A DNA stretch of 64,000 nt, from contig VCMS01000248.1 in the NCBI GenBank assembly GCA_022539475.1, positions 80,956 to 144,955 of the forward strand, in the 5' to 3' direction. Positions 1 to 64,000 of this stretch are shown here, piece by piece. The notes under the pieces were generated by a model. It was given only the letters and a program-made list of their open reading frames with translations. It searched no databases and was not told the DNA's origin. Both the position numbers and the translations under genes were made by a program. The DNA comes from Gracilaria domingensis. Its lineage: Eukaryota; Rhodophyta; Florideophyceae; Gracilariales; Gracilariaceae. How positions within the stretch are numbered: position 1 is the stretch's first letter; each line of letters begins with the position of its first letter.

Positions 1-1
1 A

Positions 2-1315
2 TTTAACTTGCCATTTCGAAAAGCGGCTGTTTCAACCGCTCTAGCTGCTGCCTTGTTTTCACTACCAGTGCACTCCATTCGAGCCGCCCCAGCTGTTGAC
101 TTTACGAGAGATGCAGAACATGAATTTGCTGAACAAGCGTGGAAGTTTGTTAACGATTACTACTTAGACCCTTCTTTTAATCAACTAGACTGGCAAAGTC
201 AGCTAGAAAAGCTTCTTAATTCGCCGTTACCTGATCGTGCTTCAACTTACAAAGCATTAAGAAAGGCTGTCTCAAGACTGGATGACCGCTACACTCGTAT
301 ACTCGACCCAAAACAAATGGAGCAGCTCAGGAAATTTGATGTGTCCGGCGTGGGTCTACTTTTGACAAACGACGCCTCTGGCCGTCTTATAGTTGCAACA
401 GAACCTCCGAAAAACACTGCTGCTGGCAAAGCTGGCGTCAAACGTGGCGATCAGGTCTTAGAAGTTGATGGTCGTGATGTAGCTAATGTTTCGCCTTTTG
501 AAGTCGCTGAATGGATGCAAGGGCCAGAGGGAAGCGCTATGCAAGTACGATTCCGCGATCGTGGGGATGCAACTCTTACTCGAAGGTATCAGGCAGAAAG
601 ATCGCCTGCAGCTGTAACAAAGGTTACAACTGTGGATCGTTCAGATGGGCGAATGGGCTACATTCGCCTGTCGGAGTTTCGAGCATCTGGTCGTGCGGAA
701 GTTTCAAAGGCGTTGCGACAACTTTTGGGAGATGGTGCTGAATGGTTTGTTATTGATTTGCGAGGAAACCATGGCGGGGTTTTCGAAGGCGCTTTAGAGA
801 TTGCAGGTTTGTTAGAAGGTGAGGGGCAAACAGTGGCCCGTGTAAGCGGCCGGAACACTCGTGAAGGAGGCCTGCAAGAATCGTACAAGTCCAGAGTTGT
901 CAAGGGTGAACAAGTAATTGATGACAAGATCGATCTTGCGGTTTTGATCGATGACGAAAGCGCAAGTAGTAGTGAAGTTTTGGCTGGAGGCCTTCGAGAT
1001 AGCTGCAGAGCAGCCCTTGTTGGTGAAAAGAGTTTTGGGAAGGGTGTCATTCAAGGCATATTTGGACTGTCGGATGGGGGGGGAATTGTGATTACAATTG
1101 CAGAATATCGGACTCCGAGAGGTGATAAGATTGACGGAATCGGGATTCCCGCTGATCTCCCTGCAAAGTACAGCAGCTTGGATATGCTCCTCAAGTACCT
1201 TGGAATAACAAGAACAGAAGGGATGGGAATTATGGTTTCAAGGGAAGAAGTAAGGAATGTAACTCGGTATTGTCGGGAACATAAGGCAGAACCAACATCA
1301 ATCGGAGCGTTGTAA
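2..1315 (+). CDS. ctpA: Carboxy-terminal processing peptidase (CtpA-like, S41), 5' partial
   Basis: Serine endopeptidase of family S41, which in plastids matures photosystem II protein D1 in the thylakoid lumen. The frame is open from the window edge; no ATG is seen near the visible N-terminus, so the gene probably begins upstream and coordinates are partial. Counting from the TTG at position 8, residues 5-28 are an Ala-rich hydrophobic segment ending in AAPA, fitting a lumen-targeting signal. A PDZ domain lies at about 100-185. The Ser-Lys dyad is visible: Ser320 in SASSSEV and Lys345 in SFGKG, 25 residues apart as in characterised CtpA enzymes. The domain order is complete through the C-terminal RGDKIDGIG region. 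The lumen location is inferred from the signal. Other S41 paralogues are possible, but the family call is firm. Confidence 0.9.
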   Translation, partial: FNLPFRKAAVSTALAAALFSLPVHSIRAAPAVDFTRDAEHEFAEQAWKFVNDYYLDPSFNQLDWQSQLEKLLNSPLPDRASTYKALRKAVSRLDDRYTRILDPKQMEQLRKFDVSGVGLLLTNDASGRLIVATEPPKNTAAGKAGVKRGDQVLEVDGRDVANVSPFEVAEWMQGPEGSAMQVRFRDRGDATLTRRYQAERSPAAVTKVTTVDRSDGRMGYIRLSEFRASGRAEVSKALRQLLGDGAEWFVIDLRGNHGGVFEGALEIAGLLEGEGQTVARVSGRNTREGGLQESYKSRVVKGEQVIDDKIDLAVLIDDESASSSEVLAGGLRDSCRAALVGEKSFGKGVIQGIFGLSDGGGIVITIAEYRTPRGDKIDGIGIPADLPAKYSSLDMLLKYLGITRTEGMGIMVSREEVRNVTRYCREHKAEPTSIGAL

Positions 1316-2362
1316 ACATCAACGAGTGACTCTCGCAACGATGAACGCATCACATCAGTGTCATCATCGCCATTGATGGAGTTCCGTAGCAGCTCCAAGG
1401 AGACTTGGTTTCTATTTCGCATAACAAGAGAAAAGAGAACAACGGTTGCGTTTAAAAGTTGCTCTGCTTTGTAGCCGTACTACACTTACTGGGCTGCAAT
1501 GAGAAAATACTAGGCCCTTATCGCGGATTTTGATTGCTCTGAATTCCTAGCTCAGCTAGATTCCTTGGTACCAGGAACTATCCCTGCTTCGCTTGTGTAT
1601 TGGGTCGAGATCTTTGACAATACCAAGAATACCTTTCCAAACATAGTAACATATACCAGAAAGTGCGCAGAGGAGCGTCTACAATCGCTATTTTCAAGTT
1701 CCTCTTGTCCTTCTTTCCAGAGATGTTTCGCCAGGTTACAGCACAAAGGGAAGCAGTAGTTCTTGCGCAGCTTTCCCTTGGACACTCACTTGTTTTACAT
1801 CCATTTGCCTCATCTGCTGCAGAAACTTCTGGTTTGTCGCTGTCGACCTGGAGTCTTGCATGATGTTACGCATTACTTGTTACGGTGCCCGATATGAACA
1901 CTCTCAAGATGACCTACCCTGCCACCCTTGAGCGAACGACGAGGTCTTGTCGTTAATGATATTGTTTCCAAGTGGCCCGAAAAAGTGTCAATCTATCTGG
2001 TGAGGGAGCGCTTCTATGAAGATCGCTCTGCATTTAGTTGTCGTTTAGCTAGTGTCCCCATAAAGGAGAGAGGTACAGGAAAGGTAAGTTGGCAGAGAGA
2101 GAGAGACTTTCGTCGACAGAGTGCAATACGTCTTACCTCATAACTGAGAGAGATATAGAGCATATATACACTTAAAGAGGAGTCAAAACACGTTGTTTTT
2201 TTTTGTCAAGCAAAGCGGTGGCCTTCGGTACCAAATGATAAGGATACTTTTTGCACCTTATTAATGCCACATTGATTGCACAGGAGTTGTGTTGTCTCTT
2301 TCCACGTCGAAGCTTTTCGTCACGTTGGTTGGGGAAGACCACCTATAGCCGTCTAATCCAAC
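1316..2362. other. Intergenic, no gene seen
   Basis: About 1 kb between two genes on the same strand. Only short open frames without family resemblance occur. A GA-rich run lies at about 2,093-2,110 and a T run at about 2,197. No clear promoter motif. Confidence 0.6.
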
Positions 2363-3145
2363 ATGGAAGAGGCACCGCAGCGAACGATTCGAAAAATAAG
2401 GCCTCTTCCCCCTTTTCATTCATATCCACTGGTGGCCAAAAAGACGCTTGTTTCTTCTTCACATGAGAAGGGAATTCTGCCCGTACGCATGTTTACATTC
2501 TCTTATCCGTCAGATATGTCGCTGTCTTTTAAGCATACCGAACACGTCAAGTTAGTACGACCAGGTCCGTTCAAGCCACGGAGCTATACGCCCACAAGCG
2601 AATCATCAAGGACCGGTTCATTTGATCTTGTCCTGAAGATCTACCCTGGTGGAACAAGTGAATGGCTGGATGGCTGTGCCATTGGGTCTCGAATCGTAAT
2701 CTTCGGGCCTCTTCCGCTTCCAATCAAGCCGATTGTTTACAATCCTGGTCGTTTTGTTGTGGTAATTGCTCTTGGAATTGGCCTAACGAAAGGTTTTGTT
2801 TGCGCCAGAGAGGAGCTCCGTCGCAACAGATTTGTAACCTTAATGTATTCTGTACGGTATAAGGAGGAAGCTATTTTTCTTTCTGAAATCGCAGAACTTC
2901 AACAGTCATATCCGAGGCACTTTACAGTAAAGATGATTGCGAGTAGAGAGAAGGTAGATGGATGGACCCATGGCCGCCCTGATGAAACATATCTTTCGAA
3001 TAACTTACCGGAACAACCGAAAGACGACACGAGAATTCTGGTAGTTGGAACTAAGGACATGATAAAATCGGTCTGGAAAACACTAGGAAAAGTTGGTTAC
3101 ACTCAAACGAGTCACGCGCTAAGCAGAAAGCGTCTGAAGTCCTAA
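2363..3145 (+). CDS. NADH-cytochrome b5 reductase-like flavoprotein
   Basis: Ferredoxin-reductase-fold oxidoreductase of 260 residues from an ATG. The FAD-binding RxYTPTS signature is present (RSYTPTS, about residue 73), followed by FDLVLKIYPGG and SEWLDG, which match the FAD domain of cytochrome b5 reductases. The pyridine-nucleotide domain follows with ALGIGLTKGF where the family usually has a G-x-G-x-T-P motif. The C-terminal C-G-P-P-P-M motif has become VGTKDM. Length is near that of the soluble b5 reductase core. There is no fused b5 haem domain and no clear N-terminal anchor. The two altered NADH-side motifs suggest changed cofactor use or a divergent paralogue. Electron transfer from NAD(P)H via FAD is inferred from the family. 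Confidence 0.75.
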   Translation: MEEAPQRTIRKIRPLPPFHSYPLVAKKTLVSSSHEKGILPVRMFTFSYPSDMSLSFKHTEHVKLVRPGPFKPRSYTPTSESSRTGSFDLVLKIYPGGTSEWLDGCAIGSRIVIFGPLPLPIKPIVYNPGRFVVVIALGIGLTKGFVCAREELRRNRFVTLMYSVRYKEEAIFLSEIAELQQSYPRHFTVKMIASREKVDGWTHGRPDETYLSNNLPEQPKDDTRILVVGTKDMIKSVWKTLGKVGYTQTSHALSRKRLKS

Positions 3146-5824
3146 CATGTCTCGTTTTTCGACCTCTTCTGAGATATCCCGTCATCCCGGTCCACAGGGA
3201 CACATCTAGTCTGGTCTAAGGCTCTGGGCTAGTAATCATTATGTGAGCTTTATAGATGTTTTCCCCAAGCATGCACTCGTGCATTCTTCTTCTTCTCCTT
3301 TGTTGCAGTCTGCTACCTCTTATTGCGACTTGCAGCAGAGTTTTGTTATTCTAAAACTCTAGACCCTTATGAGAAAGGCCAAAACCTTGACCCTCGCTGT
3401 TTCATCACATCTATCCAGGGCCGTATTTGTGACTATCAAAATTGTAAATTGAGTAGTCACTAGTCAACAAAAATGACAATCGACTAGTCACAACGCTCTA
3501 AAAATAAGGAAAAAATAGCATGAGGACTCGTCGTTCTGCTAAAGTAGTCAGTCAAACTCTATTATTTGGAAAAATAGTCAGTCACAAATACGGGCCTGCA
3601 GATGTGCATCTATGTAGATGTCTATCGCTGCTTCCCGTCTTTCTTGTAGAGCATGCGCCTCTTTTTTGTCAATTTTCTTCTTATTCTTCTGGTAAGTTGT
3701 TCCCAATTACGAAACAGCAATCTTGACTAGACGCGACTCACGGAGATTCTTTCCCCCTTTACAGAGAGAAAGCTTCCTTTGATACTTTACGCTATCTTGG
3801 ATATAAGAAGCTACTAGACTTGTTCGCTGGTCAGCCACGCGAAGCAAAAAGTTTGTTCAGTACTCGGTTCGGCATAACCCGCAGAACTTCTTGGCCCTTT
3901 TGAAGAGAGTAAGCCTCGTTTGAAGCTTTACTGCAGTTTCGTTACTAGAAGCGACAATCCGAAATAAAGGAGGAGACGAGGAAGAAACACCAGTGAGGTA
4001 AACTTTCTACCTTTTTAGCTCAAAGTAGCCTTCCCCTCTCAAAATGACCAAAAACATTTTCTTCTTCTTCTTTAGTATGGTCTGCAACTCGACAAAAAAC
4101 TTAAGACAGCTTCTGTCGTCGTAATGCGCTCCTTCAGATTGCTCACTGCATATAGATGCCATATACCATCCGAAGCAATTTAAACGCAAATTTGCCGCCA
4201 TTGATGATCAATATGACGATGATGATGAATGTAAGTTTTTAAGAACAGGGAAAAAGAATTACCAGCCCCTAAAGAAAGAAAAGACAAACGCATGATAGAC
4301 GTGATTAAGCAATGGCCGTCGAAGTTTTTGGCGTTCTTTAGGAGAGAAGGTTACTTCTAGGCATAGAAATAGCCTTACTTCTGCCTCGTAATTGGGGGCA
4401 GATGACTATAAAGGGGAGAGAGAGAGAGGGACTCAACGAATGTAACTGAAAAGCGAACTACAAGAAGCACAAGAAATTTTTGGAAGTTGAGTTTGCATCG
4501 AGCGCAACTTTAATGAAGCATATACTCTTCTGAAAGGGTCCAAGGGCCCAGTCTTGGAGCGGAGGGCATCAGGCAGCAAGCCTGAATTTAAGCGAAGACA
4601 TTTCGTTCCGTGAGTGTGGGAACACAAAACCGCAACACCACATGTCCGGTGTGAACTGTGGCGGTCAAAGTATATGTGAGAGACAACAGAGAGCACAGGA
4701 GTTTGGTATCCAATGAGTAGATTTAGTTCCTTACGGCTGCGCATGAACTAAGAGGGGCTAATGGCAGAAAGCGAGGCCACGTTTGAAGAGCGAAGAGAGC
4801 AGTGGATTGTTTTTTGGATGAAAGCCACTAGGTAGGACATGATGATGAAGTTGGGAGACAAAGATCCTGTTCAGCTGTATAGGGACGAGATTATGTGAGA
4901 ATGAATGAATGAGTGACCCTATTTTGTGACTGCAGCGGCGGTATTGCCGCCGTATTGCCGCCATAATGGTTGGGGTGTCTAGTGGACCGCATCCTAGAAA
5001 TCTACCGCATTCCAGGGTTTGCGAGGCAACTCGAGGAAAAGTTCATGGACGGAAAAGTCAGACTTGGTAATCCTGGCGGCGCGCAGCATGTTCATTCTAT
5101 TACCATCTTTTCGAGAAGAAAGCCGCTAGAACGATCGTCACCTATCCTTTATATATATGCACCATTCTTCTTCCGAAAATGATGCTAACGCGGTCGTGCG
5201 CCTACTACACCACTCGAATAAACTCAAAGCAGCTCGCAATTCAAAGCCCTATATACTCGTCAGCGGATGGTTAAGTTCATTTTGCTTCTGAGACCATCTT
5301 TCCATAGTCTATAAAGCTGCGAAAGGGGAAAGAGGGCACTCTCAAACAGTGACACGGCAAGCCTTCGAACATATCACTGGAATCGTACATGTATTCTGCC
5401 CGTTGCTCTACCATGACATCCATTGTCCCTGGTACCGTCGTAGCTCATGCGATGCAAGTTTCTATCAGATGCGATTGAGACTCTGAGTGGGTACTAGACT
5501 TCGAATATCAAGAAGACCAGTTCTAGTCGGGCCTACAGACTATCTTGGCCTCGATACCAATGGCCTTGGGACTGCTCCCGTTAATCTGATGCCGAAATAT
5601 CTTCAAACCCTAAAGGTTACGTTGACATATGCGTTTCGCTCAAGGCATCAGAGTACGATGATCGCTGATGGCTGCAAGGCGATGCTCAATCGAAACCCTG
5701 AGCTTGTCGCCACCCTGAAAATCAGATGAGCACTCCACGCTTGTGCATCGAATATGATGAAAATGATCGTTTGTCCAACTCGCTGCTCCCTCAAGCCCCC
5801 CTCTCGGTTATAGGTGAGGAAAAG
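3146..5824. other. Long intergenic region without a convincing gene
   Basis: About 2.7 kb between the b5-reductase-like gene and the Vps37 stop codon. Apart from the MITE-like element at 3,416-3,598, I see only short unrelated frames and AG-rich stretches (for example 4,410-4,432). A non-coding RNA cannot be excluded by eye. Confidence 0.5.
3416..3598. mobile_element. MITE-like element with hAT-type inverted repeats
   Basis: Short non-coding element of about 183 bases. The left end CAGGGCCGTATTTGTGAC matches the reverse complement of the right end with one mismatch over 18 bases. Ends beginning CAGGG are typical of hAT-superfamily MITEs. The interior is AT-rich and full of TAGTCA/TAGTCAC motifs. 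An 8-base near-match (catctatc at 3,408 and catctatg at 3,607) could be a damaged target duplication, but it is offset by 8 bases on the right, so target duplication is unproven. Confidence 0.65.
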
Positions 5825-6583
5825 TTATCGTCCGAAGGATTTCTTCTTCACCTCCATCTGAAGTTGCTCCAACTTCCATATTCGTTCATGATACTTTTGC
5901 CTACAAGCAATATACTGCGAGAGAAAATCATCAAAATGCATTGAGCTGGATAACATAGATTTCTCTAATGCTTCCGACTTCGTCTCGGACTCATTAATTG
6001 CGATTCGAAGTCTTTCCATGAGGCGTTCAGGGGAATTCTGTTCCATCCATTCATCCTTCTGTTTCTGCAATGCACTCACCTCTGCCTCGAGGTTGGCCAC
6101 ATTCTCGCGCAGTTTTGCAAGCGCTTGCTCATCGACAGCTTCATCCATTCTGGCTGTGATTGCGAGGTGCTCCCGTTCAAAGGCTTCGACATTACTCCGT
6201 TCTCGTGAAACTATAGAGTCAAGTTGTTGTTGATACTGGTGTTTTGATACAAAATCATCGAAGCGAGCCCTTTCCTCGTCTAATACCCTCAAATCTCGAA
6301 GAGACATGGATTCCAGTTCTGGAAAAGTTCTTGGGGCGTCTGGAATACCGTCTGCGGAGTTACTAAGGTCTTGTTGTCTCGAATGCTGCTGGTTTGCTTC
6401 TAAACCGGCGTTTGCAGCTGATGATGGGTTGGGATGATGTGGGAGGCGACTTGAAACGTCATCTCTATCCCACATGTAGGCAGAGGGTCGGGTGTCCTGG
6501 TTGTTCCACATTGTATGATGCGCATCACCGGAGGTTTGTGTCGGATGCGGTGCTCGATAGGCGCCGCTGGAACCCGTCCACAT
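5825..6583 (-). CDS. VPS37: ESCRT-I subunit Vps37-like (Mod_r domain)
   Basis: Predicted ESCRT-I component that helps sort ubiquitinated cargo into multivesicular endosomes. The 252-residue protein starts at ATG 6,583. Residues 1-85 are Gln/Asn/Pro-rich and disordered. From FPELESMSLRDL (about 88) to the end the sequence is a helical Mod_r-type domain, including a heptad-rich stretch around 120-190 and a terminal amphipathic helix (RKYHERIWKLEQLQ-like region). Length and layout fit Vps37. The Mod_r fold is the basis for the call; a generic coiled-coil protein is the alternative. No partner genes (Vps23, Vps28) are nearby. Confidence 0.65.
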   Translation of the reverse strand: MWTGSSGAYRAPHPTQTSGDAHHTMWNNQDTRPSAYMWDRDDVSSRLPHHPNPSSAANAGLEANQQHSRQQDLSNSADGIPDAPRTFPELESMSLRDLRVLDEERARFDDFVSKHQYQQQLDSIVSRERSNVEAFEREHLAITARMDEAVDEQALAKLRENVANLEAEVSALQKQKDEWMEQNSPERLMERLRIAINESETKSEALEKSMLSSSMHFDDFLSQYIACRQKYHERIWKLEQLQMEVKKKSFGR

Positions 6584-7271
6584 ACCGGCGAGCTACGCGA
6601 ATGAGCTCAGAACAGCTTTAAGAAGCTTGGAAACAACTGATGTGCGTAGTAGCTCTTGTTGAACGTAGTCAATGAGGGTAGGATACGAGTAATGGTTCAA
6701 GAGTTTCAACAAGAAGCCGAAGGGACAACGCAGGGCAGCAGAGCGAAATGCTGATGACGTTTGAAACGAATACGGCTGTGCGACTAATTGAACGACGAGC
6801 GCTTGTCGAGACACGCTGTGGATGGGGCGAGACCGAAGGTGCGACCAGAAGCGGGAATATGAGTATCCACGCCGAACCGGCGAGCGGAGCGTTCGTTGCG
6901 GAGGGAGAGAAACTGATGACGTCCTGCGGACGACAGCACGTAACCTTCATGCCGGTGCGCACATGGCTGGCAAAATTTCGCTCCATTTGTCTTGTTGTTG
7001 GGGTTGTTTTCTGTACAAACTCACAGCCTTGCGGCAAAGCGCCCAAATTTAGCCTCTTCTTTTTGATCCAAACTGCAGCCGGGCATGGAATCGTGTCAGA
7101 CCCCCGACGGTCCTGCACTGCTCCACTGAGCAAGCATCATCAATGATTAACTGCCACCGAAGGTAGCCCCTAGCCCTCCTTCCTGTGCATGTCCGCTGCG
7201 AACTCTAGCTCGACATGCGGCATTAGTTCTTCCTCGCGTATCACGGGTCTCACTCTTTGAGTGAACATAAT
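6584..7271. other. Divergent intergenic region
   Basis: About 690 bases between divergent VPS37 and RCL1 genes, presumably carrying both promoters. Overlapping open frames occur on both strands (6,669-7,133 minus; 6,748-7,146 plus), but neither shows a recognisable domain. Confidence 0.5.
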
Positions 7272-8459
7272 ATGGTCGCCATTGCGAAAGGAAAATCGCT
7301 TAATTTCAAAGGCGGCAACTTCCTTCGCCACCGACTGGTGCTTGCCACGCTATCATCCAGACCAGTGGTATTCGATTCTATACGTGAAGATGATGCGCAG
7401 TTTCCCGGTCTGTCGCAGTCGGAGATAAGTTTCTTGCGGCTTCTCGACAAAATTACGAGCGGCACCGTCATAAAGATCAACGCAACCGGAACATCCTTGT
7501 CCTACACTCCAGGTTTTCTAATCGGTGGAAATCGCATTGTGCACGATTGTCATGTTTCTCGTCCGATATGCTATTATCTTGAACCTCTCTTGATGCTTTG
7601 CCCTTTTGCGAAGCGTTCTATTGATATTACGCTGAGGGGTGCCACTCACTCCGCCACCGACGTTTGCATTGATACTATTGCTTCTGTTTCAGTGCCCCTT
7701 TTACGTCGGCTCGCAGTGGGTATTCCTCTACTCCCGCAGCTTGATATTAAGAAACGCTCTTTGTCACACGGCGAGGCTAGCGGAAACAGCAATGGTGGTG
7801 TTGTACAGTTTCGTTGCGATGTACTCAACTCGAAGATAAAGCCCATAGAGATCATAGATCCAGGTTTCGTGAAAAGGATTCGAGGTATTGCCTTTGCAAA
7901 CAAGACCTCACCAGCACACATAACGCGCATGGTGGACGTTGCTCGCCGTATATTTAATCGATTCACTCCCGATGTTTACATTCACACCGATCACAATAAT
8001 CATGAAGCTTGTGGAATCGGGTTTGGAATCCAATTCGTTGCAGAGACTACTGAAGGTTGTCTTGTAGGCTCGGATTGGTCCAATTCCAACAGACATACTA
8101 CCCCTGAACAAGTTTCGGAAAATGCATGCCGCATGCTCCTGGAGGAGGTTAACAATGGAGGGTGCATTGACTCGAACAATGGCTGTATGGCTCTTCTGTA
8201 CTGCGCTCTGGCAGACTCTGACTTGAACCGAGTCAGACTAGGCAGACTAAGTGATGCCACCATTCAATTCATGCGAGATCTGCGCTCCTTCTTTGGCGTC
8301 CAGTTTAAAGTACGCGTATTTGGAAATGCAGTGGCCGACGCATCAGATTCCGAAAACTCAGAAGCCTATGAAGATGATGTTGTCCGAAGCAGAGGGGATG
8401 GTGTACTCGTTTCATGTATTGGTATCGGGTTGTCCAATATCGCCCGGAAACGATTTTGA
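7272..8459 (+). CDS. RCL1: RNA 3'-terminal phosphate cyclase-like protein Rcl1
   Basis: Nucleolar protein of the RNA cyclase fold. In yeast and animals Rcl1 works with Bms1 in the small-subunit processome for 18S rRNA maturation. Starting at ATG 7,272 gives 395 residues, close to the family length. The start region (KGKSLNFKGGNFLRHRLVLA), the SYTPGFLIGG segment, the RGATHS stretch and the FVKRIRGIAFANKTSP block are characteristic of Rcl1. The family lacks the histidine nucleophile of true RNA cyclases, so this is probably a non-catalytic ribosome factor. A TTG lies in frame upstream, but the ATG is the better start. The C-terminus ends in a short acidic, Ser-rich stretch. Confidence 0.9.
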   Translation: MVAIAKGKSLNFKGGNFLRHRLVLATLSSRPVVFDSIREDDAQFPGLSQSEISFLRLLDKITSGTVIKINATGTSLSYTPGFLIGGNRIVHDCHVSRPICYYLEPLLMLCPFAKRSIDITLRGATHSATDVCIDTIASVSVPLLRRLAVGIPLLPQLDIKKRSLSHGEASGNSNGGVVQFRCDVLNSKIKPIEIIDPGFVKRIRGIAFANKTSPAHITRMVDVARRIFNRFTPDVYIHTDHNNHEACGIGFGIQFVAETTEGCLVGSDWSNSNRHTTPEQVSENACRMLLEEVNNGGCIDSNNGCMALLYCALADSDLNRVRLGRLSDATIQFMRDLRSFFGVQFKVRVFGNAVADASDSENSEAYEDDVVRSRGDGVLVSCIGIGLSNIARKRF

Positions 8460-9310
8460 ATGGCGTTACAGGACACACTTTGTTAAGAAGACATCACCGT
8501 CGTCAGTTGAGCACGGCAAAGACCAGAAGAGCACCTTGAAGAAGCAATAGGCAGGCAATAGTTCAAAGCTTTGTAAGGCCTTGCTTGTCTACGAGTCTCA
8601 CCCGGGTGAGGCAAAGGTTTGTCCTTTGAAAGCATGGTGTGAATCTGGTACCAAGGCCTTGCTTTTGTTAGAAGTAATTTTGCAAGTGACGTAGATAGTC
8701 TCGATATTTCTACGAGAGCTACTATAGTTGTTCTTCCTGCTCAGCCCATCGCATCTTGCATCTACTGCACAAATCAAAACGGTTCAATTCTTCGTAGCTA
8801 CCTGTCCAGCTTCTACTGGAGTTAAGACGTTCCGCAAGAGTTTTGCAAACACAAGAATGGTTGAAACTGGATACCTTTTTAGGAAGCACGGACAATATCA
8901 ATGCCACTTCTTTTGCTTCTCTCTCTCTCTCTTTTTATGGACAGAACAGCCTAATTCCGGCATGCTACACGTACATGGCGTTTCTGTTGAAAGAAATGTT
9001 CTCTCACTAGAAAGGCCAAAACCTTTTCAGGCCGTTTTCTAATCAACGTACTAACAGCAAGACCCTATCGATCACTTAGAGCGGGCAAACACAAACGTCA
9101 AGACAAAGTTCTCTACATCTACATGGGCACAACCTTTGAACGTGGAACTGTCCCAAAAAGATCTGCACAAGTTAACGTTCTGAGGATAAACACAACCGCT
9201 CCTCATAACTACGAAGAAAGCGTTTCAAAGTATCATCATCCCTTCGGCGTACACCGTCAAAACAGTTCCCAATCGAACGGAAGGAGAAAGATATATATCA
9301 TACACACGCG
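8460..9310. other. Intergenic between convergent genes
   Basis: About 850 bases between the RCL1 stop and the lipase stop. It contains a CT repeat at about 8,919-8,933. Short frames here have no family resemblance. Confidence 0.5.
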
Positions 9311-11824
9311 CTAAGTCTTATGTACAGCGCTATTTAGAATAAGGCGTCGTGTCAGTCGTGACCAGTTGTCAAAAGCTCGTTCTTCGATGTTGTCGGCTTT
9401 AGTTTCGTTCAGAGCATCAATCATAGCGTCTTGATGAAGGAGATGGCGTCGATGTTCGCGACGAACCTCATCTCTTGCGTCTGTAGAAATCGCAGCTGGC
9501 CACCGTCGCTCATCATCGGCAGAAAACGGCCAACTCCAGAAGAGAGGTCTATATGCTCCTTTTTCGTGGCGATTGCACCAAGACCGCATCGCCAGGAGGT
9601 AAGAGGCCTTCCGATGGTGGACAAACGATAATGAATCACCACTCCACATTGAAAGCTCCAAAGAGTTGGGGTCAATAAATAAGTCTCCGGCGGTAGTAAG
9701 CATTATCTTTTTTCCAACATGTTGGTAATCCACCTTTGGCAGAGTCGTGACAATATCTGCAGCGATTGATACTCGCCACGAAGCAGGCACAAGTTCGTCG
9801 TATACCTTCCTGAACGCAGAATTTCCTACTCTTGGAGAGCCAAATGTCGCGACGTAAATATCACTGGTGCCCAACTGGTACTTGAGTGCGCAGTCGAGAG
9901 CACAGATAGTGGCGAGTGCTCCGCCAAGACTGTGACCTGTGAGAAATACTGGACGAGGATCGCAATCGTAGAGCTCTTTGATCCAATGCATAACCTCGTC
10001 TGCAACACTTAAGTAGGCCTCTGCAAATCCACGATGGACTTTCGCCTGTTGACCATCCCGGCTTTCGAGAACTTCTTGCGCTATGCTCCCAAAAAGCTCT
10101 CCTGTTGTGTTTTTTCCGGATGCAGTCGGAAGTATGCGATTTAGCTGGACGTGAAACGCTTTTAGATCAGTGCGTAAATTACGACCACTGCTTGTCCCTC
10201 GAAAAGCAACAACGATTCGGTCATCACCATCAACTATTAATGCGCGCGTATCTGTTCCTTCGTCAACTACAACCTTCCTTACTTCGTAATCAAATTTGTT
10301 CCGCATGCCACTAAGCTTTGACATTTTTGGTGTATTGTAGTAATAGACGAGCCAAGCGAAATTAAACATGATAACATGAGTTTCCATGACAAAACAGTTC
10401 GTTTGCACTAGCTGGGAAGTGGGTTCTCGCTTTCGATAAGTTATCGGTTCTAGAAGTCCATTCAATCTCGGAGCTTGTGGATGCAACCAACCTCTAACAC
10501 CAATAGCATCCGACGGCAGATTCATATATGCTTCCACTGTGACGTAAGAAAGATACAAAATAGATAATCCGAACGGAACATACTGAACTTCAACATAGGT
10601 CACCTCGAAAACCTTCATCGCTGCTAATTGAGCGCCCGCAGGAAGGCCTAAAAGTAGAAGCAAATAACATAGCCAGAATACTACGTAAAATGTTAGATTA
10701 TGGTACAAGAAGAATCGAATTCCAATCTGCTTCGTCCGATACTTTGTGTAGTCTTTGCCTTTTAAGAAACATCGAGTTATTCGAATCTCTCGAATAATCC
10801 ATGCAACGAGAATTAACTCGAATGCAGTCACGAGAGTCACAAAGACAACGCCAGTTACCGGCCAGAGGTTTAGAGTTTTGTAAAGATGAAGCATTGCCAC
10901 CATGGATGCAATCGGCATTTCTGACATATAAATATCGAATCGCCAGAAGGCGAACTGTTTCAGTAACATGTAAACAATTACTAGAAGCACTTTTGGAACG
11001 TAGAACTTGACTCCAAGTTTCCCTGTGAGCACACGATACGAATGTACGGTTGCCCAAACGTAGAAGAGAGTACTCGCTGTAAACGACGCATCTCGAACAG
11101 AATCATACATTCGAGATATGGGATCATACCATCTTTCCTCTCGCAGATTGTAATCCGCATTGATCATGATACGAACAACACTCTCGTAAGGATTCAGATA
11201 GATGGCCGCGGCAATTGTCAGTAGGATCACCCAGACTTGTTCATGGGTTCGATCAATTCGGCGAATGCGAAGCATTCGAGATGTGAAAACGATAGCCAAA
11301 GATATCGCATAGAAAAAGCACAAAATGTTTGCCACAGAAAGCACCCATTCGTACGTCTGGGGCAAATTGTAATAGCGAACCATGGTCCCCCGAATGGAAT
11401 CTAACCGGAGATAAACAGTATTAGCCAGTACCACGAACGCAATTGAGAACAATATACCAAACAGAATGAACCCATGGAACCACCACAACAGCTTAGTGAC
11501 TTCTTCAGCACCAATGACTTCAAGTTTGGTGAACGTCTTCGCGCTGAGATTAATAGAAATTGCCTCTTCTTTTCGGGCAGCTGAAAACCCATAGCTTTCT
11601 CTGATGTCCACATCCTCGGAAGAAACAACGGAAAAATCATCGTGCGGCTTCGTCAGGTCTGAATGAGATGAAGTTAAGTTTGGAACCAAGAACCGGACGG
11701 AATTCACCTCTTGCGAAATGCTTGGACTGTGGTCATCTAACACTACGTTCCAATTTTCAACATCATCCGACCTGTCGACCGTGTAGGAGCTTCCACCTCT
11801 CTCTGCATGCGCAACGAGTGACAT
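9311..11824 (-). CDS. Polytopic membrane protein with class 3 lipase domain
   Basis: 837-residue protein from ATG 11,824. Residues about 110-470 contain many hydrophobic segments (roughly eight or more, for example WFHGFILFGILFSIAFVVLA and FYVVFWLCYLLLLLGLPAG), so it is a multi-pass membrane protein. The C-terminal third is an alpha/beta hydrolase of the class 3 lipase family: the oxyanion-side segment VVAFRGTSS, then HRGFAEAY, then the nucleophile elbow GHSLGG with Ser632. It continues with FGSPRVGN, an Asp in the DIVTTLP segment, and a late His (FVHHRKAS). Class 3 lipases hydrolyse acylglycerols. The many membrane spans recall diacylglycerol-lipase-like enzymes, but the substrate is unknown. 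The terminal ~60 residues are charged and probably cytosolic. Confidence 0.85.
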   Translation of the reverse strand: MSLVAHAERGGSSYTVDRSDDVENWNVVLDDHSPSISQEVNSVRFLVPNLTSSHSDLTKPHDDFSVVSSEDVDIRESYGFSAARKEEAISINLSAKTFTKLEVIGAEEVTKLLWWFHGFILFGILFSIAFVVLANTVYLRLDSIRGTMVRYYNLPQTYEWVLSVANILCFFYAISLAIVFTSRMLRIRRIDRTHEQVWVILLTIAAAIYLNPYESVVRIMINADYNLREERWYDPISRMYDSVRDASFTASTLFYVWATVHSYRVLTGKLGVKFYVPKVLLVIVYMLLKQFAFWRFDIYMSEMPIASMVAMLHLYKTLNLWPVTGVVFVTLVTAFELILVAWIIREIRITRCFLKGKDYTKYRTKQIGIRFFLYHNLTFYVVFWLCYLLLLLGLPAGAQLAAMKVFEVTYVEVQYVPFGLSILYLSYVTVEAYMNLPSDAIGVRGWLHPQAPRLNGLLEPITYRKREPTSQLVQTNCFVMETHVIMFNFAWLVYYYNTPKMSKLSGMRNKFDYEVRKVVVDEGTDTRALIVDGDDRIVVAFRGTSSGRNLRTDLKAFHVQLNRILPTASGKNTTGELFGSIAQEVLESRDGQQAKVHRGFAEAYLSVADEVMHWIKELYDCDPRPVFLTGHSLGGALATICALDCALKYQLGTSDIYVATFGSPRVGNSAFRKVYDELVPASWRVSIAADIVTTLPKVDYQHVGKKIMLTTAGDLFIDPNSLELSMWSGDSLSFVHHRKASYLLAMRSWCNRHEKGAYRPLFWSWPFSADDERRWPAAISTDARDEVRREHRRHLLHQDAMIDALNETKADNIEERAFDNWSRLTRRLILNSAVHKT

Positions 11825-12269
11825 CGTCTGCTTGGCTCCGCGACAAACTTGGAAGCAGTTTCGACTTCATAAGCAACCCGAAACGGTTAATGTCAGCTAA
11901 CAGTGCCGAAGCTTGCTAGAAATGAACTACAATCCATACCATAGAGACGTCGAAACATCCATCTTCAGGACACCTAGCCATTGTCCCTCGCGTTGCTCCT
12001 GAACAGTCTGGAGCTTCTGACTCTCCCTTCTGCATCCCGAGATTCGGGCCAAAAGGAAGTCTTGACTCACATGCAACCGGTGCACTGCTGGCCTTATGTA
12101 CGTTCCTAGGCGGTTCCTCAAGCTGAGGCAATACCCTCTTCATACTGGAAACATACATTTTCTTTTTCAAGCCGGCCGATTAAGGCCAGTCAACAGAGCA
12201 GATTAGGCCCATAAAATCATCTTTGAGAACTGTGCCTGGATCGAAAGCAGTCTGCATAAAACCTTTCTT
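11825..12269. other. Intergenic between two minus-strand genes
   Basis: 445 bases between the Sec10 stop and the lipase start. A minus-strand frame at 11,916-12,170 could encode 84 residues but shows no domain and is not called. Confidence 0.5.
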
Positions 12270-15197
12270 CTATGTCTCTTCAGCGAGGTCCTCTTCGCTT
12301 GCCCCTAGAGACTGGCATACTTTGATAATTTCTCGAGATCCCGAATCTGGCCTCTTTCGTAGTAAACTAACAAGTATTCTGGCGTCAACATCTGAGAAAG
12401 CTGTACATTCAACACATACCCAAAGCCCGTCCGGAGTTTCCAAGAACAACTGAGCTAATGACGGTAAACAACGCACAGTTTCAACGGACAATCCGTGGTT
12501 CTGGAATGGCTTCAAGACTATGCGGCTATCGGCAATCATCTGCATCGCCCCTGTTAGGGGTATATGACCTGGGCAGCTGCACCAACATTTCAAGACTGCT
12601 TCTCGAGTTAGGGCCCCAACTTCAGCCAAAACAAAGTCACGATTGGAGCCCTTCATGTTCTTCACAATAAAATGAATTTGATGTTCGAGAAAATTGCACA
12701 CCTCGAGGAAAGCCCTTGATGGCTTGGGTTTCGCGTTACCCAAAAGTCCTTCCTTTTCCTCCAAGCTGGAGTGCACTTCATCACAGCCATACTCGCTCAA
12801 ACTAGTGTACCTGGCTCTTGCGCCTGGAACGGAAAGCATCGCGAGCACACGAAGACGCATAGCAGTAATTGCGGCTGTTACGCCTTGATGAGCCTCCGCT
12901 CCAAGTTCTGTCAATCCATTGGTGAGTTCAGTGTGCAGAACATCCCTTGTTTCTTGGGAAACTAAATGATACATGTTATGCTCTGGTTCGATCAATATGT
13001 CAGAATCCAAAGCAGTGGTATTCTCGGGGGTTGTCAGGTTCAGTAGGAAACTGGCCATAACATCGTTTGATTGAGAAAGACTCTCTACAGCCATAGCATA
13101 CGCTGTAAGTGGCGACGAGGTTTCCGCCCATAACTCTTCCTTTATGGCGTCTTCTTTGCAAATTGGGAGCAATGGAGCCGCTGCTTGCAAAACAGTTTCT
13201 GCGTTTGCCACATATATCACCATTAGACATCTCAAAATTTCATGGATGACATTCCTCACAAATACCGTTAACTTTCCTCGTGGTGACAGTTGACTCTTAG
13301 ACGAACCTTCGGTCTCACTATCCACTGTTTTATGCGCAGGTCCTACATGAGGTTCGGAACGAGATTCCATAGTGTCAAGACTCGTAGAAGAAGCATGAAA
13401 GTCCGCTTTGGCACATCCTATTGTGAAGCCCGCTGTGTACGGAGTTTCAGAATTGCTTTCCGCAACATCTTGGAGTGAACCATGGTTGAGAACCGTAAGG
13501 ATGTCCGATAAACGAGCAATAGCTTCCGACGTGAAATCAATGGCAGTTGAAGTAATGTCTTTAAATCTGACAACGGTAGCACTGTAAAATCGCGTATACT
13601 GATGGAATACCCTCGGATCAGTATGTTTCGTCGGGGCTAACTGCGGCAGACATGATTCCATGTACGATATGTCAACAAAGGTAAGCGCCAGCTGATCATC
13701 AATCCACTTCTTCTCTAGTTCCAGGTAGGCCCGGATTTGCTGTCCAACAAAATCTTCATGCGGATCTTCCACAGCTGCGAGAACGGATTCTACGACTGCA
13801 TTACCCAAATCACGACAAACATGGCGGACATCAGACCTATACCTTGCGAACACCTTGAACACGTCTGCGGAAAGGACAAGATAATTTTTCTTTGCCATTA
13901 GTTCTTGCCTTTGTACCTCAAGGTCGTGTTCTGGGACTTCTGGCGATGAATTGTGCTGGAATTCCATGCTTGGAACTGAAAGCCCAGAGCTCTTCAAACG
14001 TGTATCCAACTCCTTGTTGCTCTGTGTTTCGAAGACCTTCAGCTTGGTCTCACCTGAACCATTCTCTACTATATCCTTGGTTTTGCTAAAGATTTCCGAT
14101 GCCCTAGGAATAACCTTCATGTTCGTAATCAAACGCACAAGTATGCCCATGGGAAGTGATGGATCTGAAAACGTTTCGACGATCGTCGACATCATCCTGC
14201 GGAGCATGCTTACCGCACCATTACAGGTTTCCTCGAACAGCTGAAGGAGGTCCGTCGCATTAGCGGGCAAGGATTCGCTTGGGGACGCTACTCCGTCAAT
14301 AGACACTATGTGACGAATGTACTCTTGCACAAATCGATCATAGACATCGAGCTCTGAAGCAACAAGTGCACAGTCTCGAACAGTTACAGTATTTGCTGAG
14401 TCTACAGCCTCTCGCATCCAGTTGAAAATACTCTCGACGAGCTCTTTCTGGCACGCGTCCACTTCAGATTTCGCCGTCTCCAGCTCGTCTGTCGATAAGT
14501 GCTTCCCAATTGACTTGCCCTCAAGTATCTTTGACGCCTTTGCCAGAAGCTTGCTGACGTGCACAGCATCTAGTTCGGATGCTTGATCGGTCAACAAGGC
14601 CACTAAATCTCTAGCCTCTACTAAGGAAGCTAGAGAAGAAATATGCATATTCAGGGATAAGATACCTTCCTCCAATGACTTTGCAGCTTGCTTGCCAGCC
14701 TCACCAAATGTCACAACATTTGCTCGTACTTTATGAGCAGTGGCGCTTAGCTCCTCTCTCTTCTTCGACGATCCATGCAGTGCTCGCTTCAGCTTGTCCC
14801 GTGCCGCACACTCCTCACCTATAGACTCATCCCGATGAGCTCTTAGAGTTGTTTCGACTGTATCTAAAGTAGCTAGAGCTGCGTCGGCGTCTACGGAAGA
14901 ATCAAGCATCGGCAGATGCGGAATCTTACTAGCGCTGCGGTCTTGCCGTTGTAGAATAGAGCGTTGTAGAAAACCATGAGCGTTGAAGTTTTTGGATGTA
15001 AGCTCACTTCGTTCCAGCCAAGAGGTCGGTTCCTGGAAATGCTCTCTTACTTTTCGAAAGTTAAATTTTGTCAACGGAGAGGACTCTTGAGGTGCAGAAG
15101 AGTTGGAGTAGATGACAGACTCGCGGTTAGACGGCCTCCGGATTCGAAAAGCTTGGGGTTCTTTCGAACTTTCAAGTGGTCTATGTCTCGTAACCAT
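12270..15197 (-). CDS. SEC10: Exocyst complex component Sec10-like
   Basis: 975 residues from ATG 15,197 (a GTG eight codons upstream is less likely). Sec10/EXOC5 is a rod-shaped helical subunit of the exocyst, which tethers secretory vesicles to the plasma membrane. The protein is helical throughout, with an N-terminal coiled-coil region (about 110-220). Features matching Sec10 are the segment around FARYRSDVRHVCRDLGNAV, the LELEKKWIDDQLA stretch, and the C-terminal block with VLAEVGALTREAVLKCW, GAMQMIADSR and LFLETPDGLWV. An internal Ser/Thr-rich insert lies around residues 600-650. Sequence conservation is weak, as is usual for exocyst subunits, so another CATCHR-type tether is possible. 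Confidence 0.6.
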   Translation of the reverse strand: MVTRHRPLESSKEPQAFRIRRPSNRESVIYSNSSAPQESSPLTKFNFRKVREHFQEPTSWLERSELTSKNFNAHGFLQRSILQRQDRSASKIPHLPMLDSSVDADAALATLDTVETTLRAHRDESIGEECAARDKLKRALHGSSKKREELSATAHKVRANVVTFGEAGKQAAKSLEEGILSLNMHISSLASLVEARDLVALLTDQASELDAVHVSKLLAKASKILEGKSIGKHLSTDELETAKSEVDACQKELVESIFNWMREAVDSANTVTVRDCALVASELDVYDRFVQEYIRHIVSIDGVASPSESLPANATDLLQLFEETCNGAVSMLRRMMSTIVETFSDPSLPMGILVRLITNMKVIPRASEIFSKTKDIVENGSGETKLKVFETQSNKELDTRLKSSGLSVPSMEFQHNSSPEVPEHDLEVQRQELMAKKNYLVLSADVFKVFARYRSDVRHVCRDLGNAVVESVLAAVEDPHEDFVGQQIRAYLELEKKWIDDQLALTFVDISYMESCLPQLAPTKHTDPRVFHQYTRFYSATVVRFKDITSTAIDFTSEAIARLSDILTVLNHGSLQDVAESNSETPYTAGFTIGCAKADFHASSTSLDTMESRSEPHVGPAHKTVDSETEGSSKSQLSPRGKLTVFVRNVIHEILRCLMVIYVANAETVLQAAAPLLPICKEDAIKEELWAETSSPLTAYAMAVESLSQSNDVMASFLLNLTTPENTTALDSDILIEPEHNMYHLVSQETRDVLHTELTNGLTELGAEAHQGVTAAITAMRLRVLAMLSVPGARARYTSLSEYGCDEVHSSLEEKEGLLGNAKPKPSRAFLEVCNFLEHQIHFIVKNMKGSNRDFVLAEVGALTREAVLKCWCSCPGHIPLTGAMQMIADSRIVLKPFQNHGLSVETVRCLPSLAQLFLETPDGLWVCVECTAFSDVDARILVSLLRKRPDSGSREIIKVCQSLGASEEDLAEET

Positions 15198-17871
15198 CGT
15201 AGTCACTCGCAGGAAAAGCACTGTTTCTTACGCTTGGATCGAATGCACAGTTGTAGGATCGTACACGCCCTCTCGCTTCACGGTCTATTTCCGCTTTATA
15301 TTAGACGCAGAAAATGCAAAGTGGCAGAATTATGAGTCTTGCGATACACACGATAGCGTTTGAACGATGTCATTACCGGCGGGGCGAAAGGAACGCTTTG
15401 TGAGTAGCAGTACGTTTCAATGTTTGCCTCGTTAGAGCGTGGGACGCCGAAGCGTTCGGACCCGCAGATTAGCAATGATAGGTAATCAAGAACAATGCGC
15501 TGCGCGCAGAACGCTTACGACACGGCGCTGCGAAACGGCTATTTCCGACACGTCGAGCAGCCGAGAGCGAGGGGAAAGCTTGACATGATGATGAAGCATC
15601 CGAGTTGTAGGGGGCGACAATCGGTGGAGATGACGTGATGGACTGTCGCGCGACTCTTAGAGAGAAAGAGACATTCGTTCTCGCTACTTGGACAGCAAAT
15701 CTGAGAATTTTTAGGCAGGAGGCATCTTACTGTAGTACCCTGTAGTTGCCAAGGAACACGATTTTGTTACCGAAAGGTGCTATGTGAGCCGCGGCAGGCG
15801 AGGACGAGAGAAAAGGCGAGTTGAACTTCTACAAGTGTATGTTATTGTTGCTAGAGAGAGTACTGAGCAAAGCTTGGACTAGCATTGGTGCACATTCCTG
15901 GCATGACTCACAGAGCTGTGGCTCAAAAGCGTAAATGGGGTGCGAGCACGCTTTGATAACGCACATACGAGTGCAGCAGTTCCATTGTTTGGGGCAACGA
16001 CGAGGTGTGGTTGGTGGATTTTTTTCTCCCTCTCACGTTGGCTTTTGAGAGCTGCTACTTGGCTCATTGCGCCTTGAAGCGTGAAGTGCATGATGAGTTG
16101 TCGTTCAAGCCGGTGGCTTCGAGTGCTTGTTTGCGCGCAAATTAAGGTTGTCCTTATCTGTACTAGTTCTAAACCAGGTTTGATTTCGCTCCATGGAGTG
16201 CAACAGATACGTACTTGGCGACTTGATCATGATGATGGTGATGGATTTGAGATGGATCTGTTCACAAAGTGTTGAGCAATGGTGCACAGCCATGGAGCAT
16301 CGTCTGCTTGTACTGTCGCGAAGCACCGGTATGGTGATATGCAAGACTTGCGGGGGCGATGAGGTTCTGGTGAGCAGCTGCGACGAGAAGAGGCCGGCTG
16401 CGGTGAAGACTAAAACTGAATGCCTGTGGTATTATCTGGATCAGAAAGGTGGGCGCGAATTGATGGAAGCGAGGCAATTTGTTTGTGTATCGATCGCGAC
16501 TGTAACAAAGGTACGCGCTATGATTCAGGCTGTGGGGTTGTGATTTCGATTCAACCCGATGTTTGTTTTGAGGCATGAGTGTGATGGATGGTAAGGTGGA
16601 AACAAGATGTCCCAATGGATAAGCTGGATGTCGCACTGATGTGCTTGTAACATTACACGTAAGTTGATGGTATGCGTAAGGGGGTGATGCAGGAGGAAAA
16701 CAAAAGGAAACCGGGGTGTGTGTCGTGGTTTTGAGCTGAAAGCCGCCAGCGGGGGTAGATAGAAGGATAACCTTATAGATTTGGTTGGCGGTGTTGGGGC
16801 TAGCACTAACGATTTGTCAGGCAAAACGGTTGTGTGACGTGATAGCGCTTCAAGCGACAAAGATGGTTCCAGCGCATGGAGCTGGCTGGTGAGAAGATAG
16901 ATGCGGTAAGCACTGGGTGCCTCGCAAGCGCGCGTAAAAAGGTAGCAGGCGGGAGGCGCTGGTTGAAGGCAGGATTGGGGAGCACGTGATTGTGCCAAGT
17001 GATGACGAGGAAGAAGAGAGCCGGTCACGAGAGTTGCAGCATGGGGCATCTACCTTCGTAACCGTATGTACCAGTGGCGCGCTCGCGGAATGGTTTTACT
17101 GCCGCGGTGCGGAGCGGTTGGTGTTGCGGGGCGAAAGGGCGCATGTTGCGCATGGCTGCGGTTGTGCTCAAGCAACGGGTGGCGGAGAAGGTATGAGCGG
17201 AGGTACAGCAGCCCGCAGCAGCGGCGCTGTATGAGATGGCGATATGATGCGCGCAAGATGCCGAACAAACAACAAACGCTCGCGCGTCCGTTCGGATCCG
17301 CGATCTCGCGCGCGAAGGCGCGGCGGCCAGCGCGCAGCGCGCGCTGCGCGCTGACGCGCTGACGCGCGCCGCCTGCAAGGTGGCCGCCGGCGCGCAGCGT
17401 GACGCGACGCCGAGCGGTCTCCGGACGCACTGTAACCGCGCGCCACGTGCTGACCCATCGGCCGCCACTCGTTTATTTTTACACACCGAGGCCCGGGCGC
17501 AGCCGCTGTTTGCGCTTTTGTTTCTTTTTTTGTGCGCGTTTCTTTTCGCGCGCGCGCGCGCTGCGCGCGGCGCCACGCGCAGACGCGCCGCTGCGATTTT
17601 CATTCGCGCGTTTGAATCAATCGCCGCTGCTTCACGCCACTGGCTCCTCGCTCCGATTCCAACCCGGCGCGCTCTTTTCGTTCCGTTCTCAAATTTCGTT
17701 CCTCTGCCGCTTCCAGTTCGCGTTTGTGCCGCTCTGCATACAAATCCCCCCATCCCCCTCCCCCATATCCCCCCACACACACACCGCCTCCCCCTTTTCT
17801 CCACCCCATGTCTCCCGCAACTTGATGCCCTCCATCTCCCTCTCCCCCTCGCCCTCCCTCCTCCCGGATTT
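15198..17871. other. Long divergent intergenic region ending in a GC-rich island
   Basis: About 2.7 kb between the Sec10 start and the next plus-strand start. Open frames around 16.2-17.0 kb on both strands lack family resemblance. The right part (17,060-17,640) is extremely rich in GCGC, including a perfect 24-base palindrome of AGCGCGCAGCGC and its complement at 17,329-17,352. The stretch just before the gene is pyrimidine- and C-rich (17,745-17,870). It probably includes promoters for both flanking genes. Confidence 0.5.
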
Positions 17872-19137
17872 ATGTCTACCGCGTCGTTGCCCACCCGCTA
17901 CTGGCACGGCGCCGCGCTCACGCCCAGCGAGCGCCGTCGTCAGTGGCTAGTCAACCATGGCTTGCTATCGCCCAAGCCCGCCGCTTCCCGTCGTCTTCCC
18001 AATCTCTTTTCAAGGCCCGCCTCGTCCTCATCAGCCTCCGTGCCCTCTCTGCACGACTCCTTTGTCCATCTTCATGTAGACGACAACGCCGTGCCTCTCG
18101 TCGTCGCACGTCGTCCAAACGCGCACTCACAACCCCACGACGCTGCTGCCCGCACGCTGTCCTTACCCATCGACAACGCGCCTCGCGTGCCTCCGACGCG
18201 CTTAAGAAGAGGCGCTCCATCCAAGTGGTTCTCTAGAAATTCCAACCACTCTCGCTCCGCTTCTTCTCGTTCGAGTCGCATTCGTGCTTGGTTTGGCTCC
18301 AGAAAATATCGAGATGTCATCAGCCAACCTCAAGTGCCCAATCACCGGCCCCAAAGCCTTCCATCACTACGCCGCTCCACTAGTCTAACTTCCTCGGAGC
18401 TCGACGTAGACCGTGTCAATCAGCCCCCGGACAGGGAGGCGGTCAACAACCGACCCACATCATCTAATATGCCCTCATCTCTCAGCCCCACATCTGCTAC
18501 CCACACCAACTTCAACAAATCCGCCAACCCGCGTTCGCGGAGGCGCGCTGTGTATAAGGTTGTGGATCCTCACATTCCTCGTCGTGTGCTCAAGCCGCAA
18601 GCTCACTATGAAAAGTCTTCCTGGAATGCTTATCGCTCTCGCATTGATCAACTTGCAGACGATGAGCAGTTCATGGACTACCTCACTGCACCTGTGCAGC
18701 GTCATCCACCGGTAAACGTCTCAGCCAACGACGCGGCCGCTAATCCACAGCAGCTTGCCGTCAACAAGCTGTACCCGTTGGCTTTCATAAAACTGCTTGA
18801 AGCGCAGGCAAAGATGGCTGCGGAGGAGGCGGCTCCGTGCGACCCTTCCGAGGAGAGCCATCGCTACGATGATATCGATGGCGATGATGAAGCACGTATC
18901 GAGAGGACTACTTCGACCGGTTTGCGAGATATGAAGAGGTTCAGAACTATCTCATCGGAAAGCAGGAGGAATCTATACAGTGCGCCGGCAACATTTTCAG
19001 GCTCGCTAGACCATGTACGTCTGCTCAAGTTCTGCTCGGAAAGTGGTAGCGAGTCTTCTCACTCTAGTTTTTTCTCGAGGTTAACGCAGGAGAATCATGT
19101 GTCATCGCCGTCTGTGCGCTTTTCGAGCCAATGTTAG
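17872..19137 (+). CDS. Hypothetical disordered Ser/Arg/Pro-rich protein
   Basis: Not recognised. Starting from ATG 17,872 gives 421 residues. The same frame is open upstream to 17,380, but that part is translated GC-rich promoter-like DNA. The N-terminus (TRYWHGAALTPSERRRQWL, about residues 6-24) is a compact basic helix-like motif. The rest is low complexity: Ser/Arg-rich from 45 to 150, a basic stretch RSRRRAVYKVV near 225, and a likely folded helical patch around 240-330. The C-terminus is Ser-rich. Base composition is more GC-rich than the neighbouring genes. The SR-like composition would suit a nuclear or cytoskeletal regulator, but nothing specific supports this. Confidence 0.5.
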   Translation: MSTASLPTRYWHGAALTPSERRRQWLVNHGLLSPKPAASRRLPNLFSRPASSSSASVPSLHDSFVHLHVDDNAVPLVVARRPNAHSQPHDAAARTLSLPIDNAPRVPPTRLRRGAPSKWFSRNSNHSRSASSRSSRIRAWFGSRKYRDVISQPQVPNHRPQSLPSLRRSTSLTSSELDVDRVNQPPDREAVNNRPTSSNMPSSLSPTSATHTNFNKSANPRSRRRAVYKVVDPHIPRRVLKPQAHYEKSSWNAYRSRIDQLADDEQFMDYLTAPVQRHPPVNVSANDAAANPQQLAVNKLYPLAFIKLLEAQAKMAAEEAAPCDPSEESHRYDDIDGDDEARIERTTSTGLRDMKRFRTISSESRRNLYSAPATFSGSLDHVRLLKFCSESGSESSHSSFFSRLTQENHVSSPSVRFSSQC

Positions 19138-20723
19138 CCTTCTTGCGTCAAAGCCCACTTACTACACTAATCTTGTTTCAGTTTGGTGATTTTGGTAGAT
19201 TAAACTGTGTTGTAGCTCAAAACTGAAACATCACCGCCACAACTGTACACAAACCAAAACATATAAAGGTTGATCTTCGCATGTGCATCGCATTGCTACA
19301 TGTGTTTTCTGCGTCATGCTCCTGGCTCCCTTGCCAGCTTCATCTACCGTACTTTTCATGTGTTGCTTGGTGCGTCAAAGTCCACTATGGCGCAAGACAA
19401 GCTGTGCCAAGAACAAGTGTATGCAGAGCAAATGTTTCATTGCTTGTGCACGTGGGCGCTTGGGCACGCAGTTGCTGCGCATGCTTGAAGGTAGGTTGCT
19501 TTTTTGCGAAGGTAGCTGTAGGTCTGGAAACGTTCTACACCATAAATTTTGACTGGCCGACATAACGGACAAACGGTTTTGTAGTGTCACGCGACGCATG
19601 AAACGAGCACTTCATTGAGGAACAACAAGTTCGGAAGAGTCGGGATTTCTTCGCGTTGGTGCGATCTTCGCGTCTGTTGTGCGCGGGGGCTCACATGGGC
19701 TGTGAGATCCGTCTAGCGATGACGCGTTGCCAAATGTGAGGAAGATCGATCGGAGAGACGCCGGCGTGCACCGGACAGCGCAGATAAATACATGTCGCGA
19801 TCAGCGTTGTCCACCGGTGGACGAGCGGCGTCCAGGTTGCATCGATATTTTGGAATACACGTTTGACGCGTGTTGCAAGCGCAGATACGGAGGAGGTACG
19901 TCATGCATTGCTGTCAACACGCCTATTTTTAGGCAGAGCCATGAGGGATTGGAACGAAATTGTTTGTTCAGAAATTAACTCCGTTCTGTATACGTGTAAC
20001 GGCGATTAAAGGTAAAAACTTCAAACTTTCGTGTGGTGGGGAGTCTCCACTGGGGACTGGCGTAAGCCGGCGTAAAGGTAAAGAACTTTGCAACATTTGC
20101 GGTGGACCGCTGCCGACGAACAGCTGACTGCTATCGCGACAAGAGCTGGAAAACAGCTCGACACTGTCGAAGAAGCTTACCCCTGGGTATCTCGATGTGA
20201 AACTATCATGTCACTCGGGGATCGTTTCGAAACGCGTTGACGATAATATCGCTATTTGATTTTGGACCCGCAAGGTCAAAACTCAGCGTTAAACTTGCGG
20301 GTCCAAAAGCCGCATCATCACAACTCGCGAGTCTTCATGGTCCGTGACAGTCTTTCACGCTGTTTAAACAACATGTAATTTCTCATGAGCATGGACAAAA
20401 GATATGACAACGAGATTTGTTGATGAGACGAACGACGATTCATCTCGAAGAGTCGCGTTGAAGTGCATCTTTCTCGTCCGAGACCAACTCCATTTCATTG
20501 AAAAGACAACAAAGAAACACAGTTCAATGTGAATCTACGACGTCGCATGGAACACAATTGGCGAACACCTACAATCTTGCTTCTCTCTTCAGAAGCCGAG
20601 AGCGACACTCTGTTACAGTGTATTATCAAGTATTTACAACATCCGGAAACCATATCCGCAGCAAACTCTCTATGGCGCTAGATCAATGAAAAGACTGGCA
20701 AGTTAGATCTCATCTCATTTCCT
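19138..20723. other. Intergenic, contains one strong stem-loop
   Basis: About 1.6 kb between convergent genes. I see no convincing gene. It contains a perfect 15-base inverted repeat at 20,260-20,308 (listed separately). Otherwise short frames only. Confidence 0.5.
20260..20308. repeat. Perfect 15-base inverted repeat (stem-loop)
   Basis: TTTTGGACCCGCAAG at 20,260-20,274 is exactly complementary to CTTGCGGGTCCAAAA at 20,294-20,308, with a 19-base loop. There is no adjacent T-run or gene end, so its role is unclear: a small element relic or a structured transcript. Confidence 0.7.
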
Positions 20724-21716
20724 TCATTTCTTCCCCCCCTCCGTATTCGATGGCTCTCCAGCGCCTTGACCATTGCGACGGCCAGCTGCGGACTGAGGTC
20801 TCCTTGGTGATCCTTTCGCATACCGCAGTAGAACACGCTTAGGGCCACCAGCAGCAGGCTCACCATCAGAGTTGGCCTCACAATCACATGTACCCAGAGC
20901 ACTGTCAGGTTTACAGTTGGCATCGTCATGAGAAAGACCTTCAATCTCTCTGATTCTCTTCGCTCTCTCTAGAGCATTCAACGCCCGCGGAAAACTATTT
21001 CCATTCATACGTCGTGGGCGAAGATGAAAGCATTTGTCATTTCTGGTCGGATGCTCTGTTCGACGCATCGTGGAAACTGAAAGCGACATGGGTTCCCCCT
21101 TTTTGTTCTGTGGGCTATAGCCTAGAATTGTCACTTCGGTGGAAATACGTACAGAACGAAAGGACTTTGCTGTGAGCATAGTAGACGGTGTTTCCGCTTG
21201 GGTAGAACCAACGGTAGCGGGTTCAATGCCAAAATCATCGTCCGTGCTGGCTGCTGGGCTGACTGAGTTTTCCGAATTTTGTGTTTCGATGCTTAGGGCA
21301 AAAGGCGTGTCCTTGGGAAACCTGGGCGTCTGCGCTCTTCTTGGCATTCGAGCGTCATCGGGGTGAGGTTGTTCCTGTTCTTCTCGCTGGTGTTCCCCCG
21401 GGTTGATTCTTGGCAAGGGCTCGTGATTGTCCATGGCAGACGAGGAAGTTGAACCGTCGGGATTGACGATTGGTATTGCCTGCAGTGATTGGTCTTGTGC
21501 ATCGGGCTGAACTGGTGGGGCCACGTTTAGCAATTCTAGGCGTCGACAAACACGCTCCAATTGCGACAGGAACCTGTTCTTCTTTGCGCCCACATTCTTT
21601 CTGGTGTTAGATCGAGTAAGTTTCTTGAGTTGATAGTCGGACATAGAATTAATTTCGCTTGACAACGGTGTACTACTCGAGGCTTGCTTCGGAACGGCCA
21701 GATTGGTATCACCCAT
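20724..21716 (-). CDS. Hypothetical basic, disordered protein
   Basis: Not recognised. ATG 21,716 gives 330 residues; the frame is open for a further 52 codons upstream without an ATG. Residues about 25-65 (SDYQLKKLTRSNTRKN then KKNRFLSQLERVCRRLELL) form a conserved-looking basic helical segment, followed by a long Pro/Glu/Ser-rich linker. A short basic element RRMNGNSFPRALNALERA lies near 240, and the tail is basic (RRPQSAAGRRNGQG). The composition suggests a nuclear or microtubule-associated regulator, but no domain is identifiable. Confidence 0.5.
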   Translation of the reverse strand: MGDTNLAVPKQASSSTPLSSEINSMSDYQLKKLTRSNTRKNVGAKKNRFLSQLERVCRRLELLNVAPPVQPDAQDQSLQAIPIVNPDGSTSSSAMDNHEPLPRINPGEHQREEQEQPHPDDARMPRRAQTPRFPKDTPFALSIETQNSENSVSPAASTDDDFGIEPATVGSTQAETPSTMLTAKSFRSVRISTEVTILGYSPQNKKGEPMSLSVSTMRRTEHPTRNDKCFHLRPRRMNGNSFPRALNALERAKRIREIEGLSHDDANCKPDSALGTCDCEANSDGEPAAGGPKRVLLRYAKGSPRRPQSAAGRRNGQGAGEPSNTEGGKK

Positions 21717-22483
21717 GGTACAGAAACAGTACCAGTGAGCGGTAAAGAGGCCGCAGAAGGAGCAGAGCACGAGGTACCGTGCAAAGCAGGAGCTCGGAAA
21801 CTTGTCTGGCGCAAAGGCGGGGGGCTGGTCCCGCAACGAAGAGTGGCGAAACGTGAGCGGGTGGAGCAGCAAGCAATCAAACGTTGTGTTGCAGGGAACA
21901 AGGGATTACATTTCTGGCATGCTGAGTTTGTCGCTACCGCAGGTTGTAGAAAATGACAGCAAGACGCGCGGGTGAATGCGGGGCCTGAGACAGAACTCAC
22001 TCGCGCAAGCGTGGTTATTACACGAAATGCAGCAGCTATGACGTATCATTCGTTGGCAGATGGACGTTGGGGGCAGCGCAGAATTCAGTGCGCTCTCGCT
22101 GCGCTGCGCGTCGCACTGCCCGCCGTGGGAGGCGCAGAGGGGCGTTGAGCGCCGAGCAGTTTGTTTGCCCGCTTGGAATGGAACGCAGTCAGCAAGCAGT
22201 CCATCCACCGCCGCCCAGCGGCCGCGATCACACGAGCACAAGCTGACGAGCCCCAGCTGACGAGCACAGTCTGCCCTTCATCTGCCGCCACGGCGCGCCG
22301 GCGCGGAAGATACAGCAAAAATACGCGCACGCAGCTTCCACGCGCGCGCGCCGAACCAGGCGCGCTGCCCCGCGGCCACTGGTCCGCCGCTTTTCTTGCC
22401 CACGACGGCAGCGCGCTGTCTGCTAAAATGAGACAGCCACCGCCCACTCCGACTCCGCGCAGTTCACCCAACACGTTTCTTCC
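21717..22483. other. Divergent GC-rich promoter region
   Basis: About 770 bases between the minus-strand hypothetical gene and the metacaspase. The right half is GC-rich with many GCGC motifs, like the island before 17,872. Overlapping short frames are composition artefacts. Confidence 0.5.
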
Positions 22484-23750
22484 ATGAGCACAAACCGCTC
22501 CCCAGTGCAGAGAGAGCTATTAAGACGCCTAAGGTCCGCCGACCCCAATCTTGGCCCGCCTCCCCACGCCGGCCCTCCCGCCACAACCCCATACGTCAAC
22601 GCCGCGCGCGCAAACCCCCCCTACAGAGCCGCCTCGGCTCCGTCATGGACCCCGCGCCCTCGCTTAAGCGGTGAGGCCATCTCGCCGGCCGCCCGAAACT
22701 TCGTGGCCCGTGCGACCACGTCCTATGACACCAAGTTGCGACGGCGGAAAGCATTGCTTATCGGAATTGGTTATAGAAACCATAAGCACCTTACTCCGGT
22801 TCCTGGCGCCCGCAATGATGTACTCGCTATGTTCGAGTTGCTTTCCGGGCCCTTCTTTGGCTTTCCGCAGTCTGACATTCATATCTTGTGTGATGAACCC
22901 CTCACGGCGGGTGCTTGCAGTGCTGTTCAACCGACGCGTGCGCAGATTATCCGCGAGCTCCTTTGGTTAACAGAGGGAATCGTTGCGGGTGATAGCGTTG
23001 TTTTCTTCTTTGCCGGTCACGGCGAGATGGTACATGATACGTCTGGTGACGAGATTGACACTGGTTTTGATCAGGTATGTACGCAACCGTCGCTCTTCAG
23101 ACCCTGACTGCATCTGACGTCTCCTTTGTTTCTCTTTCCGTTAGTGCATCATGCCAGTGGACTTCGTGCCAAGGCCCTTGTATGACGATAAGGGAAGATT
23201 GCGAATTCGTGGTGTCGATCCAATTCTAGATGATATCATTTACAAACTTCTAGTCAAAGCGGTGCCCGAAGGCGCGAAAGTAACTGCGATCGTAGACGCC
23301 TGCAAAAGTGGTACAATATGCGACCTACCCGTTGTATACGACAAGCACTGTGCACCTAGATTTCGTAATGGCGAACGACGACCTCCACGTCACCTCAATT
23401 TCCACCACAAGGCGGCTGGAGGTTTTGTCCTGTTCAGCGGATCTGCGGACCATCAACTTTCTGCCGATATGGTTGTTCCCGTTAATATTGGCAATACTGG
23501 TAGGCAAACTCATCAAAGCTTCGGCATCATGACTAGGAGCTTTGTAGACGCAGTTTATGAGATGTGTCAATCCCGCGATCCTAGGTATGACGGCGTGGAG
23601 GGTTGGAGCTATGGAAGTTTGCTCCATAGAATCAAGATTCTCGTGAAAGAACGATGTGGACAGTTCGTCCCAAGCTACCTAGAAGAGCAAGAACCACAGC
23701 TTTCTTCTAGTCATGAGTTTGACCTGTGGACAACCAGGTTTTCGATGTGA
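22484..23750 (+). CDS. Metacaspase (type I), two exons
   Basis: Cysteine endopeptidase of clan CD, cleaving after Arg or Lys, with roles in stress response and cell death. The coding sequence is exon 1 22,484-23,074 and exon 2 23,145-23,750, giving 398 residues. The 70-base intron has GTATGT and a pyrimidine-rich CCGTTAG end, and splicing joins GFDQ to CIMPVDF, the expected metacaspase order. A Pro-rich prodomain covers residues 1-80. The p20 core follows with RKALLIGIGY, the catalytic His179 in FFFAGHGE, and the catalytic Cys250 in DACKSG. The C-terminal p10-like part includes FVLFSGSADHQLS. There is no zinc-finger prodomain. Both catalytic residues are present, so it should be active. Confidence 0.88.
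23075..23144 (+). other. Spliceosomal intron in the metacaspase gene
   Basis: 70-base GT-AG intron: 5' site CAG|GTATGT, 3' site TTCCGTTAG|TGC. Removing it restores an uninterrupted metacaspase frame. It is the only intron I can place confidently in the window. Confidence 0.85.
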
Positions 23751-24134
23751 AGACCTGCTCGACTTCATGTACAGTAACCTATTCTTATCCTGCTTCCGGT
23801 TACGAGAGAGCCTAACGACCGGGACAAGTAAATCTTACTTTACAGTGCACGAGAAGAAGCCGACATGCTATTCTGGGATGCGTCAAGACCAATATTGAGT
23901 TGTATACAAGGTAGCACTCCAATAGAGGAACTTTATACGCTGCCTCTGTTCGCACCTTTATTCTGAGGATACTTTCGGGGGAAAAAACAAAAACCAATGT
24001 TACACAGATGCTCCTGGCAGAAGAAGGGTGCTCTTGTCTCAAGTCTGGCAGACGAAAACCCTCTGCTTATTGATATCACTATACGCATTTTTAGCCCTCT
24101 AAGAGTTTGACCAGCATATTCAATGCTAGCTTCC
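23751..24134. other. Intergenic between convergent genes
   Basis: 384 bases between the metacaspase stop and the Snu23 stop, with nothing recognised. Confidence 0.5.
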
Positions 24135-24647
24135 TCAGTTCTTGTTTTTTTCTTTGGCTTTCCGTGCCTTGATTCGTTCTTTCAAAGTCATGGGACCATC
24201 ATGTTGTTCTTTTTCTTGAGCATTGCGGTTACGAACCTCCTCTTCAAAAGCCCTTTTGATATCTTGCACTGTGGACCTTTTCACTCTCATAGACATTCCA
24301 AGAGCTTTTTGATGAAAACGACTGTTGACATGCTGCAAGTACCTATTGGAATCTTTCATAGTCGTATCACAAAGTTTACAATAGAAGCCGCTTTTCTGAA
24401 CTGAGGCCACCACCTCAATGGTTCCAACTTTAGATTCCAAGTCAACATCATGCTCTCTTTTGGTAAGCCAAGCGCGAGTGGGGGCAAATGGGTCTTCATC
24501 AACGGGAGCTGCGTTCCGTGCAGCCTTGCGCGCACGTAGCTTTTCCTGTTCGGCTTCTTTTTCAGCACGCTGGCGTTCTTGGGCCCTTTTTTCGAACGCG
24601 GCCACGTCCCAACTTCGGCGCGATACGTCACGCGATTGGTGATTCAT
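24135..24647 (-). CDS. SNU23: U4/U6.U5 tri-snRNP protein Snu23/ZMAT2
   Basis: Spliceosome component that acts during B-complex activation. The 170-residue protein from ATG 24,647 has the family layout: a basic N-terminal WD-containing segment (SWDVAAFEKRAQERQ), then a matrin-type C2H2 zinc finger (FYCKLCDTTMKDSNRYLQH, second His in NSRFHQKALG). The hallmark MSMRVKRSTVQDIKRAF stretch follows, with a Lys/Arg-rich C-terminus. Near-complete motif agreement makes the call secure. A functioning splicing machinery fits the intron seen in the adjacent metacaspase gene. Confidence 0.92.
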   Translation of the reverse strand: MNHQSRDVSRRSWDVAAFEKRAQERQRAEKEAEQEKLRARKAARNAAPVDEDPFAPTRAWLTKREHDVDLESKVGTIEVVASVQKSGFYCKLCDTTMKDSNRYLQHVNSRFHQKALGMSMRVKRSTVQDIKRAFEEEVRNRNAQEKEQHDGPMTLKERIKARKAKEKNKN

Positions 24648-25280
24648 TAATCAGTTGTTGGTAAGAGGTATAGCCTTCAAGAAGTTCGTTCACATCAAGA
24701 AACCGCTCCGTGTAAGCAGACTTAACAACAAAAGTACAACCGCAAATGAAAACATGCACTACCAACGGTACGAAAGTATCAAGGGTACACCAGCCCCTTT
24801 GTAGTACAAAGGTGCTGTTGATACACGAAGTTTTGTCTCTGAACAAGAGCCCCACAGATTGTTTATTATTCAGCATTACAAACGGTAGAAGGATACTAAA
24901 ATACACGTACACAAAATTGAAGCGGCGTTTTTGTATTGTTTCGTAGTCAAAATCACCAGAAATCCTACAGATACGAAGGAAATGATTAAACCTCGTGCAG
25001 TGCGAGTCGGTTAATCTAAGAGCCAGTACTACTGACGGCAAGAGGATTAGACTACCAACGGTACCGGTTTCGCTCGTGCAACGAAAGTTGTTAGAAGAAG
25101 CTGCACCGGATGCTATACTCAACATCTGTGAGCAAGGAAACAGAGCAATTGTGCTAGACTTGTGATTAATAATACAGCTAACCCTCTGCCCAAGACGTTA
25201 TCCCTCCTTTCCCTCTGCCTTTGCCTCAGAAGTCTCGATATTCAGCCTCCTGTTCTTTCGTTCCGTTAACATATATTCAG
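24648..25280 (-). other. Divergent intergenic region with a doubtful small membrane-protein frame
   Basis: The region separates Snu23 from prolyl oligopeptidase. A minus-strand frame 24,628-25,125 (ATG, 165 codons) has two hydrophobic stretches (FNFVYVYFSILLPFVML and FVPLVVHVFICGCTFVV), but it overlaps the Snu23 start by 20 bases and resembles no family I know. I keep it as a possibility only. Confidence 0.25.
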
Positions 25281-27452
25281 ATGAATTCGGTTTTTTACCC
25301 TGTGTCTCGAAGGGATGAGTCCGTAATAGATGATCTACACGGTCATGAAGTTTCAGATCCATACCGATGGCTTGAAAACCCAGACAGCCCAGAAACCATC
25401 GCATGGATAGAGGAGCAGAATGAGGTTACGTCCTCGTTTCTTATAGGTGCAGAATCGTCTCGACCAAAGATTCAGGCTGTCATTGAGGGACTTATGAACT
25501 ATGATAGGTTCTCATGCCCATGGAAACGAGGGTCGTACTTCTACTATCACCACCGGGCTGGGCTCGCTAATCAAGCAGTGCTCATGCAGGCCGAAGGTAT
25601 AGATTCAGAACCACGAGTGTTTTTAGATCCCAATACAATGTCTGAGGACGGTACTGTTACCATTGGTTCAATGTCTTGGTCCAATGACGGCGAGTATCTT
25701 GCCTACGGATTGAAGCGAGGAGGAAGTGATTGGGAAGAGATCCACGTAATGGATTGTCAAACTCTGGATCATCTGTCTGAAGCACTTGAGTGGGCGAAAT
25801 TTACCAGTATTGCTTGGACTCATGACGGAAAGGGATTCTATTACGCTCGATTCCCACCACCGGCATCTCTAGAGGGTATTGATGACAAGGAAAGGCGAGG
25901 GGCTGAAACAGACGAGTCCCGCTTTCAAGCACTTTACTACCACAGTATTGGAACCTCACAGGACCAAGATCGCCTTGTGTTCTCCGATGACGAACACCCC
26001 ACACGCCTTTACGGGGTCAGTATTACGTTTGATGGACAGTATCTTTTAGTGACATCTCACGATGATTGTTCTCCAAAGAACCAAGTCTGGGTTGTCAACT
26101 TAACCAATTCTTTAGGAAATGAAGCCGGTGGAATGAGAAAGGTCATAGATCAATCGTACAACGCGCAATTCTTGTACATCGGGAACAATGAAGACGTCTT
26201 TTTCTTTAACACCAACTGGAAAGCACCAAAGAACCGAATCATCCAAATGAAGATTGATGAAACTCTTGAACATTGCACAGAGTTAATCGCTGAACATTCC
26301 AACAAGGTCCTTTCCGAGGCAATGGTCGTTAATTATGATCAGCTTGTGTTGAAATACATGGAAGACGCCTATGATAAGCTCTCCATACATAACTTAAAGT
26401 CTGGGGGACATTTATTTGATGTTCCCCTGCCAGATATCGGTTCCGTTTCAATATCCGGGCGCCGTGACCAGGACTTCATGACTTATATGTTTACAAGTTT
26501 TCTTTATGCCGGTATTGTGTTTTATGTTGACTTAACGATTCCCGTTAAGGACGGCACTCGTGTGTTTCGAAGAATGGATCCACCGGGATTTGACCCCTCA
26601 AAGTACAAAACCAGGCAGATCTTTTACACGTCAAAGGATGGAACCAAGATACCAATGTTCGTCATTGGAACTCGCAGTTCCCTCGAGAGTGGTTCATCTT
26701 CTGACAGACCATGTCTTTTGTACGGCTACGGTGGCTTTATGATATCTTTAACTCCCGCATATTCGGCAAGATGGGCTGCTTGGCTTGAAGCTCTTGGGGG
26801 TTCCGTCGCTATCGCAAACTTGCGGGGTGGAGATGAGTATGGTTCTGAATGGCATGAACAGGGTATCTTGGAAAAGAAGCAGAACGTATTCGACGACTTT
26901 CAATGGGCAGCGAAGTACCTCTGCAATGAGATGAAAATCACAACGCCCAAACGGCTAATGATTATGGGTGGAAGCAATGGGGGCCTGCTCGTTGGCGCCT
27001 GTGTCAACCAAGCACCAGAACTTTACGGAGCGGCTGTTGCACAAGTTGGTGTGCATGATATATTGCGTTTCCATAAGTTCACAATTGGATCTGCGTGGGT
27101 TAGTGACTTCGGAGACCCGGATAATCCCGAACATTTCGAGTTCCAGAAAAAGTACTCCCCTTTGCACAACGTGTTTTCTCCAGACGAGAGAGGTGTACCC
27201 TATCCTGCAATTCTGCTTACGACTGGAGACCACGACGATAGGGTTGTTCCGCTGCACACGTTGAAGTACGGAGCGACGTTACAGTACAAGGCAGGTCGTA
27301 GTAAGCTTCAGGAAGGAAAGCCGCTTTTAATACGAGTAGATGTTAAAGCTGGACATGGAGCTGGTAAGCCTACGACCAAGGTAATTCAAGAACTGTGTGA
27401 TACATTGCTCTTTGCGGCGCTCTCGCTAGACATCCATGTAGCTCAAAAGTAG
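25281..27452 (+). CDS. Prolyl oligopeptidase (S9A)
   Basis: Serine peptidase cutting short peptides after proline, usually cytosolic. From ATG 25,281 the protein has 723 residues, close to the family's ~710. The N-terminus (HGHEVSDPYRWLENPDS) is the signature start of S9A enzymes. Residues about 75-430 form the beta-propeller that restricts access to small substrates. The C-terminal hydrolase has the elbow GGSNGGLL with Ser565, the Asp-bearing segment DHDDRVVPLH near 650, and His692 in KAGHGAGKP. There is no signal peptide or membrane anchor. All triad residues are present. Confidence 0.95.
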   Translation: MNSVFYPVSRRDESVIDDLHGHEVSDPYRWLENPDSPETIAWIEEQNEVTSSFLIGAESSRPKIQAVIEGLMNYDRFSCPWKRGSYFYYHHRAGLANQAVLMQAEGIDSEPRVFLDPNTMSEDGTVTIGSMSWSNDGEYLAYGLKRGGSDWEEIHVMDCQTLDHLSEALEWAKFTSIAWTHDGKGFYYARFPPPASLEGIDDKERRGAETDESRFQALYYHSIGTSQDQDRLVFSDDEHPTRLYGVSITFDGQYLLVTSHDDCSPKNQVWVVNLTNSLGNEAGGMRKVIDQSYNAQFLYIGNNEDVFFFNTNWKAPKNRIIQMKIDETLEHCTELIAEHSNKVLSEAMVVNYDQLVLKYMEDAYDKLSIHNLKSGGHLFDVPLPDIGSVSISGRRDQDFMTYMFTSFLYAGIVFYVDLTIPVKDGTRVFRRMDPPGFDPSKYKTRQIFYTSKDGTKIPMFVIGTRSSLESGSSSDRPCLLYGYGGFMISLTPAYSARWAAWLEALGGSVAIANLRGGDEYGSEWHEQGILEKKQNVFDDFQWAAKYLCNEMKITTPKRLMIMGGSNGGLLVGACVNQAPELYGAAVAQVGVHDILRFHKFTIGSAWVSDFGDPDNPEHFEFQKKYSPLHNVFSPDERGVPYPAILLTTGDHDDRVVPLHTLKYGATLQYKAGRSKLQEGKPLLIRVDVKAGHGAGKPTTKVIQELCDTLLFAALSLDIHVAQK

Positions 27453-27661
27453 ACTAAAGACTAGCGGTGAGAATGAAGAAACAAAATGTATTACTTTGCA
27501 TACCATGAAAATATGTTGCGATTACTACTGTATGTCTACCGGCTCTATTGCAAGACTAACGAAGATATAGACCGTACTGATTTGGCCCCTCCAATTAGGT
27601 TGACAGAAGCGGTTCTCCTTCTGAACGAAACTTAGCTCTCAAGTAGGCCGCGGGCTGTTGC

Positions 27662-29083
27662 TCAACCTCTAAAGACTTGATCCTCGATTTTCAGTTTGTA
27701 TGAAGACCAGAGCTGAGGTAAACTGGAGTCATTTCCTTTTCCAACCACAAGAGATATCTCGGTAAGCAATTTATGGAAAGAGAGTGCCCGCTCGTGAGAA
27801 TGATTGAGGTTATCACTCACTACCGATACGAAAGCTGAGCTCAGAGTTGTTTGCTCCCGCCTGGAAGAGAAGGAAATCAACTTCTTCGGAGTCTCTGCGC
27901 CTCGCGTTAGGCAAACTAAATCTCCTTTCTCGAAGAGCGTGGCAGCAAGTGCTTCTCGTTGTTCCTCTTCAACTTCTTTCTTCAACTCTAAGTATTCCTT
28001 ATGTTGACGAGAGTATCCCATCACTCCGCGCTTTAAAGAAAGATGGTGAAGCAGATCTTTATCGTCAACCTCTACAGAATCGCTCACATAAAGGCGATTT
28101 TTCTTTCCTTGTCGTACACAATGAACATGTGGAAGGTTGAGCATTTGGTTCGAAAACCGGCAATCAAGTATGACCGTCAAGCGAACACCTATGTTCAACT
28201 CTTCGATCAAAACAGAAGATATCGTTTCCTTTGTGATCAGAGATCCAGTGGGATAGTCTGAAGGTATGATGCATTGAATAACTGACCTCAAATCGTTTCT
28301 GCGCCTCTGCACGCCGTGACCGCGATAGGCGAAAATAAGGTCATCCCCTGGCTTCGCATTTACGACAAGCCATTTCATTGCATTTAAGATGTTCTCACGA
28401 GTGGGTTCGAGAAGAATGGCTCCTGCAGCGCTGTATGGTTTATCACTTAGAAGCCATATGTTTCTCTTATCAAAGCCAAGTTTCCTTATCAGTAGATTGT
28501 GAAACAAGGCTAGATGATCTGCTGAGTTTGGCAAAGGTCCAACGTCTTTAGTTCCCGCGTAGGTGATTCCAATAAGAACGGCACGTTTCTTTGACAATTT
28601 TTTTCGAGATGTAGCTAGGATGTCAGAATTGTTTCCAGTGGGCAGATCTCTGGAGATTTTCATGGAATGGGGACTCCGTGGTCCGTTTGATGAAGCTGGC
28701 CCTATTTGCACATAAGGGGTTTCTAATGACGTCTTGGATCTTCTTGAAGCCCTTAAATCCCTTGAGGAAATAGGCGAGGCCGCAATACTGTGGTGCCTTC
28801 TCGTAGTTCTTGCCAACGGACTTAGTGGGATCTGTGAATCTGGACTCCATTGAGAACTTGACGAATATGCAGTCTTTTTCCGAGTCGGTGTGCTGTCAGT
28901 TGCGAAGCTCACTGTCTTTGATCGGGCTTTCGTTGTCGCTGGACTCGAAGATGAAACAACGTCTGATACAAAAGAATTGGCCTCGCGGTTAAGGAAACGT
29001 AGTTGTGGTGGTTGATGGAGCGGTTGTCGCCCTGTTTTCGGCGGCAGCTCTATTGTCCTTGGAGCAAATGGAAGCTCCGTCAT
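27662..29083 (-). CDS. Metacaspase-like protein with altered catalytic cysteine
   Basis: 473-residue homologue of the metacaspase at 22,484. A disordered Ser/Pro/Arg-rich N-terminus covers about 1-165. The caspase-fold core begins at KKRAVLIGITYAG and continues through PNSADHLALFHNLL and LLSDKPYSA. His256 is conserved in YRGHGV. Where the active metacaspase has DACKSG, this protein has DCRFSN: Cys308 sits one position early and Arg309 occupies the nucleophile position. Loss of protease activity is therefore likely, suggesting a regulatory pseudo-enzyme; a shifted but working cysteine is less likely. The frame is fully open, which argues against simple decay. No intron is needed. Confidence 0.75.
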   Translation of the reverse strand: MTELPFAPRTIELPPKTGRQPLHQPPQLRFLNREANSFVSDVVSSSSPATTKARSKTVSFATDSTPTRKKTAYSSSSQWSPDSQIPLSPLARTTRRHHSIAASPISSRDLRASRRSKTSLETPYVQIGPASSNGPRSPHSMKISRDLPTGNNSDILATSRKKLSKKRAVLIGITYAGTKDVGPLPNSADHLALFHNLLIRKLGFDKRNIWLLSDKPYSAAGAILLEPTRENILNAMKWLVVNAKPGDDLIFAYRGHGVQRRRNDLRSVIQCIIPSDYPTGSLITKETISSVLIEELNIGVRLTVILDCRFSNQMLNLPHVHCVRQGKKNRLYVSDSVEVDDKDLLHHLSLKRGVMGYSRQHKEYLELKKEVEEEQREALAATLFEKGDLVCLTRGAETPKKLISFSSRREQTTLSSAFVSVVSDNLNHSHERALSFHKLLTEISLVVGKGNDSSLPQLWSSYKLKIEDQVFRG

Positions 29084-30584
29084 GACTTCGAGATTTTGAG
29101 CGGCTCAAGAAGTTCGCTCCGCTTTGATGAACTCAGGGTCAAGCTGAGTACTCTGGTTGGAACTGTTGCTCGCGCATCAGTTTAGCATGAAGAACTTAGA
29201 GGTTTGGCTGCAGTGCAACCCTCACTGAGATCATTACCTAACTTTTGGTTGCCTACGGCTTTTCACGACCCCTTATATGTGGGCTACCAGCGATGTAACG
29301 GACTGCTCTCATTTGAATTGAGGGAGGGTCAAATTCATGCTATGGTGCCGCAGTGCTACATCGAAAAGCGGAACTGAATACAGAGGCTTAAGCATTGAAC
29401 TTCGTTCGAAAGCGATGAAAACGAAACTTCGTGTCCTAGAAGGACCATGCCCCGCAAGCTTCCGATTTCCCCTCTTAAGTGAGAAACATTCCATGACAAA
29501 TTCAAATAAGCCAACTTACGGTGAAGGCTCACCAAAGAATTATCACAACAATCGTGCTTGCTGAGATAGAACGCTGTCGGTGCGTTGACGTAGAGCTTGT
29601 GAACTTTGCTGAAGATAACAAAGAACCTAACCCGGTAGCCATACTAAAAACGTATACTTACGTAGCAGATAGCCCCGTAGAGGGGCTGAATATTGACGAT
29701 CGATTGAAGACCCCTGGGAGTCCTTAGTGGAAGGCTAGCATCCATACTATCTAGTACATAGTATGGGTCCTAGCTCGTGTAGATAGTATCTAAACCCGAT
29801 CTAAACATACCGGCCCCCAGGGGACGTCGGTACGAATTTCGTACCTAGTAGCAGGGCTACCAGGCTGGGTACCGTACGAAGCACAAAAAAAATTTTAACA
29901 CGGGTTTTGCCAGAAAAGGGGCACAAAAAATGGTCGGTTTTGTGACAGATGCCGCATAGAAGAAAATTGCGGAGTTCACCTACTCGTTTGAAATGTACAC
30001 CGTTCGTAAGCTCTTCTCTATAGAATTCCTCTCAGCTTAACAGATTCTGAAATGGAGCTCTCTCAGAGAGAGCTCCATTTCAGAATCTGTTTAATAATCA
30101 TGCGCCAGTCTCTGCTCAAAAATGGAGCATTTGGCGGGAGATACATCCATGAAAATAATAAAAAAACAAATTCTGAGTACGAGCATCGATGTAAGTGCTG
30201 TCGGCTCGCTCCACTCACTCGTACACACCGACGAAGTACTTATAATACGGACTCATAGCTGAGCGCAGCGCCGCGATGTGAGGCCGAAGCGTTGAGTTCG
30301 CCACGCTCTGCGTGCCACTGAGTGCCGAATTTGCTGGCGTCCAAGTCGCCACTGCTGCCTCTATTGATGGGCGCTGCGCGCGCGTCTTACGTAACGTTTT
30401 GGCGCGCGTTGATAACACGGCTGGCGCCATCCAATGCGTAGAGAAAGTATGTACGACCAACGTCGCGCATCTTGCTTCGATATGATGGCGGACCTCTGGA
30501 AAAGACCATGTCAGCTGTGCGACGCTTTCTGCAGCAAAAGATGCAAAACCGCCGTTTGCGGGGTACGTCAGGCTGGCGCGTCAA
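29084..30584. other. Intergenic, degraded sequence with palindromes
   Basis: About 1.5 kb with no secure gene. It contains a perfect 51-base palindrome at 30,040-30,090 (listed separately), a short palindrome GGTACGAA/TTCGTACC near 29,830, and AT-rich unique sequence. A short frame at 29,521-29,727 has no family resemblance. Confidence 0.5.
30040..30090. repeat. Perfect 51-base palindrome
   Basis: Arms of 25 bases (30,040-30,064 and 30,066-30,090) are exactly complementary around a single A. The core is GGAGCTCTCTC. Perfect conservation implies a recent foldback insertion or a functional cruciform or hairpin. Confidence 0.85.
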
Positions 30585-31391
30585 TTGTGCTTTCGCCTTC
30601 TGCTGACGAGAGCGCTTTTGCCGTTTCAGCACCAAACTGAGCTGCAATTGCTGCATCCGGCCGCGGAGTGGCTGTGGCGTCTTTGCGACGGGCAGCGCTA
30701 CGAGTTCAGTGCGCAGGCGTTGAAAGACGTGTATTTGCAGATGAACCGCAAAAATTCGGGGGGCTACACCGCTCCATTGCTCTTTTAAGTGGACCAGGTT
30801 ACCATTGTTTCCAACAAATCGGCCGAGATTCTGCGCGTGCTGGCAGACTCTCCGCCTTTCTCCATCGACGAGCACACCACGGTGTGCTTGCGTCGGCAAG
30901 AAGAGCACGGCTTGGACGTCGATCCGCGGGCGCTAAACCAGCTCTGCAAAATTGTGTATTTCAATGTGAATGACGGCGTCTATAATTTTGGGTTTGCCTT
31001 ATCCCAGCTGGCGTACAAAGAGGCGGAAGCCAATCTGTTTTCTACTCCTGAGCATATTGAGGCACTCTTCACCAACACCAGGTTTCTATGCAGTCAATAC
31101 GTCATCACCGAGGCTTATGTGCGTTTGTTCCCCACTCTCTTTCGTTTCGACTCTGTCTATTCTGTGCTTTTCAAAGCATGTCGCAAGTCTATTCGGGCCG
31201 ACTATCCGGCCATATCCGCCTGGTTGCGAGACATATACAACTTGCCGGGCGTTGCAGAGACATGTAACCTTGACGCCACTCGCGCCAACTACCATACTAG
31301 TCCTTTTTCTTTGAACCATTGTTCCCTCCTCCGTTGGTTGCGTGCCACGCACAGACTCGCCTATGCACTTGCAACCTATGTCGGAACATGA
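30585..31391 (+). pseudogene. Glutathionyl-hydroquinone reductase (Xi-class GST) relic
   Basis: The encoded sequence matches the C-terminal two-thirds of S-glutathionyl-(hydro)quinone reductases (ECM4/YqjG type). These reduce glutathionylated hydroquinones. Visible blocks are the thioredoxin-fold end TIVSNKSAEILR, the helical-domain marker YFNVNDGVYNFGFA, RFLCSQYVITEAYVRLF, and the family signature DYPAISAWLRDIYNLPG. An in-frame TAA at 30,786-30,788 interrupts the fold between APLLF and VDQVT. The N-terminal domain with the catalytic Cys-Pro-Trp motif is not found upstream. It lies about 300 bases outside the E1 terminus and may have been damaged by the element's arrival. If the TAA is a sequencing error, the gene is still 5'-truncated. 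Confidence 0.75.
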
Positions 31392-31688
31392 TATCGGCTT
31401 CTGTAGACGCAATGGAATAACATGGCCAGACGACATCTTTAGGTAACGTAAACCACAACATGAACCACATACTGCCGATGTACTCTGAGGTGACGAACAT
31501 ACAGATCATTATCGCTCACTTGAGCATAAGGTCGACTAAAGCCTTTCATAGGCTCATAAAACGTCACAGGTAACCATTGAGCGGCCACCACCACCACTAC
31601 CTTCTTCAATTGCTCATTTTTTCCTAACAACCATACATTGCGAGCGTCGTGCGCTTCTGTAGAGCAAACCGTTCTTTGTGGGGATGCA

Positions 31689-31828
31689 GCCCGCGGGCGG
31701 GGAGGTCCGGTCGTGTTAGGGTACCTACCCTAACACGACCGATCCCCCCCGCCCGCGGGCACGTTCTAGCCACATTCCGGCGCCTTCCCGGGACCTCCCA
31801 AAACCCACCGCCCCGCAGTGATTTCGCT
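31689..31828 (+). repeat. E1 left terminal inverted repeat
   Basis: About 140 bases, matching 57,580-57,719 in direct orientation and 56,440-56,599 inverted. It contains the 32-base near-palindrome at 31,709-31,740: GGTCGTGTTAGGGTA, CC, then its complement, flanked on both sides by GCCCGCGGGC. The repeat ends at GTGATTTCGCT. Confidence 0.85.
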
Positions 31829-32044
31829 ACACCCGGCCGCCGGTACGTTAGCGCCGCTGTCCACGTGTATTAGCGGGAGTAGGCTGTACATGAAAGTGAA
31901 TGAGTGTACTCTTGACTACTATGCAAAGCATTTGAAGAGCACGATTAGAGAGCGCGACCATTGCTCGCGTGAGTCATCATTGCGCGAACTCCATGACTCA
32001 AAAGCGTACAATCAGCTTGTGAGCGGCCACGGACAGGACACAGA

Positions 32045-32187
32045 CGAGACTGGCAGTGCGCTGGGAGGAGCTGCCGAAAGCGGGGGTGCCCAGCGTAAGT
32101 CGCCATTTAAAGGCTCGCCTCCGTTGTTGTATCGTCCAGAGCGAGCGTATTGTTGATATACACCTTTCACTGCAATAGCTGTTCAAC
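32045..32187 (+). promoter_or_regulatory. Terminal promoter of the ParB-oxygenase gene
   Basis: The block from GACGAGACTGGCAG to GCCTCCGTTGTTG is almost identical to the sequence directly upstream of the methyltransferase-SET gene at the other end of E1, about three differences in 85 bases. It contains a TATA-like TTTAAA at 32,105-32,110, about 78 bases before the ATG, followed by GGCTCGCCTCCGTTG. The block is also open as a possible small protein frame from 31,890, so a leader peptide cannot be excluded. Confidence 0.5.
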
Positions 32188-35100
32188 ATGAAGCCAACTC
32201 GTGTTCGAAAGCGTACACAAAGCGTGACTCCTCGCACTCGGCGGAGCACTCGATCATTGCAAGGTGGAATGCGGGTTTCTCTGCAGATGGATATTGAGAA
32301 TGAAGGAAAGGTGATAGTCGGGGAAGCGTTGTTGCATGGAATTGGAAGTGTTCTACGCCGCGAGTTGAACGGGAAGCAATTGGACCCAGGTCTTGTGGTG
32401 GTTCATAATATTCTCATCAGTCGAAGCGGTCAGACGTTCTACCCTTACCGGGCGGAGGGCCTGGATCTTCTACAATACATCCAGGATCTCCGGACGGCCG
32501 CTCCTTGGGATGAGAAAATGATGGAACCGGTGGCAGCCAGCATTCCGGCGTCCAAGCGAGGAACGGTGAGCGCTATGAGTGAGGTGATGACGCCGAGAAG
32601 CCGCACGGAGCCAATTCGAAGTTCATCAACACCGAGAGGTAGCGCATCAGTAGCACCTCCGCGGGCAGGTCCGTCGTCTGTTACGAAGCGGTCTATGGAG
32701 ACGAGAGCATCCCCAGCTACGAAGCGGACAGGTCAAACAAAGTCTACCTACGCTACGAAGCCCACTGCGTCGAAAAGGGCATCTCCTGCGATGAATCAGA
32801 CCGTCGACACAAGGGGATCTTCTGCGTCGAAACAGACGGTTCAGCACGGGACGGCTGTGCGAGAAGAGGAAGATGAGATCATAAAAGGTCCCCTTCCAAA
32901 CGCGGATGCGCAATCCGCACAAGGAGCTGGTCCATCTGTACCCCAAACTGCACCAGAAACTGCGGAGCAGCAGGACGATGACGTTGTGCTTCTGTCCGCA
33001 AGAATGGCACGTTCAAGTGTTTCTGGCGAGCGGTCTGGAACACAAGGGACACCTACTCGGAGCAAGACGTACAGACGAATTCGTCAGAAGGTACCAAAGG
33101 TGAACCTCAATCAGTACCGGATGGTTGTTGTTACTGTTGACATCACTCTGGTGGACACTCCGCCCAATTTACTCCGTGGAGTAAGTAAACGCCACGTTGA
33201 AGCCCTTGTGAAGCGTATGGAGGAGCGGGGGATATTGCAGTCGATGGGTTCTCCAGTGGTGGCGTTACAAGATACTACTACGGGAGACAGGGATATTGAC
33301 AAGGGACGCCTAACAAAGAAGTGCTTCATTGTAGATGGTTTCCATCGTCTGAAAGCTATACAATATTTGGCAGCGACTGGTGCACCGAAGTGGAACCGAT
33401 TAGCCAAGTTTTGGCGTTGCAATCTGCTGATACGAAGAGATGGGAGAACCATTGGGATGAAGGAATTGTTATGTGTTGCTTCGTACCTCAATGAGTCGAC
33501 GAGTACCATGCGAAGGATGATGTTTGCAGACAAGATACACTCTATAGTTAGTGTGGTCGCCATTCTAATTGAAGATGTTGAGGGGGTGACGCCAGCAGAC
33601 ATGGATCCTGCAGAAGTGACAGAAGTGTTGAAGGAGAGCCAACTGATTGGGACTGTGCAAGAGCGTCAGTATCTGAGATGTGCCAATGTCGCCCTGCAAC
33701 TCATGTCTCGTGAGGGAATGCTGGCCCATTTCGAGGATATATGTGAGAGTGTGAGTGACATAGGTCTCACACATCTGTCCCATACTCCACTATATGTTTT
33801 GGATGCCGAGGAGTTTTCCTTCATTCTTGATTGTCTTCAGATGTTTCTATTGAAGGGCAAGTCGACGAAGACAAAGCAATGGAAAAGCTTTGAGGAGGTT
33901 CGAGGTTTCTCTTATGATAGAGCAGTGTCTCTGTTCCGCGCGGCTCGAGCAGTGAGGAATGAACTGAACGAGGAAGAGTCGATGGAAGTGTTCCTGAAAC
34001 GCGAAATCAGTCTGTCTGCTCCATCGAATGAAGATGACGTTGAAGACCCAGACAACAACGCAGCTGTGAATCAGTTCCTTTTGGGACAAGTTGTGAACTT
34101 CAACACATTGCCGCGTGTTCGGAGCAGGATGAACTCAATTAGAACTGCCACGACTTCCGTTCAGAATCGATTGCGGACGATGCTCAAGGTAATTCCGCCC
34201 CCCGCACCAGTGAAGCAGTCCGTTACGAAGAGGAGGACTCCAACTGCTGCTGCTGCAACATCTGACAGTGAAGAAGGGGAGCCGCGAAGAAGTGCACGAG
34301 AACGGGCGCACGTGAGTTATAGGGAAATTGAGCACGGCCGAAATCGAGGTGCCATAGAAGTTCTGGATAGCTCTGAAGAAGAACAGCGGGCTCCGCCGAG
34401 AAAGAAACCGAGAAATACTTTCACACAACAGATGAGATCTACTCTGAACAGCATGACACCGGATGACCTGATGTCTCAACTAAATGAACATGTGCTGAAA
34501 GGAAGGTCGATGAAGGTTCAGATCGTGGCATTGGAAGAGGGAGCGAATTGGGGAGAACGCAGGCAGTTCTGCATTTGTGGATGACGAAGAGCTTCTTTCT
34601 GTGACGGTTCCACGGGTTGTCACCGTCGAGAAAGATGCTGCGCCAGACGATCAGCAAGAGACAGGTGGGGGGTCATTTGATGACGAGTTACCTACAGCTC
34701 TTCCGGAATCTGAGGAGCACGGACTTGTTAGAGGAGACCCATATGATGGCCCACCGAACCCATCATGGTGCGGGTATGTCAGGCTGAGACCGCAGTAATG
34801 GCAAGGGAAGAACGTAATTGATCACAAGGACCCCTGGTTCAGAGTCATTCACTTGCCGAAGGGACATAGGTCGGAGCTGCTAAGTGTCTCGAATCTCAGA
34901 GATGTACACCAACTTGTCTTTTGGCACGCTGCAAGGGCTGAACATCGCCTACGGGCGGAGACATTTGGTATGCAGTATCCTCGTACTCGGCCGACAGGTA
35001 TGGATGATGAAGAGGTGCTGTGGGTTGCTGCGAAGGAGCATGACGAATTTGGGCAAATGTTCTTCGTCCGAATGCACGCTGAGCTAAGGCAGAATGGATA

Positions 35101-36106
35101 TTGCGTGCTTGATGGGTTTGCGACGGATAATGGTGTCCCTAAATGAGAGGAGTTGGAAGAAGTTCGGGAGTTCTGAGATGTGTCGGGGAAGTTGGTGGAC
35201 TTTTTCGAGAATGAGTATGGAGCGATGCCGGATATACTGGAAGGGGAGGAACAGAAGTCGTTTGTTCAAATAATCAACGATGATGAAGGATGGAAGGACC
35301 GTAGCGATGGACAATTTCAGGGGAGAGTGATGTCGACACGTTGGGGTACGGTGGAGAAGCCGGAGGATAATGAGGAGCTCAGGTGGGTTGTAAGGTCGCG
35401 TGCTTTACTTGATGTTCGAATGGGTACAATTGCTGCGGCTTTGGGACTATGGGACAATGAAAGGGAAGCTGTGAAGATGTACACTCCGGAAACTGGTAGT
35501 CGATTTCTGGGGACGACGAGAAAGTGCAAGCGCCAGACGCTGCACACCGACTTCAGTGGTCTAGTTACGAAGGAAACAATGAATACTGGTAACCCCGGAT
35601 ACTTTGTAATGGCCTCTGGGAAAGAGGGCTTTCCTCTCTGGGTGAGCGCTGGAAGCCATCAACTGGTGGGGATGAACAACCAACAGTTGCGAGTGATGTC
35701 GGAGGTGTATCCAGCGAAGAAGATAATCATCCCACCGTACTTTGTATTCGTGGGCCGTGGTGATGTGACACATGCTGGAGCAAGTCGGAAGGACAAGGTG
35801 GATAGGTCCGAGTCTATGGATTTGCTGGTTAGATACCACATGTACATGGTACCGGAGGGCTACGCACTACCTGATGCTGTTCATCGGGTGCGGGATTTCG
35901 GACCCACGTTTGTCAATGGTGACGAGGAGGAGGAGGCGGAGGATGAACTGTTGTCCGATAAGGAGGGTGGGGCGGTTGACATGGAAGAAGACCAAGTGGT
36001 CGTGGAGATTGGTGTGGAAGCGGACGCCGGTAGAACTGCAGTGCTCGAGAGTAGTAGTGATGACGATTTGCCAATAATGAGGCTGCGAGCGCCTCGAAGT
36101 CGATGA
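32188..36106 (+). pseudogene. ParB-like / 2-oxoglutarate-Fe(II) dioxygenase fusion, E1 copy (broken)
   Basis: An inferred ~1,305-residue protein. The N-terminus is basic, then comes a Ser/Thr/Ala-rich repeat-like linker (about 120-300). A ParB/sulfiredoxin-like fold covers about 305-430, with the GxHR-like signature VDGFHRLKAIQYL near 381. A helical region and a basic, NLS-like linker with RKKPR follow. The C-terminal third is a double-stranded beta-helix oxygenase with the iron ligands HTD (35,543-35,551) and His in DVTHAG (35,771), plus the 2-oxoglutarate Arg in LLVRYHMY (35,831). An acidic tail ends the protein. Lesions: a one-base insertion at about 34,548, and stops at 34,796 (TAA), 35,144 (TGA) and 35,174 (TGA). 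The E2 copy is intact at all four sites. The iron and cosubstrate residues survive. A role in DNA or chromatin oxidation is an inference. Confidence 0.75.
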
Positions 36107-36370
36107 GAATGAGATGATTACTAAATTATGAGTGTCTTGCGAGTATTAAGAGTAGTATACTATTGCAAGGCTATACATATGAACATGGAAAAGGTGCGGC
36201 AGGCTGGTAATTGAACAAATGTCATACGTCTTTGGTCCAGTTGCGTCTAATTGCAACATGTCACATGCTCGGTATCGTTAACATCATCGGTGGCACCATT
36301 CAATTCGCAATTGAACATGTAGCGTCCTGACACTTCTGAAACTGCACTTAAGGTTGCTTTTAAGAGAAGT

Positions 36371-37263
36371 ATGAAACTGAGAAGTCTATGCAGTTCCTGT
36401 CTATGCAGTACTTGTGGCAGTATGGTCACTGTATCAGAAAAAATGGCAGAGGAACAGAGAGACTTGGCGGAAATTTCACCCAATACCTTGTCTAAGTTCA
36501 TATATGCCAATGGTTACGGTATATTAAATTCCGTTGATGGAACGTTGAGAAGAGAAGGAGAGTCAATTCCAGAAGAGGTTGTGAAGTGTATGAAGTTCAT
36601 TGACGAACGTTTTGGTTTCGGACTTGTCACAGGGGGTGATGGGGGCGACGTGGAGGGGAAAATGGAAGGACTCGGAGACTATAAGTTTGGTGTCTCGGCG
36701 AATCATGGAGCTTTCCTCCGTTTCTCTGACGAGAGGAGGATCACACCCTTGACCACACTGTTGACGGACTACTGTTTTTGGCAAGGGATTTGAATAGGAG
36801 GCATGGTATTGTGAATGATGATGGGAAGGGGTTCGTGGAGACCAGAAGTGATAGTGGCCTTCCCAATTTCGTGTACAACAAACTGTGGCAGTGGAGAGAA
36901 GAAGTGAATTCTGCTATTGGGGACCTGTTGCAGAAGATGGATGCGTTTGTTATCTATCCCAGCGATAAAAGTTGCGAAATTGTGGACAAGCGATACACAA
37001 AAGGAAGCGGAGGAGCAAATCTTGTGGATAATGAACCGAGATTTATTGATACGGATGACTTCGTGACGTTCGGAAGTGCTTTGAACGACGGGCCTTTGCA
37101 TGAGGTAGGCGTGTACGGCGTTCACGTCAAAGAAGATTGTATCCCGGGTGGAGTACACAACCTGTTCGAAAGCGTGGAGGATGTACATTCGACAATTATG
37201 CTGGTGGCTCTGTTGTACGGCTACGAGGAAAAGCAGCACGACAAAAACCAACATGAATCATAG
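36371..37263 (+). pseudogene. HAD-superfamily phosphatase paralogue 1, E1 copy (broken, nucleophile missing)
   Basis: Related along its length to the intact HAD gene that faces it at 37,316-38,188. Shared blocks include VDGTLRREGESIPEE, VKCMKFIDERFGFGLVT, the SANHGA segment and the motif IV region FGSALNDGPLHEV. The first Asp of the DxDGT motif, the phosphoryl-accepting nucleophile, is replaced by Ser (NSVDGT), and the E2 copy shows the same loss (SSVDGT). The frame breaks at about 36,738, where E1 lacks roughly 20 bases present in E2; homology then continues in another frame from HTLDHTVDG to LYGYEEK. It is either a pseudo-phosphatase that later decayed or a dead duplicate. Confidence 0.7.
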
Positions 37264-37315
37264 AAGGGTATTGAGATATATACGACACTTTTATTACTGA
37301 GATCTCATATCCTAG

Positions 37316-38188
37316 CTAAGTATTACAGGCATCGTAGCACTTGAAGCAAATTCCAAGAGCATTTCTAAACCATTGACACTTGCATTTTCTGTACCCGTAC
37401 AGTTCTGCCACCCTTCTGATGGTCTCATGCACGTCCTCCACCCCATCAACAAGATATGTTACCGCTGCTGGAGGGTCGTCTCCCTTCACATGGACTGCCA
37501 GGGTTGCCATTTCATATAGAGGGCCATCATTGGAAGCATTCCCGAAAGCAACGATTAAATGTGTGTGGAACTGGGGGTCTTTTTCAACCAAGGCTAGCGC
37601 CCCACTATTTTTCGTGAAACGAATGTCCCCTATGTCACAGTTTTCATCTTGAGGGTACGCAACCAGGTTCGGAAAGGATGTCAACACTTTTGAAATACCG
37701 CAGTTAATTTCTGTTTTCCACTTCGACAGTCCATTGTACGTGAAGTTAGGGAGTCCACTGTCTTTTCTACTGCTCACCACTGCTTGTTGACGCTCTTCGT
37801 GAAGTCCGTGCGATTCATTTAAGGAGAGTGCAAGTCTCTCAAGTTCGGCTGCACATCTTTCGTAACCTTCCCTGTCAAGGTCCTGATCAATTTCGGTACC
37901 ATTGGATAATCTCACCCGTGCGCCTTGGTTTCCAGAGATGCCAAAAGTGTAGCCACCCAGGTGCTCCATGAAACTCTCGGCATCCTCTATATCTCGCCTA
38001 GTAGCAATTCCGAAACCAACGCGTGCATTGATGTACTTGATGCATTTGACTGTTTCGGCAGGAATGTTCTCCCCAGCTTTTTTCAGAGTACCGTCAATAT
38101 CACTAATCACGGCGTAGCCATTTTCGAATATTTCGTTAGCCAGCTGCTGAGTAGTTACTTCTTGGGCTCTAACTTCTGAGTTATACAT
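37316..38188 (-). CDS. HAD-superfamily phosphatase paralogue 2 (Cof/trehalose-phosphatase-like)
   Basis: 290 residues from ATG 38,188 (a GTG 26 codons upstream is possible). The four HAD motifs are visible: motif I SDIDGTL with both Asp residues, motif II IATRRD, a Lys-bearing motif III region, and motif IV FGNASNDGPL. The cap insertion between motifs II and III fits the C2-cap subfamily that hydrolyses sugar phosphates (trehalose-, sucrose- or mannosylglycerate-phosphatases). The substrate is unknown. Convergent with paralogue 1, with only about 50 bases between the stops, as in a duplicated inverted pair. Unlike the other HAD copies it is intact. The C-terminus ends in a Cys-rich tail (CKCQW...CFKCYDAC). 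Confidence 0.8.
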   Translation of the reverse strand: MYNSEVRAQEVTTQQLANEIFENGYAVISDIDGTLKKAGENIPAETVKCIKYINARVGFGIATRRDIEDAESFMEHLGGYTFGISGNQGARVRLSNGTEIDQDLDREGYERCAAELERLALSLNESHGLHEERQQAVVSSRKDSGLPNFTYNGLSKWKTEINCGISKVLTSFPNLVAYPQDENCDIGDIRFTKNSGALALVEKDPQFHTHLIVAFGNASNDGPLYEMATLAVHVKGDDPPAAVTYLVDGVEDVHETIRRVAELYGYRKCKCQWFRNALGICFKCYDACNT

Positions 38189-38814
38189 GTTTTGAAAGCT
38201 TTCGAAAGGGTTCGTTTTGCAAATGGGTGTGGGTATACGAATGAGAAGGATGTGATTGATGTTCACAAGGTGTTTCGTAGTATAAAAAGAGTCTAAGAAC
38301 GACCATATGCGGGTATTGTAGTACTGTTTTAAAACGTTACTACGACGAGAAGCTTTTGCATCGATTTGCAGTAAAGAAAGGATGATTTACTCATAAATTA
38401 TATGTACGGGTTCAAGTGGGTAAAGAAAACTATGAATATCTTCAACATGAGCTTAGAAATCAAGATCAGTAAAACAACCTCCATTATGGGTTGAAACCCA
38501 TAAAAGGTGTACCTTACTTTAAACGGGTGCCCCAAGTATTGCAAAGGCTTAGTTCTTCAGAAATATCACAATTTTGTACTTGTTTTGTTACTAGTATCGT
38601 GCACTTTAATGATGTGGAATGACCCTTTTCCATCTAGCAAAAACTTAGCCAGGTATTAGTGATAAGGGATGTAGGATTTAAAGGGGCATATTTGAACCAC
38701 AGAAGGACGAACAATATAAGTAATGTAATAGGAACAGGTCATTTCGCTAAAGTAACTTTTATGTTTAACTATCTCTAAAAGGTTTACAACACCGAAACGT
38801 CATGTGTTCTAACC
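38189..38814. other. Spacer between two minus-strand genes
   Basis: About 630 AT-rich bases within E1; no gene seen. It probably carries the promoter of the HAD gene. The stretch 38,480-38,510 holds a short imperfect repeat (ATGGGTTGAAACCCAT). Confidence 0.5.
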
Positions 38815-39699
38815 TCAAAGCTGGGGAAATGGGGAGGGGGATAACTTTTCCTTAACAACGTTGACGTAGTTTGTATGAAAAGGAGCGGGGTCACCGCCTA
38901 CGATGTTTCTTTCTTGGCGGGAAAAGTCGTAGAAGTACGCGTTCCTAAACTGAAAGTCGGAGAAAGAAGTAGGGAAGCCAACGAGAGTTTTCCCATATGC
39001 AAGAAGTCGCCCAACGGTCTCTTCCAGGTTGAAAGTAGTACCTGTCTTAAGAGAAACTATCTTCAACAGCTCTTTCATTATTGTGAGCACAACCGTACTG
39101 CACTCCGCAGCGACTACGTCCATAGGAATGAAATCTCTTGAGGCCCCGACGATGTTGAACGCTGATAGCCACACGAGCTTCTCATAATAGCTTACGAGAA
39201 ATGTGTCTTCGTCGACAACCCCGCAAGTGAGACCCATAGACCTAAACCTGTCTGCAACGTTGGAGGCCCACTTTCCTGTTGCGACAGTGAGACCATCTGG
39301 ACTTTCAGGAGTGACACCATCCTGCGGAGCTGCGGTTCTTGAGGGGACACCAACGTATAGGACAACTTTTGAACATTTGTCCACACCGAGCTTCGAAAGC
39401 AATGGTATGATGTCTCCATTCTGGAAGAAAACGAGATTCTCTCTGAGCGAATAAGGGCAAGCCTGAATTACGGTCTCCAGGGTGTTCGTTCTTTCACAAA
39501 CTAGTATCGGTACATCAGAAAGATGAGAGGTAGCAGCCATGCTGCAGAATTCGTGTGCGGAAATGACTATATCTTCTTCGTTCGCCAGCATGGTACCTAT
39601 ACGCCCGCTTCCAACAATAACGGCCCGAGTCCTTCGGGTGGGAGATGAGGCCTGAGGGACGTCAGAGTATCTGGGACTCGGAGGCGGAGTCGGAGGCAT
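38815..39699 (-). CDS. PanE/ApbA-like dehydrogenase (ketopantoate reductase fold)
   Basis: 294 residues from ATG 39,699. After a Pro-rich leader (1-25) there is a Rossmann dinucleotide motif, VIVGSGRIGTML. It is followed by a segment like the NADP-domain end of ketopantoate reductases (SLRENLVFFQNG, then VVLYVGVPSR). The helical C-terminal domain begins with YYEKLVWLSAFNIVGA, matching the conserved Lys-bearing helix, and ends with the FRNAYFYDF segment. Ketopantoate reductase works in pantothenate synthesis, but many family members reduce other 2-oxo acids. Remoteness from typical PanE makes the substrate uncertain. It is intact, unlike most E1 genes, and is an unusual metabolic passenger for a transposon. 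Confidence 0.6.
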   Translation of the reverse strand: MPPTPPPSPRYSDVPQASSPTRRTRAVIVGSGRIGTMLANEEDIVISAHEFCSMAATSHLSDVPILVCERTNTLETVIQACPYSLRENLVFFQNGDIIPLLSKLGVDKCSKVVLYVGVPSRTAAPQDGVTPESPDGLTVATGKWASNVADRFRSMGLTCGVVDEDTFLVSYYEKLVWLSAFNIVGASRDFIPMDVVAAECSTVVLTIMKELLKIVSLKTGTTFNLEETVGRLLAYGKTLVGFPTSFSDFQFRNAYFYDFSRQERNIVGGDPAPFHTNYVNVVKEKLSPSPFPQL

Positions 39700-40182
39700 G
39701 TCGGACTAGGAGTTCATTGCAAGTGTTCGATTGTTTTTGTGTGACGATAAAAAGGGAAGATGGGGCGGAGAACTGCTGGGGTAAAGAGTGATACTTAAGT
39801 ACAAACGTTTGGGAAGCGCAGAACGGGAACATGGTTCACTTTGTGAAAGTGAGCGAAATGTATGATATGTGATTGTACTGAATGCATGATAGGGCTTGTA
39901 TGAGACGACAAGCCACAAAGTGTGATGATGTTTTATGAAAAGTAGGTGGAAGAGTAGAAAGTGTACAATGAATGAAACTGATTTCGAACCTGAGTTGTAA
40001 AGTAGTTATAAAGTAAGAGTTACGGGGAGCTTGAATACAGGATGAAAGGAGCCATTTTGGCTTCATAAATGACGTGCACGGGTTCTATAGCTTCACTCGG
40101 ATTGCCATAATCTTCTTTTTTATTGAGGTATAAAAGGGGGGTGTGTCTGGGAAGGACGGGTTTGGCGTTACTGAAGTTATCG
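39700..40182. promoter_or_regulatory. Divergent promoter region with a TATA box for the epimerase gene
   Basis: Region between divergent PanE-like and epimerase genes. TATAAAA at 40,129-40,135 lies about 50 bases before the epimerase ATG at 40,183, a good eukaryotic TATA-box distance. Confidence 0.5.
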
Positions 40183-40888
40183 ATGTTCAGTATGGATTCT
40201 CGTTTAATTATAGCGCCATCAATTTTGGCGTCAGACTTTGCTCGCCTTTCAGATGAAGCGAGTGCAATGGAAGAGGCTGGAGCGGAGTGGCTGCATATAG
40301 ATGTAATGGATGGTCATTTTGTGGCGAACCTTACTGTTGGACCGCCAGTTTTGAAAGCGTTGCGGAGGGATACGAAATTGTTTTTGGACTGTCATCTGAT
40401 GGTATCAGATGCTGGGTGCTGGATAAAAGACCTTGCAGAAGCAGGCGCAGACGGAGTCACATTTCATATCGAGAGTGTGGCTAAGGGACTAGAAAAGTGC
40501 AAGGTATCAACTGAGGAGGAGAACGTGGTGTTGAAGGAATTATGTAACCGAATTAAAAGGATGGGAATAGGTTGGAGTTGCGTTGCGCCCGAATACGTCT
40601 ATAAAGGTCGTAGAAGCACTTATGAAGGAAGGAGTTGTAGACATGTTATTGTTGATGACGGTGGAGCCAGGGTTTGGAGGACAGGCGTTTATGGGGGGTG
40701 TTCTTGATAAGGTGCGACATGCAAGGGAGTTGTACCCAAGAATAGGGCTACAGGTGGATGGGGGTATTGGACTGAGTACTGTGAAAGGAGTAGTGAAGGC
40801 CGGTGCAAACATTTTAGTTGCACGATCTGCCATCTTTGGCTCGAGTAACCCAGCTCATGTCATAGCTGGTTTTCGAAAGGTTGGTTAG
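40183..40888 (+). pseudogene. RPE: Ribulose-phosphate 3-epimerase with one frameshift
   Basis: TIM-barrel enzyme interconverting ribulose-5-phosphate and xylulose-5-phosphate in the pentose-phosphate and Calvin cycles. From ATG 40,183 the first frame contains APSILASDFARL, the metal and acid residues in HIDVMDGHFV, and DCHLMV. At about 40,570 an apparent extra G (ATAGGTT) shifts the frame; homology resumes as VGVALRPNTS, MTVEPGFGGQAF, QVDGGIG and VARSAIFGS. All active-site residues are present across the two frames, so this may be a sequencing error or a very recent mutation. No transit peptide is obvious, so the product would be cytosolic. Type is given as pseudogene because of the break. 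Confidence 0.85.
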
Positions 40889-41527
40889 AGATAGTAGCAT
40901 AAAATTATTGTTTATTATATTGTTACCTTTACGTGTTATCACGACTATATTCTCCGTCTCCATTGAAGATGTATTTCTCTTGTATCACAACCGGGAAAGG
41001 ATGTGAGAGAACATCAATATATCCCCAGTGGACGCTGAGAGGGAGGATGAACTACTCTACGTGCTATCATTGTTACCCATCCGGTGTCGAGTGGTGACAT
41101 ACTCTTTTTTTGTCACAACCCACACAGGATGTGACGGAAGAAGAAGATGCCCCCAGTCGAGACAGAGGGTTAGCTACTCTAAGTACAATCACTAGTCCCT
41201 AGCTTGCCTCCACTATCAATATCTTCCTGTTTTGCTATAACCATCGAGTGAGGTTATGGCGGAAGAGAAAAATATCGCCGGTCGAGGCGAGGTGAGTGGG
41301 GATTATGTGAGAGCGAAAGAGGAGACAGAGAGGTGGCGCTTAAATAGTGGAAGGTGCGGAGGTGTACAGTACATGTTTTGGGGGAAATGGGATGAGGGAA
41401 ACAGGGACAATCATGGTGCTGGATATAGCCCGTGTGGTTGGACAGTGGGGGTGGACAGCACAGTTTAGCTCGATTGCACTGTATCGCAGGGGAAACTTCG
41501 ATCCAACTACTACTTTTTCTTCTGAAG
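40889..41527. other. Intergenic within E1
   Basis: About 640 bases. Two similar stretches (about 40,980-41,050 and 41,110-41,180, both with TCACAACC, GGATGTGA and CCCCAGT motifs) look like diverged direct repeats about 130 bases apart. No gene. Confidence 0.45.
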
Positions 41528-42420
41528 ATGTCGAACGGATACGTGAAGGATGAGGAGCTGTTGGCGCTGTTGGAGGGGAAGGAGGTACCGCCGACGCCGT
41601 CACCAAAGCGGGAAGAGGACGTGATTACGGCGGCTGGTCGGATGTCGCAGAAGAAGGAAGTGGCCGATGAAGGAAAGAAGTGTGAGGCGAGGAGAGGGGA
41701 TGGTGATGAGGTGGAGCAGGGAGTAGAATTGGAGGTGGAGGGGGTCGCAATGGAGAGAAGGGGTGCGGTGCATCTGAGTCAGTTAGAGGTTGGAGACCAG
41801 ATAGAGAGTGGGGGCGGAGAGGGTGAGAGGGAGATGCGGTTTGTGGGGGAGATGAAGGCGAGGGTGGGGATGTTGGGGTTGGTGATGAAGGAGCGACTGG
41901 ACGATGGAATTGTGGAGATTGTAACGGAAATGGGGGTGTGGTGCTGAGTGGGGGTGGTAGTGGTGTTTCGGTTGAGGCGATTTCGAGCCTGCGGAATTCG
42001 TTGTCGGTATTGGGAGTGGAGATGAGGAATCATGTGTATGGGATAGTGGAGTGTGCGGGAAGGGAGGTTGGAGAGTTGCGGGAGGAGAATAGGGTTCTGA
42101 ACGAGAGGTTGGACGTGCTGGAGAAGGAGGTGAAGGAGCTGGGCAAGAGGCAAAGATTGGTGGAAGAGGAGGCGGTGAAAGGAGGTGTGGAGGGAAAGAC
42201 GGAGAACGGAAGTGTGGGAAGGGCGGCGGTGCAGAAGGGGTCCCCTGTGACACCGAAGACAAAGGGTGATGGGGTTGGGGATGGGAAGAGCCGTCTGAAG
42301 AAGAGGCGTAAGGAGATGGAGAAGGTGGTGGAGGAGGTGCCGCGGGAGGGAGTCGGAGCTCCGGTGGTGACTGGGTTTAGGAGTGCGGCGGAGGTAGCGC
42401 GGACTGCGAAGGGATTCTGA
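41528..42420 (+). pseudogene. Glu/Gly-rich coiled-coil protein, frameshifted
   Basis: Not recognised. Frame 1 runs from ATG 41,528 to a TGA at 41,945 (139 codons); the downstream frame resumes with VLSGGGSGVSVEAISSL and continues to 42,420. Together about 297 codons. The second part contains a clear coiled coil (ELREENRVLNERLDVLEKE) and a basic patch (SRLKKRRKEMEK). The switch lies at a GGGGG run (41,932-41,936), so a homopolymer sequencing error is plausible. The sequence is highly purine-rich. The short start, acidic middle and basic tail suggest a chromatin-associated or structural accessory protein, but this is only composition. Confidence 0.45.
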
Positions 42421-43767
42421 GGGGACAGGAGGAGAGAAGGATGGGAGGGATGTGAAGCCGTTTTGGGGCGAGGCGGGTGTACGAGAAGGGGGAGAGTTGT
42501 CCACCTGACTTCTACAAAATGACGTTTGCGGAGACGGAGAGAGAGGATGCGAACGCGTGATGGGCGAGAAATGGGTAAAGAGCGGGGGTGGTGTGGACTG
42601 GGAAGAAGTGATGGGATGATTGAGGTGGGATGAGTTGCGATTGGCATTGCAACATGGGAGAAAATGGAAACACAAACTAGCACGAGTGCAGTTTTGAGAG
42701 AGGGTCGCGGAAAAGAGTGAATGGGGTGGTGCGGCGAAGTAGAACTTCTACAAAAACTAGGGGACCCAAGAACTAAACTGCGCGAAATGGAATTTAATAT
42801 TCCAAAATTTCTTAATTTTTTGAGTGCCAGCCTCTGCCACCCCCTCGCGCGCCCCGAATAGCCCCAAAACTAGCTTAGTTTCCAAAGCGAACAGACTATA
42901 TTCCACTTTGCAGAACACAGACGTAGCGCCTTGTTTGACTAAGCTGCCTTTTCGGTCGTCCCCTTGTGCGAGGCGGCCCACGACAATGGCACTGTGGACA
43001 TCGTGGGCAAAAGCCACAAGTTATGCAGGCTTTTTGCTTGTGTGGGCACGAGACCATGAGATAAGGAGTTAGGGGACAAGAGATCACTCGAGCTGGCCGG
43101 AGATGATTGGAACTTGCGTCCGGAAGGACAAGCTAAGCTTTTTCAGACTAATACCCTTGATACATGAAATGAATTTCTAGACAGATCAATAATTTTGAAT
43201 AAATCTATCGATGTACTTTTTTGCTTCTTGGAGTCCAAAACTTTAGCATCTGTGAGGTTGGTTCAAGATGTTGGAGGAGGTTCTTCTCCTCGAATCATGT
43301 TCAAAATTAGTAGAATGGTCGAAAAGACACCAATAAACACTTCAGTGAAAAAAGGAACGAGATTGCTTTAAAGCGCAAATTTATAGAAACTGGATGTGTA
43401 ACATGGGGGGTGTCCGTTCTATCGCAAATTGCGTGTTAATATTATGATGACCAATGGCCATTCATTGGTTTTGTACGTGATGGACAGTATCTACCTTCCC
43501 GGCAAGGGTAATGTTGAACACAGGCTAATGTTGAACACTTAGAACATCAGGAGAGAACTCCTTTTGTAGCCTGCATTAGCCTCGCTTTAACCGAAGCCAA
43601 TTGGCCTCAGAAGCTATAGCTAGGCAAATCTCGTCATGAGTAGCTCGCTCAATGCAAAAAACGCGCCACTTTCAAACGAGAAGGTGTATGCCCACATCTT
43701 CTCCGTCATCTGGGTGTCATTCTTTGAAAGTCGCTGAGCATTTCAAACGCAAAGCGCGCCAACTACG
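42421..43767. other. No clear gene; possible transposon debris
   Basis: About 1.35 kb. A minus-strand frame 42,757-43,017 and scattered frames around 43,360-43,500 give peptides without secure family assignment. A CAAACGC/GCGTTTG-rich stretch lies before 43,768. Confidence 0.4.
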
Positions 43768-45678
43768 ATGCGAACTCTGACACTATATAAACAATGGCGC
43801 TTAAACGCAGGAAGTACCGAACAATGTACTGTGATGCGAGCTTTACAACATGGTGACCATCTCTATGCGCCGCCAAACACAGGAAAAAAAAACAGGAAAG
43901 CATTTCATCGCACTGTGCGCATTCAAAAACAGAAAGCTATAAGTCTTCTTGACGCAAAGACTCTAATTCGCAGTATTTCTCGAGCGACAAACTTATCAGT
44001 CGGCACCGTCGCAAGCATCAAGTCTTCCATGCAAGAGTGTGCGAATAAAAAAGTTCCTTACGATGACAGCGGCCACGAAATTACGCAAGGACGCCCGACA
44101 GTTCTCAGCTACCACGAGGAGCGCACTATTGTGGCAAGGCTAGAAGAAGTCGCCAATCTGTAGAGCAAACCCCTGCGACTAGCGCAATGGGGAGACCTCC
44201 ACTAGGATGTCCGAGTCCCACTCCCTAATAGGGCAGACTCAGCAGAAGAGCCCTCTGTCCGTACTCGTGTCGAGTGACAAGCCGGGTGTAAGACCGGAGA
44301 CGGTGCCTGGATATACCTACAGAGGTGAAAACAGAGAAGGAAATAGTGACCAAAAGTGGTGAGGAAACCCAGAGAAAGGGGGAAAGAAAGGGGAAAGGAA
44401 CCGAGATCCCTCCAGGCAAACCAACCCAGAGCGGAGCAAGGCCCGTGCCAACCGGCGGAAACAGGGCCGGAAGCGGAGCGACACACCACAGTGGTGCCGA
44501 AATAAACCCAATACTGGGGCGGAAACGATACCCAAACCAGGGGAAACAAACAGAAAGAATGTGCCTCACAGGGACACGCAGTGTACAAAACGGAGCAAAC
44601 AACAAACAGAAACAACAAACAAAAACAACGATAACAACAGAAATATACCTGGTAAGGGTTTCTAGGTGATCCTGAGGGGATAGTTATGCAAGAACCACAC
44701 GTGGTTACCGGCCCGAGGGGGATGTAAACCTACGAAGGTTGCATGAACTAGAACCAAGCCTTGGGTTGAAGAAGGCGGCTTCAGTTGGCCATTTACTTAG
44801 AGGCTCAAGGGTGCGATCACCCGAGCATGTATACTACTACTACAGTAACCGACAACTACGGTGCACACCTCCCGAGGTCCGTACAGGTGGACAACCCACT
44901 GTCAGGGTGCCAGATACTTCCCAGCGGGGATGGCACAAATATCTAAATGCCAGATCCACCACGTGGACTACTACAATACCTACCAATAGGTTGCAATATC
45001 CAATCCACCTAGCAAGGTTCCACAGAACACACAAGAATTCTCCCAATTATTGGGGCCAGAGTCCACATCACAATACACCTTCCCAAAGGGATTCCATCTC
45101 CTCAGAGCAAGACAAATAGTGCCCCAGTACGGGATGGCATTGCTCCACACAATCATGGGTTTGCCGTATCCAAGGAAACACTCAAAACAATTGCAGCCGA
45201 GATAGCCGGAGACGGACGCGATGGCTTTCCTGGCGGCTATCCGACCGATGATTGGGTTCGCAGTTTTAGGGCTGGTCATCGAGACCTTACGTTTAGGAAG
45301 CTGGAAAATAAGGAAGGCGCGAAAATAGCGGCAGAAGATCCAATCCATGTGGAGACTTTCGTGAACGCTCTCAGGCAATGTGAACTCTTGCAGATGCTAG
45401 TTTTTGGCGAGGGTCGTCCAGAAATTGGCAAGGGTCGTCCAGTAAATTTTTTGAAAAAATATCGAGATCAATTATTTCAAAATTTGGAGATAATTGCTTG
45501 GGTCGTCCAGAATCGCTGTGCAGTAAATACTGGTGGGTTTTCCACTCATGCTAGTTCTTTAGTCGAGGGCTACCTGAACGGTATTTCGCGAAGTCTAGGT
45601 TCAGTTTCCATTAAGGTGCACATTACACGATACCTTCTGCGGAATGATACCCTGCCACGCATGGAATACTGGTGCTAG
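43768..45678 (+). pseudogene. pogo/Tigger-type transposase relic interrupted by ~0.95 kb
   Basis: Two pieces of one DNA-binding region. Piece 1 (43,768-44,160) has a helix-turn-helix (LIRSISRATNLSVGTVASIK) followed by GRPTVLSYHEERTIVARLEE, typical of the N-terminus of pogo/Tigger transposases. Piece 2 (open from about 45,100, to 45,678) has the CENP-B-type second helix-turn-helix (GFAVSKETLKTIAAEIAGDG, then YPTDDWVRSFRAGHRDLTFR and NKEGAKIAAE). The catalytic DDE core is missing. Between them is about 0.95 kb of purine-rich non-coding DNA, either a later insertion or, less likely, an intron (a GT at 44,160 and AG near 45,120 are possible borders). This is a dead older element inside E1. Confidence 0.6.
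44163..45110. repeat. Insertion inside the pogo-type relic, origin unknown
   Basis: Non-coding, AG-rich (44,325-44,420 and the CAAACAACAAACAGAAAC-type stretch near 44,600-44,640), then a segment with tRNA-box-B-like GGGTGCGATCACCC at about 44,808. A SINE or retroelement 5' region is possible, but no target duplication, poly-A tail or reverse transcriptase is seen. Confidence 0.35.
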
Positions 45679-45809
45679 TACAGATGATGCCCATTATGAA
45701 ATCATACCGTTTTATTCGTATCTATTCTTCTATCGACCGCTTTTGCTAACCACTACTTCGCTATATTACATGTACCATTTCCCCATGATGGAGCGGGTGT
45801 AGGCGCAAT

Positions 45810-45960
45810 CTGCGGCAGATGCCGCAGACTGCACCTCCACCATAGTGCTGTATCGGTAGAACAAATACGCAATCCGAGAGGATGATGCGCGAAGCGCCTC
45901 ATCCTCTCCGTTCCTCATGTAGGGAACCATGCCCAGATGCATGGTTCCCTACTTGAGGAA
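45810..45960. repeat. Cluster of three hairpins
   Basis: Three consecutive inverted repeats: CTGCGGCA/TGCCGCAG at 45,810-45,827; 15-base arms at 45,876-45,908 with one mismatch; and 22-base arms at 45,911-45,960 with one mismatch and a 6-base loop. Clustering of hairpins suggests a foldback element end or a structured transcript. Confidence 0.7.
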
Positions 45961-46002
45961 CCTGCACCTGCAACTCGTGAGCTACGTCCGCATCAAAAGT
46001 CA

Positions 46003-46517
46003 TTTACCTGTATGCGCAAGCAGAAAGTATCCATAAGTTAGTCAATGCTCCGTTGGATACATTTGAAATGCGATGGAACGTACCATTGATAAAACAAAAC
46101 AGAAACGTTGCGCTAGAAAAGTCGAGAGACCTAGTAACTCGCAAAGGGAAGAAGAAGAAGGAAAGAGATCGGTTAGATTACCAGCCCACCATCATCGTAA
46201 AGCGCGAAAGGTGTCGAAACGAGAACTCACAAGCAAGGACACCAAGAATGCCTATGCAGCAAACATACCGCAAGATGCTATAAACGAGAGAGCAGCTTAT
46301 GTCCCAACCAAGCACCAGAATCGCCTATCCCGAACAGTCAGACATCGATCTTGAGAGACGAAATGAAATTGGTCGTTTACCTGTATACGCAAGCAGAAAG
46401 TATCCATAAGTTAGTCAATGCTCCGTTGGATACATTTGAAATGCGATGGAACGTACCATTGATAGAGCAAAACAGAAACGTTGCGCTAGAAAAGTCGAGG
46501 GACCTAGTAGCTCGCAA
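46003..46517 (+). repeat. ~142-base direct repeat, two copies 373 bases apart
   Basis: 46,003-46,144 and 46,376-46,517 differ at only about six positions. They flank a Lys/Arg-rich open stretch (46,160-46,350). The arrangement could be a small LTR-like relic or an internal duplication. No polymerase or integrase is present between them. Confidence 0.75.
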
Positions 46518-47175
46518 GAGTAACCCAAAGCCGTTTTCTTGCCGTTTACATGTCGCAGAGCGCGAAGAGACGTGGTGAGGATTGGTTAGTTTAGAACAAA
46601 GATACGTAGAAGGATATGGAAGCACGTACGAAAACACTGCAGGGAAAGACTGCACGGAATTACGGATGCGGATGATGTCCGCTTTATGGAGGCGTCCATT
46701 AGGCGGACATGAAGCGTACTTCATTTTCTTCCCCGCACTCTACTTCGTAGCGAGTGCGAGGGCGGAGAAAGGTACGACGTAGCGCCGCTCCTGATCTGTG
46801 CCATCTACATCTTCGCGTTCTACTCCGGCGGAGTAGAACGCGCGTCGGTAACGGTAGGTCGGACGCCGGAGGCGCGGCTGCGGCGGCGGAGGGAAGAGAT
46901 TTATTTTTCTGTGCGAGATTGGACAGGTGTACAGCGTACAACGTTGCGAAACCACAGGTTTATAACCAGCGGTAGATAATACGAGAAGTACACCCTTGTG
47001 TTGAGGTCGACGTGTACCTACGTTCCTTTTCGAACGAAAGCACGTGATTTAAACTCAAAATATATTCTCCGTTCTCAGCTTGACGTCGATCTTGACTGTC
47101 GCTCGACCTCCTTTTCCCTTTGGACGACCTTTCTTTGCAGTCTTTGTCGTCGTTTCTCGTTCATTTCTTCTTCCC

Positions 47176-50100
47176 ATGGTCTACTACTGTACACATAAGA
47201 AGCGTGGGTGCCCCTTCGTTACTCGTCGAGGAGTCTTATCTCTTCAACAGCATGTCAACCATTGCCCGTTTCGTCTGAAAGCAGCGCTGGAAGACGACAA
47301 TAGGCGGCCCATTCGGAGAAGCAAGCTTCTCAAGCTTTCCGCGCCCGCGCCCGCATCTTCCGAAACGGTCACTGCCCCTTGTCGCCTTCCCGAGCCTCCG
47401 GTGTCCGAGGACATCTTCGACCCCACTCCGTGCGCCCCTCCCACTCCGGACACTTCGCATTGTGTTTCTCCTTCCCCGGGTCCCGCGTCATTAGAGCGAG
47501 AACACAGAAGCAGTTCCCGTCCAGTGCCTTCTGAGGAGACCCTCGGTGATTTGCATATGGATTATCTCACGGTTTGTCTGGCTTCAGTAGCTTCCAACCT
47601 TGGTCATCGTGAGGCAGACGAGCTAATTGGGCTACTTTGGGACCCGCGATTCTCGCAAATTCGATTCAACGAGACCATAACAAGTTTCAAGCGCTGTACA
47701 GAACTGAAGAACGCCATTTTCGAACGATACGCCTCAAAGGACGGTTTCAATCCAAGAACTGTCTCGCCAGAAGGATGTAAGTTCAGCGCCACCCTCTACA
47801 CGAGAGACCCCGTTCAGACACTTGTGAAACACCTCCAGTTGGCTAACAACGAAAACACATTCTTCCACCCTATACCTCAGACCCACCCTACGAAAATATC
47901 TCACCCCATGTCCGGCTCTCTCGCAAGAGACGCCACCTCAAAACTTAAGGAAATGGTCATGGGCTCTTTGGATAGTAGAATAGTGTGGTACTCCCAAGAA
48001 ATAAGTTACAGTGAATCTTTCGTAGGTCTTCTGCAGGTATACACCGATAAGTCTTCAACAACTCTAAAGCAAACATCGGTTACCGCCTATCCTCTTCACC
48101 TCATATTTCTCAACTTCTCCGACGAGCTTCGCCGTAAGTGTATCCGTGATGACCTCACAGTAGTGGCATACTTCCCTACCACACTGATCGAGGTTTCCGC
48201 ATCCGAAGCAGACGCAATGCCATTCGTTTCTAGCAAGTCTCTACGCGAGTCCAGGATGCAAATCCTTCAAGAATCTCTTCGTCAAGTCCTGGAGCCCATT
48301 CTAAATCTCACGCAGAAAGGTTTTCAGTTCATCGCCGAAGACAAACTAAGTCGAGTGTGCTATCCTCTGCTCGCAAGTTATTGTGCCGATATTTTTGAGG
48401 CTAAGGACATTCTGTCCATTCTTCATGGGACCAAAACGAAAAGCCCGTGTCATAGATGCAAAGCCCCTCGCTCATCTTTATGCAGTCCTATTCCCACCTC
48501 ATTCAACGGACGTTCTCAAAAGCACACGAAAAGCATCCGAAAGACATACACAGCTATCTTGCGACATGCACAAAAAGACGAGGCGGAAAGACGTCCACGT
48601 CGTGCGAAGGAGAGGAGATCTCAAGCGGATACTCTGATGCGTTCAAATTCCATATCTCTCATTCCTTCGTTCCTCGAAACTTCCGTAAGCCTTGGAATGA
48701 TCCCGGGATTGTCTCCATACAGTCTGTTCTCATTCGAACCATTACACAACTTGCCTCTCGGCATCTCAAAGCTGATAAAAACGGCGACAATCGAGAGACT
48801 GCAGTCAGACACCCTGTGCACCACAATAGGAACATCTGCATCGCGTTCATTTCGAACGATACGCACCCAACTTTTCAACCATGCAAACGCAATTCTAGCT
48901 GCCATAGAACGCGAATCTCCTGCCAAAGGTTTACATATCGATTTCTCCACGCAGGAGAAAGGCAAATCTTTGAATGGTATCTTCACGAAAGACGGTCTCC
49001 GTGGAATGCTGGAGGCCAAAAACTACAAAGCACTTGACATGGTCTTCCCTTTCAAAGCAGCATTCTTTGACATATGCTGTGGAGAACACGACGTTGACCC
49101 AATCACAACCGTTTTCTCTCAGTACTCGGACTTGCTTTCGACCTTATTCAGATACAATCGTGACCCGTATTGGACTGAAAGCTCTCTCCTGTGTCTTAGT
49201 TCGGAGATTGAAGCCTTCAAGCGTTCCGCAACAAAACCTCTGGCGGATTTTTATCCCTCCAGACTGAGAAATCTGAAGTTTCATCTTCTCGATCATCTCG
49301 TGGACGATATTCGCCGTCTGGGAAGTATCAAGTACTACGACGCAGGCATATACGAACATGAACACCTGCTATTTAAGAGACACTACAAAAAGACGTCCAG
49401 AAGAACAGCAACGGCTGTGGAGGAGACTATTCGCTCCATTGAGCATGGACATGTTAGAAAGCAATGGAATGGCAATACTCCTTACCAGCGTAATCCAGGT
49501 TTACGAGGAACTTCCACACACCTTCCTCGGTTTGCAATGAGAGGGCGTTCTTTCACTTTACGAGCTCTTCAACATTGTGTTTCAAGTATGTCCAGTTCAA
49601 AAACATGGACTGCTGTTAGAGAGATGTTCTCAAGTACGGACACAAGGTCGATTCTTGACCAAATTGGTGAACAGGCCCTTCCTCCTTTCCTCAGTCTCGT
49701 GAAAGAAACACTGGATGAGCACTCTATTATATACTTCCCAGAAAAGACAAGGATAACTCTGGTGAATTCTGCCCTCGTGAAAGGCGGTTTCGTTCCGACT
49801 CTTGAACACTTCGATTCGTCTTCTAAGGCACTTAAGCTGGGACGACCCAAATACCCCATCATCCAACGTGTCTTCGCTTCTCCAGCATTTGGTCCCAGTA
49901 GAAAGCCAAAGTTTTCCACTGTATTAGTAAGCGGAGAAGATTCAGAGACTTGGGTTGCCCAGGTAGTCGCTCTGATTCGAATATCTCTCCTTGATTCTGC
50001 ATTTACCGCACCAGAGGTGGCATTCGTCCAGTATTTCGAGGTTTTACCCCCCGCAACAAACATCGACCATATATTGAAATGCATATCTTTACGGTGGGCT

Positions 50101-50355
50101 ACAAACGATGAAAAGAACCACACTCTTCCGTTCCCTCGTCATTCCAAAGCGGAGACTATCGTAGAGTTAACTCCTTGGTATGGGATGGTTCCGGCTTCTG
50201 CGCTACAGGGAACTGTCCATGTTGTTCGATCAAACTACCCTGCTCCACCTTTTTGTCCTCCACTTCAATGGTTTCAACACCGATTCTACATCAATCGATT
50301 CTATCATGATTCAGATGAAGGACCAACTGAGCACGTTGATCTTGTACAGCTTTAA
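47176..50355 (+). CDS. Plavaka-type (CACTA-related) transposase
   Basis: 1,059 residues from ATG 47,176 (a TTG 32 codons upstream is ignored). Begins with a C2H2-like zinc finger (YYCTHKKRGCPF ... LQQHVNHCPF). The RNase-H-fold core has VYTDKSSTTLKQTSVTAYPL, carrying the first catalytic Asp. It continues with LHLIFLNFSDELRRKC and the diagnostic YPLLASYCADIFEA plus CHRCKAP region, which match Plavaka transposases of fungal CACTA-like elements. Further on is FEPLHNLPLGISKLIK, equivalent to the family's xxLHQ...G block. The frame is fully open, so the protein may still be active. Its stop overlaps the stop of the convergent gene within TTTAAA at 50,351-50,356. Assigning E1 mobility to it is reasonable but unproven. 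Confidence 0.8.
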   Translation: MVYYCTHKKRGCPFVTRRGVLSLQQHVNHCPFRLKAALEDDNRRPIRRSKLLKLSAPAPASSETVTAPCRLPEPPVSEDIFDPTPCAPPTPDTSHCVSPSPGPASLEREHRSSSRPVPSEETLGDLHMDYLTVCLASVASNLGHREADELIGLLWDPRFSQIRFNETITSFKRCTELKNAIFERYASKDGFNPRTVSPEGCKFSATLYTRDPVQTLVKHLQLANNENTFFHPIPQTHPTKISHPMSGSLARDATSKLKEMVMGSLDSRIVWYSQEISYSESFVGLLQVYTDKSSTTLKQTSVTAYPLHLIFLNFSDELRRKCIRDDLTVVAYFPTTLIEVSASEADAMPFVSSKSLRESRMQILQESLRQVLEPILNLTQKGFQFIAEDKLSRVCYPLLASYCADIFEAKDILSILHGTKTKSPCHRCKAPRSSLCSPIPTSFNGRSQKHTKSIRKTYTAILRHAQKDEAERRPRRAKERRSQADTLMRSNSISLIPSFLETSVSLGMIPGLSPYSLFSFEPLHNLPLGISKLIKTATIERLQSDTLCTTIGTSASRSFRTIRTQLFNHANAILAAIERESPAKGLHIDFSTQEKGKSLNGIFTKDGLRGMLEAKNYKALDMVFPFKAAFFDICCGEHDVDPITTVFSQYSDLLSTLFRYNRDPYWTESSLLCLSSEIEAFKRSATKPLADFYPSRLRNLKFHLLDHLVDDIRRLGSIKYYDAGIYEHEHLLFKRHYKKTSRRTATAVEETIRSIEHGHVRKQWNGNTPYQRNPGLRGTSTHLPRFAMRGRSFTLRALQHCVSSMSSSKTWTAVREMFSSTDTRSILDQIGEQALPPFLSLVKETLDEHSIIYFPEKTRITLVNSALVKGGFVPTLEHFDSSSKALKLGRPKYPIIQRVFASPAFGPSRKPKFSTVLVSGEDSETWVAQVVALIRISLLDSAFTAPEVAFVQYFEVLPPATNIDHILKCISLRWATNDEKNHTLPFPRHSKAETIVELTPWYGMVPASALQGTVHVVRSNYPAPPFCPPLQWFQHRFYINRFYHDSDEGPTEHVDLVQL

Positions 50356-52748
50356 ACATTAAGGGCTCCATCCTCTACATGTTCACCTTGTGGTGCCTTT
50401 TCTTGTGATCCTGTGCTACTTCCGAAATCGTTCATGTCCATTTCCTTTAACTCCATATCCCCTTCCTCGCATTCACCAACGAAACAATCGCTAATAGACC
50501 CCAATCTTCGGCTCACACTGTCAATAATAAATTGTTCTTTCACAGTGAGGTAAATTCTTCCGTTCGACGGCATTCGTTATCCAAATGTAGCCTCTCTCAT
50601 GTCATTACCAAGAACCTTAGTCCAGTCTTCCGTTGTCGTTCCAAAATTATGAAACTCGCTAGAATTGGTCCTCAAGACACATTGCCTATCATCCCCCAGA
50701 CCATTCTTTAAACACAGAGGTAGCAGTTGGGCAAACTTCTTTGTAACCAGTTTCTGTCTCTGGCCACCCCTTGACACATCCGTACTTAGAAGGCTCACAA
50801 CCGTCAACATCCAAGCGTCCAAACGTGCGAGCAACAGTATTGTGCCATCTAAAAAGGTGCCCGTATCCTTGTCTTCCACATCATACCTACTAAACTCCTT
50901 CAGTACTTGTAGCCCGACACGGTTTCGGAAGAACAAGTCTTGATCTTCCGTCGGCATATCCTCGACATTGTTCGCATTGGAGTACTTTAGACGAACAAAT
51001 GGGGCTTTTCTCCACCATGAAGTGTTCGGTACACCATTTTCGTCAAGACGCAGTATGTTCTCCTGCGCTTCCTTCAACTGCATTGTGAGTTCGTCAGCAT
51101 TCTATTCTACCAGCTTTGTTCCTCTCCAAATCAGATCGTACCCCAGGAGCAGAAATAGTTTATCCCTCGTATTTCTCTTACGAACACCCACGACGTCACT
51201 CATGGTCTGCCGCATTCTCTGTCTAAGGCACATATCTGCACAAAGTTCCAGTATACACCTGTCGGTAAGAGATGCTTTTCTAATACCTTCCCAGCTCAAC
51301 TCCTTCAACTCGCTTTCAACCATTTTCTTCAGCAAAGCATCTGGCCCCCCCTCTACCGATGGTGTGAACATGCCAAAACTGCCCAAGAGCTCCACGGCGT
51401 TGTTAGGAACCATGTATGAACCACCTTCCTCCGGCTCAATAAGCCCTTCCCCACTCTCAGTTGCGTCTTCCACCTTCTCGGCACGGTTACCCCAATTTCG
51501 GGTGAGCGACTCACCTTCGAGCCATAGCTCACTTGTTTCTCTCCTTGCCCACGTCAGCATGTTGTGATACACTGCTCGAACAACCCCTCGAAACTCGTCT
51601 CACACCTCAATTTTATGCTTCTTTCGAACTGTCTGCCCAGGTTCACCAGCACGTGTACTCCTATTTCCCTCCTGTTTCAGTGCCCCTCTTAGCCCTTCAA
51701 TGACTAGATCCTTCTCTTCAAGCCTCTTTTTCAAAGCCGTACTCTGCTGTTGGGCGACCTTCACTAGAATTCCCCGAACCATCAAGTCCTCTTGTAGCGT
51801 CTTAACCTTTTCTTTCAAGCAATTCAGTTCATTTAAAAGATCAAGTCTGATCATAGAGGTTGAATTCACACCAGTGTGGATATCTTCCGGTATTTCCCTA
51901 CCCTCTTCGGCGACAGGCCCCGGTAATGACGCAGGATTCGGTGTTATTTCGTTATCGGAACTATCCTCATGTGCCATACCCTTAGACACGAGAGGCTGCA
52001 GGCGTTCTGTGTCCACCCTTCGCACGGCTCCGAGCTCCAACTCCCGTGTCTGTCCTCCTCCATGGCATCGTATATCAGATGAATTGGGCCTCGTACGAGC
52101 TGCAACGGCCCCCGTTCTGGAAAGAGGGGAAGGTCGAGGAGTAACTCGTCTATCAGTTGTCTCTCGATTTATTATTGTCTTTCTCCCTTGTCCGGACCCA
52201 TTGCAAGGCATGATACGATTCATAGCGGCCCCAGTTCTAGAAGACAGGAATGGACGTGACGATCTTAATATAATAGGGCTCTCACGACTTCTCGTCATTG
52301 TCCCTTGTTGTCCAGATCCACTGGGCGGCGTAACCCGCGCCCCAGTAGCTCCGGTCTTCGATATCGGCCGGGGACATGAAGGTTTTGGTGTCATACGAAC
52401 CTCTTCAGTTCCAGTTGTCATGCACTCCTGTCCTGACCCGCTGGGCCGAGTTACCTCATCTTCTTGAGGAGCAGAGACAGATGCACGATTTGCATTATCG
52501 GCAGTTGACGGCACGACATCGTTCGCTGATCCACGAATTCTTGACGCAATCCCGGAAGACGCTCCGCTGCGAGATGGGAGAGAGAGTACTGTAGAAGGAC
52601 GCCCACTGACTCTCTCCTTCGTCGAGGACGACTTCCGTTTAGGAAGTGCGGTGCTTGTAGCCTGATTCGTATCATCCGATGCTCTTCTCTTCTTCTGTCC
52701 ACTCTTGTTCCGCTGCGTACTATTTCGCTTTCTCGGCGTTATACCCAT
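50352..52748 (-). pseudogene. Coiled-coil accessory protein with three in-frame stops
   Basis: One continuous reading frame of 799 codons from ATG 52,748, interrupted by TGA (51,600-51,602), TAG (51,102-51,104) and TAA (50,577-50,579), with no frameshift. Residues 1-250 are basic and Ser/Arg/Pro-rich with a recurring motif (GSGQ spaced about 45 residues: SRPSGSGQE, PPSGSGQQ, PCNGSGQG). A coiled coil (LNELNCLKEKVKTLQEDL) lies at about 300-365. The C-terminal half looks globular and unrecognised, with CILELCADMCLRQRMRQTM and FLDGTILLLARLDAWM. Two of the three stops could come from one C-to-T change (CGA to TGA, CAA to TAA). Position beside the methyltransferase and shared orientation suggest an accessory or DNA-binding partner. 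Confidence 0.6.
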
Positions 52749-52999
52749 GTTGTGGAGATAAACAGGGTAATGAAACGAAATTGTTGGGGAGCGGGGGAGG
52801 GGGTGGGGGGGGGGGGTGCATGGTTCAGATATTCCGGGAGACTCCGCAGTTCCTGCTTTTTAGGAATTTGAGGTGCCCAATGGGTCGCAAATATCGCCGT
52901 TACAGATGAAGAGCTCCAGTGTACATGTACAACAACGCGTATTGCAGGCAGCTGCAACACTCACAAGCATATTTACTTTCTATTCGGTACTGAACTCAT

Positions 53000-55900
53000 C
53001 TATTGCTCCAATGTCAGAGCCCAGTCCCAAACGTACTTCTCTCCGTAGTTGAAATACAACTCTTCGCCCCTCTCAATATCTCTTACTGCTCTACAACGAA
53101 GTAGAGCATAGTTAGAAAGGTCTGACTTGAACTGTATCACGGACTTCGCTTCCACCACCTGCACATTGGCACTTCGAGTCCTGTTTGACCGGGGCTCCGA
53201 TAAATCGGGATCCCCGGCATGATATCCGGCGTCGTTAATGTAGCCCCCGATACAAAAAGGCGCCGGGACAATGTAGACTTGGCTCTCCTTTCTATCCTGA
53301 GCCTGTCCTGGTCTGTTCCTCAGGTGCAGAAACTCCGTACCAGTCACAGTGACCATCATAGAAAACAACTTGTACCGCACTGGAGTTGCTCCGAGACAGC
53401 CACTTCCATACGTTAAGTGTCTTTTCTTCCGGTTCTTCAGATCCGTGTATACCAAAGTTCCATAGAAATGACAGATAGTTTCCCCAGCCAATATCTTATG
53501 TTCCGTGAACACCCCCATACCAGCACGGGGATGTCGAATCTTAGAAGATGCTACATGTAAGCGATAGCGATTGGCTTCAACAGTGAACAGCATATGCATA
53601 TCCATAAGATTCAGAGCTCCTCGGTACTTCCCCTCCCAAAGATCTACAGTACGCTGTCCACACTTCTCGACAAAGTCCCAGTCCTTCCAGTATCTTCCTA
53701 GGAACTGAGTAATATGTCCAGGCATCACTTGGTACTGGGGGTAACCAAATGGAGCCCCCCATTCAAGCCGACCTCGGTCCCGATGTGGAACCCGTTCATA
53801 GGTCGTTGAGGCCGCATCCACCACCTCCTGTTCAACCAGGATGTCATTCTTCCCCCCGCGAATAACTTCGGCCATAAGAGTCGTTAGATGGTGCTTCGCA
53901 TGGCTGAAACATGGCCTATTCTTCTCGCACCCCAAGAACTTCCTATGCTTTGTCAGCGATAGGCACGCCATACCCGTAGAAAAAGTTCCCGCGAACATGT
54001 CCATGACAAGATCACCCGGTCTTGTGAACCGACATATCAACTCTTTCATCAACTCCCTGGACTTCTGCTCCGGTCTTATGTACTGCCCACTTGGTACTGA
54101 ACTACCTGGCTCATTTACCTTCCATGTCAACCACTCCCCCCTCTCGGTTTTGGCACCCGGTCAATTACATTCCTGTTAGCCGGGAAAGTAGAAGGAATGA
54201 AATTGTTCTCCTCAAATGGAGTAAGACTGGCTTCTTCGGATGGTCGCAATCCACGCTTCACCCCATGAACGGCGTACTCCGTTAAGGGCTGTATCCCAAA
54301 CTTCCGTGGATTCCCTCCAACATTACTGCGATCCCGGATGAACACCAGTGGATTCGCATCCACTTTAAACGAAGGTATGAGTTCTTGCTTACCTTCGCTT
54401 CCAGCTTCATCTTTAGTACTCGCCGTTTCCGAAAGTATCCTGTGCCAAACATGAAACTGTGCCATGGCACAGAATATAATGAAGTGTCCACCTGACCGAA
54501 GCGCGGAACTTATTAAGTCAGCCGTACTGATCATTTTATTCTCACTGAAGACATCGTGAGCACTATTCCGTTTGCTCCTCTTCCTTCGAGTGTTCAAGGG
54601 AGGGTCTGTTAGGACAAACTGTGCCTCACCCAATAAAATCTCACTCTGATTCACAAATGTTTCGTGTGTGTGCCTCAGGTCCTTCATGTCACAGTTGTAC
54701 GCTACAAAGTCTGACTTTCTCATCCCCTTCCACACCTTGTCCATATTCATTCGAAGGAGACTGGATATCCCCTTCATGGGCGGCTCAATACCACTCTTTT
54801 GGATGTTGTACCCGGCAACCCGAGATTCATGCTCCGCACGATTCACCGGCTTCTCGAAGTCGTCGCCATCGGAGCTCACGAGATCTATATACTCTCGACG
54901 AGGTGGGGCTGGGGCAGACTTGGTCGAAGAAGGTTCGGCATTACCGGAAGTTTTAGGAGTTTTCGTCAGTTCAATATCGGGTTTCGCGTGAATGCCCACA
55001 TTGAACCCTGCCGCATGACGCATATCCTGTATCGGTTTCCATAGCAACTCCGAAAATTTCTGAAATCGTGCAGGCAACTCACCGGAGTCAGAACCAGATA
55101 CAGTATCCATCCGAATCTCCGAAAACTCTATCCAGTTCCTAATCTGATCAACCCGTAAGCTATAGAGGCTATCGTGGGTGCATATGGTTTCGAGTTCTGT
55201 CAAAAATTCCTTAGCCAGTATTCGGAGGTTTGTATCGCATTCATCACTCAAGGTCTCCACCGATCCACTAGTACTGCTCTGTGGCACATCCTGTGTGTTG
55301 AATCGAGTACTCTGGCTCGGCGGGGCATAACCAGACTCCCGTGCCTCTAGCGCTGTATACTTCAACGTCTGCATATTCATGTAAATGTATGGTTTCACCA
55401 TGTGCTGAACGTTCGTGTATCCAAGATGAGCCGCAAAACAACTCCATGCCCATACGACCTCACTGATAGCGAATCCCAGTCGATCACAGTTGTCTTTGGA
55501 GAACGACGTAAAAGTGGGTATGTACACAGATGGTGCATGGTTCACTTTTCGTTTCTTTTTCGGTTGTTTCTTCTTCATCATTCTGATGTTGTCGTTCTCT
55601 CCCATTATGTGGCCGAGGTATGATAAGTATACAACGACCTCAAATGGGTTCACAGCTGTTGGTGGGATGAACACTGTCGTCTTCAGAACCTGCTTTCTCC
55701 TGGTCATGAAATAGCCAACCAGGCATCGCACCGGTAGGTATATACCCATATCCATAGAGAGAAGGAAAAAATCGCGGAGTCTCTGGTCCTCATCCCCGTC
55801 CTTCTTGTCAAGAAGCTTCGTCACAAGATATGGTTGTTCCACAGGTTTGTTATTCACAACACTCTTTCGCAGCTGTTGCAGTGTCAAGTTCTGCAGGTTC

Positions 55901-56136
55901 TTGGAGTTAGTGGCCTCCTCAAACATCTTCCTTGCCTCCGGAATATCCTTATAGTTCTCGGCGCAGAACTCCATTAGCCCTCTAAACCCCACGTCCCGTG
56001 GCCGATCAGGGCCTCCATCGCTGTTTGCCAAAGCATCGCGAAGAACCAAGAAAAGTCTGACATATGCATGGAACGCCGGAGGCGGAGCACTCATGTCGAT
56101 AGGATGTATCTCCTCTCCATCATCGGTGGAATTCAT
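53000..56136 (-). pseudogene. Beta-class amino-DNA methyltransferase fused to a SET domain (one frameshift)
   Basis: About 1,045 codons from ATG 56,136. Residues 1-440 are a novel helical region with a basic KKKQPKKKRK signal and an acidic Ser linker (YIDLVSSDGDDFE). The methyltransferase begins at about 470: motif IV is TDPPLNT (DPPY usually; the aromatic is Leu), then GGHFIIFCAMAQFHVW. After the frameshift come VMDMFAGTFSTGMACL, the SAM-binding motif, and KFLGCEKNRP. Motif IV before motif I is the beta-class order of N4-cytosine/N6-adenine methyltransferases. The C-terminus is a SET domain: GMGVFTEHKILAGETICHFYG, YINDAG and GEELYFNYGEKY. The switch at 54,127-54,141 lies at a run of six G (minus strand), where one extra base would join the frames. 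The function as a DNA plus histone writer is inferred. Confidence 0.8.
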
Positions 56137-56290
56137 CGCTTCAGCGCAAACAACGGAGGCGAGCCTTTAAATGGCGACTTACGCAGGGCACCCCCGTTTT
56201 CAGCAGCTCCTCCCAGCGCACTGCCAGTCTCGTCCGTGTCCGTGTCCGCTCCCGTATCCGTGTCCGCTCCCTTCTGAGGTCGGTGTCCGT
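56137..56290 (-). promoter_or_regulatory. Terminal promoter of the methyltransferase-SET gene
   Basis: Inverted counterpart of the ParB-oxygenase promoter at 32,045. The minus strand carries TTTAAA (56,163-56,168, plus-strand coordinates) about 30 bases before the ATG, then GGCTCGCCTCCGTTG. Further upstream are repeated GGACAC units (56,235-56,290), which could be binding sites. Confidence 0.5.
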
Positions 56291-56439
56291 GCCGCCTCGA
56301 GCGCGTGCGATAGCGTCGTGTGTCGGCCACGTCGCGATTCGGAGCTATTGCAAAGGTCGCGTATTGTGCTAATAGTCGCGGACCAAGTGAGTGTGAAGCG
56401 CTAGTTTTTTCTAGTTTGATATATATGCACGGCGTGGGC

Positions 56440-56599
56440 AGCGAAATCACTGCCGGAAGTGCGGGGAGGAGTGTTTTGGGAGGTCTCCGGACGGTGCCAG
56501 AATGTGGCTAGAACGTGCCGGCGGGCGGGGGGGGGGGGGGGGGGGTCGGTCGTGTTAGGGTAGGTACCCTAACACGACCGGACCCCCCCGCCCGCGGGC
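56440..56599 (-). repeat. E1 right terminal inverted repeat
   Basis: Reverse complement of the E1 left end, with a 19-base G run (56,527-56,545) in place of a shorter run. Contains the near-palindrome at 56,548-56,579 and ends with GCCCGCGGGC at 56,590-56,599. Confidence 0.85.
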
Positions 56600-57579
56600 A
56601 TAAAATCGCACATTTTTCAAAAAACCGCCCAAAACGCGCCCGCGGGCGAGGGGCTCCGGTCGTGTTCGGGTACCTACCCTAACACGACCGACCCCTCCCG
56701 CCCGCGGGTACGTTCTGGCCACATTCTGGCGCTTTCCGGAGACCTCCCAAAACACTCCTCCCGGCACTTCCGGCACCCACCGCGTCACCTCAATGCACCA
56801 ACGCGTCTTCTCCATCCCCCAAACGCTCCCTAATTCCCACGCGCACCACACCTACCCTCTCTGCGATCACCATCTCCCTTCCGAGGTGCTACACTTCACA
56901 GAATCAGTGACCGAATCTGTACTATCAGTGGTTCCCACCAGTTCTACACGCTGCAGCAGTATATGCACCAGGCTGTTGCAATTGTGCAACATGGCACTTG
57001 CAGGGGTTGGTCCAATCCGATTGCGAGAAATTGCAATCACCCTTCCCCTCTGCAATCGCAATTGCAATCTCCCTCACCGTTTGCAATCGCAATTGCAATC
57101 ATCTCTCTTTTTCGCAATCACGATTGCGATTGGGAGTCTTTGTGCAATCGCAATCGCAATTGCAATACAACGTAGATCTGGCAGCTCTCGTTATGTTCTA
57201 CATTGTATGTTTAACTCTACGCTAATCTCAAACATAATATGAGAGTGTAGAGAAAGCTTTGTTTACGTACAAATAACTTTAGAACGGCGCTTTTCCGGAT
57301 GTGGTGTTCGCAGAGAGGGTAGGTGTGGTGCGCGTAGGAATTAGAGAGCGTTTGAGGGATGGAGAAGACGCGTTGGTGCATTGAGGTGACGCGGTGGGTG
57401 CCGGAAGTGCCGGGAGGAGTGTTTTGGGAGGTCTCCGGAAGGCGGCAGAATGTGGCCAGAACGAGCCCGCGGGCGGGGGGGGGGGGGTCGGTCGTGTTAG
57501 GGTAGGTACCCTAACACGACCGGACCCCCCAGCCCGCCGGCGCGTTTTGGGCGATCTTTTGAAAAATGTGCGATTTTAT
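56600..57579. mobile_element. ~0.98 kb palindromic mini-element between E1 and E2
   Basis: An imperfect large inverted repeat: 56,600-56,876 corresponds to the complement of 57,297-57,579, each arm holding another nested palindrome (56,658-56,689 and 57,490-57,521). The outermost 40 bases (CATAAAATCGCACATTTTTC...) are also mirrored. The arms share sequence with the E1/E2 ends, so it looks like a non-autonomous derivative or a head-to-head joint. It has no coding gene; the central spacer (56,877-57,296) holds iteron-like repeats. Confidence 0.7.
57031..57167. repeat. Iteron-like GCAATCGCAATTGC repeats
   Basis: The 19-base TGCAATCGCAATTGCAATC occurs exactly at 57,051-57,069 and 57,082-57,100, with a related copy at 57,143-57,167 and an inverted version CGCAATC/GATTGCG at 57,113-57,128. 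The core GCAATTGC is palindromic. Such arrays often bind proteins. Confidence 0.7.
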
Positions 57580-58078
57580 GCCCGCGGGCGGGGAGGTCCG
57601 GTCGTGTTAGGGTACCTACCCTAACACGACCGATCCCCCCCGCCCGCGGGCACGTTCTAGCCACATTCCGGCGCCTTCCCGGGACCTCCCAAAACCCACC
57701 GCCCCGCAGTGATTTCGCTACACCCGGCCGCCGGTACGTTGGCGCCGCTGTCCACGTGTATTAGCGGGAGTAGGCTGTACATGAAAGTGAATGAGTGTAC
57801 TCTTGACTACTATGCAAAGCATTTGAAGAGCACGATTAGAGAGCGCGACCATTGCTCGCGTGAGTCATCATTGCGCGAACTCCATGACTCAAAAGCGTAC
57901 AATCAGCTTGTGAGCGGCCACGGACAGGACACGGACGAGACTGGCAGTGCGCTGGGAGGAGCTGCCGAAAGCGGGGGTGCCCAGCGTAAGTCGCCATTTA
58001 AAGGCTCGCCTCCGTTGTTGTATCGTCCAGAGCGAGCGTATTGTTGATATACATCTTTCACTGCAATAGCTGTTCAAC

Positions 58079-61000
58079 ATGAAGCCAACTCGTGTTCGAA
58101 AGCGTACACAAAGCGTGACTCCTCGCACTCGGCGGAGCACTCGATCATTGCAAGGTGGAATGCGGGTTTCTCTGCAGATGGATATTGAGAATGAAGGAAA
58201 GGTGATAGTCGGGGAAGCGTTGTTGCATGGAATTGGAAGTGTTCTACGCCGCGAGTTGAACGGGAAGCAATTGGACCCAGGTCTTGTGGTGGTTCATAAT
58301 ATTCTCATCAGTCGAAGCGGTCAGACGTTCTACCCTTACCGGGCGGAGGGCCTGGATCTTCTACAATACATCCAGGATCTCCGGACGGCCGCTCCTTGGG
58401 ATGAGAAAATGATGGAACCGGTGGCAGCCAGCATTCCGGCGTCCAAGCGAGGAACGGTGAGCGCTATGAGTGAGGTGATGACGCCGACAAGCCGCACGGA
58501 GCCAATTCGAAGTTCATCAACACCGAGAGGTAGCGCATCAGTAGCACCTCCGCGGGCAGGTCCGTCGTCTGTTACGAAGCGGTCTATGGAGACGAGAGCA
58601 TCCCCAGCTACGAAGCGGACAGGTCAAACAAGGTCTACCTCCGCTACGAAGCCCACTGCGTCGAAAAGGGCATCTCCTGCGATGAATCAGACCGTCGACA
58701 CAAGGGGAACTTCTGCGTCGAAACAGACGGTTCAGCAGGGGACGGCTGTGCAAGAGGAGGAAGATGAGATCATGAAAGGTCCCCTTCCAAACGCGGATGT
58801 GCAATCCGCACAAGAAGCTGGTCCATCTGTACCCCAAACTGCACCAGAAACTGCGGAGCAGCAGGACGATGACGTTGTGCTTCTGTCCGCAAGAATGGCA
58901 CGTTCAAGTGTTTCTGGCGAGCGGTCTGGAACACAAGTGACACCTACTCGGAGCAAGACGTACAGACGAATTCGTCAGAAGGTACCAAAGGTGAACCTCA
59001 ATCAGTACCGGATGGTTGTTGTTACTGTTGACATCACTCTGGTGGACACTCCGCCCAATTTACTCCGTGGAGTAAGTAAACGCCACGTTGAAGCCCTTGT
59101 GAAGCGTATGGAGGAGCGGGGGATATTGCAGTCGATGGGTTCTCCAGTGGTGGCCTTACAAGATGCTACTACGGGAGACAGGGATACTGACAAGGGACGC
59201 CTAACGAAGAAGTGCTTCATTGTAGATGGTTTGCATCGTCTGAAAGCTATACAATATTTGGCAGGGACTGGTGCACCGAAGTGGAAGCGATTAGCCAAGT
59301 TTTGGCGTTGCAATCTGCTGATACGAAGAGATGGGAGGCCCATTGGGATGAAGGAATTGTTATGTGTTGCTTCGTACCTCAATTAGTCGACGAGTACCAT
59401 GCGAAGGATGATGTTTGCAGACAAGATACACTCTATAGTTAGTGTGGTCGCCATTCTAATTGAAGATGTTGAGGGGGTGACGCCGGCAGACGTGGATCCT
59501 GCAGAAGTGACAGAAGTGTTGAAGGAGAGCCAACTGATTGGGACCGTGCAAGAGCGTCAGTACCTGAGATATGCCAATGTCGCCCTGCAACTCATGTCTC
59601 GTGAGGGAATGCTGGCCCATTTCGAGGATATATGTGAGACTGTGAGTGACGTAGGTCTCACACATCTGTCCCATACTCCGCTATATGTTTTGGATGCCGA
59701 GGAGTTTTCCTTCATTCTTGATTGTCTTCAGATGTTTCTATTGAAGGGCAAGTCGACGAAGACAAAGCAATGGAAAAGCTTTGAGGAGGTTCGAGGTTTC
59801 TTTTATGATAGAGCAGTGTCTCTGTTCCGCGCGGCTCGAGCAGTGAGGAATGAACTGAACGAGGAAGAGTCCATGGAAGTGTTCCTGAAACGAGAAGTCA
59901 GTCTTTCTGCTCCATCGAATGAAGATGACGTTGAAGACCCAGACAACAACGCAGCTGTGTATCAGTTCCTTTTGGGACAAGTTGTGAACTTCAACACATT
60001 GCCGCGTGTTCGGAGCAGGACGAGCTCAATTAGAACTGCCACGACTTCCCTTCAGAATCGATTGCGGACGATGCTCAAGGTAATTCCGCCCCCCGCACCA
60101 GTGAAGCAGTCCGTGACGAAGAGAAGGACTCCCGCTGCTGCTGCTGCAACATCTGCCAGTGAAGAAGGGGAGCCGCGAAGAAGTGCACGAGAACGGGCGC
60201 AGGTGAGGTATAGGGAAATTGAGCACGGCCGAAATCGAGGTGCCATAGAAGTTCTGGATAGCTCTGAAGAAGAACAGCGGGCTCCGCCGAGGAAGAAACG
60301 GAGAAAGACTTTCACACAACAGATGAGATCTACTCTGAACAGCATGACACCGGATGACCTGATGTCTCAACTAAATGAACATGTGCTGAGAGGAAGGTCG
60401 ATGAAGGTTCAGTTCGTGGCATTGGGAGAGGGAGCGAATGCAGAGAACGCAGGCAGTTCTGCATTTGTGGATGACGAAGAGCTTCTTTCTGTGACAGTTC
60501 CACGGGTTGTCACCGTCGAGAAAGATGCTGCGCCAGACGATCAGCAAGAGACAGGTGGGGGGTCATTTGATGACGAGTTACCTACAGCTCTTCCGGAATC
60601 TGAGGAGCACGGACTTGTTCGAAGAGACCCATATGATGGCCCACCGAACCCATCATGGTGCGGGTATGCCAGGCTGAGACCGCAGGAATGGCAAGGGAAG
60701 AACGTAATTGAGCACAAGGACCCCTGGCTCAGAGTCATTCACTTGCCGAAGGGACATAGGTCGGAGCTGCTAAGTGTCTCGAATCTCAGAGATGTACACC
60801 ATCTTGTCTTTTGGCACGCTGCAAGGGCTGAACATCGCCTACGGGCGGAGACATTTGGTATGCAGTATCCTCGTACTCGACCGACAGGTATGGATGATGA
60901 AGAGGTGCTGTGGGTTGCTGCGAAGGAGCATGACGAATTTGGGCAAATGTTCTTCGCCCGAATGCAAGCTGAGCTAAGGCAGAATGGATATTGCGTGCTT

Positions 61001-61996
61001 GATGGGTTCGCGACGGATAATGGTGTCCCTAAATGGGAGGAATTGGAAGAAGTTCGGGAGTTCGGAGATGTGTCGGGGAAGTTGGTGGACTTCTTCGAGA
61101 ATGAGTATGGAGCGATGCCGGATATACGGAAAGGAGAGGAACAGAAGTCGTTTGTTCAAATAATCAACGATGATGAAAGATGGAAGGACGGTAGCGATGG
61201 ACCATTTGAGGGGAGAGTGATGTCGACACGTTGGGGTACGGTGGAGAAGCCGGAGGATAATGAGGAGCTCAGGTGGGTTGTAAGGTCGCGTGCTTTACTT
61301 GATGTTCGAATGGGTACAATTGCTGCGGCTTTGGGACTATGGGACAATGAAAGGGAAGCTGTGAAGAAGTACACTCCGAAAACTGGTGGTCGATTTCTGG
61401 GGACGACGAGAAAGTGCAAGCGCCAGACGCTGCACACCGACTTCAGTGGTCTGGTTACGAAGGAAACAATGAATACTGGCAACCCCGGATACTTTGTAAT
61501 GGCCTCTGGGAAAGAGGGCTTTCCTCTCTGGGTGAGCGCTGGAAGCCATCAACTGGTGGGGATGAACAACCAACAGTTGCGAGTGATGTCGGAGGTGTAT
61601 CCAGCGAAGAAAGATAATCATCCCACCGTACTCTGTATTCGTGTGCCGTGGTGATGTGACACATGCTGGAGCAAGTGGGAAGGAAAAGGTGGATAGGCCC
61701 GAGTCTATGGATTTGCTGGTTAGATACCACATGTACATGGTACCAAAGGGCTACGCACTACCTGATGCTGTTCATCGGTGCGGGATTTCCGACCCACGTT
61801 TGTCAATGGTGACGAGGAGGAGGAGGCGGAGGATGAACTGTTGTCCGATAAGGAGGGTGGGGAGGTTGACATGGACGAAGACCAAGTGGTCGTGGAGATT
61901 GGTGTGGAAGCGGACGCCGGTAGAACCGAAGTGCTCGAGAGTAGTAGTGATGACGATTTGCCAATAATGAAGCTGCGAGCGCCTCGAAGTGGATGA
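58079..61996 (+). pseudogene. ParB-like / 2OG-Fe(II) dioxygenase fusion, E2 copy (broken)
   Basis: Same 1,305-residue architecture as the E1 copy. Lesions differ: TAG at 59,384-59,386 (Glu codon in E1), an extra A at about 61,611 and a missing G at about 61,771. These two indels restore the frame after about 54 codons but leave the distal iron-ligand His and the 2-oxoglutarate-binding Arg out of frame. The ParB-like motif reads VDGLHRLKAIQYL, and HTD is intact. Sites broken in E1 (34,548, 34,796, 35,144, 35,174) are open here, so a complete ancestral protein is supported. Confidence 0.75.
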
Positions 61997-62260
61997 GAAT
62001 GAGATGATTAGTAAATTATGTGTGTCTTGCGAGTATTAAGAGTAGTATACTATTACAAGGCTATACATATGAACATAGAAAAGGTGCGGCAGGCTGGTAA
62101 TTGAACAAATGTCAAACGTCTTTGTCCAGTTGCGTCTAATTGCAACATACGAAATGCTCGGTATCGTTAACATCATTGGTGGCACCAGTCAATTCGCAAT
62201 TGAACATGTAGCGTCCTAACATTTCCTGAAACTGCACTTAAGGTTGCTTTTAAGAGAAGT

Positions 62261-63177
62261 ATGAAACTGAGAAGTCTATACAGTTCCTGTCTATGCGGTA
62301 CTTGTGGCAGTATGGTGACTGTATCAGGAAAAATGGCAGAGGAACAGAGAGACTTGGCGGAAATTTCACCAAATACCTTGTCTAAGTTCATATATGCCAA
62401 TGGTTACGGTATATTAAGTTCCGTTGATGGAACGTTGAGAAGAGAAGGAGAGTCAATTCCAGAAGAAGTTGTGAAGTGTATGAAGTTCATTGACGAACGT
62501 GTTGGTTTCGGACTTGTCACAGGGGGTGATGTGGGCGACGTGGAGGGGAAAATGGAAGGACTCGGAGACTATAAGTTTGGTGTCTCGGCGAATCATGGAG
62601 CTTTCCTGCGTTTCTCTGACGAGAAGGGAAATTAAGGGCTGCATTCAAATGATCGCACCCTTGACCACACTGTTGACGGACTACTGTTCCTGGCAAGGTA
62701 TTTGAATAGGAGGCATGGTATTGTGAATGATGATGACAAGGGGTTCGTGGAGACCAGAAGTGATAGTGGCTTCCCAATTTCGTGTACAACAAACTGTGGC
62801 AGTGGAAAGAAGAAGTGGATTCTGCTATTGGGGACCTGTTGCAGAAGATGGATGCGTTTGTTATCTATCCCGGCGATAAAAGTTGCGAAATTGTGGACAA
62901 GCGATTACACAAAAAGAAGCGGAGGAGAAAATCTTGTGGATAATGAACCGAGATTTTATTGATACGGATGACGTCGTGACGTTCGGAAGTGCTTTGAGCG
63001 ACGGGCCTTTGCATGAGGTAGGCGTGTACGGCGTTCACGGTCAAAGAAGATTGTATCCCGCGTGGAGTACACAACCTGTTCGAAAGCGTGGAGGATGTAC
63101 ATTCGACAATTATGTTGGTGGCTCTGTTGTACCGGCTACGAGAAAAAGCAAGCACGATAAAGACCACCATGAATCAT
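62261..63177 (+). pseudogene. HAD phosphatase paralogue 1, E2 copy (broken)
   Basis: Counterpart of 36,371-37,263. The nucleophile Asp is also missing (SSVDGT). It has a TAA at about 62,632 and several single-base indels after 62,700. It retains the ~20 bases deleted in E1 near 62,625-62,650. Confidence 0.7.
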
Positions 63178-63199
63178 AGAAGGGTATTGAGATATATAC

Positions 63200-64000
63200 G
63201 ACACTTTATTACTTGAGATCCATATCGACGCTAAGTATTACGAGGCATCGTAGCACTTCACAATTCCAGCAGCATTTCCTAAACCGATTGACACTTGCAT
63301 TTTCTGTACCCGTACAGTTCTGCCACCCTTCTGATGGTCTCATGCAACGTCCTCCACGCATCAAAACAAGATATGTTGACCGCTGCTGGTAGGTCGTCTC
63401 CCTCTCACATGGGAGCTTGCCCCAGCGGTTGCCATTCATATAGAGGGCCAAATCATTGGAAAGCATTCCCGAAAGCAAACGATTAAATGTTGTGCGGACT
63501 TGGGGGTCTTTTTCAACCAGGCTAGCGCACCCACTATTTTTCGTGAAACCGAATGTCCCCTATGTCACAGTTTTCATCTTGAGGTACGCAACCAGGTTCG
63601 GAAACAAGGATTTCAACACTTTTGAAATACCGAGAGCTCTAACCTCTCTCTCGTTCTTCCACTTCGGACCCAGTTCATGTACGTAACGTTACGGGAGTCC
63701 TCCACTGTCTTTTCTACTGCCCTCACCACCTGCTTGTGACCGCGCTCTCGTTGAAGTCCGTGCGATTCATTTAAGGAGAGAGTGCAAGTCCTCAAGTTCG
63801 GACTGCACATCTTTCGTAACCTTTCCCGTCAAGGTCGCTGATCAATATCGCATTAGAAACAAGGTACCATTGGATAATCTCACCCGTGCGCCTTGGTGTC
63901 CAGAGTATGCCAAAGTGTACACCCAGGTGCTCCATGAACCTCTCGGCATCCATTCTATATCTCGCCCACGTAGAATTCAGAAACCAACGCGTGCGTTTGA
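63200..64000 (-). pseudogene. HAD phosphatase paralogue 2, E2 copy (many indels, truncated by window)
   Basis: Homologous to 37,316-38,110, but scattered small indels break every frame. It could be a decayed copy or low-accuracy sequence at a contig end; the 5' part lies outside the window. Confidence 0.65.

Follow-up and report, generated by a model that had tools for sequence, protein, structure and literature searches.

The DNA analysed here, a stretch of 64,000 nt hereafter called the window, lies on the forward strand of Gracilaria domingensis contig VCMS01000248.1 (positions 80,956-144,955), and window coordinates are used throughout. It contains two copies of a gene that joins a ParB/sulfiredoxin-like (ParB/Srx-like) domain to a predicted 2-oxoglutarate/Fe(II) (2OG/Fe(II)) oxygenase. 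Compared with the intact natural copy of the gene, which encodes 1305 aa (P0001, at L009:2478-6392 on the minus strand), copy 1 (32188..36106, + strand) is a pseudogene. Its first ORF (32188-34584, +, 798 aa) contains the ParB/Srx-like stretch and a basic patch, and the lesions of copy 1 are one inserted base near 34550 and in-frame stop codons at three places (~34796, ~35144 and ~35174). Copy 1 is a dead relic of the ParB-oxygenase gene, and the first-pass annotation of this DNA did not remark on the damage. Also absent from that annotation was the second copy in the same window (58079..61990, +), which is frameshifted, with HTDF in one frame and THAGA and RYHMY in another.

Judged by its sequence, the element that hosts the gene is a Plavaka-type DNA transposon of 22-24 kb. 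The right-hand part of element copy 1 extends from the start of a palindrome to the right terminus ...ACAGACG (31689..42923, +), and element copy 2 has its left end at 45385, with terminal bases unlike those of other copies, and runs past the window (45385..64000, +). Copy 2 includes a Plavaka-type transposase of 1091 aa (47080..50355, +; PF18759, E 1.5e-16, 61 bits against a cut-off of 26.3) and, between this and the methyltransferase gene described below, a 382-aa ORF with no function assigned (51600..52748, -). Copy 1 carries as cargo a HAD-type hydrolase ORF (37316..38266, -; PF08282, E 7.6e-12) and two overlapping ribulose-phosphate 3-epimerase-like ORFs (40123..40888, +), the first of which matches PF00834; a segment of about 40111-40566, overlapping the epimerase-like cargo, is missing from many element copies. 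The element termini (CGTCTGT..ACAGACG) match exactly neither PlavakaA (TGT..ACA) nor PlavakaB (CATCA..TGATG). For the ends, 71 of at least 100 left and 85 of at least 100 right ends were used, and an exact target site duplication of 2 bp was found in 6 of 10 elements, the length given for Plavaka in a passage of PMC12730594 being 2 or 3 bp. Hundreds of near-identical copies of the element, some of them intact, occur in G. domingensis and point to recent amplification. When copies were compared for substitution rates and N/S, L001, which duplicates the window copy, was omitted; the N/S counts of variants shared among copies are small, and the subset in the double-stranded beta-helix (DSBH), with 7 N and 2 S, gives no sign of constraint.

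ParB-like domain and oxygenase fold

The putative ParB/sulfiredoxin-like domain of copy 1 (approximately 33124..33507, +) contains the motif DGFHRL (33334-33351, +), and its assignment rests on the D-G-x-H-R motif and on sub-threshold matches. The D, G, H and R of this motif are invariant in 11 of the 11 rows of alignment A9, which was built without P0008, P0012, P0013, P0016, P0019 and P0020, and in P0012 DGVFR stands in its place. Single members matched GmrSD_N (0.016), DndB (0.025) and DGQHR (0.21) below threshold, with unrelated models at similar E-values, and a profile match to sulfiredoxin 6ky4 (E 0.46) was likewise below threshold, with unrelated models equally good; we take these four to belong to one shared fold class. 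ParB_N (PF02195) matched nothing in the genome up to an E-value of 1 and was absent from the protein-level Pfam listings, and hhalign against E. coli YbdM, as a single sequence, was uninformative (probability 1.3). The linker had been described as basic, and a basic patch is indeed found at 34393..34416 (+), reading PPRKKPRN in copy 1 and PPRKKRRK in P0001 and presumably NLS-like. Patterns of this kind occur in 13 of 14 linkers; since shuffled linkers also produce them (0.3-2.0 each), they are weak evidence, as are the SUMO-interaction-like motifs found in 5 of 14 linkers.

The oxygenase part of copy 1 is a single open frame (35180..36106, +). HTDF (35543-35554), DVTHAGA with the distal His (35762-35782) and LVRYHMY with the Arg (35825-35845), all on the + strand, share one frame, confirming the HxD...H...R core recognised at first pass together with its spacing of 20 residues from distal His to Arg. 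The HxD...H metal triad and distal Arg that characterize the 2OG/Fe(II) superfamily are conserved in 11 of 11 rows chosen for spanning both parts (the incomplete P0005, P0008, P0016, P0019 and P0020, and also P0013, being omitted), where H1119, D1121, H1195, R1215, D383, G384 and R387 (P0001 numbering) are invariant. The order of the parts, ParB-like and then oxygenase, is repeated in homologues P0004-P0012 at an oxygenase-part identity of 28-47%, which shows that the arrangement is not due to chance. A structure prediction for a longer stretch (11 rows) reached a pLDDT of 49.9 and was set aside; that for a shorter domain, from the 16 rows of alignment A6 (omitting P0013 and the G. domingensis gene models P0002, P0003 and P0018), has a double-stranded beta-helix in which strands bear the distal His and the Arg, as they should. 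The outcome named beforehand as telling against an oxygenase, a predicted structure lacking this helix, did not occur. The gene product is probably a 2OG/Fe(II)-dependent oxygenase, and the motifs, the predicted DSBH and the homologues support the proposal that it is fused to a ParB-like domain inside a transposon.

The nearest folds among the best 50 rows of two structure searches are PhyH-type and include KanJ, SnoN, FtmOx1 and AsqJ, which we take to be PhyH-type oxygenases, along with others; the top matches are antibiotic and alkaloid oxygenases. The suggested fit to the PhyH type is upheld by the nearest predicted fold and not by Pfam, as PF05721 (PhyH), searched in the genome up to an E-value of 1, matched two other genes only and no element copies; hhalign against the proteins of these two genes, one sequence each, was uninformative. 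The other families proposed, TET/JBP and AlkB, were not borne out. Tet_JBP (PF12851) matched neither the protein nor the genome, in a genome search that was poorly calibrated (its controls were prokaryotic and one scored below the cut-off), and no AlkB-type model, nor any other 2OG-oxygenase Pfam model, was listed at E up to 10, HMMER filters dropping most matches above ~0.1. TET/JBP and AlkB entries were absent from the best 50 rows of either fold search, an absence that excludes neither family. A PDB-sequence profile search with the oxygenase alignment gave chance-level matches only, plasmid and phage sequences searched with tblastn yielded nothing or chance-level matches only, and no relatives were found in the viral and genome contigs scanned.

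Methyltransferase-SET partner and control region

On the opposite strand lies a predicted fusion of an N6_N4-type DNA methyltransferase and a SET domain, recognised by Pfam and motif (53000..56136, -) and frameshifted at ~54127, of which intact natural copies of 1045 aa are present in L051 and L052. The methyltransferase matches PF01555 (E 3e-15) and the motif I region of DpnA, CcrM and MboIIA, and has DPPF in L051 and L052, a form of the DPP[FY] motif that we take to indicate the adenine type. The same transposon thereby carries a probable DNA and histone methylase gene. The methyltransferase-SET and ParB-oxygenase genes form a divergent pair across a mirrored intergenic control region with palindromes of ~72 bp (56451..57708, no strand), the halves of which are inverted repeats (56460-56872 against 57708-57302, 89.7%); a promoter-proximal repeat (56149-56248 against 58019-57921) reaches 96%. 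A single 72-bp palindrome (31689..31760, no strand) remains where element copy 1 begins. Among the matches listed, 99 of 128 oxygenase places lack a divergent methyltransferase within 12 kb, a count made after 21 of the 150 listed methyltransferase matches had been excluded as short fragments, and contig ends, deletions and the limits of the listings may be the cause.

Candidate substrates of the oxygenase

DNA is a plausible substrate, since the oxygenase is fused to a ParB-like domain and partnered by a DNA methyltransferase, and a transposon carrying oxygenase and methylase genes together may bring its own tools for DNA or chromatin marks. The reading we favour, tentatively and at somewhat less than an even chance, is that a DNA-tethered oxygenase removes the methyl mark of its partner. 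The ParB-like and helical part would take the oxygenase to DNA, perhaps to the element's own palindromes, where it would oxidise the mark laid by the partner enzyme, N6-methyladenine in the first place and a chromatin mark in the second, and writer and eraser would jointly govern the silencing, expression and mobility of the element. Against this reading count the small molecules that most PhyH-fold enzymes act on, the sub-threshold basis of the ParB-like assignment, the oxygenase places with no divergent methyltransferase listed nearby, the lack of constraint in the DSBH variants and the methylation given below for Gracilariopsis chorda. We regard as rather unlikely the fuller version, a closed and reversible DNA-mark circuit with an adenine methyltransferase-SET writer, a PhyH-fold eraser tethered to DNA, co-expression of the two from a mirrored palindromic promoter bound by the ParB-like domain and a host free of C5-cytosine methylation, the eraser representing a DNA demethylase class previously unnamed outside TET/JBP and AlkB. 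Activity of the oxygenase on DNA would make it a DNA-modifying dioxygenase belonging to neither TET/JBP nor AlkB, with the element as a natural eukaryotic pair of writer and eraser acting on adenine methylation or chromatin, and would mean that the epigenetic counter-measures of transposons reach beyond 5mC. The red alga is a tractable setting, with its abundance of near-identical copies, and 6mA, 4mC and 5mC are directly measurable.

Alternatively, the oxygenase might counter silencing by oxidising 5-methylcytosine laid on the element by the host, as proposed for the TET/JBP genes that Plavaka, Kyakuja, Zisupton and other DNA transposons carry in fungi (passages of Kojima, 2025, PMC12730594, citing Iyer, 2014). 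A methylation of ~8%, mostly non-CG, is given for the relative Gracilariopsis chorda in a section of a review (PMC8566409) and would suit such a role, which we nevertheless consider quite improbable here in view of the PhyH-type top folds, the missing Tet_JBP match and the cytosine evidence. The C5-methyltransferase model PF00145 had no match in 78 Mb, in a search whose controls, 14 prokaryotic genomes, were positive in 10 cases and which an intron-split gene could escape. Across 29 copies, with 26 columns lacking a 70% majority omitted, transition rates are nearly the same for CpG (0.0052), CHG (0.0049) and CHH (0.0050) and close to the transversion rates; by trinucleotide, C-to-T rates range from 0.0024 (ACA) to 0.0083 (TCC) and 0.0082 (CCG), and a CpG context has no consistent effect. 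CpG observed/expected is 0.84-1.00 in the measured element parts and 0.92-1.03 in two host stretches. A search for the SRA domain, without match in the genome and in the controls alike, was uninformative. The in-frame stops might have arisen through deamination of 5mC, turning CGA into TGA, an idea that the substitution rates do not support as a general process.

The missing footprint of cytosine deamination, in an element with a ParB-like-fused oxygenase, would agree with hypermodification of bases in the manner of JBP, whereby a hydroxylated thymine or methylated base becomes a lasting mark that shields the element or serves its transposase as a signal; the lack of a Tet_JBP match and of any glucosyltransferase match among the scanned element ORFs makes this very unlikely. 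Hydroxylation or demethylation of a histone, the transposase or the methyltransferase-SET protein, with the ParB-like part as a DNA tether, is an unlikely explanation that draws on the SET domain of the partner, on the weak NLS-like patterns of the linkers and on the varied substrates that PhyH-type folds accept, and is opposed by the lack of direct evidence of a protein substrate and of any listed JmjC- or P4H-type Pfam match. PhyH-fold enzymes act mostly on small molecules. An ordinary small-molecule oxygenase carried as cargo, with a ParB-like part that only regulates or localises it, would fit the best folds and the hydrolase and epimerase ORFs of the same element, but the ParB-like fusion is kept in homologues even at the divergence given above, and a free metabolic enzyme would have no use for it, which renders this explanation decidedly unlikely.

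Relation to known systems

With the fungal TET/JBP carriers, as the available passages describe them, the element has in common a CMC-type (Plavaka) transposon with a 2OG/Fe(II) oxygenase and a proposed epigenetic role (PMC12730594); the seaweed enzyme differs in lacking a Tet_JBP match and in its PhyH-type folds, ParB-like fusion and adenine-type methyltransferase-SET partner, and its host, a red alga, gave no C5-methyltransferase match in one Pfam search. Accessory proteins combining a ParB-like domain with an N4/N6 DNA methyltransferase are described for the Ectocarpus transposon Sola1-1, and that paper counts green and red algae among their known carriers (excerpts of PMC12477816, citing Iyer, 2011, and Petroll, 2025). 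As far as these excerpts go, both are giant algal DNA transposons with a ParB-like domain fused to an enzyme of DNA-modifying type, whereas in the seaweed the fusion partner of the ParB-like domain is an oxygenase, encoded on the strand of the transposase, and a separate gene on the other strand encodes the methyltransferase together with a SET domain. The giant Plavaka repeats of Amoebidium are likewise large, gene-carrying and equipped with a Plavaka transposase, the cargo named in the sections concerned being tyrosine recombinase genes (PMC11244446); the whole words dioxygenase and ParB are absent from the main text of that paper. In the predicted model the oxygenase shares with KanJ, SnoN, AviO1 and FtmOx1 the DSBH fold, the HxD...H...R residues and a leading helix-strand segment, at an identity of at most 17% in the rows listed, and the Pfam PhyH model misses the element copies. 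DpnA, CcrM and MboIIA have the motif I region and DPPF in common with the seaweed methyltransferase, which differs from them in being fused to a SET domain and in residing in a eukaryotic transposon.

Architecture and relatives of the ParB-oxygenase protein

The intact gene copy L009 encodes a protein of 1305 aa, which opens with a variable N-terminal region. This is followed by a ParB/sulfiredoxin-like domain bearing a D-G-x-H-R motif and by a second conserved part, presumed helical, after which a basic linker leads into the oxygenase. The linker and the H-T-D ... H ... R oxygenase core proposed in the first-pass annotation are both borne out, the core residues H1119, D1121, H1195 and R1215 (L009 numbering) being invariant across 11 aligned proteins, as are D383, G384, R387 and N435. 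Along its whole length the protein has no Pfam match that attains the model's cut-off. The ParB-like part gives sub-threshold matches to GmrSD_N (E-value 0.016), DndB (0.025), DGQHR (0.21) and, by profile comparison, sulfiredoxin (0.46), with a few unrelated models at similar E-values; the four named families belong to one fold class. Of the domain first described as ParB/sulfiredoxin-like, the motif stands and the likeness to related folds is sub-threshold. PF02195, ParB proper, does not match, and the domain is, with moderate confidence, labelled ParB/Srx-like, not ParB.

A search with the oxygenase half (E up to 0.01) recovered 12 proteins, including two gene models of the red alga Gracilaria domingensis, from which the window comes; a second search, from a distant member, added four, and a third, with a profile, yielded three, one of them from G. 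domingensis. Homologues other than the G. domingensis gene models keep the same order of parts wherever they are long enough, and scans of viral contigs and prokaryote genomes returned no relatives.

Gene copies and the Plavaka-type element that carries them

Within the 64 kb of contig C248 studied here, in a genome totalling 77.9 Mb, one copy of the gene lies at 32188-36106 (+), with one additional base near 34550 as well as three in-frame stops, and a second, frameshifted, at 58079-61990 (+). Eleven whole-gene copies (these two, L009-L012, L016, L019, L020, L022 and L024) were compared with L009 as reference, and two, L009 and L010, are free of both stops and indels. Variants private to a single copy comprise 297 nonsynonymous, 121 synonymous and 10 stop changes, those found in two copies 25, 18 and 0, and those found in three or more 25, 14 and 0; relative to the neutral N/S ratio the three classes stand at 0.91, 0.51 and 0.66. 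The lower N/S among shared than among private variants suggests, on small counts, that the protein was kept in those copies that spread; in the DSBH subset alone (7 nonsynonymous vs 2 synonymous) no constraint is visible. Beside truncated copies at L017 and L023, several frames of either strand are simultaneously open over about 925-2354 aa, a sign of long repetitive sequence.

The transposon setting recognized at first pass is confirmed by a transposase matching Plavaka (E 1.5e-16), by sharp ends, and by exact 2-bp duplications flanking 6 of 10 elements examined, the remaining four matching over 0, 1, 0 and 0 bases. Element copy 1 (31689-42923) is a right-hand remnant that begins at a palindrome and ends sharply at 42923; the copy next to it has its left end, equally sharp, at 45385. 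Other copies terminate in CGTCTGT...ACAGACG, and a whole-genome search for the end pattern, allowing two mismatches at most, found 564 left and 572 right ends, with 0 for the reversed control. Joining 71 left and 85 right ends among those listed by a nearest-end rule, without checking pairs individually, produced 48 distances. They span 6.4 to 24.3 kb; several fall within 10.1-10.8 kb, and six within 22.3-24.3 kb. Compared with the Plavaka types in PMC12730594, the two-base duplications agree, whereas the termini match neither type exactly. The same paper describes TET/JBP oxygenases carried by fungal transposons, Plavaka included; the G. domingensis element likewise carries an oxygenase, but a Pfam search of the genome, poorly calibrated by its prokaryotic controls, found no Tet_JBP match, and the TET/JBP membership initially considered is not supported. 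For Amoebidium, PMC11244446 mentions giant Plavaka repeats rich in genes. Among the literature search results, no title or abstract opening names a ParB-oxygenase fusion in a transposon; the most relevant work lies outside this scope, and an earlier mention is possible.

Several further features were observed in and around the element. Downstream of the oxygenase, 36371-38266 holds a HAD-type hydrolase ORF as cargo, together with what looks, on visual inspection alone, like a broken and oppositely oriented relative of that ORF. A 294-aa ORF at 38815-39699 resembles ketopantoate-reductase-type proteins by eye and is matched by no Pfam model. A 455-bp segment (40111-40566), in which a ribulose-phosphate 3-epimerase ORF begins, occurs in element copy 1 and a few others, and is cleanly missing from many of the element copies listed. 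Near the left end of the second element, GGGTCGTCCAG repeats in subterminal position and a direct repeat of 146 bp (45404-45513 and 45999-46517) are possible transposase-binding sites. Elsewhere in the genome, G000:C82:172866-180587 is 99% identical to window 37667-45385 and stops exactly at the second element's start, its far side adjoining an inverted left end of the element; it is possibly an allele or duplicate without the second insertion. Outside the element, at 30039-30091, two perfectly matching 26-bp inverted arms flank a single base.

The methyltransferase-SET partner and a possible DNA mark

A partner gene, frameshifted in the window (53000-56136, -), is divergent from the ParB-oxygenase gene. 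Its 1045-aa product, intact at L051 and L052, combines an N6_N4 methyltransferase domain (Pfam, 3e-15) with a SET domain (2.4e-7) and carries DPPF; the nearest PDB sequences to its motif I region are DpnA (1.2e-8), CcrM (3.7e-7) and MboIIA (0.0036). Pairing was counted over 128 oxygenase places scored of 601 candidates, using 129 of the 150 methyltransferase matches scored of 328 candidates. A divergent methyltransferase lies 4.8-7.7 kb upstream of at least 29 of the 128 places, and the other 99 are without one among the matches listed; at one place a methyltransferase lies upstream in the same orientation, and at one it lies downstream. The two start codons of window copy 2 are separated by 1.9 kb of mirrored sequence, which aligns in inverted orientation over 418 columns at 89.7% and, separately, over a promoter-proximal 100 bp at 96%, and contains palindromes of about 72 bp. 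The inverted 100-bp match recurs in 11 of 28 loci searched, most of the others not extending to it. The palindromes at 31689-31760 and 56451-57708 are centred on GTTAGGGTA...TACCCTAAC, similar to a telomere-type repeat unit.

As to the mark, the 150 scored N6_N4 matches stand beside no Pfam match in the genome to a C5-cytosine methyltransferase, in a search that was positive for 10 of 14 prokaryotic controls and could miss an intron-split enzyme. Across 29 copies, transition rates are near-equal at CpG (0.0052), CHG (0.0049) and CHH (0.0050) and transversions are as frequent (0.0051, 0.0050 and 0.0049), so these copies bear no sign of cytosine methylation and deamination; at A/T sites transitions and transversions are both rarer (0.0031, 0.0028). 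A deamination footprint could also be concealed by an efficient eraser, and about 8% methylation, mostly non-CG, reported for Gracilariopsis chorda in a review (PMC8566409), counts against an absence of cytosine methylation.

The anatomy is well supported and, the ParB-like label apart, very probably correct. A more tentative proposal, which we hold to be possible though somewhat doubtful, is that the element bears a pair in which the adenine-type methyltransferase-SET protein would act as writer, and the oxygenase, tethered by its ParB-like part, would erase or convert the writer's mark; the eraser function is here inferred. At L049 (G000:C6:483851-484588) there is another methyltransferase-SET gene, diverged and separate from the partner gene and bearing DPPY, and the G. 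domingensis genome thus holds more than one methyltransferase-SET family.
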